45,017 nucleotides of DNA, taken from positions 1 to 45,017 of the forward strand of contig JAIOQY010000073.1 in the NCBI GenBank assembly GCA_021108435.1, written 5' to 3'. The notes beneath the pieces were generated by a model, which saw only the letters and a list, made by a program, of their open reading frames with translations, made no database searches and had not been told where the DNA came from. Shown in pieces: positions 1 through 45,017 of this stretch. The DNA is from Candidatus Aegiribacteria sp. (lineage in GTDB: Bacteria; Fermentibacterota; Fermentibacteria; Fermentibacterales; JCC-6). The position numbers and the translations under genes were made by a program. Numbering within the stretch: the stretch's first letter is position 1; each line of letters opens with the position of its first letter.

Positions 1-486
1 CTTTCCCGCCTGTCTCGCTCCGAGATGCGGTACGACACTGTGGATATGAGCGCATGCGCCATTGAAATTACCGAAGACCTTCGGCAAACAGATCCCAATA
101 GAAAGGTAGAATTCGTTATTTCACCGAATATCTCCGCACACGGAGACGCAACGCTGCTAAAAATCGCGCTGATTAATCTTCTGTCCAACGCGTGGAAATT
201 CACAGGCAATCACGAGCATGCCAGGATCGAAGTCGGTGTTGAGAGTATTAAAAACGATAAAGTCTACTTCGTTCGAGACGATGGAGCTGGTTTCAATATG
301 AAATATGTTGAAAAATTGTTTGGTGTTTTTCAACGCCTGCACGGTACAACAGAATTTTCAGGCAACGGAATCGGGCTTGCTACCGTACAACGGATAATAC
401 ACCGGCACGGGGGACAAATATGGGCCGAAAGTGAAGTGGAGAAGGGGGCAATCTTCTATTTCACCTTACCGAAACAGAATTCTTGA
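1..486 (+). CDS. Sensor histidine kinase, C-terminal part (5' truncated by window edge)
   Basis: This is the dimerisation-helix end and the HATPase catalytic domain of a sensor histidine kinase. The frame is open from base 1. It begins with a stretch reading LSRLSRSEMRYDTVDMSA, typical of the helix after the phospho-acceptor His in bacteriophytochrome/PAS-type kinases. The N box (NLLSNAWKFTG), the G1 box (RDDGAGF), an F box (LFGVFQRLH) and the G2 box (GNGIGLATV) follow in order, and it ends in the usual FTLP strand. The His itself and the sensor domains lie upstream of the window. An internal ATG at 25 is not the real start. No response regulator follows, so the partner is unknown. The ATP-binding function is secure; the signal sensed cannot be told. 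Confidence 0.93.
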   Translation, partial: LSRLSRSEMRYDTVDMSACAIEITEDLRQTDPNRKVEFVISPNISAHGDATLLKIALINLLSNAWKFTGNHEHARIEVGVESIKNDKVYFVRDDGAGFNMKYVEKLFGVFQRLHGTTEFSGNGIGLATVQRIIHRHGGQIWAESEVEKGAIFYFTLPKQNS

Positions 487-686
487 AATCGATGCGGAAA
501 CAAGTCGTTGGACACAGACACTATCTCAACTTCAATTGTCAAACAAATTGGCATCTGTCGCCAGTTCAGTTATCAACAGTACAGGTCAACTCAGCCGTTG
601 TGCCGTGAAAATAAAGGCAATTGTTTATATGCTTCAAATTCGAGAATACTCATAAATATTATGTGAAGAATAGAAGGTCAATAAAA

Positions 687-1184
687 ATGATTCAAATAGT
701 GAAACTTGAAGATCCGTTAATTAAAAAAACCGATAAACTTGTATCAAAAGTATTTCCATTCAGAAGTTTATCAGAACGCTTAACATTCTGGGCATTTAAA
801 AATCAGAATAATGGATTAGTGAAAATATTAATTAAATTGTTCGGTGTTTCATCTCTATCAAATTTCTGGGTTGCTATAGATGAAGATAACAATGTTGTTG
901 GAACAACTGGAATTTATACATACATAAAGGATGAAAATGAAGCAATCTGGTTGGCATGGTTCTGTGTTGATCCCGAGCAAAGAGGGAAAGGTATTGGGAA
1001 AAAATTGATCGAGTATTCAATCAATATGGCAAGAGAATACAAGAAAAAGTATTTTCGACTTTATACTTCAAGTGATCCTAATGAAGCTGCTGCCCAAAAC
1101 CTATATGATAAATATGGCTTTAAAGTGATAAAAAGGGGAAAGAAATTATTTTACACGAGAATATATAGAGAGCTTGAATTATGA
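687..1184 (+). CDS. GNAT family N-acetyltransferase
   Basis: A 165-residue acetyltransferase of the GNAT fold. The acetyl-CoA loop is QRGKGIGKKLIEYS, preceded by a beta-4 strand reading WLAWFCVDP. The C-terminal part has the usual NLYDKYGFKVI motif. I start it at the ATG at 687 because AGAAGG lies about 7 bases upstream; the same frame is open further upstream (an ATG at 621) but that extension looks non-coding. The gene is clearly AT-rich and lysine-rich compared with the genes beyond 4 kb, which hints at recent acquisition. The substrate cannot be predicted. It stands alone, with about 120 bases of non-coding DNA on its 3' side. Confidence 0.88.
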   Translation: MIQIVKLEDPLIKKTDKLVSKVFPFRSLSERLTFWAFKNQNNGLVKILIKLFGVSSLSNFWVAIDEDNNVVGTTGIYTYIKDENEAIWLAWFCVDPEQRGKGIGKKLIEYSINMAREYKKKYFRLYTSSDPNEAAAQNLYDKYGFKVIKRGKKLFYTRIYRELEL

Positions 1185-1308
1185 AAATCCTGTCTTACGC
1201 ACAACAGTAGATAAATGACTTCGCTTATGCAATGAGATCAGCAAATGTGTTTGATCAAGTCGAAATATCAAAGATGAACTTGAAATTAACCCTCAAGGAA
1301 GAGATCAA

Positions 1309-1686
1309 ATGAATGCAAAAGAAGTTGTAACAGCATTCTGGAAAACAATTGAGAGCAATGATTTTTACATGGCAAGTGAATGGCTCTCTGAAAATTTCGA
1401 ATGCTACTGGCCTCAATCATCAGAATTGATCATCGGCAGAATGAATTTCGCTTTGATAAATACTAACTATCCTGCAAACGGCACCTGGAAATATCACATT
1501 AATTCAATTGTTTGTGAGGGTAATCACGTGGTTAGTGATGTTAGTGTTACAGATGGTACAGTCAGCGCCAGAGCGATAACATTCCATACTGTAGAGAATG
1601 ACTTAATCACCAAGCAAACAGAATTCTGGCCGGAAAACTATGAAGCTCCAGAGTGGCGGAGACAGTGGGTCAGGATCGTTAAGTGA
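1309..1686 (+). CDS. NTF2-like / SnoaL-like small protein
   Basis: A 125-residue protein with the plan of the NTF2-like (SnoaL, ketosteroid isomerase-like) cone fold. It has an N-terminal helix (VVTAFWKTIESNDF), then WLSENFECYWPQSSE, which resembles the usual 'ddv.w..p' strand, and a C-terminal curved sheet ending in TEFWPENYEAPEWRR. A strong ribosome site (AAGGAAGAG) precedes the ATG. Relatives include small enzymes and binding proteins of unknown substrate, so no reaction is assigned. It sits in a row of unrelated small genes on the same strand, each with its own ribosome site and a gap of about 100 bases, so it is probably not part of a tight operon. Confidence 0.75.
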   Translation: MNAKEVVTAFWKTIESNDFYMASEWLSENFECYWPQSSELIIGRMNFALINTNYPANGTWKYHINSIVCEGNHVVSDVSVTDGTVSARAITFHTVENDLITKQTEFWPENYEAPEWRRQWVRIVK

Positions 1687-1788
1687 TTTCCATAATCAAG
1701 CCATTGACAATCGTATTCAGTCGAATAAACAAAAACAGCTCAATGCATCGTCTCGGTTCCCGCTGCGTAGAATCAGGTGCGTAAAAAC

Positions 1789-2304
1789 ATGACTGACGAA
1801 CTTACAATACGAGAAATGGCATATAAAGATCCTCCGACTATTGCGAAGGCGTTCCGTGCACAGGGGTGGAATAAAACGCAGGGTCAATATGAGAAATACC
1901 ATTCGCAACAAATGGAAGGTAGTCGTACTGTTCTTATCGCTGAGATGAATGGAGAATTCGCTGGCTACCTCACCATAGTCTGGGAATCAGATTATCGCCC
2001 TTTTCGTGATGCGGGTATTCCCGAAATCGTAGATTTTAATGTCCTGATGGCTCAACAGCAGAAAGGTTTCGGGACTGCCCTTATGGACAGAGCAGAAGCC
2101 TTGATAGCGGAGAGATCGAAGATCGCAGGTATTTGTGTGGGCCTGGACGCGGATTTTGGAGCGGCCCAGGTTATGTACGCCAGGCGAGGCTATATACCCG
2201 ATGGCCGCGGAATACAGTATGATGGAAAGCAGCTTAAGTTCGGGGATAAAACAATTGTGGATTACAGCCTTTGCATGTGTTTCATGAAGCAGCTCAAGGA
2301 ATAG
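1789..2304 (+). CDS. GNAT family N-acetyltransferase
   Basis: A second GNAT acetyltransferase, about 171 residues. The acetyl-CoA site is seen as VLMAQQQKGFGTALMDRAE (Q-x-x-G-x-G/A form), and the C-terminal MYARRGYIPDGRG matches the 'Y.r.GF' segment. I chose the ATG at 1789; a GTG four codons upstream is possible, since TCAGGTG is the only purine-rich site nearby. The strand VLIAEMNGEFAGYLTIVWES resembles the aminoglycoside N6'-acetyltransferase-like GNAT branch, but nothing shows an antibiotic substrate. It is not closely related to the other two acetyltransferases in this block. Confidence 0.85.
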   Translation: MTDELTIREMAYKDPPTIAKAFRAQGWNKTQGQYEKYHSQQMEGSRTVLIAEMNGEFAGYLTIVWESDYRPFRDAGIPEIVDFNVLMAQQQKGFGTALMDRAEALIAERSKIAGICVGLDADFGAAQVMYARRGYIPDGRGIQYDGKQLKFGDKTIVDYSLCMCFMKQLKE

Positions 2305-2357
2305 ACGGACACTCAGGCAAGCAGTTCCTGGCCAGGTGATAAAGAATAAAATGAGAG

Positions 2358-3128
2358 ATGAAACCGATGATCAACTTCGATCAATATTACCATAAATACC
2401 TTGGCGTTGATACGGAACGCATGAAAGCAGGAAATCGAGTCTTTCCATGCGAGAGAAGAGCAGAATCATTTGCTTTCTTCTATGTACACCATCTGATTTC
2501 AACAGTTATTGATGGGAATGTGATATTCTCTGTTTCTCCGGAGTTTGCTCCTGCCTTTGAGATTCAACGTACAGCACTTTCAGACAACCTTGTTAATGAG
2601 GAATTACTGAAAATGATCGATGATACTTTCTTTGATTTCCTTCCGGTCCTGCTTTACAGCACCAGACTTATGATACGAATGACACTGGATAAGGGAGAAT
2701 TGGTCAAACAAAAAAAGAAGATCCAGGTTAATGTTCTCTCAGAATCAGACAAGGCCAGGTTCATTTCTCGCTGGATTGTTAGAGGAAAGAAATCTATTGA
2801 ATATTTGTGGGACGCAAGAGCAGAAACTATTCGTGCCGGCAGATACTTCACTGCTTTTGAGAAAGATGAAATCGCTTCTTCAGCATACATATCAGATATT
2901 GATTACCAGGGAGCAAATATTACGGTAGGAACAGGTTTAAAATTCAGGAAAAAAGGATATGGAAAAGCTGTTGTCAGCCATGCGACTGAATGGTGCTTCA
3001 CGCATGGATATCGACCAATATACCTTGTAGATATTAACAACAAACCATCGATTAAACTGGCTGAGAGCCTGGGTTTCAGGGAGATGTCTCGGGAAGTTAT
3101 CGTATCGTCGTACAATGAAATCCATTAA
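2358..3128 (+). CDS. GNAT acetyltransferase with N-terminal extension
   Basis: A 256-residue protein with two parts. Residues 1 to about 130 form a domain I do not recognise by motif (it includes FFYVHHLISTVIDGNV). Residues from about 150 on form a GNAT domain, with the acetyl-CoA loop FRKKGYGKAVVSHATEWC and the C-terminal KLAESLGFREMSREVIV. This layout matches the longer two-domain GNAT enzymes in which the first half resembles a degenerate acetyltransferase fold. The start is uncertain: ATG at 2358 or the ATG three codons later at 2367, both behind GAGAG. The substrate is unknown. Confidence 0.83.
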   Translation: MKPMINFDQYYHKYLGVDTERMKAGNRVFPCERRAESFAFFYVHHLISTVIDGNVIFSVSPEFAPAFEIQRTALSDNLVNEELLKMIDDTFFDFLPVLLYSTRLMIRMTLDKGELVKQKKKIQVNVLSESDKARFISRWIVRGKKSIEYLWDARAETIRAGRYFTAFEKDEIASSAYISDIDYQGANITVGTGLKFRKKGYGKAVVSHATEWCFTHGYRPIYLVDINNKPSIKLAESLGFREMSREVIVSSYNEIH

Positions 3129-3194
3129 TAATAATCGATTGCCAGAACGTCAAAAACGCTGCTTCGAAACATTTATATATCCACATGCTTAAGC

Positions 3195-3220
3195 CTGATG
3201 CAAAAAAAAAGGAGCATCAG
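3195..3220 (+). promoter_or_regulatory. Hairpin that carries the ribosome-binding site in its loop
   Basis: Perfect 7-base arms CTGATGC (3195-3201) and GCATCAG (3214-3220) enclose a 12-base loop of nine A followed by GGA, so most of the Shine-Dalgarno sequence (AAAGGAG) is in the loop. The ATG of the next gene starts two bases after the stem. In mRNA this would present or hide the ribosome site depending on folding. The structure is seen directly; a regulatory role is inference. Confidence 0.4.
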
Positions 3221-3222
3221 AT

Positions 3223-4079
3223 ATGTGGTTAAAAGTTATTGTGATTGCGATTATCGTTCTGGTTTTCGTGATTACGGCAGCAATCCTCTACGGCGCGAAC
3301 CGGTGGCAGTCGAACACGAAAGAACTGTATTCGAAGATGGAGGCAGCACGCTTACCGATCAGCCCTGAATCGTATTATTCACACGAATGGGATGGGCTGC
3401 CCGTTCCTGTTCAGCGGTATTTCCGCGCTGTTCTAAAAGAGGGGCAGCCATTGATTGCGGCGGTCAACCTTGAACACACTGGAACATTCAACATGAGTGA
3501 AACAGGAGAACAATGGAAGCCGTTCAAGTCGACTCAGCGCGTCATTACGCAGTGCCCGGGTTTTGTCTGGGATGCACGCATCTGTATGGTGCCGTTGCTT
3601 AACGTTTTTATCCATGATGCCTACATCGCTGGTGAGGGTGTTCTGACTGCGAAGCTGTTCGGTTTCCTGACAGTGATGGAGCAACCAGGTATTCCGGAAC
3701 TGGCACAGGGAGAGCTGATGCGTTTTTTCGCTGAAGCGGTATGGTATCCCACAGCACTTCTTCCGGGTCAGGGTGTGATTTGGGAGGCAATTGATGACGC
3801 ACACGCCAGTGCTACTCTTACCGACGGTATAACTACAGTAAACTGGTGTTTCAGTTTGATGCTCAGGGATTAATCAGTTCAGTTTATTCCCATGGCCGAT
3901 ACCGTGAAGCGGACGGAATGCAGATAATAACCCCATGGCAGGGTCGTTTCTGGAACTACGAATTACACGACGATATGCTTATACCATTTGAGGGCGAAGT
4001 GGAATGGCTGCTGCCGGAAGGACCAAAACCTTACTGGCGCGGCCATATTCAGCAAATCGAATACGAATATACGGATTAA
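3223..4079 (+). pseudogene. DUF6544-type membrane-anchored protein, broken by a frameshift
   Basis: The first part (3223-3873) has an N-terminal membrane segment (VIVIAIIVLVFVITAAILYG), then a soluble domain with LPVPVQRYFRAVLKEGQP, TFNMSETGEQWKPF and FFAEAVWYPTALLP. These match, from memory, a family of uncharacterised proteins called DUF6544 (or DUF6920). The reading frame runs off at about 3843 into a stop at 3873, while the family's C-terminal half (FQFDAQGLISSV, ITPWQGRFWNYE, EGEVEWLLPEGPKPYWRGHI) continues in the frame one base back and ends at 4079. One missing base near 3844 (AAC TGG where AAC CTG GTG would be expected) explains it. There is no slippery heptamer, so I read it as a mutation or a sequencing error, not programmed frameshifting. 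Function unknown. Confidence 0.82.
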
Positions 4080-4112
4080 CCGCCTGATACAGGTACAACA
4101 GCCGCTATGGAA

Positions 4113-4340
4113 TTATTTGTCTTCAATCTCATCCAGAGCTTCGCTCAGTGAATCCCGAACCTGCTCCATCAATTCAGGCGTCAATGTAATACCCTTGCGA
4201 GTGGGCTTCCAGTCGCCCTTGTCATCCATATAGTAAATCCTGGCGCCAATGTACTGATTTCCTTTGAATTCAGACAGTTCTATTCGTACCAGATCCGTAC
4301 CCTTCTCGATATCCCTGATAGTTTTTTCCAATGGTTTCAT
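4113..4340 (-). CDS. PC4/Sub1-like single-stranded DNA-binding protein (YdbC type)
   Basis: A 75-residue protein with the PC4 transcriptional co-activator fold: LVRIELSEFKGNQYIGARIYY, then DKGDWKPTRKGITLTPELMEQV, which is the beta-sheet plus C-terminal helix signature of bacterial PC4-like proteins. Family members bind single-stranded DNA as dimers and are linked to transcription or repair. I start it at the ATG at 4340, with GGAGAGG directly upstream (unusually close). A TTG at 4379 in the same frame would add 13 residues but has no ribosome site. It faces the frameshifted gene convergently, 33 bases away, and lies downstream of nrdJ on the other side of the nrdJ stop, so it is transcribed from the same strand as nrdJ but upstream reading order makes it the later gene. 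Confidence 0.82.
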   Translation of the reverse strand: MKPLEKTIRDIEKGTDLVRIELSEFKGNQYIGARIYYMDDKGDWKPTRKGITLTPELMEQVRDSLSEALDEIEDK

Positions 4341-4454
4341 CCTCTCCAAATGCTGACTCTGGTTACTCACGAAAGGCAAGTCTAATAAAAAAGAGCTTTG
4401 AAATGCAAGATCAAATAATTGCAGTGTGATAATTGGGGAGGTTCAGAGTACTGA

Positions 4455-6905
4455 TCAACCGCACTCAGAGTAGCCACAATTCAAAGCGCAGGAAACACAT
4501 CCTGATTCATACTTGAGCGGTCCTCCGCACATTGGACAGGCTCCTGCAAGGTTTTCGACTACTTCATCATCTAGTTCAGATCTGATATTCTCAGATTCTC
4601 CTCCCGTGTTCTCCACAGGTTCAAGAGATTGAATTGTACTTATTGTCTGCTCCTGAATTGAATCAGGATTTCCTTCAAGATACCATTCGATAGTCTGACC
4701 AATTGCATCAGCGCAAGAGAGTATTCTGTTTCCACCCTGCCAGACAATCCGGTGACAGCTGATCCCTGTCAGTTCTTTGACAATTGCTTCAGGTTTGATA
4801 TTTGACCGCAGTGCAAGCGAAACAAGTCTGCTGATAGCTTCCGACTGACTCGCTGCGCATCCTCCGGCCTTGCCCATCTGAGAGAATATCTCTACAGGTC
4901 CGTCCGAGTCCATATTGATGGTTACGTAAAGGTTACCACAACCGGTCCGGATTCTCCTTGTGATACCGGATGTGACATCTCCCCTGTCTCTTGGACCAAT
5001 CGGAATTGCAGGGAGCGGAACATCAAGCATCTGTTCTTCGGTTTCAGAACTATTCAGATTGAGAACCTGCTTATCTCTGCTCTTGTCACGGTATACAGTA
5101 ACACCCTTGCAACCAAGCCGTCTGGATAATTTGAATACTTCCGCTACATCCTCGCGAGTAGCATCCTCAGGCAAATTAACTGTTTTTGAAACAGCATTAT
5201 CAGTGTACTTCTGGAAAGCAGCCTGCATTCGGACATGGTAAGCAGGAGAAATATCATGAGATGTACTGAATACTCTCTGGACATCAATCGGAATTTCTTT
5301 TATTCCCTGACATGAACCTTTTTCAGTCACCAGGCTCATGATCTTCTCGGAGGCAAATCCTCTCTCCTCGGCTACTCTTGAAAATTCGGGAACAACTTCA
5401 TACAGTTCATCATTCTCATCAAGAAGATTACGCCTGGTGAATGACAGTGCAAATACCGGCTCAATGCCTCCCGAACATCCAGCAAGAATACTTATGGAAC
5501 CAGTAGGAGCTATTGTTGTTACAGTAGCATTTCGGAGCGGGGTCTGATGCTTTTCATCGTATACACTGCCCTTGAAATTCGGAAAAGGCCCCCGATCCTC
5601 TGCTAGATCAATACTAGCTTTTCTGCCTTTCTCTGCAATAAAACTCATCAGATCCTCAGCGAATAGAAGAGCTTCTTCTGAATCGTAAGGTATCCCCAGC
5701 TTAAACAGAAGATCAGCAAAGCCCATTACTCCAAGTCCGATTTTTCTATTTCCGGCAACCATTTCCGCTATCTCCGGCAGAGGATATTTATTCACTTCAA
5801 TAACATCATCAAGAAACCTTACTGCATTCAAAACTGTTTTCTCAAGTCTGGTCCAGTTCATTGCCCAGGCTCCATCATTTCTTTGTTCCGCCATGACAGA
5901 GACGTTAACTGAACCCAGATTGCAGGCTTCGAATGGAAGAAGAGGCTGCTCACCACATGGATTCGTTGCTTCAATATCGGCAATATGAGGTGTAGGATTC
6001 GCATCATTCATTCTATCGATAAAGATGATTCCGGGTTCTCCGGAATTCCATGCTGAATCTACAATTGCATTGAAAATCTCCGTGGCATCTCTGGTTCCGG
6101 CAGTCTTACCTTCTCTGGGATTTATGATATCGTAAGTTGCTTGTCTTTCAACAGCATTCATGAATTTATCAGTAGCAGCTACCGAAAGATTGAAATTGTT
6201 CAGTTTTTTCATGTCTCGCTTAATGTTGATAAATTCATCAATATCAGGATGATCTACCCGCAAAACAGCCATATTAGCACCTCGGCGGACACCGCCCTGT
6301 TTCACCGTTTCAGTTGCCTGATCAAAAACGGTCATAAAGGATAATGGACCACTTGAAACACCTTTTGTAGACATCACAGTATCGTGTGCTGGGCGTACTT
6401 TTGAGAATGAGAAACCTGTTCCTCCACCGCTCTTGTGTATCAGAGCAGTGTTCTTAACCGCGGTGAAGATACTCTCCATGCTGTCCTCTACAGGAAGTAC
6501 AAAACAGGCGGACAGCTGACCTAGAGTCGTGCCAGCGTTCATGAGTGTAGGAGAATTGGGAAGAAATTCCTTTCTTGCCATCATGTTATAAAATGATATT
6601 GCCCTCTGTTCGACATCATCATTGAACTTCTCTTCAGCTGTGGCAACAGTGGAAGCAACCCTCCACAGCATCTCTCCTGGCTCTTCCAGTATCTCTCCGG
6701 TTGCTGATCTGTTAAGGTAACGTTTTCTAAGAACCAGAATTGCATTATCGGTAAATTCAGGCTGAATTAAATCACTGGGATGAGATGCGGTTTTTCGTTC
6801 AGCAGATGCCTCTTCAGTATCAGTTCCTGCCCCTGAGAAAAGATCCTGCTGAAGACGTAACTCGTCCAACGACACCCTCCTGCCCCAAGCGGGGCTTTCA
6901 ATCAC
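4455..6905 (-). CDS. nrdJ: Adenosylcobalamin-dependent ribonucleoside-diphosphate reductase (class II)
   Basis: An 816-residue class II ribonucleotide reductase that makes deoxyribonucleotides with adenosylcobalamin as radical source, without needing oxygen. It has PNSPTLMNAG and QLSACFVLPVEDS near residue 120-142 (redox Cys134), then the radical site NPCGEQPLLPFEACNLGS with Cys317, Glu319 and Cys328, and later APTGSISILAGCSGG. The C-terminus is a Cys-rich tail (CPMCGG, CVSCALNCGYSECG) of the zinc-ribbon kind found in this class, thought to shuttle electrons. There is no full N-terminal ATP-cone. The start is a GTG at 6905; an in-frame stop lies five codons upstream and no good ribosome site is seen. 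No NrdR box or cobalamin riboswitch is visible upstream. Confidence 0.96.
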   Translation of the reverse strand: MIESPAWGRRVSLDELRLQQDLFSGAGTDTEEASAERKTASHPSDLIQPEFTDNAILVLRKRYLNRSATGEILEEPGEMLWRVASTVATAEEKFNDDVEQRAISFYNMMARKEFLPNSPTLMNAGTTLGQLSACFVLPVEDSMESIFTAVKNTALIHKSGGGTGFSFSKVRPAHDTVMSTKGVSSGPLSFMTVFDQATETVKQGGVRRGANMAVLRVDHPDIDEFINIKRDMKKLNNFNLSVAATDKFMNAVERQATYDIINPREGKTAGTRDATEIFNAIVDSAWNSGEPGIIFIDRMNDANPTPHIADIEATNPCGEQPLLPFEACNLGSVNVSVMAEQRNDGAWAMNWTRLEKTVLNAVRFLDDVIEVNKYPLPEIAEMVAGNRKIGLGVMGFADLLFKLGIPYDSEEALLFAEDLMSFIAEKGRKASIDLAEDRGPFPNFKGSVYDEKHQTPLRNATVTTIAPTGSISILAGCSGGIEPVFALSFTRRNLLDENDELYEVVPEFSRVAEERGFASEKIMSLVTEKGSCQGIKEIPIDVQRVFSTSHDISPAYHVRMQAAFQKYTDNAVSKTVNLPEDATREDVAEVFKLSRRLGCKGVTVYRDKSRDKQVLNLNSSETEEQMLDVPLPAIPIGPRDRGDVTSGITRRIRTGCGNLYVTINMDSDGPVEIFSQMGKAGGCAASQSEAISRLVSLALRSNIKPEAIVKELTGISCHRIVWQGGNRILSCADAIGQTIEWYLEGNPDSIQEQTISTIQSLEPVENTGGESENIRSELDDEVVENLAGACPMCGGPLKYESGCVSCALNCGYSECG

Positions 6906-6984
6906 AGATATTACGAATCATCTTGTGATAATCATCATTTATAGACCAAATCGAAGTTCTCAATAAAATGAGGACTTAATTTCC

Positions 6985-7005
6985 CGTCAAAGGATTGCTT
7001 TGACG
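6985..7005. promoter_or_regulatory. Perfect 8-bp inverted repeat upstream of nrdJ
   Basis: CGTCAAAG (6985-6992) and CTTTGACG (6998-7005) flank five bases. The repeat lies about 80 bases upstream of the nrdJ start and is not followed by a T-run on either strand. A protein-binding site in the nrdJ / sigma-factor divergent gap is more likely than a terminator. It does not match the NrdR box consensus. Confidence 0.4.
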
Positions 7006-7050
7006 TCAAATGTAGACTATCAATATTTTGTGCTTTTGGCAAGGGGGCAC

Positions 7051-7074
7051 CACAACCGGTTGTGTATGTACATA
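7051..7074. promoter_or_regulatory. Two abutting perfect palindromes (operator candidate)
   Basis: CACAACCGGTTGTG (7051-7064) is a perfect 14-bp palindrome and is immediately followed by TATGTACATA (7065-7074), a perfect 10-bp palindrome. They sit between the divergent nrdJ and ECF sigma genes, just upstream of the likely sigma-gene promoter. Two dimer-binding sites side by side is the simplest reading. No regulator can be named from the sequence. Confidence 0.5.
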
Positions 7075-7079
7075 ACCTC

Positions 7080-7109
7080 TTGCCATATCTCTGGATCCTT
7101 CGCTAGTAT
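7080..7109 (+). promoter_or_regulatory. Possible sigma-70-type promoter of the ECF sigma operon
   Basis: TTGCCA (7080-7085) and TAGTAT (7104-7109) are separated by 18 bases and lie 36-65 bases upstream of the sigma-factor ATG. The match is moderate. The paired palindromes end five bases upstream of the -35 element, a position suited to an activator or to a roadblock repressor. Confidence 0.4.
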
Positions 7110-7144
7110 AGAGCAAACGGATTGCAGGATAATTCTGGAGTAAT

Positions 7145-7702
7145 ATGAAAAGTGATCAAAAGCAGATATTCGAACAGGAAATACTCACTCATCTTGACAG
7201 ACTATACGGGTACGCGATGCATCTATGCAGGAACAGTGACGATGCCTCAGACCTCGTACAGGATACATATCTCAGTGCTCTGAGATATGAGAAGCAATAC
7301 TCCATCGGAACAAATGCGGGTGCTTGGTTGTTTACAATTATGAGAAATACGTTTTTAAACAAGATGAGATCAAAGAACAGAAGACCTGTTGGATTAGCCG
7401 GTGAATGGATTGAAGAGCTGTCTCGAAAAGATATTTCTGAACTTAGAAAACTCGGACCGGATCCGAGCGTGCAAATGCTTGATGATCTTTTAAAAGAGGA
7501 TATCAGAGAAGCAATTGACAGTTTACCAAAAGAGTTCAGGGATGCGGTTGTACTGTGTGATGTTCAGGGGTTTTCATACTCGGAGATTGCTTCAATTCTT
7601 GATATTCCAATTGGTACTGTGAGATCCAGAATTCACAGGGGTAGAAGCATTCTGCGGCATTTACTTGCGGAGTGGAAGAATATTGCGAAGGAGGGAAGAT
7701 AA
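7145..7702 (+). CDS. ECF-type RNA polymerase sigma factor
   Basis: A 185-residue sigma-70 family factor of the extracytoplasmic function type. Region 2 is seen as LYGYAMHLCRNSDDASDLVQ followed by DTYLSALR and GAWLFTIMRNTFLNK. Region 4 has FRDAVVLCDVQGFSYSEIAS and IPIGTVRSRIHRGRSILR, the helix-turn-helix that reads the -35 element. A clear ribosome site (CTGGAG) lies four bases before the ATG. The next gene starts two bases after its stop and encodes a zinc anti-sigma, so this is a normal sigma/anti-sigma pair. The cue and the regulon cannot be told; the downstream exported proteins are possible targets. Confidence 0.95.
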   Translation: MKSDQKQIFEQEILTHLDRLYGYAMHLCRNSDDASDLVQDTYLSALRYEKQYSIGTNAGAWLFTIMRNTFLNKMRSKNRRPVGLAGEWIEELSRKDISELRKLGPDPSVQMLDDLLKEDIREAIDSLPKEFRDAVVLCDVQGFSYSEIASILDIPIGTVRSRIHRGRSILRHLLAEWKNIAKEGR

Positions 7703-7703
7703 T

Positions 7704-7925
7704 ATGACTTGTGAGGATGCTCACTCTCATATGCATGACTACATTTCCGGTGAATTAGCTCCGGAATACCATGAACCCCTGATGAATCATCTGGAGGAAT
7801 GTGGCTCCTGCCGCGCACTGTTCAACCAAACTCAACTTCTTCAAACTGCTGTAAGGAATTTAATGCAATATGAAACTCCTCCCGAGCTTCAAACAGCTGT
7901 TTCCCGGATTCTTCTGGATATCTGA
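7704..7925 (+). CDS. Soluble zinc-binding anti-sigma factor (ZAS / zf-HC2)
   Basis: A 73-residue protein starting at the ATG two bases after the sigma stop, with GGAGGGAAG as its ribosome site (inside the end of the sigma gene). It has CEDAHSHMHDYISGEL and then the zinc motif HLEECGSCRALF (H-x3-C-x2-C), the ZAS signature. The C-terminal helices hold no membrane segment, so this is a cytoplasmic anti-sigma of the RsrA/ChrR-like size class and not a membrane-bound one. Known soluble ZAS factors often respond to oxidants or metals through the zinc site; that role here is inference. It is co-transcribed with the sigma factor. Confidence 0.9.
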   Translation: MTCEDAHSHMHDYISGELAPEYHEPLMNHLEECGSCRALFNQTQLLQTAVRNLMQYETPPELQTAVSRILLDI

Positions 7926-7932
7926 TCATTAG

Positions 7933-8109
7933 CCTGCATATTTCACCAGCATTTTACTGCAGCGACGCATACAGCTGCGTCTACTTCGTTATGCTCGCAC
8001 AGCCGTCCTCGATGTACTGTTCAAGTACGCCTGCGGAGTCTGCACTCACAAGCCTCGTATCCATAACTGTCTGCGACGCTTCGAAAAAAAAGCTGGTGAA
8101 AAATGCAGG
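7933..8109. repeat. 177-bp inverted-repeat element (MITE- or REP-like)
   Basis: The ends are inverted copies. CCTGCATATTTCACCAGC at 7933-7950 matches the reverse complement of 8092-8109 at 17 of 18 positions. The pairing resumes inside: AGCGACGCATACAG at 7961-7974 against the complement of 8068-8081 at about 12 of 14. The middle is GC-richer than the flanks and has no convincing open frame. It begins seven bases after the anti-sigma stop codon and ends 19 bases before the next start. It can form a long hairpin, so it may also end or attenuate transcription. Confidence 0.6.
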
Positions 8110-8128
8110 TTAGAATGCTGACACGGTT

Positions 8129-8566
8129 ATGAGGAAATCAAAACTTCCTGCCATATTCATTGCCGGCATTCTCCTTTCCACAATACCGGTCCTGTTCAGG
8201 AAACCTGCAGCAACAATTATCAGACTTGATGAAATCGCAATTCTGGCTGCAGAGGTTTCAGTGAGAGACGCGTTCTGGATGGGGGATAATACCTTCTTCA
8301 ATTCGCATCTCCCTGAGCCAGGTACTGTTGCTTTCGGTTCTCATGAATATTACCCTTACCATCTCACAACAGTAAGAGATTCGGCTTCAGGTGCTGTCAT
8401 GGTTATGATAACTTCCCGGCTAAGCATTCCCTCCGTCATACCTCAGAACACTTCCACTCATTCTTTTAAAGCTGCTGTTGATGATGGGAAAGTTTATGTA
8501 CTCATACATGATGGTTCAGATGGATCCTGGCCAGCAAGACTCTTTTCCGTTATTAGTAATGATTGA
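8129..8566 (+). CDS. Small exported or membrane-anchored protein of unknown function
   Basis: A 145-residue protein I do not recognise. It begins with basic residues and a hydrophobic stretch (AIFIAGILLSTIPVLF) that would act as a signal peptide or anchor. The rest (YYPYHLTTVRDSASGAVMVM and a C-terminal VYVLIHDGSDGSWPARLFSV) looks like a small beta-rich domain. The ATG at 8129 has no good ribosome site, so a weak or translationally coupled start is possible. It is downstream of the sigma/anti-sigma pair, separated by the inverted-repeat element, and could be a target of that sigma factor. Confidence 0.6.
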   Translation: MRKSKLPAIFIAGILLSTIPVLFRKPAATIIRLDEIAILAAEVSVRDAFWMGDNTFFNSHLPEPGTVAFGSHEYYPYHLTTVRDSASGAVMVMITSRLSIPSVIPQNTSTHSFKAAVDDGKVYVLIHDGSDGSWPARLFSVISND

Positions 8567-8629
8567 TCCAGGCAATGTTGTCCGGGTTTCATTGAGTATT
8601 ATCAAGCCTATCAGTGGAGAGACGAGGAC

Positions 8630-9133
8630 ATGAAGATTTCTGTGTTACTTACAATAGTGCTTTTCCTTACCATCACACTCAACGGATGTGGTTCGGAGGA
8701 AAGCAACGCTTCTCAGGCTGAATCTATAGAACCATGTGAACCAATTACAGTGATTCTGCCAGGTAACGTGATGGAACCTGCGGGAGATACAGTATCTGTT
8801 CCGGATAGTACTTCTGTTATGCTCTATTACTGGGTACCGCTGGAAAAGTTTGAGGCAATGGAAAAAGATCTGCTTTTCCTGTCATCAGTCGATCCAACAA
8901 TTCTTGTTCTGCCTGTACAGCCTGATCAGGAATCCAGGAATCATGCCCAGAGGGTTGTAAACAGCCTGGAGATTTCTCTTCCTGTTTACCTTGCGGATTC
9001 AACTCTCATGGAAGTATTCGAAGGGTCTATTCTTCCAATGACTGTTCTTTTTACTCCCGAGGGTGATCTATTTACCGCTGAAGGATTTGGAGCTCCATTA
9101 CGGCTTCTTGAAAAACATCAAACGGGGATTTGA
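8630..9133 (+). CDS. Thioredoxin-fold-like lipoprotein without a CxxC site
   Basis: A 167-residue lipoprotein. The signal peptide ends in the lipobox LNGC with Cys20 as the lipidated residue, followed by an acidic linker. The mature part has VMLYYWVPLEKFEAM, TILVLPVQPDQES, ISLPVYLAD and ILPMTVLFTPEGDLF, which is the order of strands of a TlpA/thioredoxin-like fold (cis-Pro segment 'LPMT'). No CxxC is present, so it is not an active disulfide reductase. A GAGG ribosome site precedes the ATG. Its stop overlaps the start of the LpxH-like gene (TGATG), so the two are translationally coupled. The fold assignment is moderate; function unknown. Confidence 0.75.
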   Translation: MKISVLLTIVLFLTITLNGCGSEESNASQAESIEPCEPITVILPGNVMEPAGDTVSVPDSTSVMLYYWVPLEKFEAMEKDLLFLSSVDPTILVLPVQPDQESRNHAQRVVNSLEISLPVYLADSTLMEVFEGSILPMTVLFTPEGDLFTAEGFGAPLRLLEKHQTGI

Positions 9134-9915
9134 TGGACTATTTCTTTTTAAGTGATGTACACATGTTCCCGGAACCGGAAGAACATCCTGGCCGGGATAT
9201 ATTCATCAATTTTCTGGGTTCTCTTCTGCTGAATCATGATCCCGGACAGCTCTGGATATTAGGAGATCTCTTCGATTTCTGGTTCGAGTACCGCAGTGTC
9301 ATCCCCTCTGGATATGACAGGACATTATCAGCCATCAGAGGACTTTCCGACTCAGGATGGGATGTCAATTTCATGCCTGGCAACCATGATTTCTGGGTGG
9401 CTGAACACTTCTCACGGGCAACTGGCGCTTTAATCCATTCCAGGGATCATCTGGTAAGAAATTTCAACGGCAGGAATGTACTTCTTGCTCATGGAGATGG
9501 TCTTGGTCCAGGAGATACCGGATACAAGATAATGAAACCGGTCCTTCGATCCGGTCTGAGCAGATTTCTCTTCAGTCTCATTCACCCGGATATAGCAACA
9601 TATCTCGCCCGTATTTTCTCGGATACCAGCAGGAGGATTCTTCGCCGGGATCTGGATTCAATACCTCCTGGAATCGAAAAGTGGGTAAAGGACAGATTCG
9701 AGGAGGATATTGATATCGTAATAACCGGTCACACACATCTGGACAGTATTCTCCACATGAAGAATGGTACCTATGTTTCTCTTGGAGACTGGCTCACGAG
9801 GTATACCTACTGCATAATCAGAAATAATAGCCCGGAACCGGAGCTTTTATCATATTCTGATGAAATATCCGCAGAGAATTCCCAGCAGGAAGAAGGAGTA
9901 TCAAACGATGGATAG
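9133..9915 (+). CDS. LpxH-like UDP-2,3-diacylglucosamine diphosphatase (metallophosphoesterase)
   Basis: A 260-residue two-metal phosphoesterase. All five blocks are present: SDVH near residue 8, GDLFDFW, GNHDFW, AHGDG and GHTH. The GDLFDFWFEY and GNHDFW forms are those of the LpxH family, which releases UMP from UDP-2,3-diacylglucosamine in lipid A synthesis at the cytoplasmic face of the membrane. The ATG at 9133 overlaps the preceding stop (TGATG). Its end overlaps the next gene by eight bases, so the lipoprotein, this gene and the GT2 gene form an operon. LpxH is the best guess; a related phosphatase of another glycolipid is possible. Confidence 0.85.
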   Translation: MDYFFLSDVHMFPEPEEHPGRDIFINFLGSLLLNHDPGQLWILGDLFDFWFEYRSVIPSGYDRTLSAIRGLSDSGWDVNFMPGNHDFWVAEHFSRATGALIHSRDHLVRNFNGRNVLLAHGDGLGPGDTGYKIMKPVLRSGLSRFLFSLIHPDIATYLARIFSDTSRRILRRDLDSIPPGIEKWVKDRFEEDIDIVITGHTHLDSILHMKNGTYVSLGDWLTRYTYCIIRNNSPEPELLSYSDEISAENSQQEEGVSNDG

Positions 9916-10882
9916 CAGGCTAGAGAAGATAATACCTGAAGTTTCTATCGTAATACCGGCATTCAACGAAGAAGAAAGTATCATAGAGCTTGTTGGAGAA
10001 ATAACATCTCACTTCACAGATATTCCTCATGAAATCATCATTGTGGATGATGGAAGCACTGACCTTACCTGGGAGAATGTCAAACAGCTCTCTCTGGAAT
10101 ACCCCGTTTCAGGTCTGAGGTTCAGCAATAATCAGGGAAAAGCTGCAGCTCTCGCTGCTGGATTTCAGGAATCCAGAGGGAAGTACGTGGCAACACTTGA
10201 TGCAGATCTACAGGATGATCCAACTGAGATTACCGCAATGATTCAACTCATGGAGAAGGACGGCTTCGATCTGGTCAGCGGATGGAAAAGAGATCGCAAG
10301 GATCCAACAGGCAAGACTCTCCCCTCAAAGTTTTTCAATTTCACAGTAAGACTTACCACAGGTGTCAAGTTGCATGACTTTAACTGCGGTCTTAAAGTAT
10401 ACACCAGGAATGTAGCGAAGAATCTGGAACTGTATGGAGAAATGCATCGATATACTCCTGTACTTGCTGCTCAACAGGGTTTTTCAGTGGGAGAGAAAAT
10501 AGTACATCATCGACCCAGGAAATATGGAAAGACGAAATATGGAATGGCTCGTTTCTTCAGGGGCTACTCAGATCTTCTGACGGTCCTGTTCCTGCACAGG
10601 TATTCACATCGCCCTCTTCATTTTTTCGGTGGAATAGGAACCTTTCTCGCATTCATTGGATTTGGCATATCCGTTTATATGACAGTTCTATGGTTCAGCG
10701 GTGAATCTATTGGCCAGAGGCCTCTGCTTCTACTCGGTGTGCTTCTTCTGGTAGTTGGATTCCAGTTCATATCCCTGGGTCTCCTTGGAGAAATGTTTCT
10801 GAAACTTTTTTCCGGATCACATTACAGTATAAGAGAACGAACCGGGATAAATATCATGAAGGAAACTCAAAAAGGAGACTAG
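9908..10882 (+). CDS. GT2 polyprenyl-phosphate glycosyltransferase (CsbB/GtrB/DPM1-like)
   Basis: A 324-residue family 2 glycosyltransferase with VSIVIPAFNEEES, IIVDDGSTD and the metal site LDADLQDDP. A GWKRDRKDP loop follows, then two C-terminal membrane helices (around residues 233-258 and 268-300). This plan, catalytic domain plus two helices, is that of GtrB/CsbB enzymes that load a sugar onto undecaprenyl phosphate at the inner face. The ATG at 9908 has AGGAGT upstream and lies inside the end of the LpxH-like gene. A YfhO-like GT-C protein, the usual partner of CsbB, is 8 kb downstream. The stop codon TAG lies within the left end of the 166-bp inverted-repeat element. Confidence 0.9.
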   Translation: MDSRLEKIIPEVSIVIPAFNEEESIIELVGEITSHFTDIPHEIIIVDDGSTDLTWENVKQLSLEYPVSGLRFSNNQGKAAALAAGFQESRGKYVATLDADLQDDPTEITAMIQLMEKDGFDLVSGWKRDRKDPTGKTLPSKFFNFTVRLTTGVKLHDFNCGLKVYTRNVAKNLELYGEMHRYTPVLAAQQGFSVGEKIVHHRPRKYGKTKYGMARFFRGYSDLLTVLFLHRYSHRPLHFFGGIGTFLAFIGFGISVYMTVLWFSGESIGQRPLLLLGVLLLVVGFQFISLGLLGEMFLKLFSGSHYSIRERTGINIMKETQKGD

Positions 10883-11044
10883 GAGCTTGTCCGATAATGT
10901 GCATTGAGCAGAAGAGCCTCGCAGCTGAGATAGAATGCTCGGAGATTTGAGGAGAATACTGGATGTATTTTACGCCAATATGCGAAGATTATAGCCAGCT
11001 GTGTAGGTTTTATGCCGATGCTTCATTGTCGGACAAGATCCTAG
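10879..11044. repeat. 166-bp inverted-repeat element overlapping a stop codon
   Basis: The first 21 bases, beginning CTAGGAGCTTGTCCGA, match the reverse complement of the last 21 (11024-11044) at 19 of 21 positions. Both ends carry the tetranucleotide CTAG. The left end starts one base before the TAG stop of the GT2 gene, so the stop codon is part of the repeat. The interior shows no open frame or further pairing. It fills the gap between two convergent genes and could act as a two-way terminator in RNA. The inverted ends and size suggest a non-autonomous mobile element. Confidence 0.6.
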
Positions 11045-11072
11045 ATAATCCTGATATGGAATCACCAGCCTG

Positions 11073-11954
11073 CTAATAAAATTTGATAATCCTGAGAGAA
11101 CCGGAGCTGCTTCCAATATGATTGAATTTTACGAAGTAAGCACCGGATGGAACGTGATTTCCGGAATCATCAACTCCGTCCCATATTACTGCAGATGAAC
11201 TTATGCCCTGGTATACCGCTTCAATACTTCTCACAGGATGCCCGGAAATATCATAGATGAGGAATGTTACATCATCAGATATCCCGGATAAATTGAATGT
11301 TACAACAGAGTGGAACGGATTAGGTTCAACGGAAACACTGAACTCATCACAGCCTGGATTCGTATCTTCAGCAACTCCAGTCTCTGGAACCGCTTGAAAC
11401 CAATCCCAGTATGCGTGATACTCGCCTCCTGTCATCAAACCCACACGTCCAGAAACAGGAGCTGGGTCAATTGCTGAAAATTCCCATTGCTGTTCAGTTG
11501 ACGGAACTTCAATAAGGAAAATCAGACTATCTCCCCTGCAGGTAAATGTAAGATTGTACCATACATTTGATGGGAAATTGTAGTATATGGAATTGTATTT
11601 GGTGCTGACATTTCCGTTGTATACTCGTCGAATCCTTGCTACATCATGATCCGGTGAAACATAAGCACATACACCGTTATTCGGATCATACATGCGAGCT
11701 GCAACTCCGCAAACGTGAACAGCTTGAGTTCTTGTAGTCACAACGCAATCCTCAAACTCCACATATTCGGGAGCCAGCAATGCTGCGCAACTGGCAGTAT
11801 GATAAGCATGAACCATGGAATCAGCAGCAACCCATTTACCGAGAAGGCAGGAAACCTGCCAGTCACTTATATCATTATCAGAGAAATCGTCATAAAATCC
11901 GAGTACAGTTGAGAAAACAGCAAGAATAAGAATAAGGTATACTGATAAACGCAT
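11073..11954 (-). CDS. Secreted beta-sandwich protein with FlgD-like / type IX-style C-terminal module
   Basis: A 293-residue exported protein. The signal peptide is residues 1 to about 19 (LSVYLILILAVFSTVLGF). Then comes a domain opening with DDFSDNDISDWQV and containing VYNGNVSTKYNSI and GRVGLMTGGEYHAYWDWF, which resembles the laminin-G/DUF1080-type jelly roll that often binds sugars. The last ~85 residues (VEPNPFHSVVTFNLSG, LIYDISGHPVRSI, VIWDGVDDSGNHVPSGAYFV) are an Ig-like FlgD module of the type found at the C-termini of exported proteins in FCB-group bacteria. An AGGAGG site lies ten bases before the ATG and a near-consensus promoter lies just upstream. No catalytic residues are evident. 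Confidence 0.85.
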   Translation of the reverse strand: MRLSVYLILILAVFSTVLGFYDDFSDNDISDWQVSCLLGKWVAADSMVHAYHTASCAALLAPEYVEFEDCVVTTRTQAVHVCGVAARMYDPNNGVCAYVSPDHDVARIRRVYNGNVSTKYNSIYYNFPSNVWYNLTFTCRGDSLIFLIEVPSTEQQWEFSAIDPAPVSGRVGLMTGGEYHAYWDWFQAVPETGVAEDTNPGCDEFSVSVEPNPFHSVVTFNLSGISDDVTFLIYDISGHPVRSIEAVYQGISSSAVIWDGVDDSGNHVPSGAYFVKFNHIGSSSGSLRIIKFY

Positions 11955-11980
11955 AATAATGAAACCTCCTATCCATATTC

Positions 11981-12009
11981 AGTATATATGGATGAAAGAA
12001 CCTTGTCAA
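11981..12009 (-). promoter_or_regulatory. Sigma-70 promoter of the secreted protein gene
   Basis: On the minus strand TTGACA (12009-12004) and TATACT (11986-11981) are separated by exactly 17 bases. The -35 is the full consensus and the -10 matches at five of six. Transcription would start about 20 bases before the ATG at 11954, leaving just enough leader for the AGGAGG ribosome site. Confidence 0.75.
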
Positions 12010-12183
12010 TAATGTTAAAATTGGCCGGCTTGAGTTTGAGGAGATTGGTCATGAAAGATACCTGGTTGCCTGTTTTCTCGTCTGAAACAACTTTTACAGC
12101 AACTATAACTGGTGATGAGATTCGCACTGCATGATTGCTCAGTGTGACATTTATGATACCGGAGAATCAATGATGTAAAGCTT

Positions 12184-12915
12184 TTATACAGGGGGGAAAC
12201 GGAAAATTACATCACTTGCCCATAGAGAAGGCCATCTGGCGTATGCATTGAATAACTTAACCTTGCCGCGAGCACCTATGATCTCCGGCTTCCCGAATCC
12301 TAACCAATCTGTCCAGTCGATAAAATCTCTGACTGTCCAATAGCGTATGTGCTCCCGAACATCAGTGATATATGTGAGAGGAAACCGTCCGAACAGCATT
12401 CGAAGGCGATGGGCAATGTAGCCAAGGTTGGGAATGGCTACATAGAGACCCTTCCTGAATCTGCCACGAAGATTAAGCATAAGCGTTTCTGTGTTGTGGA
12501 CATGCTCTGCAACACCGAATACGATGATATGGTCATATTGACATTCAAGGCCGCTGGCCGGTTCAGTCAGATCCAGGAAGATCGTTTTAAAACCTTTTGC
12601 TGAAACCTGTTCCAGTGCTGTCATTGAAATATCAAGCCCGGTTCCCTCTATTGACCTCGCTTCTCTAAGATGATCAAGCGTTTCTCCGGTTCCGCAACCT
12701 ATATCGAGAACGGAATCACCTCTGTCCAGAAATCGCTCTATCATTCGAGCTCTTCGAAGTGTCGGTTCAATGACCACATCAGTGTCAATCCTGTCACGCC
12801 AGTAATCATTGTAATCGAGATCAAAACTACCTTTACTGGCAGGAAACGGCATTGTGCCGAATACTTCCTGAAGCACGCTTCGTCCCTTTTCACCTGGCCG
12901 CTTCGAATCAGACAC
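12184..12915 (-). CDS. Class I SAM-dependent methyltransferase, MetW-like
   Basis: A 243-residue methyltransferase. SAM motif I is SVLDIGCGTGETLDHL, followed by GTGLDISMTALEQV, and the post-core has YDHIIVFGVAEHVHNTE, FRKGLYVAIPNLGYIAHRLR and LTYITDVREHIRYWTVRDF. The last segments are close to the pattern of MetW, which works with MetX in methionine synthesis. MetW-like proteins are also common in O-antigen and glycan clusters, and no metX is near, so a role in modifying a surface glycan is more likely here. Start is a GTG at 12915 with AAGGAA seven bases upstream. Confidence 0.82.
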   Translation of the reverse strand: MSDSKRPGEKGRSVLQEVFGTMPFPASKGSFDLDYNDYWRDRIDTDVVIEPTLRRARMIERFLDRGDSVLDIGCGTGETLDHLREARSIEGTGLDISMTALEQVSAKGFKTIFLDLTEPASGLECQYDHIIVFGVAEHVHNTETLMLNLRGRFRKGLYVAIPNLGYIAHRLRMLFGRFPLTYITDVREHIRYWTVRDFIDWTDWLGFGKPEIIGARGKVKLFNAYARWPSLWASDVIFRFPPV

Positions 12916-13210
12916 TCTGTTCCTTCCCTGAATCAGACATCAATGGTTTAGAATGACAGCAACATATCTTCTTATAGGATAGAGGATTAACATGTTCTGG
13001 ATCGCAGTCAGATTCATGATGTCCTTGCTAGTGCATTCTATGATAATATCTAAGATAGTATTATAAGCAATTGAAAAATGAGGTGTCTACGTGCAAAGCC
13101 GGTATCGACAAAGATGTCTGCAGACAGCTGTATGCTTTAATAAGTTGGATGATCTTACGGGCTAAGGATATACACTACAAAATATCATTAACGCCTGGCT
13201 TTACTATGTA
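12916..13210. other. Gap without a supported gene
   Basis: This is 295 bases between the GT4 gene and the methyltransferase, both on the minus strand. I see no convincing coding frame, strong hairpin or clear promoter. The frames that are open on the plus strand run antisense into the GT4 gene and have no protein-like features. It must hold the promoter of the methyltransferase. Confidence 0.4.
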
Positions 13211-14362
13211 TTACTCGGTTGTTAGAGCAAGAATCGCTGATGCCAGATTATTCCAGGAGTATTTGTGCTTTTCCTCAGCAATTCCTTCAGCTAATCCAGA
13301 TGCAAAATCTTCATCAAAAAACCGGATTACGGCATCTGCCAGCTTCACCGCATCTTTAGGGGGAACAAGAAATCCAGTTAAGCCATCGTGTACTACTTCG
13401 GGCAATCCACCAACTTCTGTTGTTACCACTGGCAGATCGTAATTGTAGGCTATCTGAATAATACCGCTCTGAGTTGCTGATAGATACGGAAGCACGAGGA
13501 GATCTGATGCAATGAAATAGTCCTCTACTTTATTGTCAGGAACGAAGCCGATATCGAACGATATTATATCTTCGGCACCTGAATTCTTAATTCTGTCGTA
13601 ATAAGGCGCACTGTCTCCGTAAACATCCCCAACTATCAACACTCTGATCCCATTACCATATTTGGCTTTCAGAACGGGACATGCGTCAATTAAATAGTCA
13701 ACTCCCTTGTACGGCTTGATGAATCCGAAGAACAGAATAACCTTGATATCTGCTGGAAGTCCCAGGTCTCTCCTGGTTTCACTTCTACTTTTTCTTTCCA
13801 CGCCGGGTTCACCGAAGTCATAAACTGGATGTGGAATCAACCTGATCCTATCCTTGTTAACCCCCGGCAGTACAGAAAGAAGATCGCTCTTCACATTCTC
13901 TGACTGTGCTATGAACCCATAACCCTGATTTAATGCAACTTTTCCCAGTATACGGCTGAAAGGCTGTTTTTCATGTGGTATAACGTTATCAAGTATATAG
14001 ATAGTCCTGATATCGGTGTATCGATTGAGAAGATAAGCAACTGCCGCATAACCGAGTGCAAAGAAAGGCAACCAGTACTTCATTATTACTGATTCAGGAT
14101 TCTCTTTTCGGATATCCCTGTAAGTCCTGTACCAGCTTACGGGGGACCATGGTACAAATCGTGGACTGTTCTCCATTATGATCCAGGAGGCAACTTCCCC
14201 AAGCTGATCCGATCCTGGAAACAAAAACCGTGGATACTGCTTCTTAAATGAAGACCAGTATAGTTCATTTCCTTCTTTCTTGAGTTCTCTTGCCAGCATC
14301 CCAAGATATGTAACGATACCTCCCCGGAATGGTGGAGCTGGACCAAGAATGCAGATTTTCAT
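13211..14362 (-). CDS. GT4-family glycosyltransferase (GT-B fold)
   Basis: A 383-residue glycosyltransferase. The N-terminal lobe starts [20 protein letters not shown], the glycine loop of GT-B enzymes. The C-terminal lobe has [18 protein letters not shown] and then [19 protein letters not shown] and [20 protein letters not shown], the nucleotide-sugar-binding E-x7-E-type region of family GT4. I start it at the ATG at 14362, which overlaps the GT9 stop (ATGA); the frame is open further upstream but that part overlaps the GT9 gene. The two enzymes are clearly translated together and probably add successive sugars to the same glycan at the cytoplasmic face. Confidence 0.92.
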
Positions 14363-15432
14363 TTCGAACTCAGCAGACAGTTTATGGCTTCCAGCACGGT
14401 ATCGGGCATCAGTGTTTCCATGCAAAAGCTCTTATTCGTACATTTGGGTTGGAAGAAGCATGTGCATTTCTGTTCGGGAGCAAGAATAACTCCCCTCCCG
14501 TATAGTTCAAATTCATGAGGATTGAAGATATTGTTAAACAGAACAAGCTTTTTCTTCAGACCGATCGCTATATGCATAGCCATTGTAACCGCAGTGACTA
14601 CTACCTTACATCTATCCATAACTGAAATGAACTCATTCAGTGAGAAGTAACCTGGATAGTATGCATCTGTTATCCTCGAAATCCTGGAATTCTTCTCATC
14701 TTCTTCTGGTCCACCAAGAAGCATGACCCTGTTCCCATGATTAAGAAGAAGTCGGGTCAGATCAACCCAGTATTTCTCAGGCCATAATCTGCTGGTCCAT
14801 CTGCTTCCACATCCAGTATTCAATCCTATAACAGGCCCTGTGCCGGGAATCTCCAGATCCACTTGAGTATCCGGTGGGTCCAGGATGTACTCCTCCCCAT
14901 GAAACTCATAGCCACACATGGCCATCGTTTCTTCAACATAGGATAGCGTATTCTTCATGTTTGAATCATCGAATAAACCTGTAATGAACTTGTCCTTTGC
15001 TGCTCCTTCATCACATGGACTGCAGATACCACTGTCATCAAGAATAAAACCCAGCTTCCGCCCGGCGTTTATCTCTTTCGCCAGAGCACAGGCTTCTCTG
15101 TCTTTATCAAGATTTATAAGAAGATCAAAGTACGTGTTTCTCAACCATAGTATTGATTCAGGTGAAAACGATAAAGGATCATCTATGATTGAAGGGAGAA
15201 GGTCAGTGTACTTGCTGAGCCATGTAATCCTATGAGAGGAATAATCCTTTTTTAAAGGTTCCAGAATGGGTGTGGTTCTGATCACATCACCGGCAGCAGC
15301 CAGCTTGATTATCAGAATTCGACCATCTGCTTTCAGATACTCCGGGCACGAACTGCAATGATATCCATGTAGTTTGTGTGGTTTGCACGGTATGTGTCCA
15401 TGGAAATGAATGCAATCAGTTTTTATCATCAT
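14359..15432 (-). CDS. GT9-family (heptosyltransferase-like) glycosyltransferase with Cys/His-rich N-terminus
   Basis: A 357-residue protein of family GT9. The core shows [20 protein letters not shown] at the start of the N-lobe and [34 protein letters not shown] and [20 protein letters not shown] in the C-lobe, as in ADP-heptose:LPS heptosyltransferases. Before the core lies [20 protein letters not shown] followed by SSCPEY, and near the end [17 protein letters not shown]. Two Cys clusters at the ends suggest one metal site closing the protein. I start at the ATG at 15432 (GGAAGGG upstream); a TTG at 15450 is also open. Whether the sugar is heptose cannot be said. Confidence 0.88.
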
Positions 15433-15533
15433 ACTGGAGGTCCCTTCCAAAGTTCGCTGCGAAGTGAATTTGATCAGTTGCCTTCAAACAAGCTGTATCA
15501 TCGCTTTCGTTGTAGTATATATATATTTGTTTA

Positions 15534-15562
15534 TTGAATGTTACATACTCTGTTTTTAATAT
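15534..15562 (+). promoter_or_regulatory. Possible promoter of the epimerase operon
   Basis: TTGAAT (15534-15539) and TAATAT (15557-15562) are 17 bases apart, about 75 bases before the apparent start of the epimerase gene. Four of six bases match in each element. The flanks are AT-rich. Confidence 0.35.
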
Positions 15563-15636
15563 TGAACCAATCCTGAACAGGCAGAATTATCGTAGCCTGA
15601 AAACTCGATTCATATTCAAAAGATAGGGAGACAGTT

Positions 15637-16533
15637 CTGAATATTCTGATAACCGGAGCAGGTGGCTTTATTGGCTCGGCAGTATTCACCCATCTAACAC
15701 AGAAGGATCTCTCGGTAGAGAGACATATAAGATCCATTCACGGTGATCTGACTGAAGCTTCCATCCCCGCTACGGTGGATGTAATTGTTAACTGCGCTGG
15801 CAAACTGGGGATTCCAGGTGTTGATTCAGATCAGTTAACTAAATCCAATGTAATCCTGCCATTGATGCTGGCGGATGTATGCAAAAGCAGACAGATTCAT
15901 CTAATACACCTGAGCACACCTGGTATTGCAGGTCTTCATGCAGATATTATGGAAGAAAGTCCAGCTGATCCATGGGGAGATTATGAGATATCAAAACACC
16001 AGGGTGAGGAGGTTCTGCGTAAACATGATATCTCCAAATCAGGGCAGCTGACAATATTAAGACCGGATTTTGTCTATGGTCCTGGAGATCGACATAAATT
16101 GCCATTCTTCAAGCAGGTGAAAAAAGGTTACCTTCCACTGATCGGTTTGAAAGGTGGAAGGATCAGACCAACCTTTGTTTCAGACGTCTGTAACGCAATT
16201 GTGAATTCAATGCCTGGAAGATGCCTGAATGCGGGACTCTTTAATATCGGTGGTCCTGAGGTTGTATCTATTAAAGAGTTTGGCGCTCTGATAGCACAGA
16301 TAATGGAAAGGAAGCTTACAACGATTCCGCTTCCTCGATTTCTTTACGCTTTAGCTCTGATATCAGGACCATTCAAACCAAGGTCTCTATCATACAGCAG
16401 ATTGAGACTTTTCAGTGAAGATCACTACGTATCTATCAGCAAAGCTGCTGAGGCAGGATTTGTATCCTCGGTCTCGCTTTCTGATGGTATATATAAAACA
16501 CTGGAGTGGTATAGATTCGAGAAACTGCTATGA
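15637..16533 (+). CDS. NAD-dependent epimerase/dehydratase family protein, apparent CTG start
   Basis: A 298-residue short-chain (extended SDR) protein. The N-terminus reads NILITGAGGFIGSAVFTHL, the G-x-x-G-x-x-G NAD loop. HLIHLSTPGIAGL corresponds to the active-site strand, and DYEISKHQGEEVLRK carries the Tyr-x3-Lys pair. ILRPDFVYGPGDR and FNIGGPEVVSIKEF complete the family pattern. The coding frame must begin at about 15637, where the codon is CTG, preceded six bases earlier by GGGAG. No ATG, GTG or TTG is in frame between there and far upstream, and the first later GTG (15775) would remove the NAD loop. Its 3' end overlaps the next gene (ATGA). It probably remodels a nucleotide sugar for this locus. 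Confidence 0.85.
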   Translation: MNILITGAGGFIGSAVFTHLTQKDLSVERHIRSIHGDLTEASIPATVDVIVNCAGKLGIPGVDSDQLTKSNVILPLMLADVCKSRQIHLIHLSTPGIAGLHADIMEESPADPWGDYEISKHQGEEVLRKHDISKSGQLTILRPDFVYGPGDRHKLPFFKQVKKGYLPLIGLKGGRIRPTFVSDVCNAIVNSMPGRCLNAGLFNIGGPEVVSIKEFGALIAQIMERKLTTIPLPRFLYALALISGPFKPRSLSYSRLRLFSEDHYVSISKAAEAGFVSSVSLSDGIYKTLEWYRFEKLL

Positions 16534-17486
16534 CAGGAAGGCAACGTCTTCTCTGGCTTAGCAGAGCTGTATTACTGGTGCTGATTGTACTGGCAATACT
16601 TCTAATCCTCAAGTATGGAAGCGAATGGCTTTCTGAAATAGCTCAACTGAACTGGGAACCTGACCCTATTCTTGTTGCTCTTTCAGCTCTTCTTCTTTTC
16701 ATTTCTCTCTGGTTGACACCTTTCGCGTGGATATGGATATCAAGAAAACTCGGATCTACTTCCAGCTCGAGCGAACTCAGAGGTATATGGTTCGCGAGCC
16801 ATCTTGGTAGATATGTTCCGGGGAAGATCTGGCTTTTCGTCGGCAGAGCTGGTTATCTGAAATCAAACGGGGTCAGCACATTGAATTCTGCTCTGGCTCC
16901 AGTGTATGAGTTAATGCACACAGCTGCCGCAGTTGGCGTTATCACCATTTCTGCTGCATTGTTGTTTCCAGAATTTCTTAACTCAGATATTCTAAGAATA
17001 ACGGCAGTTGTAGCTGGTATATGCATGCTGGTTCTACCGTTGCTTCATCCCATACAGAAGTATGTTTATCGACTCAGGGAGAAGAGAAGCGGTAATGCTG
17101 TCGGCTCTGGAAGAACGAATCGTATAACTTTTCTTCCATTGAGTCTTTCAATGAAGATGATCAGCCTTTTCTCTGCTGTCTTTATTATCAGAGGGCTTTC
17201 CCTATTCATTCTTCTTGCGGCTCTCGGAATATCCAGCAAAGGGATTTTGGCTTGCATAACTGCAACCCCGCTATCCTGGCTGGCCGGGTATATTGTTTTC
17301 CTCGTACCTGGTGGCATTGGCGTAAGAGAAGCCGTAATCGTTTCAATGATAGCGGGTCCGAGTGAGACTGGTCCCGTGCTTGCAGCTGTACTGGGTCAGA
17401 GATTACTGCTTGCTGCAATAGAAGTGATCTTAGCCGTAATCAGCGCGAAATCAATTTCGTTTCTCCGAAAGGAAGGAAAGGGATAA
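16530..17486 (+). CDS. LPG-synthase-type (UPF0104) multi-pass membrane protein
   Basis: A 318-residue membrane protein with about eight helices. The family marks are WFASHLGRYVPGKIWLFVGR near residue 90-110 and FLVPGGIGVREAVIVSMIAG near residue 250-270, ending in PVLAAVLGQRLLLAAIEVIL. These are the conserved loops of the lysylphosphatidylglycerol synthase transmembrane domain family (MprF N-terminal domain, AglD). Members move or modify lipid-linked molecules; the MprF domain is a flippase. The ATG overlaps the epimerase stop (ATGA), so the two are coupled. A homologous domain occurs in the radical SAM fusion 4 kb downstream and a decayed 3' end of a third copy lies at 18524. Confidence 0.87.
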   Translation: MTGRQRLLWLSRAVLLVLIVLAILLILKYGSEWLSEIAQLNWEPDPILVALSALLLFISLWLTPFAWIWISRKLGSTSSSSELRGIWFASHLGRYVPGKIWLFVGRAGYLKSNGVSTLNSALAPVYELMHTAAAVGVITISAALLFPEFLNSDILRITAVVAGICMLVLPLLHPIQKYVYRLREKRSGNAVGSGRTNRITFLPLSLSMKMISLFSAVFIIRGLSLFILLAALGISSKGILACITATPLSWLAGYIVFLVPGGIGVREAVIVSMIAGPSETGPVLAAVLGQRLLLAAIEVILAVISAKSISFLRKEGKG

Positions 17487-17672
17487 GGAAACACCCGATC
17501 TGGCAGAGGTGTATACTTCCGGACGCGGTTTCTGGCTGTATCATCAATTCAAGTTGAAATCGGAGAAATAGCTATGCTGAGAACTGTCCTGGTATTGTGA
17601 AAAATCCAGTTTCCTTTTATTTTCACTTGCATTTAGTGATTAGAAGAATAATAAACTTTAAGGAACTTTGTG
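17487..17672. other. Gap with a short protein-like remnant
   Basis: One frame stays open from inside the end of the membrane-protein gene to a stop at about 17571. Its last residues, EVYTSGRGFWLYHQF then KLKSEK, look like the natural end of a protein. No start or ribosome site belongs to it. It may be the tail of a lost gene that once followed the LPG-type gene. Downstream the gap is AT-rich and probably holds the methyltransferase promoter. Confidence 0.3.
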
Positions 17673-18419
17673 ATGAAAGATAATCCTCAAAAGGTATCTC
17701 TTAGTGAGAAGGAACTTGCTTTCTTTGATCAACGGGCAAAGTTATATGATAAGATGATTATAAGCACTTCGCCTGTAGGTATGGATCGTATAAAACGCCG
17801 GGCTCGGTCGATTACTCAGGGTGCTGAACTGAAAGAGGGGATGACTGTTTTAGAACTCGGTTGCGGCACTGGAGAATACACGAAAGAATTTGCCGAAGAA
17901 AAAGTGCAGTTGGTTTCCCTGGACATTTCACCGGAGATGGTAAAAGTAGCCAGATCCAAGACGGGGAACAGCGTGAAATATATCGTCAGCAACGCTGAAC
18001 AGCTCCCTTTTAAAGACGGTGTTTTTGACTCCGTTCTGGGCAACGCTATTCTCCACCATTTTCCTGATTTAAGTACAGCCTTGCTGGAAGTAGGGCGTAT
18101 TAAGACGCAACGGGCAAGAATTGTATTCAGGGAACCAAATTTGTATAATCCCGGTAAATTTTTCGCGTTCGGTATCCCGATACTGCGGTTATTCAGGAAA
18201 AACCGCTGGTCGCCGTCAGAGAAAGTATTTTCCCGTTCGTTCATCAAGAAATTACTTGAGAAGACCGGATACTCCGTGGTGGATATTGAATATGCCGGAT
18301 TGGTGGGTTCCAGATGCCCGACGTCGATTAGCAACTTCTTGTACCGGGTAGAGAGATGGGTCTCTAAAATACCTGTTTTGAACGCGCTTATGGGTTCCAT
18401 GATTATCCAGGCTAAATAG
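17673..18419 (+). CDS. Class I SAM-dependent methyltransferase (Methyltransf_11 type)
   Basis: A 248-residue methyltransferase with the SAM loop TVLELGCGTGEYTKEF, the acidic strand LVSLDISPEMVKVAR, and SNAEQLPFKDGVFDSVLGNA then ILHHFPD as motif II/III. The C-terminal part ends in a hydrophobic MGSMIIQAK. Start is the ATG at 17673 with AAGGAA seven bases upstream; a GTG one codon earlier is in frame. It is flanked on both sides by what look like fragments of other genes and sits between two LPG-type sequences, so it may have been inserted into the locus. The acceptor is unknown; sugar or lipid methylation is the likely theme. Confidence 0.88.
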   Translation: MKDNPQKVSLSEKELAFFDQRAKLYDKMIISTSPVGMDRIKRRARSITQGAELKEGMTVLELGCGTGEYTKEFAEEKVQLVSLDISPEMVKVARSKTGNSVKYIVSNAEQLPFKDGVFDSVLGNAILHHFPDLSTALLEVGRIKTQRARIVFREPNLYNPGKFFAFGIPILRLFRKNRWSPSEKVFSRSFIKKLLEKTGYSVVDIEYAGLVGSRCPTSISNFLYRVERWVSKIPVLNALMGSMIIQAK

Positions 18420-18523
18420 TACTGAATCAATCAACTCATTTCAGAACATTGCGCCTTTCTGCTTCTCGACTCATTTTCCGAAATGAATCTACATTGAAAT
18501 ACAAGGTTTATAGCAGTCGATGA

Positions 18524-18640
18524 ATTACCTCAGGGCTAGGAGGCTATGAACCGGACCCTGTTCTTGCGGTTATAGCCGGACAGCGTTTGATATCATCTAT
18601 TATTGAAGTATCTTTTGTCTTTGCATCCACAGGAAAATAG
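18524..18640 (+). pseudogene. Decayed 3' end of an LPG-synthase-type membrane protein gene
   Basis: This frame reads GGYEPDPVLAVIAGQRLISS then IIEVSFVFASTGK and a stop. The same order of residues ends the intact LPG-type protein at 16530 (PVLAAVLGQRLL..AIEVIL) and resembles ALGQRVMLIIIEG in the fusion protein. A stop lies in frame at 18521 and no start is available, so only the last 38 or so codons survive. It is a leftover of a third copy, ending 27 bases before the YfhO-like gene. Confidence 0.6.
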
Positions 18641-18667
18641 ATAATTCTCCGGAGAGGGGAAACGATT

Positions 18668-20998
18668 TTGATTTCATTTCCGAAAAGAACAGGATATCTG
18701 CTTTTTCTAATTCCTGCAGTACTAATAACCTATTCAACTGTCTTTACATCAGGAAAACTGCCTGGCGGGGAACTCAGCGATACGGTAACTCAGGGATATC
18801 CCTTCTTTACATACACAGCTGAATCTCTTCAGAATGGCAGTCTCCCACACTGGAATCCTTACATATTCTGTGGTATTCCATTCTACTCTTCATTTTCTGC
18901 CCCTGTTTTCTATCCCGTTCGCGGTTTGCTTCTGCTGATCACAGGTTTAGAAGGTATGGTACGTTTTCTCTTTCCCATTCAGATGCTTCTTGGAGGAATA
19001 TTCGCATGGCTCTTTCTCGGGTCCATCGGAGTAAGCAGGTGGGGCAGAATAGCCGGTTCTATTGCTTTTGCCGCAACAGCCTGGTCAAATACACTGGTCT
19101 ATGCTGGACATGGCAGCAAGATAGTTTGCTGGAGTTTTCTACCTCTGCTTCTGTACGCATGTGAAGGGTGGATGCAGACAAGAAGAGGAAAATACATAGC
19201 AATTGGCGGTATAGCACTAGGTATGCAAACCCTCGCCAGCCATCCACAGATGGTTCTATACTCAGTTGGGGCCTCTCTAATCTGGTTCGGCTTCCGGGCT
19301 TTCTCCAGAAAGGGATCTATTGGCAAGAACCTTGGCAGTGCAACTATTGGAATAACGGTTATCGTACTTCTTGCAGTAGCGATTGGAGCCGTTCAGCTGC
19401 TGCCGGGATATAATTATTCAGAGTATTCCTCAAGGGGTGATAATCTATCTTTCGATCAGGCGTCAAGCTATTCTCTCCCTCCTGAAGAAACACTGACAAT
19501 GCTGTTCCCGCATCTTTTCGGTTACAGGCACGGATTTCCTGACAGTACGTTTTCTGGTGTTCCCCTCTATTTTGGCAGACTCGGACTGAGATTAAGCAGT
19601 GAGTTCACAGGTGTTCTAGTCTTTTTGCTGGCACTTGCCGCATTTCTGGGCTTTTCAAAAAAATACAGATGGCCTCTGCTGGCTGTCATGGTGACAGGAC
19701 TTCTCATATCATGGGGCGGTTATACCCCGTTCTTCGGAGTACTCTACAAGATAGTACCGTTCTTCCGTAAGCTTAGAGCTCCGCATATGGCCGCATTCCT
19801 TACGACTTCTGCTATAGCACTTGCTGCTGGCCCCGGTTTTGATTCGATTTTCTGTAACGATAGTTTTCCCAGAAAGAAGTTCCTTATCGGGATTTCCGTT
19901 TTTGCAGGCATATGCGTATTAATTTTCCTCCTCGCTGATTCTGTACTGCCCGGTCTGCAATCCGGCTGGTGGTCCAGAATGCAAAACCCCCTGGCTTCAG
20001 GATACGCTTCCGTAGTACATAGAAGAGTTGATATTGCTTCACCGGATTTTCTGAAAGCCGCTGCTGCCGCTCTGATTCTGGCAGGTTTAATCTATTTCAG
20101 AAATAGAATCAAAATGGGGCTGTTGATCCCGGGTTCTGTCCTTACGGTTCTGATTGCTGTTGAAATAATACCGGTGGACAAAGATTTCCAGTTCTACCTG
20201 GATGAAACAAGTGTTGACGAACTTTTCGAAGACTACAGCGATTTGTCCGCACTGACAGAATCCGGGCGACTTCTCATTGGTGGAAACAAGTTTATTCCCT
20301 ACCATATCAGATCGGTAGGTGGCTATCATGCGGCAAAAACCGCTATTGCGGAAGACCTCCAGAGTATTATTTCAACAGCCGGGGTCACAGCAGCCAGGCA
20401 GACTGCTTTCACTGTTCTTCAGACACAGGATAGTTACTTCACATATCCGCAGTTCAGAAATTATCTAATCGAACAGGCCTCGTCTTCCAATCCATCCTAT
20501 GTCGATACACTCGAAGCCTTGCTTCCTGAAGAACATCTTCCAAGGGTATGGTTTGCTGAATCCTGGGTAGTGCTATCGGAGAATCAGTGTCTGAATCTTC
20601 TAACGAGCGGCATCGATCCGCAAAAGATTACGATACTGTACGAAAGTTCTGAACTGCCCGAAATGCTTAATACAATAGAAGCGGAAGCAACAATAGTACT
20701 TGATGAACCCCAACAGGTTACTATTCGAACTGATAACCCGGAGGATGGTCTTCTTGTCCTTGCCGATACATGGTACCCGAGGTGGCGTGTATTCATAGAT
20801 GGAGAACCAGCTTCAATGATGCAGGCAAATCACTGGCAGCGGGGAGTTGTTGTACCTTCCGGACTGCATGAAGTAGAATTCAGGTTTGATTCATCCGATG
20901 TTACCACCGGTCTTATCATATCAATTGCGGGATTGATATGTTCCATTCTCCTTATTGTATCTGATCTAATAATTAGAAGGAAACGGAAATCGGCTTAA
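18668..20998 (+). CDS. YfhO-like GT-C membrane glycosyltransferase
   Basis: A 776-residue multi-pass protein of the YfhO family. Early residues carry SDTVTQGYPFFTYTAESLQN and LPHWNPYIFCGIPFYSSF, the acidic first periplasmic loop typical of GT-C enzymes. About a dozen helices follow, then a soluble C-terminal beta domain with DTWYPRWRVFIDGEPASMMQ and GLHEVEFRF, and a last helix with a basic tail. In Bacillus, YfhO uses the polyprenyl-phosphate sugar made by CsbB to glycosylate teichoic acid; here the acceptor is unknown. The start is a TTG at 18668 with GGAGAGGGG eight bases upstream. Its stop overlaps the next ATG by one base (TAATG), which couples it to the fusion gene. Confidence 0.87.
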   Translation: MISFPKRTGYLLFLIPAVLITYSTVFTSGKLPGGELSDTVTQGYPFFTYTAESLQNGSLPHWNPYIFCGIPFYSSFSAPVFYPVRGLLLLITGLEGMVRFLFPIQMLLGGIFAWLFLGSIGVSRWGRIAGSIAFAATAWSNTLVYAGHGSKIVCWSFLPLLLYACEGWMQTRRGKYIAIGGIALGMQTLASHPQMVLYSVGASLIWFGFRAFSRKGSIGKNLGSATIGITVIVLLAVAIGAVQLLPGYNYSEYSSRGDNLSFDQASSYSLPPEETLTMLFPHLFGYRHGFPDSTFSGVPLYFGRLGLRLSSEFTGVLVFLLALAAFLGFSKKYRWPLLAVMVTGLLISWGGYTPFFGVLYKIVPFFRKLRAPHMAAFLTTSAIALAAGPGFDSIFCNDSFPRKKFLIGISVFAGICVLIFLLADSVLPGLQSGWWSRMQNPLASGYASVVHRRVDIASPDFLKAAAAALILAGLIYFRNRIKMGLLIPGSVLTVLIAVEIIPVDKDFQFYLDETSVDELFEDYSDLSALTESGRLLIGGNKFIPYHIRSVGGYHAAKTAIAEDLQSIISTAGVTAARQTAFTVLQTQDSYFTYPQFRNYLIEQASSSNPSYVDTLEALLPEEHLPRVWFAESWVVLSENQCLNLLTSGIDPQKITILYESSELPEMLNTIEAEATIVLDEPQQVTIRTDNPEDGLLVLADTWYPRWRVFIDGEPASMMQANHWQRGVVVPSGLHEVEFRFDSSDVTTGLIISIAGLICSILLIVSDLIIRRKRKSA

Positions 20999-23100
20999 TG
21001 ATCAAGGATCGCAAAAAATTGTTCCACCTGCTGTCCACCTGGGGTGGAGTACTCCTGCTTATTATCGCCATTCTCTATTTCGCTCTGGAACTCTGGCCCA
21101 AGTGGGAACCCGGACTGATCAGCTTCTGGGAAAACTCCAGGGACAGTGCAAGCCTTCCAATGATAGGTCTCTCTTTCATCTCGCTGCTACTGGGATACTA
21201 TTTTGCACCTGCGCCATGGAGAAAGATCCTGGAAGCCCTGAAAATTCCAAAGATTGATAAAGGCGAAGTCAGGCGTAACTGGTACACAACTCAGATGGGG
21301 CAGTACGTTCCAGGCAAACTCTGGATGATTGTCGGAAGGATTGCCTTCCTGAAAGCAAACGGGACAGGTCCAGTCAAAGCTATAACAGCCTTTATTCTCG
21401 AAAACCTCTACATGATGGTCACACTGACTATTATGGCCTTGATAGGCCTTCCGTTTCTGGGTCTTGCGAATGTACCTCTTCCTGTAGTAATCGCTCTGTG
21501 GATCTCAGCAGGTCTTGGAGTTGTAATGCTCTTCGCACCGAAAATACAGAGAGTGCTTACTCATAAGCTGAGTCACAGACTGGGAGCAGATATTGATGAT
21601 CTTCCTCATATCTCTCACAGGCACCAGGCTGCATTCATAGGTTACAATCTACTTTCATGGAGCCTCCGGAGCATGGCTCTGTATTTCTGGTTCAGGGGAT
21701 TCGGAGTTCAATCTGATCCACCATTCGCAATGATAGCAATCTGTCTTCTTGCAGGTCCTGTATCCTGGTTTATCGCGCTCATAATGGTTTTCATACCGGG
21801 CGGAATAGGAATAAGGGAAGGTGTTCAGGGCATTCTTCTTTCAGGTTTCGTACACGGTGGAGTCGAAGTTGCTACAGTCATCGCGCTTGGTCAAAGGGTC
21901 ATGCTTATAATTATCGAAGGGTTATATGCTCTTCAGGCAATTGTTTATGGAGCAATGAGAAAAAGATTCACGACAAAAATGAATCATATAGAGCAAGTTT
22001 TTCATCTTGCGGGCAGCTTATTCAAAGGTGCTCTTGCGATGCGAGGACTCTCTCCTCCACCTCAGCCGATCAACGTAACATTCTCTGTTACACGTCGCTG
22101 TCAATCAAGGTGCAAAACATGTTACATATGGAAGCATAACCCCGGTGATGATCTTGATCTTAATACGATTGAAAGACTTTTCAGGTCTATTGGATGGACT
22201 TATTTCTTTAATATCTCCGGTGGGGAGCCGTATCTTAGAGACGATCTACCGGAAATAGTAAGACTGGCATGCAGATTCATGAAACCTGCAATAGTGCATA
22301 TTCCAACAAACGCTCTTGCTCCTGAGCGAATTGAAAGAATAACACTGGAGATACTCAACGCAATTAAGCAGGAAGCACCGGGAACTGTTCTAACTGTAAA
22401 ACCCTCCTTTGATGGAGTAGGAGCTTTGCATGATGAGATCCGAGGCGTACCGGGTAACTTCGAGAAGCTTCTGGATACTATCGAAAGACTGAATAAACTC
22501 AGAGAACAGTATAAGTATCTTCATATTGGAGTTGGAACAGTGATCTCCCGGTTTAATGCTTCTCATCTCAAAGAAATAATCGTATACGCAAGAGGACTTG
22601 GTGTTGATACATACATCAATGAAATAGCAGAGGAACGCGAAGAATTTTTCAATCTGGGGTCAGGAATAACACCGGAAAGCCACAGCTATGATCAACTGAT
22701 GGAAACATTCAAGGAATCAGTCAGAGGAAAAATGAAGGATATGAAAATACTTCCTCGAATTACTACTGCCATGAGGATTGTTTACTACGATCTTGCGGTG
22801 AAGATCCTTGACAGCAATAAACAGGAGATACCATGCAATGCAGGTATACTGAATGTAAACATCAATTCTGATGGCGCCGTATGGCCCTGTGCCGTGCTGG
22901 CTTATAAGGCAGAAATGGGTATAGTCAGTCAGGACAATGATTTCCAGTATATCTGGAGATCAAAGAAAGCAAAAAATATCAGAAAATCAATCAGAAGAGG
23001 GGAATGTGCCTGTCCACTTGCGAATCAAGCTTACTCCAACATCCTCCTCCATCCTCCCAGCCTTCTAAGAGCTCTCTGGATCGCATTCCGAGGCAAATAG
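20998..23100 (+). CDS. Fusion of LPG-synthase-type membrane domain and radical SAM/twitch domain
   Basis: A single 700-residue open frame with two halves. Residues 1 to about 325 are an eight-helix LPG-synthase-type domain (GQYVPGKLWMIVGRIAFL, FIPGGIGIREGVQGILLSGF). Residues about 355-700 are a radical SAM enzyme: VTRRCQSRCKTCYIW with Cys368, Cys372, Cys375 for the 4Fe-4S cluster, and NISGGEPYLRDD with the GGE motif at 408-410. A C-terminal set of four Cys (613, 631, 670, 672, the last two as CAC) resembles the SPASM/twitch auxiliary cluster. The ATG overlaps the YfhO stop. A lipid-side radical chemistry coupled to transport is suggested by the fusion, but the substrate is unknown. The RAYT element begins one base after the stop codon. 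Confidence 0.88.
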   Translation: MIKDRKKLFHLLSTWGGVLLLIIAILYFALELWPKWEPGLISFWENSRDSASLPMIGLSFISLLLGYYFAPAPWRKILEALKIPKIDKGEVRRNWYTTQMGQYVPGKLWMIVGRIAFLKANGTGPVKAITAFILENLYMMVTLTIMALIGLPFLGLANVPLPVVIALWISAGLGVVMLFAPKIQRVLTHKLSHRLGADIDDLPHISHRHQAAFIGYNLLSWSLRSMALYFWFRGFGVQSDPPFAMIAICLLAGPVSWFIALIMVFIPGGIGIREGVQGILLSGFVHGGVEVATVIALGQRVMLIIIEGLYALQAIVYGAMRKRFTTKMNHIEQVFHLAGSLFKGALAMRGLSPPPQPINVTFSVTRRCQSRCKTCYIWKHNPGDDLDLNTIERLFRSIGWTYFFNISGGEPYLRDDLPEIVRLACRFMKPAIVHIPTNALAPERIERITLEILNAIKQEAPGTVLTVKPSFDGVGALHDEIRGVPGNFEKLLDTIERLNKLREQYKYLHIGVGTVISRFNASHLKEIIVYARGLGVDTYINEIAEEREEFFNLGSGITPESHSYDQLMETFKESVRGKMKDMKILPRITTAMRIVYYDLAVKILDSNKQEIPCNAGILNVNINSDGAVWPCAVLAYKAEMGIVSQDNDFQYIWRSKKAKNIRKSIRRGECACPLANQAYSNILLHPPSLLRALWIAFRGK

Positions 23101-23101
23101 C

Positions 23102-24260
23102 AGGGTCGGACATAACATCGTACACTTATGAAATCAGTTGTTCTATAATAAATGGGCGTTCTCTCTGTAATTCTGCCCCTCTCTGGACTGCTTTCGCAGC
23201 ACCAGACCTACTAATAGCGAGTAATCTTGAAATATCTCTATAACTGAGACCATACTTCTGCGAACATATCCATGCTATCGCTCCACGGGCTTCTGCAAGC
23301 TCAGTGCTGCGGCTATTCCCGCAGATCACACTGCGGCATAATCCCATCGTTACTTCCATTTGATTAAATAATCGTTCAATCTTCCTGTGTATATTTTCTC
23401 TGTCCCTGATATCCAGTGATCTGGAATCATTTAACTTACTTAGAACTCTTTTTGCGAATTCCTTATCTCCCAGAACTCTGCAGATACCAGTCCAGTGAGA
23501 AGTTCCAGTTCTCTGATCTGAACTCGTAATTCCATTTGTACCTAAAGTATAACTTCCACAAACCATTTCGCTGGAGGGTAAATCACTTATATTATTCATT
23601 AGAGATGTCTGATAATTCTTTATTGCACAGAGTTCAGTATCACCGAAATTCTCTAATACTGAATCCCTTTTCATCCATCTGCACTCCGTCTTTCCGATAA
23701 GACACGGATGTCCGGACCATTTATATATGTCTAGCTCTTCTAGCGAATTAGCAAGATTAGCCTTTAAAGGATTAAGATGAATGTAGTTAATGAGTTTCAG
23801 AAAATAGTTTTCCTCTTGTACGAGAATTGATTTGAATCGACCCTGAAACACATGTCCAGTTCTGTCATGGCGTCTGTTATATGAAACAGCAAATCCGGTA
23901 AGTAACCGGTGCATCAGGAGACTTATAGGTTCTGGCCCGGTTCGAATAAGAAGATGAAAATGATTAGGCATTATCACCCACGCATATACGGAAAACTTCA
24001 ATTCAATAACAAGTTGTTCCAGCCTGCTTCTAAGATGTTCGTACTCAAATACGTTTGAGAAAAGAGTTCTACCGTCTATCCCCCGTGCCATCACATGGTG
24101 CAGAGCATTTTCCCAGTCTGGGCGCGTGATTCTAGCCATAGTACCTATAGCTTACTCATGAATTCATTTAATTTCAAGGTCTGAATTATGATACAAGAAC
24201 TATTGTCAGTTTATTATGAGATTATTTGTATCACAAGTGTACGTTGTTATGTCCGACCCT
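23102..24260. mobile_element. RAYT (Y1 transposase) element with 31-bp inverted ends
   Basis: The left end (23102-23132, beginning AGGGTCGGACATAACA) matches the reverse complement of the right end (24230-24260) at 28 of 31 positions. Between them lies one transposase gene. The left end sits one base after the stop of the radical SAM fusion gene, and the right end runs into the tsaC-like gene and supplies its stop codon. Y1 transposases normally use hairpins rather than terminal repeats, so the inverted ends are best read as a pair of oppositely oriented REP sequences. A near-identical copy of the right end occurs at 35671-35701. Confidence 0.75.
23126..24139 (-). CDS. REP-associated tyrosine transposase (RAYT, Y1 HUH type)
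   Basis: A 337-residue HUH transposase. It has ALHHVMARGIDGRTLF, the HUH motif VIMPNHFHLLIRT, HVFQGRFKSILVQEENYFL, and NYIHLNPLKANLA with the catalytic Tyr. This is the pattern of RAYT/IS200-like enzymes, which cut and join single-stranded DNA at hairpins. A C-terminal region (GAIAWICSQKYGLSYRDISR followed by LLAISRSGAAKAVQRG) is a helix-turn-helix like that of DnaA and adds length beyond the minimal enzyme. The stop codon lies inside the left inverted end. All key residues are intact, so the enzyme could be active. The ATG at 24139 has only a weak AGG upstream. Confidence 0.9.
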   Translation of the reverse strand: MARITRPDWENALHHVMARGIDGRTLFSNVFEYEHLRSRLEQLVIELKFSVYAWVIMPNHFHLLIRTGPEPISLLMHRLLTGFAVSYNRRHDRTGHVFQGRFKSILVQEENYFLKLINYIHLNPLKANLANSLEELDIYKWSGHPCLIGKTECRWMKRDSVLENFGDTELCAIKNYQTSLMNNISDLPSSEMVCGSYTLGTNGITSSDQRTGTSHWTGICRVLGDKEFAKRVLSKLNDSRSLDIRDRENIHRKIERLFNQMEVTMGLCRSVICGNSRSTELAEARGAIAWICSQKYGLSYRDISRLLAISRSGAAKAVQRGAELQRERPFIIEQLIS

Positions 24261-24837
24261 GGCTGCTCCGGAGGAGACGGAGGATCGTCGATGGAGAGGA
24301 CGGTGGCATAGTACCGGCATCGAGAATGATATCCACACCATCCAGTATAGATTCAGGAATTTCAGCCAGACTCAGGGTAGGTTTCATTCCAGACAGATTG
24401 GCGCTGGTTGAGACCAGCGGGACACCGCAGCGTTTCAGGAGTTGTCCGCTCAGGGGATCGGCGGGATGACGAAGTGCCACGGTATTATCCTCTCCCCTTA
24501 CCCATTCAGGACACCTGTTCCCTGCCGGAAGCACAAATGTCAATCTGCCGGGCCAGCGCTGTAAAAGAATTTCACGCACTTCGGGATCAATTCCATCTGT
24601 AAGGGATTCCACCATGGAAATGCCATCTACGATGAGTATGAATGGTCTCTGCTCTTTGTAACCTTTTAAATTTGATAGTCTATCGACTGATTCCTTATCG
24701 TCAGCTCGGCAAAGAAGACCGTAGACAGTGTCCGAGGGGTATAGAACGATCCCACCACCGAGAATACATGAAGAGACCTGCTCAATAATTTCCAAAGCAG
24801 GTTTATCAGTATTTATCCGAATGTGTGCAGTTCTCAC
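24247..24837 (-). CDS. Sua5/YciO/YrdC-type threonylcarbamoyl-AMP synthase
   Basis: A 196-residue YrdC-domain protein. It has [20 protein letters not shown], the [13 protein letters not shown] segment (the K-x-R-x3-P pocket) and [12 protein letters not shown], the marks of enzymes that make threonylcarbamoyl-AMP from threonine, bicarbonate and ATP for the t6A37 modification of tRNA. It lacks the C-terminal Sua5 domain, so it is of the TsaC/YciO size. The GTG start at 24837 overlaps the purE stop (GTGA). The last few residues (GRT) and the TAA come from the right end of the RAYT element, so the natural C-terminus was replaced at insertion. TsaC and YciO cannot be separated with certainty here. 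Confidence 0.9.
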
Positions 24838-25277
24838 CAGCCCCGCAATTCTCTCAGTTTGACTGCAACGTTTTCGTCTTCCAGAGCAATAATCTGAGCC
24901 GCGAGATAGGCCGCGTTTCTGGCTCCGTGCGAACCGATTGCAACCGTTGCCACCGGAATACCTTTGGGCATCTGAACAGTTGAAAGAAGTGAATCCATTC
25001 CGTTGAGTGGTCCCGCTGCAAGAGGTACGCCAATCACCGGAAGTATGGTGTGTGCCGCTACCGCTCCAGCCAGATGCGCGGCAAGCCCTGCTCCGGCAAT
25101 CAGAACCTTCAAACCTCTTTCTGAAGCGGCCGAAGAGTACTCTTTGACTTTTTCCGGTGTTCTGTGAGCTGACATGACATTAACTTCGAATGGAATATTG
25201 AGTTCCTTCAGTATATCTGAAGTATATTTCATTACTTCTCTATCGCTTTCGCTACCCATTAGAATTCCAACAAGCAT
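24834..25277 (-). CDS. purE: N5-carboxyaminoimidazole ribonucleotide mutase
   Basis: A 147-residue class I Pur[14 protein letters not shown] is the phosphate loop, [11 protein letters not shown] carries the catalytic His, [16 protein letters not shown] is the second conserved block, and [16 protein letters not shown] with GARNAA closes the site. It rearranges N5-CAIR to CAIR in purine synthesis as an octamer in the cytoplasm. Length is normal. It overlaps purD by one base and the tsaC-like gene by four, so all three are translated together. No purK is in the window. Confidence 0.96.
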
Positions 25278-26524
25278 TAGACAATCCTCCCAATATCATT
25301 TCTGAAATATTTCCTCTTAAATTCTATTTTCTCAAGTTCCAGATAGGTTCTATCAAGAGCATCGTTCAGTGTACTTCCTATGGCTACCACACTGAGCACT
25401 CTTCCACCGTTGGTTACAATCCCGTCATCGGTCTTCTTTGTACCGGCGTGGAATACAACAGCACCTTCAACTCTCTCCAGTCCGGAGATGAGAAAACCCT
25501 TTTCATATGACGATGGATATCCGCCTGAAGCCATCACAACGCAGGCGCAGCAGCCATCCTTAACAGCAACTTCACTCGGAAGTGATCCTCCACGGGCAGC
25601 GGCATCAAAAAGATCCGCAAGATCACCTTCAATCATGGGAAGCACTGCCTGAGTCTCCGGATCGCCAAAACGAACGTTAAACTCCAGGACACTTGGCCCA
25701 TCATCTGTAAGCATCAGACCAGCGTACAGAACTCCTCTGTAATCAATACCCCGTGAAGCCAGTTCCCGGAGAACCGGAAGGATGATCTCCTCTCTGACCG
25801 TTTCGCAAAAACCGTCTTCAATTTCAGGCGGTGGGCAGATGGCTCCCATCCCTCCTGTATTCGGGCCTGTATTTCCATCGCCGAGCCGCTTGTGATCTCT
25901 GCTGGGAGGAAGAATAACACAATCAGTTCCGCTGCAGACGGCGAGTATGCTGACTTCCCTGCCCTTAAGCCGCTCCTCTATTACAACACGCAGACCTGAC
26001 TCGCCAAGCCCGCCTCCGAAAAGGAAGTCAAGGATGGTACACGCTTCATCAGATCCATCTGGCAGGAAAACACCTTTACCCGCTGCCAGGCCGTCAGCCT
26101 TTATTACAAATCCTGATGCGTCTTCACCCATATACTCCATAGCAGAGTCTGTGTCTGTGAAAACCTTACTCCGAGCTGTAGGCACTCCTGCGGAATTCAT
26201 GACATCCTTCGCGAACCATTTACTGCCTTCCAGCCTGGCTGCCTTCTCACCTGGGCCAAAACAGGAAATACCTTCCGCTCTGAGCGCGTCCCCCAGTCCG
26301 GATACCAATGGTACTTCAGGACCTACCACGACCAGATCGATACTCCTGTCACGGGCAAGTGAAACAAGACCATTAATATTGTCCGCTTCGACAGGTTCAA
26401 GCACTCCGAGTTCTGCCATACCGGGATTGCCGGGAGCACAGAATAGTGAGTGTTTCCCGGATTTTGAAAGAGACCAGGAAATCGCGTGCTCTCTTCCTCC
26501 GCTGCCTACAACGAGTATTCTCAC
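25277..26524 (-). CDS. purD: Phosphoribosylamine-glycine ligase (GARS)
   Basis: A 415-residue ATP-grasp enzyme. It starts [20 protein letters not shown], the classic PurD opening, and has [55 protein letters not shown] followed by [20 protein letters not shown], and [17 protein letters not shown]. It joins glycine to phosphoribosylamine at the second step of purine synthesis. The GTG start at 26524 overlaps the panB stop (GTGA). It is a stand-alone PurD with no fused AIRS or GART domain. Confidence 0.97.
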
Positions 26525-27330
26525 TTGCTGCCCCTGGCACTGTAAACGTGTTTCTCGTCAGGGAATTCCCCGCCCCGAACCTCATTGCAGTATTCCTTCA
26601 CAGCACCAAGTATCATCTCATCAAGCTGTATATATTTCTTAAGGAATTTCGGTTTGAATTCACCGGAAAGACCGAGCATGTCATTCACAACCAGTATCTG
26701 ACCATCCGTATATCTTCCAGCTCCAATGCCAATGGTTGGAACAGATAATTTACTTGTTATTTCTCGAGCAAGCTCCTCCTCGGTACTTTCAAGCACAACA
26801 GAAAAAATACCCGCCTCCTGAAGAGCAAAAGCTTCTGACAGCATCCTCTCGCGCTGATCACTGTAAACAACTCTGTATCCTCCGATCTGCCTAATTGACT
26901 GCGGAAGCAGCCCGATATGACCCATCACAGGAATTCCAGAATCGATAATTGCTTGTACCCTTGAAACGGATCGCTCGTTACCACCTTCAAGTTTTACCGC
27001 ATCAGCCCCTCCCTCTGCAAGGAATCGAACAGCGTTCTTAACTGCCTGAGCATCGGAGCATTCGTAAGATCCGAAAGGCATATCTCCAACGACAAGGGTA
27101 TTCGGTGCTCCCAGGCTGACCGCTTTCGTATGAGCTATCATGATATCAAGGTTAGCTGTAAGGGTTGTCTCCTCCCCAAGAACCACCATCGCAAGCGTGT
27201 CTCCGACAAGGATAAAATCAACTCCGGCCTTTTCTTCAAGCTTTGCAGTTACAAAATCATATGCAGTGAGCGATACGATCCTTTCACCCTTTTGCTTTTT
27301 AATGAGAAGAGATCGTACATTTCCCTTCAT
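26521..27330 (-). CDS. panB: 3-methyl-2-oxobutanoate hydroxymethyltransferase
   Basis: A 269-residue PanB of usual length. It has IVSLTAYDFVTAKLEEKAGV, FILVGDTLAMVVLG, GDMPFGSYECSDAQAVKNA, KLEGGNE, and PVMGHIGLLPQSIRQIGGY followed by GIGAGRYTDGQILVVNDMLG. It adds a hydroxymethyl group from 5,10-methylene-tetrahydrofolate to 2-oxoisovalerate in pantothenate synthesis. The metal-binding Asp and the catalytic Glu positions appear conserved. It overlaps both neighbours by four bases. Pantothenate and purine genes in one operon share only the folate/one-carbon link; panC and panD are not in the window. Confidence 0.97.
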   Translation of the reverse strand: MKGNVRSLLIKKQKGERIVSLTAYDFVTAKLEEKAGVDFILVGDTLAMVVLGEETTLTANLDIMIAHTKAVSLGAPNTLVVGDMPFGSYECSDAQAVKNAVRFLAEGGADAVKLEGGNERSVSRVQAIIDSGIPVMGHIGLLPQSIRQIGGYRVVYSDQRERMLSEAFALQEAGIFSVVLESTEEELAREITSKLSVPTIGIGAGRYTDGQILVVNDMLGLSGEFKPKFLKKYIQLDEMILGAVKEYCNEVRGGEFPDEKHVYSARGSK

Positions 27331-28253
27331 TCAAGTATCTCCTTCCCGGCACCACTGGAGCCAGGTTTCGCAATAACTTCCGGAAGCAACCATCTATAAA
27401 CAATAATGTATGAAACAACAGCATATATAAGACCTGCCACAATATCAACAATGTAATGCTCGGCACCATAGATGATTTCGAAGCATATTCCAATAACCAG
27501 AATGGATATCCACCAGGCTTTCCATCCAAATTCCTTGAATGCCATAATCAGTATCAGTATCGGTACCCCTGCGTGAAGTGAAGGCATAGCACCTCTCGGA
27601 CTTGGACTGAAGGCTGAGATTATACCTCCTGGCGCAAGCTCACCAAGCGCTCTGATTGTAATTCTCTCCACATGAGGAATTGCGTTTTCAAGAGAAGCCA
27701 TCCAGGGTGGGGTAAGCGGGAATAACACATATGTTGCATAACCGGCAAGTGTCAGCAGTGTAATCGCAACCGTTGCCCGTTTCATCCGCTCAACGCCGCG
27801 TCTAATCAGCAGAAGCAGCGGGAATACAATTGGAAGAAAGAAAAGCGTTGAGTGGAAAATCGCAAACATGTAATCGTACCAGGAAAATTCTCCATGCTGA
27901 TAAAGATGCTGCTGCAGCCAGACAACAGGAAGTGAACCGAAAAGGTTTTTCTCTAAAGCAATGATCCCCGCACCATGAAATTCCTGAAAATGTGACGTCA
28001 CAACAAACTGCAGTTGCCAGTAGGACAGCACAAGAACCAGATAGAACAGCCAGGGCTTTAGTACCCCGGGTAGTTTTCTCCATCTGTATAAAAGGAAGCA
28101 CAGAGCAAATGAAAGAATCGGCACCGGCACCCTGGGAACAAGTCGAATCAAAGGTACAAGAATCAGAATAGCTGTATAAATGGTGAAGAAGATTAGTATC
28201 CATCTGTAACTCCGGTCATCGACCGACGAGTATAACGCCCTCAACGATAACAA
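27327..28253 (-). CDS. PAP2-superfamily membrane phosphatase (inositol phosphorylceramide synthase-like)
   Basis: A 308-residue membrane protein with about seven helices. The C-terminal half carries the PAP2 motifs SPSPRGAMPSLHAGVPIL (PSLH with the first catalytic His) and IIYGAEHYIVDIVAGLIYA (second His and Asp). An N-terminal half with a WYDYMFAIFHSTLFFLP segment matches the PAP2_3/AUR1-like branch, which moves or removes phosphate head groups on lipids. Start is a TTG at 28253 with AAAGG about eight bases upstream; no ATG is available until well inside. It is the first gene of the five-gene operon and its stop overlaps the panB ATG. A role in lipid or undecaprenyl pyrophosphate recycling is inference. 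Confidence 0.85.
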   Translation of the reverse strand: MLSLRALYSSVDDRSYRWILIFFTIYTAILILVPLIRLVPRVPVPILSFALCFLLYRWRKLPGVLKPWLFYLVLVLSYWQLQFVVTSHFQEFHGAGIIALEKNLFGSLPVVWLQQHLYQHGEFSWYDYMFAIFHSTLFFLPIVFPLLLLIRRGVERMKRATVAITLLTLAGYATYVLFPLTPPWMASLENAIPHVERITIRALGELAPGGIISAFSPSPRGAMPSLHAGVPILILIMAFKEFGWKAWWISILVIGICFEIIYGAEHYIVDIVAGLIYAVVSYIIVYRWLLPEVIAKPGSSGAGKEILE

Positions 28254-28580
28254 GTTACTGCCTTTCGGACATAGGTTTTATGCCCATTGAAGAAGTGTGG
28301 GGGCCATATCCCATGAGAATGTTTCTCAAAAAAGGGCTAAAGGTCTTATAACGGCCTGTTGCTGCCTCTGTCTACCTGTTTACCAGATCACGCATTGGCA
28401 AAACATCGGGGCGCAGCCTTCATCGGTTCTTTTTGCCACTCTCAGCAATCGGCCCCCTATGTCAACAAGTTAATAATTTGTGATGGGAGTGTCAATTCTC
28501 CCCTTGGAGTATCCTCCGCTCTGAATTAGTTTTCGCTTTAAGGAAAATAGAAAACTTTCGCTCTAACAGGAAGTAAATCA
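28254..28580. other. Divergent gap between PAP2 and proS genes, content unexplained
   Basis: This gap has no credible gene on either strand. It shows GGGGGCC at about 28300 and GGCCCCC at about 28453 as distant inverted blocks. Nearer proS are short arms AGTTTTC (28528-28534) and GAAAACT (28550-28556). TCGGACATA at 28266 resembles the start of the RAYT element's ends. No T-box motif is visible before proS. The middle may be the remains of an old insertion. Confidence 0.35.
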
Positions 28581-30020
28581 ATGGCAAAAAATATTATGAA
28601 TCCCAATAAGGATTATGCCAGATGGTACCAGGATGTTATCAGAGAAGCTGAATTATCGGATTCTGCTCCTGTACGTGGATGCATGATTATCAGACCCTAT
28701 GGGTTTGCCATATGGGAAAATATCAAAGCAAGTCTGGATCGCAGATTCAAGGATACCGGTCACAGCAATGTATACTTTCCCATGCTGATTCCTCAGAGTT
28801 TCTTTGAAAAGGAGGCTGAACACGTCGAGGGATTTGCGCCGGAACTTGCAGTGGTCACTCATGGTGGCGGAAAAAAACTGGATGAACCTCTTGTTCTCAG
28901 ACCTACTTCCGAAACGATGTTCAACCATATGTTCTCAAAATGGATTAACAGCTACCGCGATCTTCCCATGCTGCTGAATCAGTGGGCAAACGTAATTCGA
29001 TGGGAAATGAGACCGAGAGCATTCCTTCGAACCACTGAATTCCTCTGGCAGGAAGGACACACCGCGCACGCAAATGAAAAAGAAGCAAGAGAAGAAACTC
29101 TTCGAATGCTTGATGTTTATGAAGACTTTGCCAGGAACGTAGCGGCAATTCCTGTTATTCAGGGAAGAAAAACCGAACGCGAGAAGTTTGCCGGCTCAGT
29201 AGCCAGTTATACCATTGAAGCAATGATGGGGAATGGCTGGGCACTTCAGAGCGGTACAACACACTATCTGGGTACAAACTTCGCAAAAGCGTTCAATACC
29301 ATGTATCTGGACAGCAGCAACGAACAGAAATACGTTCATCAAAGCAGCTGGGGTGTATCAACCAGACTGATCGGTGGTGTAATCATGGTCCATGGTGATG
29401 AAAATGGACTCCGCCTGCCGCCAAGGCTTGCACCCTTTCAGGTTGTAATCGTACCCATACTCAAGGATGCTTCAAGAGACGAGACCTTGAGAACAGCGGA
29501 GAAGATAGCATCAGAACTCAAAGGCAATGGTATCAGGGTTAAATTGGACGATCGCGAAGGCATGAGTCCCGGTTTCAAATTCAATTACTGGGAAGTGAGA
29601 GGTGTTCCTCTCAGACTTGAAATCGGTCCCAGGGATATTGAAGAGGGATATGTCATGCTCAGCCCCAGGAACAATCCCGGAAGAGATGGAAAATTCAAGG
29701 TAGCACTGGATGATGTTTCCGGTGAAATGCCCGGACTGCTGGATAAAATCCAGGAAGAAATGCTCAATGAAGCAACAACGAAATTGAACGAAAGAACATA
29801 TACGGCAGAATCCTTTGAGGAATTCGCGAAAGCGATCAATGAAAAACCGGGTTTTTACAGTGTATGGTGGGATGGCGACGCTGACGATGAAATCAGACTC
29901 CAGCAGGAGACAAAAGCCACAGTCAGATGTATCCCCCTTGATCAGACCGGAGGTTCCGGTAAATGTATCATGACCGGAAGGGATACAATCGTAAAAGCTA
30001 TTCTCGCCAGAGCATACTAA
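28581..30020 (+). CDS. proS: Prolyl-tRNA synthetase, type 3 (archaeal/eukaryote-like)
   Basis: A 479-residue class II synthetase. Motif 1 is GHSNVYFPMLIPQSFF, motif 2 is RWEMRPRAFLRTTEFLWQEG then HTAH, and motif 3 is VSTRLIGGVIMVHGDENGLR. The opening DYARWYQDVIREAELSDSAP followed by VRGCMIIRPYG is that of ProS type 3, which lacks the INS editing domain of the usual bacterial form and carries an extra C-terminal zinc-type domain. The C-terminal GGSGKCIMTGRD and a terminal AY (Tyr last) fit this group. Start ATG at 28581 with AGGAAG nine bases upstream. It charges tRNA-Pro. The next gene begins 23 bases later, so some co-transcription is possible. Confidence 0.97.
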   Translation: MAKNIMNPNKDYARWYQDVIREAELSDSAPVRGCMIIRPYGFAIWENIKASLDRRFKDTGHSNVYFPMLIPQSFFEKEAEHVEGFAPELAVVTHGGGKKLDEPLVLRPTSETMFNHMFSKWINSYRDLPMLLNQWANVIRWEMRPRAFLRTTEFLWQEGHTAHANEKEAREETLRMLDVYEDFARNVAAIPVIQGRKTEREKFAGSVASYTIEAMMGNGWALQSGTTHYLGTNFAKAFNTMYLDSSNEQKYVHQSSWGVSTRLIGGVIMVHGDENGLRLPPRLAPFQVVIVPILKDASRDETLRTAEKIASELKGNGIRVKLDDREGMSPGFKFNYWEVRGVPLRLEIGPRDIEEGYVMLSPRNNPGRDGKFKVALDDVSGEMPGLLDKIQEEMLNEATTKLNERTYTAESFEEFAKAINEKPGFYSVWWDGDADDEIRLQQETKATVRCIPLDQTGGSGKCIMTGRDTIVKAILARAY

Positions 30021-30043
30021 CAGCTCTTTGGGAGAGGTAAACA

Positions 30044-32530
30044 ATGAATACACTGCTCCTGCTTGCTCTTCTGGTTCAGACACCTGTTCCGGTGGGATCG
30101 GTGCAGCGCTCAATGGCACAGGTTGAACCATCTCCGCTTTCAAGCCTTCCGGCAGATTTCCACAGATCGGTTTCCGTCTCTCCTGACAGGGGTGATTCGG
30201 ATGTTATCATCATAATTGCAGAAGGACTTGAGATCCCTCTTGCTTCAGAGCTTGCACAGTTCGAATCCGATCTGTCAGCGGAGGGCTGGAATGTCACTTC
30301 GTGGATTATGAGTGGCGGATCAGCGGCTGATCTGAGGACTTTCCTCCAGATGCATTCAGATATCAGCGGAGCGGTGCTTGTCGGAAATCTTCCACGAGCG
30401 TGGTATGAGATGGATGAGTTCACCGGACAACACGAGGAATTTCCGATGGATCTCTACCTGATGGATCTTGACGGAATATGGTTGGATATCGACGAAAATG
30501 GCTTGCTGGACAGTCTTTCCGGCGACAGGGCACCGGAGATCTGGGTGGGCAGAATCGACGCTCATGCGATGGAATTCGGCAGTGAACTCAGTCTATTGAA
30601 AGACTACTTCGCCTCAAACCACCTTTACAGAACCGGAAGCCTGTCGGTACCGGCAAGGGCGCTTGCATTCAACGATGATGACTGGAGTTATTACGGCAGC
30701 TGTGGTCTTGAGAACATCTATTCAACTGTTGAAGTGGTGAACAGTAATTCTCAAACTACTGCAGACAACTACAAGGCAGAGCTGACAGAAGGCTACGAAT
30801 TCGTTCATCTAATGTCCCACTCATCACCATGGGGACATACTTTCAGAGTTTCATCAGGTTACGGCGGCACTGTCATGGCTCCCGAGATTTCCTGCATAAA
30901 CCCGCAGACTGTATTCGTTCAACTCTTCGCGTGCTCCAACTGCAGATGGACGGAACCGAACTGTCTTGGAAACTGGTATCTCTTTGGAACGGACTATGGC
31001 CTTCTTGCTATCGGATCAACCAAGACAGGGGCTATGCTGGATTTCAGTGAATTCTACGAACCTATCGGCTCAGGCAATATACCCGGGGTTGCATTCAGAA
31101 CCTGGTTCACAAACGTAGGCATTTATAATCCGGACTGGCACTACGGATGTGTACTGCTTGGCGATCCGACAATCATGCCGCTCTCAGGCAGAGATCGCTT
31201 ATCATCAACATTCCCGGTATCGGATGAAACAGATGACTACATTCAGGTTTCAACCAGCAGCTTTTCTGACTGTTATCCTGTTACAGCATCTTCGGGAAAC
31301 AATACCTGGGTTGCCTGGCTCACAGCCGAAAACGGAAGATTGGATATAGCAGCAAGAAACTGGGATGGTGATGTATGGAGTTCTGTTTACTACGTTGACG
31401 CCGACGAATACTGGGATGTTACACCTGATATGGCGCTGGATGGAAACGGTGAGCCCTGGCTTGCATGGAGCGATTTCGATGTTTCAACATATGGATACAA
31501 TGTGAAGACCGCTTCAGGATCATTCTTCAACAACGTAACCGTAGCGGCAAATGGCGATGGTTACGACGGTGCTCCACAACTAGCTTATACGGACAGGATG
31601 TGGCTTGTCTGGCAGGTATGGAGGCGCGGTGAAGGTGATATAATGATCAAGGCGCTTGATGGATCATTCCCGGAAACCTACCTTTCCGGCATTAATACCG
31701 GAGAAATCTCACCAACCGCAGCAGCTGATATTTCGGGTTATCTTCATGCGGCATGGGTCGAGGGAACCACATCAGGTGAGAGAATAATGTGGACCAGGGG
31801 AAGTGAAACAGGATTCTTAGCTCCTGTGGAGGTATCCTCCGGTAACTTCTGCCGCTCACCTGAACTCGTACTTGTCGAAAACACTCTTCTCCTTCTCTGG
31901 CAGGAAGATGACGATAATTCAAGAATTATTGCGCAATTCTGGAACGGAACCGGATGGGACGATGAAGAAGAGCTATTTTCATCCCCAACACTTCAGGCAT
32001 TCGCGCCGACAGCCGGACTCTCTCTTTCAGGAAATATCTTCGCCGCATGGCAGATTGGAAATGGTACTGACGCTCAAATCTGGCAGAGTACTCTTGAAGG
32101 CGCGGAATGGTCCAGCCCCTCTCAGCTGGTGAATCCAGCAGGGGAAGCATGGCTGCCTGCTCTTTCTGACGGCATTATTGCCTGGGCCGGTACGGGAGGG
32201 GACAGCTCCTGGAACATATACGCCTCGCTTGACGGAGGGGTCGGGATTTCATCTGAGGAGGAATTATCCGTTGCCTTCATATTCGACATTCTTGGCAATC
32301 CTGTCAATCAGGTGGTAAGACTCTCGGTTCCCGCTTTAAATCCTGCTTCTGCGCCTTTCAATGTATTGATTTATGATCTTACCGGAAGGTGCGTATTCAG
32401 ACAGGAACTCACCACCGGACCGGAAACAGTTCTCACTATTCCCTGCACACATCTTCCACCCGCTGTATACTGCCTCAGAGTCTCGGATTCTCAGAACAGC
32501 TGGTCCTCACTGTTCACCATCATAAGATAA
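30044..32530 (+). CDS. Secreted C25 (gingipain-type) peptidase with C-terminal sorting-like module
   Basis: An 828-residue exported protein with signal peptide at residues 1-20 or so. Residues about 45-385 form a caspase-like C25 domain: SDVIIIIAEGLEIPLASELA, GAVLVGNLPRAWYEM, APEIWVGRIDA, and EFVHLMSHSSPWGH with His259/His265, then TVFVQLFACSNCRW with Cys297 as the likely nucleophile (gingipain pattern of His then Cys). A long middle region (about 400-730) repeats W-rich strands such as WVAWLTAENGRLDIAARNWD and WLAWSDFD, like a beta propeller. The end (FNVLIYDLTGRCVFRQEL, PPAVYCLRVSDSQNSW) is the FlgD/type IX-style module. Ribosome site GGGAGAGG. Substrate unknown. Confidence 0.87.
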   Translation: MNTLLLLALLVQTPVPVGSVQRSMAQVEPSPLSSLPADFHRSVSVSPDRGDSDVIIIIAEGLEIPLASELAQFESDLSAEGWNVTSWIMSGGSAADLRTFLQMHSDISGAVLVGNLPRAWYEMDEFTGQHEEFPMDLYLMDLDGIWLDIDENGLLDSLSGDRAPEIWVGRIDAHAMEFGSELSLLKDYFASNHLYRTGSLSVPARALAFNDDDWSYYGSCGLENIYSTVEVVNSNSQTTADNYKAELTEGYEFVHLMSHSSPWGHTFRVSSGYGGTVMAPEISCINPQTVFVQLFACSNCRWTEPNCLGNWYLFGTDYGLLAIGSTKTGAMLDFSEFYEPIGSGNIPGVAFRTWFTNVGIYNPDWHYGCVLLGDPTIMPLSGRDRLSSTFPVSDETDDYIQVSTSSFSDCYPVTASSGNNTWVAWLTAENGRLDIAARNWDGDVWSSVYYVDADEYWDVTPDMALDGNGEPWLAWSDFDVSTYGYNVKTASGSFFNNVTVAANGDGYDGAPQLAYTDRMWLVWQVWRRGEGDIMIKALDGSFPETYLSGINTGEISPTAAADISGYLHAAWVEGTTSGERIMWTRGSETGFLAPVEVSSGNFCRSPELVLVENTLLLLWQEDDDNSRIIAQFWNGTGWDDEEELFSSPTLQAFAPTAGLSLSGNIFAAWQIGNGTDAQIWQSTLEGAEWSSPSQLVNPAGEAWLPALSDGIIAWAGTGGDSSWNIYASLDGGVGISSEEELSVAFIFDILGNPVNQVVRLSVPALNPASAPFNVLIYDLTGRCVFRQELTTGPETVLTIPCTHLPPAVYCLRVSDSQNSWSSLFTIIR

Positions 32531-32543
32531 TCGCACTAAAGAA

Positions 32544-32570
32544 ACCGGGAGCATGACTCATGCCCCCGGT
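32544..32570. terminator. Bidirectional hairpin terminator between convergent peptidase genes
   Basis: ACCGGG (32544-32549) pairs with CCCGGT (32565-32570), and GCATG pairs with CATGC inside it around a small loop, with one A/C mismatch. It sits between the C25 gene's stop and the S9 gene's stop, where a two-way terminator is expected. The T-tract on each side is short, so its strength is uncertain. Confidence 0.65.
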
Positions 32571-32589
32571 AATTGCTTCTTGAAAGTAT

Positions 32590-34620
32590 CTATCTTACTT
32601 CAGCAGTTGAATTAGGAATTTCTTCGAACAGCTGACACTCAACACCACGTACGTGATTGTGAAGGAACTCTTCAATTCTTCCGGCGAATTCGAGCCTGTT
32701 CGCTTCAATCGCGAATCCGTGTCCCTCGTTTTCGTAAACGATGTAGTAAACCTCGTTGCCGTTGTTCCTGAGAGCTTCGACCATCTGATCTGACTCAGCC
32801 TGAACAACTCTCGGATCATTGGCTCCCTGCACGATAAACATGGGAATGGAAATATTCTCAACATGATTTAGAGGGGATCTGTCCTGAAGCATCTCCGCAT
32901 CTTCCTCGAGATCACCTATCCTGATATCCATTATGGCATCAAGAGGTCTCCAGTAAGGAGGCACAGTCTCTCTGAATGTAACCAGATTGGATGGCCCGAA
33001 GAAATCCACACCGGCGCAGTAAAGGTCAGGTGTGAATGTTACACCTGCAAGTGTGGCATACCCTCCGTAAGAACCGCCCATGATCACAACTCTGGCAGGA
33101 TCCGCGATACCTTCAGTTATGGCCCACCTGACAGCATCGGTCAGGTCATCCTGCATCAGTCCGCCCCACTCCTTATTACCGGCATTCATGTGTTCCTTGC
33201 CAAAACCGGTTGATGCCCTGAAATTAACCTGCAGTACTGCAAACCCTCTGTTGGCAAGCAACTGCGCGAAGGGATCATATCCATAATAATCCCTAGCCCA
33301 TGGACCGCCATGAACGTAAAGAACCATCGGCAGCGGTTCATCTGCTGCATTAACAGGAAGCGTCAAATAGCTCGGAAGCTCCCACCCATCTCTTGCGGGT
33401 ATGAGAAGCGGTTTAATATCCGCAATCTGATAATCATCCAGAGCCGGAATAGCTGTGAAAAGGAAGGTCATTTCTTTAGAAGTACGGTCGTAAACGTAAT
33501 AAGAAGCTGGATTCTGTGGCGTGAAGTAAGCCACAATCCAGGTGCTGTCAGCGTTATCTCTCGAAACCATGGCGAAATCTCCGGGATCATAGCTTCCCAG
33601 GAAATCGTAATCATCCTGTATTGAAGCATCAAGCACTTCTACATTCCGTCTGAGATAATGGATACTGACCGCTCTGGGTTCTCCGGTGAACGGATCAAAA
33701 GATACTCCGCCAAGATCGGCAAGCGAATCGTGTGCGATTTCGGTGATCTCTCCTGTGTCGAGATCCTGATAGAGAAGTTTTGTAGTATTTGACTCAAGGT
33801 TGGACTGGTAGTAGAGACCCCTGCCGTCATTGCTGAACCTCTCGGGAGAAACACTGTCAAGAGCTGAGAAAGATATGAACTCCACCCATTCTTCAGCACC
33901 GACATCCCTAAGGTAAATGACTATCGTTCCGTCCTCAGGATCAATCGTTCCCATTCCACGTACATTGAGATTCTCATCAGTCATATATCCCAGCACCATG
34001 TCGCCGTCTTCAGTTGTTCCTGGATTCTCCTGCAGGAGGGTAAGTTCACCGGTTTCCAGATCACATGAATAGACGTCAAAGAACATTGGATTGATCTGAT
34101 TCATTTCCACAAGTACTGTATTCGGCTGATCTTCGTCAGTAGCGCTGACATAAGCCTTAACTTCCTCATAAGGAGTCATATCGAGTACATCACCTGTAGT
34201 AACATCCAGCCTGTAAACATGAGTGTTTTCCTCGCCGGCAAGATCCTGCATATAAAGAATATGAGTGTTATTCTCTGCCCAGAAGTAATTTATAACACCT
34301 CTGTTTGTGTCGAAGGTTAGCTGCGTTGGCTCGCTGCCATCAATATTCATCACCCACAGGTTAAGAACACTGTCAACCGGAGCGATGTAAGCTATCATAT
34401 CACCGGCAGGTGAAAGCTGAGGTCTGATTCTCTCAGGATTACCGAAGAGAACTGCTCGTGGGATTAGATCAGCAGCACCCTCCGATTCAACATGGTCAAC
34501 AAGTATATCGGTGGCAGAAGAATCATCCAGAGTAGCAGTACTTCCTTCCTCTCCACAGGCAGTCAGCACAAGCATGCTCGACATCAGTACAAGCAACGCA
34601 AATAGTAAAACTCGATTCAT
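32590..34620 (-). CDS. S9-family (prolyl oligopeptidase-type) peptidase, lipoprotein
   Basis: A 676-residue serine peptidase. The signal peptide ends in the lipobox LTAC with Cys22, so it is tethered to a membrane outside the cytoplasm. Residues about 50-390 form a TolB/DPP-IV-like propeller (AVLFGNPERIRPQLSPAGDM, EPTQLTFDTNRG). The C-terminal hydrolase has VLYVHGGPWARDYYGYDPFA, MGGSYGGYATLAG with Ser517, QGANDPRV with Asp602 and ENEGHGFAIE with His634. This is the complete triad of the S9C/dipeptidyl-aminopeptidase-like group, which trims short peptides. Ribosome site AAAGGAAG. With the C25 enzyme it suggests growth on proteins. Confidence 0.93.
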   Translation of the reverse strand: MNRVLLFALLVLMSSMLVLTACGEEGSTATLDDSSATDILVDHVESEGAADLIPRAVLFGNPERIRPQLSPAGDMIAYIAPVDSVLNLWVMNIDGSEPTQLTFDTNRGVINYFWAENNTHILYMQDLAGEENTHVYRLDVTTGDVLDMTPYEEVKAYVSATDEDQPNTVLVEMNQINPMFFDVYSCDLETGELTLLQENPGTTEDGDMVLGYMTDENLNVRGMGTIDPEDGTIVIYLRDVGAEEWVEFISFSALDSVSPERFSNDGRGLYYQSNLESNTTKLLYQDLDTGEITEIAHDSLADLGGVSFDPFTGEPRAVSIHYLRRNVEVLDASIQDDYDFLGSYDPGDFAMVSRDNADSTWIVAYFTPQNPASYYVYDRTSKEMTFLFTAIPALDDYQIADIKPLLIPARDGWELPSYLTLPVNAADEPLPMVLYVHGGPWARDYYGYDPFAQLLANRGFAVLQVNFRASTGFGKEHMNAGNKEWGGLMQDDLTDAVRWAITEGIADPARVVIMGGSYGGYATLAGVTFTPDLYCAGVDFFGPSNLVTFRETVPPYWRPLDAIMDIRIGDLEEDAEMLQDRSPLNHVENISIPMFIVQGANDPRVVQAESDQMVEALRNNGNEVYYIVYENEGHGFAIEANRLEFAGRIEEFLHNHVRGVECQLFEEIPNSTAEVR

Positions 34621-34678
34621 TTTACTTCCTTTCGGATATCAGTTAAGTGAAAAGCTTCATGCCCAATATGGTATACCT

Positions 34679-34707
34679 ATCATACTATGATTGAGGCTTT
34701 TATACAA
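34679..34707 (-). promoter_or_regulatory. Promoter of the S9 peptidase gene
   Basis: On the minus strand TTGTAT (34707-34702) and TATGAT (34684-34679) lie 17 bases apart, about 60 bases before the S9 start. The -10 matches the consensus at five of six. It overlaps the divergent promoter of the zinc-ribbon gene. Confidence 0.5.
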
Positions 34708-34719
34708 TTTTCCTATAAT
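34691..34719 (+). promoter_or_regulatory. Promoter of the zinc-ribbon protein gene
   Basis: TTGAGG (34691-34696), a 17-base spacer and the perfect -10 TATAAT (34714-34719). The leader to the ATG at 34823 is about 97 bases. It shares 17 bases with the divergent S9 promoter, so the two polymerases cannot bind at once. Confidence 0.65.
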
Positions 34720-34822
34720 ATTAGTAGAGTATTATCAATCTTAACCCTTTCCCAATTGATGATTTCTATTATCATTGCATCATTGAGAATAACATTAAGA
34801 AACACATTGAAAGGGGCATTTC

Positions 34823-35296
34823 ATGCCTGGAAGCATGTTTGATGACAAAGGAAGATTAAAGATTCCCGAAATGAACCACGAGAAGAACGAGAAGGAAAAG
34901 GTCGAGGTTGTAGTGAACGCGGTTTACTGCCCCGAGGGACATAATCTGATTTCGCTTGACCATCCTGTTTCCGGATATCCGGCAATAGTAGTCAAATTCT
35001 CGGGCAGGAGAAGTGGAAACGGCCTTGTGGCCCTGTCAGCTGTACTGGGGGATTCAGCTTACCAGATACTGGAAGGTGAAGCGAATCCTGATGAACCCCT
35101 TGATTTATCATGCCCCCATTGCGGAACTTCACTGGATGTTCTTGGCAGCTGTCCATGCAACGCGGATGCTCTCACTGTAATGGCATATCTTTATCCGAAA
35201 AAGGATCCGCACCAGGCTATTGCCTTCTGCAATGTTCTTTCATGCCCCAATTCGGCACTGTTCAGGTCAGGTGAAATAATCCGAATGTACTCTTAG
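34823..35296 (+). CDS. Uncharacterised zinc-ribbon protein
   Basis: A 157-residue protein I cannot place in a named family. A likely metal site is built from CPEGHNL near residue 33 and CPHCGTSLDVLG near residue 94, followed by SCPCNAD and a last pair FCNVLSCPNSALFR. Between them is a beta-rich region (SGYPAIVVKFSGRRSGNGLV). The Cys-x2-Cys-Gly form is that of a zinc ribbon or rubredoxin-like knuckle. Ribosome site AAAGGGG, and a strong promoter about 100 bases upstream. Its stop overlaps that of the small membrane protein gene by four bases on the other strand. A role in RNA, DNA or metal sensing would be a guess. Confidence 0.7.
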   Translation: MPGSMFDDKGRLKIPEMNHEKNEKEKVEVVVNAVYCPEGHNLISLDHPVSGYPAIVVKFSGRRSGNGLVALSAVLGDSAYQILEGEANPDEPLDLSCPHCGTSLDVLGSCPCNADALTVMAYLYPKKDPHQAIAFCNVLSCPNSALFRSGEIIRMYS

Positions 35297-35517
35297 AACG
35301 GGCGCGGCGGACGTGACAGGTTGATGATAGTCAGTATGCCATAGAGTCCAACCTGTCCCACAACACACATAAGCCAACCCCATCCAAATAAGAAATTTGT
35401 GCCATTCCAAACAAGTATACTTATGAGGAATAGAAGTATGCCTTTATGATACTCCGTTTTGCCGATGTGATAAAACGTTGCAGCACATGCGAGCATTATC
35501 ACTGAGCTGAAATACAT
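35293..35517 (-). CDS. Small two-helix membrane protein
   Basis: A 74-residue protein with hydrophobic stretches SSVIMLACAATFYH, GILLFLISILVWNGTNFLF and MCVVGQVGLYGILTIINL, so two or three membrane segments, ending in a basic RPPRPF tail. A clear ribosome site (AGGAGAG) lies ahead of the ATG, which supports it as a real gene. No family is recognised. It overlaps the zinc-ribbon gene tail to tail by four bases and its own upstream side is the 159-bp repeat element. Confidence 0.65.
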   Translation of the reverse strand: MYFSSVIMLACAATFYHIGKTEYHKGILLFLISILVWNGTNFLFGWGWLMCVVGQVGLYGILTIINLSRPPRPF

Positions 35518-35542
35518 ACTTACTCTCTCTCCTGGAGCGGGC

Positions 35543-35701
35543 GGGGTCGGACGTCACTTGCGGCACTTACGGATAAAATACATACTCATAGTATAATGAT
35601 ATAAGTAGAATGAATCACAAATTTCATATATAATTGTTAACTATATCAACGATTATTAGCGTTTACTGTTATCACAAGTGTACAATGTTATGTCCGACCC
35701 T
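35543..35701. repeat. 159-bp non-autonomous relative of the RAYT element
   Basis: The right end (35671-35701, starting ATCACAAGTGTAC and ending TATGTCCGACCCT) matches the right end of the RAYT element (24230-24260) at 29 of 31 positions. The left end shares GGGTCGGAC and then diverges. The interior is AT-rich with no gene. The right end abuts the stop codon of the RND adaptor gene with no base between. It looks like a REP/BIME-type pair that the transposase could move in trans. Confidence 0.7.
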
Positions 35702-36751
35702 CTAATTGACGACGGCTACCGGGGCATCGTGGGCAAGTGAGTAATGACCGGAGGTAATTACCTGCTCGCCTTCCGCAACGCCTTCCAGATCACTCTCCAG
35801 CACCGCGACATAACCTCTCCCTTTTGGTCCAAGTGTGAGATATCGCCATTTTGCATGACCATCAGTGACAACGAAAACCATATCTCGGTCATCTCTTATA
35901 AGAACTGCTTCCTCAGGAATAATCAGTTGATTTAAATAGACCGCGATTACTATCTCGACCCTTGTTGTAGCTCCTGATCGAAGATTCGGAATAACCGGAA
36001 GATCAATAACCACTTTACCGGCCCTAAGAGATGGGTCAATAGTAGGAGAAACGGATGCAACCGTTCCAACAACGGTTGTATCATTCAATGAGGGAATGGT
36101 CACATAAACCCTTTGTCCCTTCATACATTGAACAAGTGCCCTCTCATCAAGACTGACTTCAACCTGAAGACTCCATGGATCGATAATCTCACCCAGTACA
36201 GTACCGGGATAGACAACCATCCCCTCCCTGGCTGAAACATCCGAAATGACTCCATTAAAGCTCGCTGTGATTGCGGAGTTGCTGTACTGGGTCTGAGCTC
36301 CTGCAAGATTTGTCTGCGCATCAGCCAACCCTGTTGTCTGGCGCAGCATACTCTGAATCTCCGGAGTGAGCTCACCCCTGTAATTCTCACATTCGAATTC
36401 GTAAAGAGCCTGCGCATTTCTGTATGAACTGCTTGCACTTGAAAGCCTGGAAGCACTTTCACCTGAAGCAATCCTGAAAACTATCTCACCATCTCTCACT
36501 TCTTCACCTGTATGCGCGGGTGCCTGTACTACCTCTCCCTGTATCATTGCGGACAGGGACTGTGTCCTGGCAGAAGTAACTCTGCCGGTTGAATTGACTA
36601 CTTCAAAAAGAGTATCCACCGAAGCTGCTTCCGCTGTTACCGGAAGAGGAGAAGGCTCAAGGGTTTCCAGCTCAGCCTCTTCTTCCTCACCACCGCATGC
36701 AGCAATCGTTAGAAACACTATTAAAAGTCCGAATATCACTTTTTGTATCAC
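35702..36751 (-). CDS. RND efflux periplasmic adaptor (membrane fusion) lipoprotein
   Basis: A 349-residue HlyD/AcrA-type adaptor. The lipobox is TIAAC with Cys19, so it is anchored in a membrane by lipid. An N-terminal lipoyl half (IQGEVVQAPAHTGEEVRDGE) is followed by a short helical hairpin (about residues 100-150), the second lipoyl half (ITASFNGVISDVSAREGMVV), and a beta-barrel ending in LIIPEEAVLIRDDRDMVFVV. I start at the GTG at 36751, with GGGAGG ahead, because it overlaps the upstream permease stop (GTGA); a longer frame from 36838 is antisense-free but has no ribosome site. The short hairpin suggests direct work with the two permeases rather than a long channel. No TolC-like gene is in view. 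Confidence 0.9.
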   Translation of the reverse strand: MIQKVIFGLLIVFLTIAACGGEEEEAELETLEPSPLPVTAEAASVDTLFEVVNSTGRVTSARTQSLSAMIQGEVVQAPAHTGEEVRDGEIVFRIASGESASRLSSASSSYRNAQALYEFECENYRGELTPEIQSMLRQTTGLADAQTNLAGAQTQYSNSAITASFNGVISDVSAREGMVVYPGTVLGEIIDPWSLQVEVSLDERALVQCMKGQRVYVTIPSLNDTTVVGTVASVSPTIDPSLRAGKVVIDLPVIPNLRSGATTRVEIVIAVYLNQLIIPEEAVLIRDDRDMVFVVTDGHAKWRYLTLGPKGRGYVAVLESDLEGVAEGEQVITSGHYSLAHDAPVAVVN

Positions 36752-39700
36752 TTCTTCTTCCTCCCTTTCCGGGAAGTCAACTGTATTAATGCCGGCAGCG
36801 AAATGAGAACCAGAGGTGTTGAGATTACCATTCCGCACACAACTGTAAATGACAATGTACTCCAGAGATCTTCAACCTCTTTCATTGGCCAGAGAACCAG
36901 AGGCAGCAATCCTAGAATAGTAGTAGCGCTGGTTTGCAGGATAGGCCGCAGCCGCTCGGAGACAACCATGTCAGCGGCCATTTTGGTATCCATCCCGGCT
37001 CTCTTCTTTTTCTGATAACTGTCAACAAGGAGTATGGAATTATTCACCGCAATGCCAACAAGAAATACGCTCCCTACGTAAGCCTGCGGCGTGAATACCT
37101 TATCAAATATCCAGAATCCGGCAACGACACCGACCATAGCCATAGGGATGACCGCCAGGATATAAAGAGGCGCCTTGAATGATTCGAACACAATAGCGGT
37201 CACGGCAAATACGGCAATTATCGCAAGGATAACGAGAAGATTCATATCGGTACCATCGTCCTGCAGCCAGAACGGGATATACTCAGCCTCATGTACCCTG
37301 TATCCGGATGGAAGAACAAGATTATCCAGCAGAGTGACCCTGAAACGGGCTGCCATTCTCTCTGCTCCCATAAATGAATAGGCAACTGTTCGTATATATT
37401 CCCCGTTATCCCTTTCAATGGAGCCCTGAACCTCGAGTGTATCGATCTGAACGATGTCCCCAAGCTCCATGGTTCCACCAACGGTCAATATCCTGCTTTC
37501 CAGAACCTCAGACAATTCCGGATTATCCATCCCGTCAATTCTGAAGGTCATGTCGAGGCTTTCATCACCTACCTGAACCTCCGCGCCATAACCGCCTGCA
37601 AGATTGTATCTGAACGCCTGAAATATCTGGCCCGGATTGATTCCAAGATCCGCCAGCTCCTGTCTGTCAAAAACTATCGCGAGCTGGTTACGTTCAGGGT
37701 TTCTGGGATCGAAGTTGATGTTAACCTCTCCAACCCTAGGGTGCCGTTCGAGCATTGTCTGCATTGAGAGCGCTATATTCTTGAGTCCCTGGTAATCGAA
37801 TCCGCGCAGCTCTATTGTCTGCATCATTCCCGCGCTTCTTGAACTCCGCCAGTATGGTTCAGGATTCATCCCGCGCACATAAATGGAGCGCACACCTCCA
37901 AGCGTAGTAGCACGCGCTCTTGCTTCGGCTTCTATCTGCAGACCATAACCGGTCTGTACGGCCTCATCTGTTAATACTGAATAGATACTCGCGCTCTCAC
38001 CTGTAACTCGTGTTCTTGTAGAAGTAATACCTTCCCTGTTGGCCAGTATTACCTCAAATTCCTTTGCAGCTGTATCGACAACATCCTGAGGAGTACCCGG
38101 CGGGTATTGCATCCAGACCAGGACGTAATCCGGATCGAAGCTGAAAGCCCATTCTTGCCCCTTCTCGACCTTCGCGAGGAATGCCCAAACCGCTCCGGCC
38201 ACAAGAAGAGCCGCGATTAGAACAGCGATAAGAGGCTTGTGATGGAGAACCGCGATCCCTTTTGCCAGATGCCTGTCCCATCTTCTTTCCCTGAACCAGT
38301 TTCTGGACTTCCATCTCGCAGCTATCGAGGGAACCAGAGTTAGGCAGACACAGAATGAAGCCGTAAGTGTGGCTGCAATAGTAAAGGCAAATGGACGATA
38401 GTAGAGTTTCAGGATTCCTTCACTTGCAAGAAGCGGTACAAGTGCGACCATAGTAGTCAGTATGCCTCCAAGAATCGGCATGGCGACTTCCTTTGCCCCT
38501 ATCCTTGCCGCTTCCATTGGCGAGAGACCTTGTCTTCGCCTGAATCCGATAGCTTCCAGAACAACAACAGCTCCGTCAACCAGCAGCCCGAACGCTATCG
38601 CGAGTGCACTGAGCGTGAGAACATTGATACTGTAACCGGCCAGATATACAGCAGTAACAGCCATCGCAGCCGAGAAGAGGATGGAACTTATGATAAGAGG
38701 AGTGGAAAGCGGGCTGCGATTGAGAAACAGAAGAATAAGGACTATCGCACATAGTGCAACCAGGGCTCTCCAGGACAGGTCTTTCAGATCATCTGTAATA
38801 CTTTCGGTTCCATCCTCTGTAAGATGAAGCTCTATTCCATCGGGCAGTTCCTTACTCAATTCCTCGACACTGGATTTTACTGAAGAGGCCACTCGAACAG
38901 CGTTACTGGACGCATTTCTGTCGATCTGAAGAGTAACCTGATCCATTCCGTTGTACCTGAATATGAAAGTATCATTTGTATTGAAATCGACCAGTATCCT
39001 GTTTGTAATATCGGAGAGAGTAATGAATCTCCCGCCCCGATTCGAGATAACGAGTTCTTTCAATTCAGCTACTGAGCCGGGGACTGTGGATATCCTGAGA
39101 ACCGCTTCAAGTCCGGAGCTGTCAACCACGACACCCGTGTTCCGATCAACGATTCCTTGATGGACAGCGCTTGCAACCTGTGAAAGGGTCAGATTAAGTG
39201 AGTTGAGCGCATCACGGTCGATGTCTACTACAATTTCCTGCTGACCTAAACCCTCGACAATGACCGAACTTACTCCATCAATCCGTTCCAGCCTCGGAAC
39301 AATCACATCATCGGCAAGCTGCTTAAGAACAGAGGACTCGTCGCCAGTTATGGCGTACAAGAGAAACCCCTCACTGTCTAGTTCCTGTGGTATGGCCTGT
39401 GTCACACTGCCGGTTATGACGGCCTGCGGCAGTTCATCCCGGAGGAATGAAACCCGTTCTGTCAATTCCATTGCAGCAACATCCATGTCAGTGCCATTCT
39501 CGAATGAAACACTTACAGAACTGCTTCCATTCCTGGATGTTGAAGATATCTCTACAACACCTTCAATCTCTCGGGAAGTTTCTTCGATGGGACGAGTAAC
39601 CTGTTCACAGATGGCTTCAGGATCGGCCCCTGACCAGTAAGCTGAAACATGAAGCGTAGGCAGAGTAGTGTCCGGTGTTCCCTCTATCGGTATCCTGTTG

Positions 39701-39786
39701 AATGATACCCAGGCCAGAATAAGGAGAGCAATGTAGATTACAGCTGTTCCACGCGGTCTGTGGAGAACCAGATCAACGACCGACAA
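36748..39786 (-). CDS. RND efflux permease, second of a tandem pair
   Basis: A 1012-residue inner-membrane transporter of the HAE-1/AcrB type. It opens with SVVDLVLHRPRGTAVIYIAL, followed by the two large periplasmic loops each bounded by helices. TM4 reads AFGLLVDGAVVVLEAIGFRR, with Asp404 followed by Gly, so one of the two Asp residues of AcrB is missing. TM10-12 carry VGSVFLVGIAVNNSILLVDS. The start is a TTG at 39786 with AGGAGGGG five bases ahead; the start lies 14 bases inside the previous permease gene. The pair suggests a heteromeric RND pump. Substrate unknown. Confidence 0.93.
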   Translation of the reverse strand: MSVVDLVLHRPRGTAVIYIALLILAWVSFNRIPIEGTPDTTLPTLHVSAYWSGADPEAICEQVTRPIEETSREIEGVVEISSTSRNGSSSVSVSFENGTDMDVAAMELTERVSFLRDELPQAVITGSVTQAIPQELDSEGFLLYAITGDESSVLKQLADDVIVPRLERIDGVSSVIVEGLGQQEIVVDIDRDALNSLNLTLSQVASAVHQGIVDRNTGVVVDSSGLEAVLRISTVPGSVAELKELVISNRGGRFITLSDITNRILVDFNTNDTFIFRYNGMDQVTLQIDRNASSNAVRVASSVKSSVEELSKELPDGIELHLTEDGTESITDDLKDLSWRALVALCAIVLILLFLNRSPLSTPLIISSILFSAAMAVTAVYLAGYSINVLTLSALAIAFGLLVDGAVVVLEAIGFRRRQGLSPMEAARIGAKEVAMPILGGILTTMVALVPLLASEGILKLYYRPFAFTIAATLTASFCVCLTLVPSIAARWKSRNWFRERRWDRHLAKGIAVLHHKPLIAVLIAALLVAGAVWAFLAKVEKGQEWAFSFDPDYVLVWMQYPPGTPQDVVDTAAKEFEVILANREGITSTRTRVTGESASIYSVLTDEAVQTGYGLQIEAEARARATTLGGVRSIYVRGMNPEPYWRSSRSAGMMQTIELRGFDYQGLKNIALSMQTMLERHPRVGEVNINFDPRNPERNQLAIVFDRQELADLGINPGQIFQAFRYNLAGGYGAEVQVGDESLDMTFRIDGMDNPELSEVLESRILTVGGTMELGDIVQIDTLEVQGSIERDNGEYIRTVAYSFMGAERMAARFRVTLLDNLVLPSGYRVHEAEYIPFWLQDDGTDMNLLVILAIIAVFAVTAIVFESFKAPLYILAVIPMAMVGVVAGFWIFDKVFTPQAYVGSVFLVGIAVNNSILLVDSYQKKKRAGMDTKMAADMVVSERLRPILQTSATTILGLLPLVLWPMKEVEDLWSTLSFTVVCGMVISTPLVLISLPALIQLTSRKGRKKK

Positions 39787-42778
39787 CGGAACCCCTCCTG
39801 CTCGAAAGCAATCTGTACAGAATAGGAACAACCACGAGAGTGAGTGCCGTAGCAACGGTGATTCCGCCAATGACCGCGATAGCAAGCGGCTGGCGAAGGC
39901 TTGCTCCGGAACCGAATCCTATGGCCATCGGGGTCAGGCCGAGAACTGTTGTTACCGTGGTCATCAGAACAGGTCTGAATCTATCTCTGCCTGCCTGAAT
40001 GATAGCGTTATTCCTGTCGAATCCCTCTTTCCTGAGCTGACCGATACGTTCAACGAGAAGAATGCCGTCGTTCACAACGATTCCACACAGAACGACAAGA
40101 CCTATTCCGGAGAGTGCATTCCAGCTCTGTCCGAACATGGCCAGACCAAGAACGACACCAATAACGCCAAGCGGTACAGTAAACATTATCACAAAAGGCT
40201 CCCGGAAAGATTCGAACTGCGCGGCAAGCAGAACGTAAACCAGACCAACAGCAAGAAGAGCAGCAAGTATAAGGCTTGATGTGGTTCTGTTCATTTCCTC
40301 AATCTCATCTCCTGTTCGAAGACGGACGGGAATTTCCCTCAGAAGTGTATCCGAAGCTGTGGATACACTGCTGGATATCCTCGCAAGATTACTTCCGGAT
40401 CCCTGTATCTGTACAGCGACTGCTCTGTTTCCCTGGTTGTGCTCTATGAAACCGGGGGTCTGTCGTCTTACCGGCTCGCTTATTCTGTCAATTGAAAGCA
40501 ATCCTGATGATGTAGGCATTGATCTCAGGAAAAGTGAATCAATTGAAATCCCTTCGCCGCGGCCGGCCAGCAGAACAACATCAACCCGCTCATCCTGTCT
40601 GTAATAGGTTGTGGCTGTGATTCCTCTTGAGAGGCTTCCTACAAAATCAGCCACATTAGACGCGGATACTCCGAACAGATTGATCAGTTCCTGATCCAGA
40701 TCAAGCACCATCTCCGGCTTGCCTGGAAGGTACTGCAAATTAGCGGATTCAACTCCTTCCAGTCCGGATAGGATCTGCACAAGTCCTTGAGCTGCCTCAA
40801 GATCTGCATTGATGCTTTCACCCTCGAGATATACTGTAAAGGAGCTGCCGCCACCAAGTATTTCTCCAAGCAGAGATTTTCTTTTCTCAACTGTTATCGG
40901 AAATCTGAATACCGAGTTCCATGCATCTCTCAATGGTTGCATAGCGTCAGTGGCATCCTCAGGAGTCTGGTATGATGCAGTTAAAACTGCGTCAACACCT
41001 TCCTCTGAACGGACTCCGCTTCGGCCTGAAACCCAGTCCGCGCCTGAGGACAGTGCAAGATCAGTCACACCTGATGAAAGCTCAACCATCTGAGCCATGG
41101 ATGTTCCCCTTGGAGCGGAATAGGATATCTCCAGCTGGTCTACGGGTGTACTGGGAAGAAGCTGCATAGGAAGCCCCATGCCGACCAGAACAGCAATTGC
41201 AAAAGCTGCCATAACGCCGAGCAGAATCTTACCTGGATGCCTGAGTGCCTTCTGCATCAATCTGACATATCGATCCTTCATTCTCGTAGTGACATCGGTG
41301 CTCTTTTTAATATTCCTTATCCTTGCGGACAGGGTTGGTATAATCGTAACCGCTACCAGAAGGCTGGCTATCAGCGCGAATCCAACTGCCAGAGCCTGAT
41401 CTCTGAAAAGCTGGCTGGTGATTCCCTCCATGTATACTACAGGGAAGAAGACAATGAGTGTTGTAAGAGTACTGGCAGTAATTGCTTTCCCAACTTCAGA
41501 GGTACCGGAATTGGCACCTTCAATCGCTTTTTCTCCATTTTCTCTGCGCCTGTATATAGCTTCCAGGACTACGACCGCATTATCCACAAGGAGGCCGGTT
41601 CCAAGAGCAAGTCCTCCAAGAGACATGATGTTAAGCGTCACTCCTGAAATGAACAGGAAGAACAGCGCGATGGCTATGCTGAGAGGCAATGAGAGGCCGA
41701 GTACCAGAGGACTTCTCCAGTCTCTCAGAAAGAAGAACAGAACTCCAAACGCTAATAATCCACCAAGAATCAGGGCTTCTATTACTTCACCAATGGATTC
41801 CTCTATGAAGTCCGCATCGTTCTGTATTATCTGAAGATCAAGAGCCTCGTATTCCTCCCTTAGTTCAGTGACAAGCTCACTGACTTCCCTTGCCACTTCA
41901 ACGGTATTGGCCTCAGCCATCTTGCGTACTCTTATGATAAGACATCTCTCACCATTGAAGCTGGCCCACTCAGTTACCGGTTTCTCTCCTATTGATACTT
42001 CTGCTATGTCTCTTAACAGGAGCGGTGTATTGCCTCTGATTCCAACAACTGTGTTTTCAACATCCTCAAGAGTTGAAAATTCACCCTCAAGTGAAAGAAA
42101 GTACTCTCTCTGACCATCACGTACGAGCCCGCCCGACATGGAGACATTAGCGCCCTGAAGAGCAAGCGCAATCGTCTCAGGATTAAGGTTCAGCTCTTCA
42201 ACCACGCCTTCTCTCAGGCGCACGAAGACTGCAGGATCAGCCTCTCCCTGTATTTCACATCCCGCGACGCCTTCAGCCTGATCGATCCGCGACGTTACCA
42301 GTCTTCTCGCGAAATCAGTGACATCGGTCCAGTCACTCGATTCCATTGTCATCAATATTTCCATGAAAGGCCTGCGGGAAGGATCGTAATCAACTATCGT
42401 CGGTCTTCCTGCCTCATCCGGCATCGACCATCCGGCAACATCAAGTTTTTCCCTAACCTCGAGCCTTGTGAAATCCATCCGCGCGCCCCAGTCAAACTCA
42501 AGGGTTATGCGGCTCCTGTCCCCGTAAGACCTGGATGTATAGCTCCTGAGCCCTCTGACACCGGCAACGGCATTCTCGAGAGGATCGGTTACAAGGCGTT
42601 CAACCTCGTAAGGACTGGATGATGGATATGTAGTCTCAATGGTCAATCTTGGATACTCTACCGATGGAAGAAGATCCACCGGCATTTTCATAACGGCAAC
42701 GGTACCGAGCAGCGCAGCAACAATGGAAAGTACGGTAACAGCAACAGGTCTTGAAACAGCAGTTTTTGTAAGCTTCAC
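39773..42778 (-). CDS. RND efflux permease, first of a tandem pair
   Basis: A 1001-residue RND transporter. It opens KLTKTAVSRPVAVTVLSIVA with the usual VDLLPSVEYPRLTIETTYPS strand and SSPYEVERLVTDPLENAVAG. TM4 reads LALGTGLLVDNAVVVLEAIY, with Asp399 followed by Asn in place of the second Asp of AcrB. The end has GIVVNDGILLVERIGQL. The start is a GTG at 42778 with GGGGGA about eight bases upstream. It is the first gene of a three-gene operon (permease, permease, adaptor), and an inverted repeat about 58 bases upstream may be its operator. Heteromeric pairs such as MdtBC are the known parallel. Confidence 0.93.
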   Translation of the reverse strand: MKLTKTAVSRPVAVTVLSIVAALLGTVAVMKMPVDLLPSVEYPRLTIETTYPSSSPYEVERLVTDPLENAVAGVRGLRSYTSRSYGDRSRITLEFDWGARMDFTRLEVREKLDVAGWSMPDEAGRPTIVDYDPSRRPFMEILMTMESSDWTDVTDFARRLVTSRIDQAEGVAGCEIQGEADPAVFVRLREGVVEELNLNPETIALALQGANVSMSGGLVRDGQREYFLSLEGEFSTLEDVENTVVGIRGNTPLLLRDIAEVSIGEKPVTEWASFNGERCLIIRVRKMAEANTVEVAREVSELVTELREEYEALDLQIIQNDADFIEESIGEVIEALILGGLLAFGVLFFFLRDWRSPLVLGLSLPLSIAIALFFLFISGVTLNIMSLGGLALGTGLLVDNAVVVLEAIYRRRENGEKAIEGANSGTSEVGKAITASTLTTLIVFFPVVYMEGITSQLFRDQALAVGFALIASLLVAVTIIPTLSARIRNIKKSTDVTTRMKDRYVRLMQKALRHPGKILLGVMAAFAIAVLVGMGLPMQLLPSTPVDQLEISYSAPRGTSMAQMVELSSGVTDLALSSGADWVSGRSGVRSEEGVDAVLTASYQTPEDATDAMQPLRDAWNSVFRFPITVEKRKSLLGEILGGGSSFTVYLEGESINADLEAAQGLVQILSGLEGVESANLQYLPGKPEMVLDLDQELINLFGVSASNVADFVGSLSRGITATTYYRQDERVDVVLLAGRGEGISIDSLFLRSMPTSSGLLSIDRISEPVRRQTPGFIEHNQGNRAVAVQIQGSGSNLARISSSVSTASDTLLREIPVRLRTGDEIEEMNRTTSSLILAALLAVGLVYVLLAAQFESFREPFVIMFTVPLGVIGVVLGLAMFGQSWNALSGIGLVVLCGIVVNDGILLVERIGQLRKEGFDRNNAIIQAGRDRFRPVLMTTVTTVLGLTPMAIGFGSGASLRQPLAIAVIGGITVATALTLVVVPILYRLLSSRRGSVVGR

Positions 42779-43101
42779 CGGGTCAATCCCCCGTTCAATC
42801 TGATATCATTTATCGGTTAACAATACATCAGAAAGACGTTAAATGCAATTATTTAACGTTGATATTCTGTTATCTATATAATATATAATATTTTACAATG
42901 CTTGATGCTTGTTTTTCTCAGACATTTTCAGTACGTGTCTCCGCATATACGCAAGCGTTATCCCATCTGTGACTTGATTGACTTTTCAAGCTCTATCTTA
43001 CGGGATTTCACAGGTTCCAGATAGTTCTGTTCAACCTTGATGCTCCTGACTTTCTATAGAAGAAGTAACAACTGGCGGGAAACGGATTCATGTGGTTTTA
43101 T
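42779..43101. other. Gap between HipT and the RND operon
   Basis: No gene is seen. Bases 42860-42900 are very AT-rich and probably hold the RND promoter on the minus strand. Apart from the 24-base inverted repeat listed separately I see no terminator-grade hairpin after the HipT gene. The 42960-43080 stretch shows nothing notable. Confidence 0.4.
42836..42859. promoter_or_regulatory. 9-bp inverted repeat, likely operator of the RND operon
   Basis: ACGTTAAAT (42836-42844) and ATTTAACGT (42851-42859) are perfect inverted copies around GCAATT. The site lies 58 bases upstream of the permease start on a minus-strand leader, in AT-rich DNA. Size and symmetry fit a TetR- or MarR-type dimer. No such regulator gene is adjacent. 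Confidence 0.5.
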
Positions 43102-44049
43102 TCAGAGTCCCAACACAGCACAACGCCGATGCAGCAATTCAGAATAGAGCATCTTCATGGGATCGGACAGGAAACTCGTTTTGATAAGGTCGTACCACTC
43201 TGGAATAGTTGTTTCTAATACCTGCAGGGAACCATCAATCACTTTTGCGGTGAGCTGAAGCCTCTCCCGGCCGAAGTAGTCGATCAGGTCTTTTCGAGTC
43301 AGATTCTGCTTTTTACCTCTTAATGGCAAAGCAAGCTCCTCAATCTCCTCAATTGGTTTCCCTATTGCCTGAAGCGCGATTGTAGTATTCAGGTAGTCGT
43401 ACATTGGTGACAACTCAATCATGCCATCGCGACGGATGAGGGAAAAATTCTTCAGATGCATGTCCTCATTGCCAATCAGGAAGCTAAAGAGAGATCTTCG
43501 GAATAGTTTTGCTTGCTCAACAGCAGGAAACGTGCAGTACTGCTCAAGAATTGTTATAACCTTTTCCATGCTGAAGTTGTACTTCGTGTCCCGGTCTTTA
43601 CCGCTGAGTTGCGCGAAGTCCTCCGTCGCAATCTTCGTGCCTTTTCCGACTCGGTCAAATCGCCTGATGAAATATGTTAGAGAGCCATCCCTGGAATACA
43701 CCATCCCGTTCAACGGAACATCCATACCTGCAAGGTCAGCCAGATGCATAGTGAGACCCTCATTCTCCGGCAACTCGGGGTATACGCTGTGTTGAGGTTT
43801 GAGAATGTAGTGACCACCCCTGTCTACTATTTCAAAAACGGATTTCTTTACGCTGAGTCGTGTGCTCAGTTTCGGCTGGATACCTTGAATCGATATTTTA
43901 CCCGCTCGAATAATTGCTTCCTTCCGCTGTTCTGAGGCCGTCAGCGGAAAACGGTTCAGATTTGAAAGGTTTTTATTCAGCAAGTGCAAACCTCGTTGTG
44001 AGTAAAGGCTTACGCCGCACTCATCATATGTGATAGGGCAGCGATTCAT
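43102..44049 (-). CDS. hipT: HipT-like serine/threonine kinase toxin (HipA C-terminal domain)
   Basis: A 315-residue HipA-type kinase that lacks the HipA N-terminal subdomain. It has the Gly-rich loop region KISIQGIQPKLS with a Ser-Ile-Gln at 53-55, HYILKP with Lys84, TYFIRRFDR, DFAQLSGKD, LIGNEDMHLKNFSLI with Asp196, and LSPMYDYLNT with Asp218; these match the ATP- and Mg-binding residues of HipA/HipT. HipT toxins phosphorylate a target such as tryptophanyl-tRNA synthetase and stop growth; the target here is unknown. In HipT of E. coli O127:H6 the same loop carries two autophosphorylated Ser (S-I-S); here the second is Gln. The ATG overlaps the HipS-like stop by four bases. Confidence 0.9.
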   Translation of the reverse strand: MNRCPITYDECGVSLYSQRGLHLLNKNLSNLNRFPLTASEQRKEAIIRAGKISIQGIQPKLSTRLSVKKSVFEIVDRGGHYILKPQHSVYPELPENEGLTMHLADLAGMDVPLNGMVYSRDGSLTYFIRRFDRVGKGTKIATEDFAQLSGKDRDTKYNFSMEKVITILEQYCTFPAVEQAKLFRRSLFSFLIGNEDMHLKNFSLIRRDGMIELSPMYDYLNTTIALQAIGKPIEEIEELALPLRGKKQNLTRKDLIDYFGRERLQLTAKVIDGSLQVLETTIPEWYDLIKTSFLSDPMKMLYSELLHRRCAVLGL

Positions 44050-44369
44050 GTGATTTCCTCAACGGTGACTGCACCAATCAGCTCGCGCCCGACAGCCATG
44101 AGCTGCGCAAAACAGTCGTTCCGGTCAATCTTCCGCTGACGGAGAAGCCCTTCAAGCATCTCGCCTTCCGGCAGAAGTCCGTCGAAAAAAGCGGGGAATC
44201 TTAAAAATTCATGGATTTTTTCCCCGACAGGCATTGTAAGCGAAATCGGATGGCCATCGTAACTATCACGATAAACAAACCTGTATTCTCTGTTGGTCAC
44301 CCACTCCTCAAGGATACCGGCCCATTGACCGTGCATGAACACTTTTGCCTGTCTTATCGGTTCCGACAT
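44046..44369 (-). CDS. hipS: HipS-like antitoxin (HipA N-terminal subdomain as a separate protein)
   Basis: A 107-residue protein matching only the N-terminal subdomain 1 of HipA (AKVFMHGQWAGILEEW, then LRFPAFFDGLLPEGEMLEGL followed by LRQRKIDRNDCFAQLMAVG and IGAVTVEEI). In the HipBST systems this domain is its own small protein and is the part that neutralises HipT. I start at the ATG at 44369, which has AGGAG eight bases upstream; a longer frame to 44408 has none. It lies between hipB and hipT in the expected B-S-T order and overlaps hipT by ATGA, so the two are made in step. Confidence 0.87.
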   Translation of the reverse strand: MSEPIRQAKVFMHGQWAGILEEWVTNREYRFVYRDSYDGHPISLTMPVGEKIHEFLRFPAFFDGLLPEGEMLEGLLRQRKIDRNDCFAQLMAVGRELIGAVTVEEIT

Positions 44370-44444
44370 GATAGAACTCCTGAAATCCTGATGTTCCGGA
44401 TATGACACCGAATAATCGTTTTATCTCCAGTCAAATGCAGACCC

Positions 44445-44708
44445 TTATTTCTCTGATGATTGATCTGCAGACCATTTTTCGAATGCAGCACTTAGTGGTC
44501 CTGAGAATTTGACATCAATATTCATTATGGCAAGTACAGCAAAAAGACTGTTGATCTGAATAGTAGGCTTGCCTTTCTCGATATCGTAGACAGTAGATTT
44601 TCCAACCCCGGCCAGATCGGCCAGTTGAATCTGCGTCAAACCGGCTTTGTTACGATGAAACCGCACTAGTTTACCGAGCCTTCCAATTATCTGTGCAATA
44701 TTAGCCAT
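44445..44708 (-). CDS. hipB: HipB-like XRE-family DNA-binding antitoxin
   Basis: An 87-residue protein with an XRE helix-turn-helix (GKLVRFHRNKAGLTQIQLAD followed by LAGVGKSTVYDIEKGK) and a C-terminal strand-like segment (LAIMNIDVKFSGPLS) for dimerisation, as in HipB. It is the first gene of the hip operon, with GAGGGGAT ahead of the ATG, and should repress its own promoter through the three palindromes directly upstream. In HipBST the HipB protein also boosts HipS action. The gap to hipS is 75 bases. Confidence 0.92.
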   Translation of the reverse strand: MANIAQIIGRLGKLVRFHRNKAGLTQIQLADLAGVGKSTVYDIEKGKPTIQINSLFAVLAIMNIDVKFSGPLSAAFEKWSADQSSEK

Positions 44709-44723
44709 TATGATCCCCTCATA

Positions 44724-44743
44724 TTTACTGCCTTAACAGTAAA
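44724..44743. promoter_or_regulatory. HipB operator O1
   Basis: TTTACTG and CAGTAAA are perfect 7-base inverted arms around CCTTAA. The site lies 15 bases upstream of the hipB ATG and overlaps the place where the -10 element would be if TTGACT (44768-44763, minus strand) is the -35. Binding here would block the hip promoter. Confidence 0.7.
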
Positions 44744-44795
44744 ATGTGCTATTTCAAGTTCAAGTCAAGGGCTTTGATAAGATAATCCATGAATT

Positions 44796-44815
44796 TTTAC
44801 TGTCTGAGCAGTGAA
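44796..44815. promoter_or_regulatory. HipB operator O2
   Basis: TTTACTG and CAGTGAA around TCTGAG; one mismatch between the arms. The arms and six-base spacer match O1, and the centre is exactly 72 bases from that of O1. Confidence 0.65.
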
Positions 44816-44867
44816 TATCATTGGTTTTTAGCTTGATCGCATGGCATGTTCTTGAATAATGGTGAAT

Positions 44868-44887
44868 CTTACTGCTATAACAGCAAA
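44868..44887. promoter_or_regulatory. HipB operator O3
   Basis: CTTACTG and CAGCAAA around CTATAA; the most degenerate of the three, but with the same arm core (TTACTG, CAG) and spacer length. Its centre is exactly 72 bases from that of O2. Between here and the window end (44888-45017) I see no gene or further site. Confidence 0.55.
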
Positions 44888-45017
44888 TACTATCAGAGGA
44901 AGGCACATCCGTTATTCAACCTCTGGTGCTTCCATCGCATTTTACAGGTTCTATCCATCACGTTTTCCTGAATACAGTGATTCTTTTTTTGCCCCTCGTA
45001 CCTTCGAGAGCTTTTGT

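Follow-up and report, generated by a model that had tools for sequence, protein, structure and literature searches.

A conserved Fermentibacterota gene that joins a UPF0104/MprF-type membrane domain to a radical SAM/twitch enzyme in a glycan operon

The joining of a lipid-handling membrane domain and a radical SAM enzyme in one gene raises the question of whether the two halves form a genuine protein and what such a protein might do. The gene lies in a stretch of 45,017 nucleotides from Candidatus Aegiribacteria sp. (contig JAIOQY010000073.1), hereafter the window. It was singled out by a sequence-only reading, which knew of no described enzyme with this order of domains. Its host belongs to the Fermentibacterota, a phylum that has seen very little experimental work. 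If the pathway proposed below is true, the role of radical SAM chemistry at the membrane reaches past hopanoids to the assembly of surface glycans.

Architecture of the fusion gene

The gene and its parts are arranged as follows.

20998..23100, + strand: fusion gene, UPF0104/LPG_synthase_TM plus radical SAM plus SPASM/twitch; 700 aa, single open frame.
21142..21900, + strand: PF03706 membrane domain, residues 49-301, with GQYVPGKLW (101-109) and PGGIGIRE (267-274); from Pfam, motifs and a predicted MprF-flippase-like fold.
21955..22047, + strand: inter-domain joint, about codons 320-350, where the closest ancestry changes; from codon-wise comparison.
22084..22509, + strand: radical SAM core, residues 363-504, with CxxxCxxC (368-375) and GGE (408-410); from Pfam and alignment.
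22834..23013, + strand: SPASM/twitch auxiliary-cluster domain, residues 613-672, with Cys 613, 631, 670 and 672; from Pfam and alignment.

All domains score above their Pfam cut-offs (PF03706, 54.7 bits against 33.4; PF04055, 48.8 against 29.5; PF13186 SPASM, 30.9 against 21.5), which bears out the uninterrupted UPF0104/MprF-radical SAM frame described by the sequence-only reading. The same is true of the residues that it had listed: C-x3-C-x2-C, GGE and the four C-terminal cysteines are all present, and the seven cysteines (368, 372, 375, 613, 631, 670 and 672) are identical in an alignment of 33 distinct fusions. Most residues of the two membrane-half motifs are likewise identical, with GxYxPGxxW found in 33 of the 33 proteins and PGGxGxRE in 32. 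Two divergent orthologues (L035 and L034) score below the PF03706 gathering cut-off. Both halves are under strong purifying selection, with dN/dS of about 0.05-0.07 (some dS values being saturated).

Across 43 radical-half sequences, the only invariant cysteines are the seven cluster cysteines. The seven C-terminal cysteines of a full SPASM domain, which go with two auxiliary clusters, are absent, and the four invariant ones fit the one-cluster twitch type named in the original reading, despite the SPASM profile score. The extra conserved catalytic cysteine of EpeE/NeoN-type epimerases is also absent from these 43 sequences; with no spare cysteine as hydrogen donor, a cysteine-dependent epimerase is unlikely. 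Among the matches listed (25 of 39 families), no named NCBIfam radical SAM equivalog reaches its cut-off, the best scoring 55 bits against 306. The DUF2156 aminoacyl-transferase domain of MprF has no Pfam match in the fusion protein. Both parts belong to known families, and it is the combined architecture that appears undescribed: a literature search found no description of it, in keeping with the initial claim.

Distribution of the fusion

The fusion gene has a match in 41 of 42 Fermentibacterota genomes, including all 24 of good quality, and both halves share one open frame in at least 35. Since these genomes were assembled separately, the fusion is neither a chance event nor an artefact of one contig, and the concern raised with the first reading is thereby cleared. 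Contig ends or frameshifts break the fusion in three genomes (G034, G005 and G026), the radical enzyme is unfused in two that keep the operon (G013 and G006), and two incomplete genomes (G018 and G020) gave no clear orthologue. The fusion is real and conserved, built from known families in a sensible context.

Beyond the Fermentibacterota, no fusion was found among the matches in about 450 sampled genomes; in a sample of this size, rare fusions in other phyla may have been missed. The high-scoring matches outside the phylum correspond to the radical half only. They are mostly free proteins of ~350-430 aa with ~30-52% identity, and they include one from an archaeal MAG contig (L040). Three long outside frames were considered as fusions and rejected: L079 and L112 are without PF03706, and L077 combines radical SAM with a flavin reductase. 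This last protein (L077, 9124-11127; genome G277) carries C-terminal FAD- and NAD-binding reductase domains, which are possibly its own electron supply. Plasmid and phage records hold only distant radical SAM proteins (22-27% identity), and the viral structure library gave only generic radical SAM proteins among the matches listed. A set of Brachyspira plasmid genes (radical SAM, glycosyltransferase and epimerase) is similar in make-up, a likeness by gene content only (PMC4267127).

The operon and its neighbours

In most relatives, the core operon consists of genes for a GT4 glycosyltransferase, an SDR, a stand-alone UPF0104 protein, a YfhO-like protein and the fusion, followed by a convergent Sua5-type gene. 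This supports the placing of the gene in a glycan cluster. The window holds these genes upstream of the fusion:

13211..14425, - strand: GT4 glycosyltransferase; a related GT4 heads the operon in most relatives.
14359..15450, - strand: GT9 (heptosyltransferase-type) glycosyltransferase.
15637..16533, + strand: SDR-type NAD-dependent epimerase/dehydratase; listed ORF start 15775.
16530..17486, + strand: stand-alone UPF0104/PF03706 protein, 318 aa; Pfam 32.5 bits, slightly below the cut-off; sister of the fused half.
17670..18419, + strand: accessory methyltransferase between the UPF0104 and YfhO-like genes, outside the conserved core.
18668..20998, + strand: YfhO-like GT-C-type membrane protein, 776 aa; one-base overlap with the fusion gene.

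The window thus deviates from the usual order, having its GT4 gene on the opposite strand together with GT9 and a methyltransferase inserted. A methyltransferase 85% identical to this one occurs in another locus (L013) at a different place in the operon: there, positions 2960-4208 hold a broken copy of the first part of the fusion gene and the methyltransferase, between YfhO and the intact fusion. The nucleotide-binding motif of the SDR lies upstream of the first ATG, GTG or TTG of its frame, which opens near 15637, and the gene probably starts at a non-standard codon such as CTG at that position.

The YfhO-like and fusion genes meet at TAATG, and most relatives also show an overlap here, of 1-17 bases. 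The coupling first described between them stands, and the label of the partner has to be qualified: the window gene does not reach the Pfam YfhO profile, and its name comes through an outside protein that matches its family and scores PF09586 (YfhO) at 76.7 bits, so that the similarity is indirect. Among 18 loci outside the phylum, chosen by the similarity of their UPF0104 to the fused half alone, a YfhO-family gene adjoins UPF0104 in 11, once on the opposite strand (L169, L173, L176-L180, L183, L184, L187 and L188). The pair recurs in many lineages, and UPF0104 plus YfhO therefore looks like a module that extends beyond the Fermentibacterota. In many of the loci examined, the free relatives of the radical half lie near GT2, GT4, GT9, PMT_2/YfhO GT-C, SDR or pyruvyl-transferase genes. 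Their spread across many lineages points to a broader radical SAM/twitch family tied to glycan genes and apparently without a name.

Other genes of the window include one for an IS200-like Y1 transposase, immediately 3' of the fusion gene, whose C-terminal region is DnaA-like (23126-24139, - strand), one for a gingipain-type protein (Peptidase C25) whose type IX secretion sorting tail is weak (30044-32530) and one for another possible sorting-tail protein (11073-11954, - strand). A protein with a HipA-type C-terminal domain (43102-44049, - strand) lies beside a small gene (44046-44408, - strand), possibly as a toxin-antitoxin pair.

Predicted structure and topology

The full-length protein was modelled with AlphaFold2 (mean pLDDT 85, pTM 0.75). 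In fold, the membrane half of this model is matched by MprF, and the radical half by SkfB, DesII, anSME, SuiB, BlsE, PqqE, EpeE and BtrN. SkfB is the best match by both fold and profile, and anSME and SuiB also match. When the membrane half was modelled alone, its top four fold matches, the only convincing ones, were all MprF (TM-scores 0.53-0.58), with modest E-values (0.005-0.025). When the membrane segments are assigned manually on the model, the loops on one side carry 4, 10, 5, 0 and 4 lysines plus arginines, against 2, 0, 0 and 0 on the other, which places both termini and the radical half on the cytosolic side. The free relatives were examined for membrane anchors, and the amphipathicity of their linker and C-terminal helices is not clearly above the background of the protein itself; a membrane-bound substrate is thus not indicated for the free enzymes.

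Origin and loss of the membrane half

In the UPF0104 tree, the fused halves and the stand-alone UPF0104 proteins of the operon are sister groups (support 100/98), and neither the outside sequences nor a further paralogue from the same genome falls with them. This fits a duplication of the UPF0104 gene of the operon, after which one copy was fused to a free radical enzyme that already existed, and the membrane half probably arose in this way.

The tree of the radical domain groups all Fermentibacterota in one clade (100/100). The unfused enzyme of G013 (locus L039) is nested in it among fused Aegiribacteria, and the membrane half was most likely lost there. That of G006 (L099) has a basal position that the tree does not resolve, so it is either a relic from before the fusion or a second loss. 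The membrane half was not found elsewhere in G013 (98% complete) or in G006 (80%), which speaks against its relocation within these genomes. Since the operon exists in nature both with and without the fusion, the importance of the membrane half can be tested directly.

Recombination and co-variation of the two halves

The codon-wise comparison shows that the ancestry of the window gene changes along its length. From codon 1 to ~320 it is closest to L010 and L011, with third-position identities of ~75-85% against 40-60% for L009 and L021. From codon ~340 it is closest to L009 and L021 (~70-80%), with L011 near 45%; L010 stays similar until about codon 400 and then falls to ~42%. By these identities, the window gene is a recombinant whose two parts meet where the domains adjoin. 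The nearest relatives also differ among the upstream genes, YfhO, the membrane half, the radical half and the downstream genes, a mixture as in a diversifying surface-glycan locus.

We compared how the parts vary together across 12 Aegiribacteria loci. The identities of the radical half follow those of the separate UPF0104 protein closely (r = 0.89, partial 0.87) and those of its own attached membrane half much less (r = 0.42, partial 0.03). The attached half correlates at 0.68 with YfhO and at 0.76 with Sua5, the flanking gene. When the window, L009 and L021 are left out, all parts correlate more evenly, and the partial correlation of the radical and attached halves is -0.29; seven Sabulitectum loci show the same trend weakly (-0.10). 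Because it comes from few loci of related genomes and is driven largely by a few recombination events, the co-variation is suggestive rather than proof. It suggests that the working partner of the radical enzyme is the separate UPF0104 protein, and that the job of the attached half need not match the sugar. Together with the recombination at the joint, it implies that the halves need not share a substrate pocket. The joint pocket expected by the sequence-only reading, already weakened by the free radical enzymes and by the two lineages without the membrane half, is probably the wrong expectation.

A possible pathway and its rivals

The observed architecture, operon and conservation, the origin of the membrane half with its loss in one lineage, and the parallel variation of the radical half and the separate UPF0104 are the basis of a pathway in which we infer the substrate, the reaction, the flipping and the order of the steps. 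The product of the operon would be a sugar on a lipid carrier, exported to become part of a surface glycan. The GT4 and SDR enzymes would build the sugar on its lipid at the inner face, and the radical SAM/twitch enzyme would alter the lipid-linked sugar at the cytosolic face, most likely by an oxidation or similar rearrangement rather than by cysteine-assisted epimerisation. Auxiliary clusters in the BtrN and anSME families go with oxidation chemistry, and the four-cysteine cluster would, by analogy, fit a reaction of this kind. The radical change on a lipid-linked sugar or a lipid that the sequence-only reading proposed is thus far plausible. The UPF0104 protein would then carry the modified sugar across the membrane, and the YfhO-like GT-C protein would transfer it outside. 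The fused membrane half would act as a tether that keeps the radical enzyme at the membrane, perhaps with additional capacity for flipping, without being essential. The conserved operon, the glycan-gene neighbours of the free relatives, the DesII, BlsE and BtrN fold matches and the cytosolic radical half speak for this pathway. Against it stand SkfB and anSME, which act on peptides or proteins and are equal or better fold matches, the indirect YfhO similarity, the named radical SAM families far below their cut-offs, the unremarkable amphipathicity of the linker and C-terminal helices and the small base of the co-variation (12 loci). We give the pathway as a whole a probability of about 0.45. 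A more specific version, in which a membrane-embedded system found throughout the phylum modifies a polyprenyl-linked sugar by radical chemistry before a flippase and a GT-C enzyme act, with the radical enzyme as a specificity module that species exchange through recombination where the domains meet, is tentative and on balance doubtful.

Three other readings of the fusion have to be weighed against this pathway. The fusion could work as a bifunctional machine like MprF, the strong form of the idea in the sequence-only reading: a lipid or a lipid-linked sugar would be modified by the radical half at the inner face and then flipped by the membrane half of the same protein. It has the flippase-then-enzyme order of MprF, the membrane half retains the family motifs and an MprF-like fold, and strong selection acts on both halves of a fusion kept in so many genomes; yet G013 has lost the membrane half and G006 is without it while the operon is retained, it is the separate UPF0104 with which the radical half co-varies, and recombination has occurred at the joint of the window gene. 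We regard such a machine as rather unlikely. More improbable is that the enzyme acts on soluble nucleotide-activated sugars, as DesII and BlsE do, its membrane attachment being incidental. The presence of these two and BtrN among the fold matches, an SDR sugar enzyme in the operon and the relatives, most of them free and apparently soluble, favour this, but most of the phylum has retained a membrane half, which, with UPF0104 and YfhO as close neighbours, points to a step at the membrane. We see little chance that the protein is a peptide or protein maturase of the SkfB/anSME type with the membrane half only an anchor. The leading fold and profile match to SkfB, with anSME and SuiB behind it, argues for a maturase; its neighbours, however, are genes for glycosyltransferases, SDR, UPF0104 and GT-C proteins, no conserved peptide-precursor gene was noticed (small ORFs not being covered systematically), and it has four C-terminal cysteines against the seven typical of full SPASM domains.

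Comparison with known systems

Known systems share some parts of the proposed pathway each. BtrN, BlsE and DesII have the radical SAM fold and serve, as soluble enzymes, in pathways for antibiotic sugars or nucleosides, with low identity (about 15-17%) to the radical half; DesII acts on a TDP-sugar and BlsE on a sugar nucleoside. HpnJ is a radical SAM enzyme of another group and has no membrane domain fused to it. It acts on a glycosylated hopanoid (PMC12583986) and resembles the proposed enzyme in working on the sugar of a membrane lipid, with an epimerase (HpnA) and a glycosyltransferase (HpnB) encoded nearby.

In Pseudomonas aeruginosa, the gpgSDF operon encodes a GT4, a UPF0104 protein and an enzyme that modifies the sugar, all three acting on one glycolipid (PMC12713373). 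A GT4, a UPF0104 protein and a putative sugar-modifying enzyme occur here as well, but the modifying enzyme of gpgSDF is a deacetylase, and the operon has neither radical SAM nor YfhO. Multi-component transmembrane glycosylation systems of the CsbB/GtcA/YfhO type combine a glycosyltransferase, a flippase and a GT-C protein (PMC8035078). In gene order, the operon described here resembles such a set of cytosolic glycosyltransferase, flippase candidate and GT-C transferase, but it has a GT4 in place of a membrane-linked GT-A-fold enzyme, UPF0104 in place of GtrA, an additional SDR and radical enzyme, and only an indirect similarity to YfhO.

UPF0104 domains are predicted flippases, found fused in AglD and MprF (PMC5898192). 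AglD, of archaeal N-glycosylation, also joins UPF0104 to an enzyme of a sugar pathway (PMC5898192), but it has an N-terminal GT2 glycosyltransferase followed by UPF0104, whereas the fusion has the reverse order and a radical SAM enzyme. MprF has the same layout as the fusion, an N-terminal PF03706 flippase-type domain followed by a cytosolic enzyme domain. The fusion differs from it in that its enzyme is radical SAM/twitch and not DUF2156, its membrane half is shorter, and its context is one of glycan genes.
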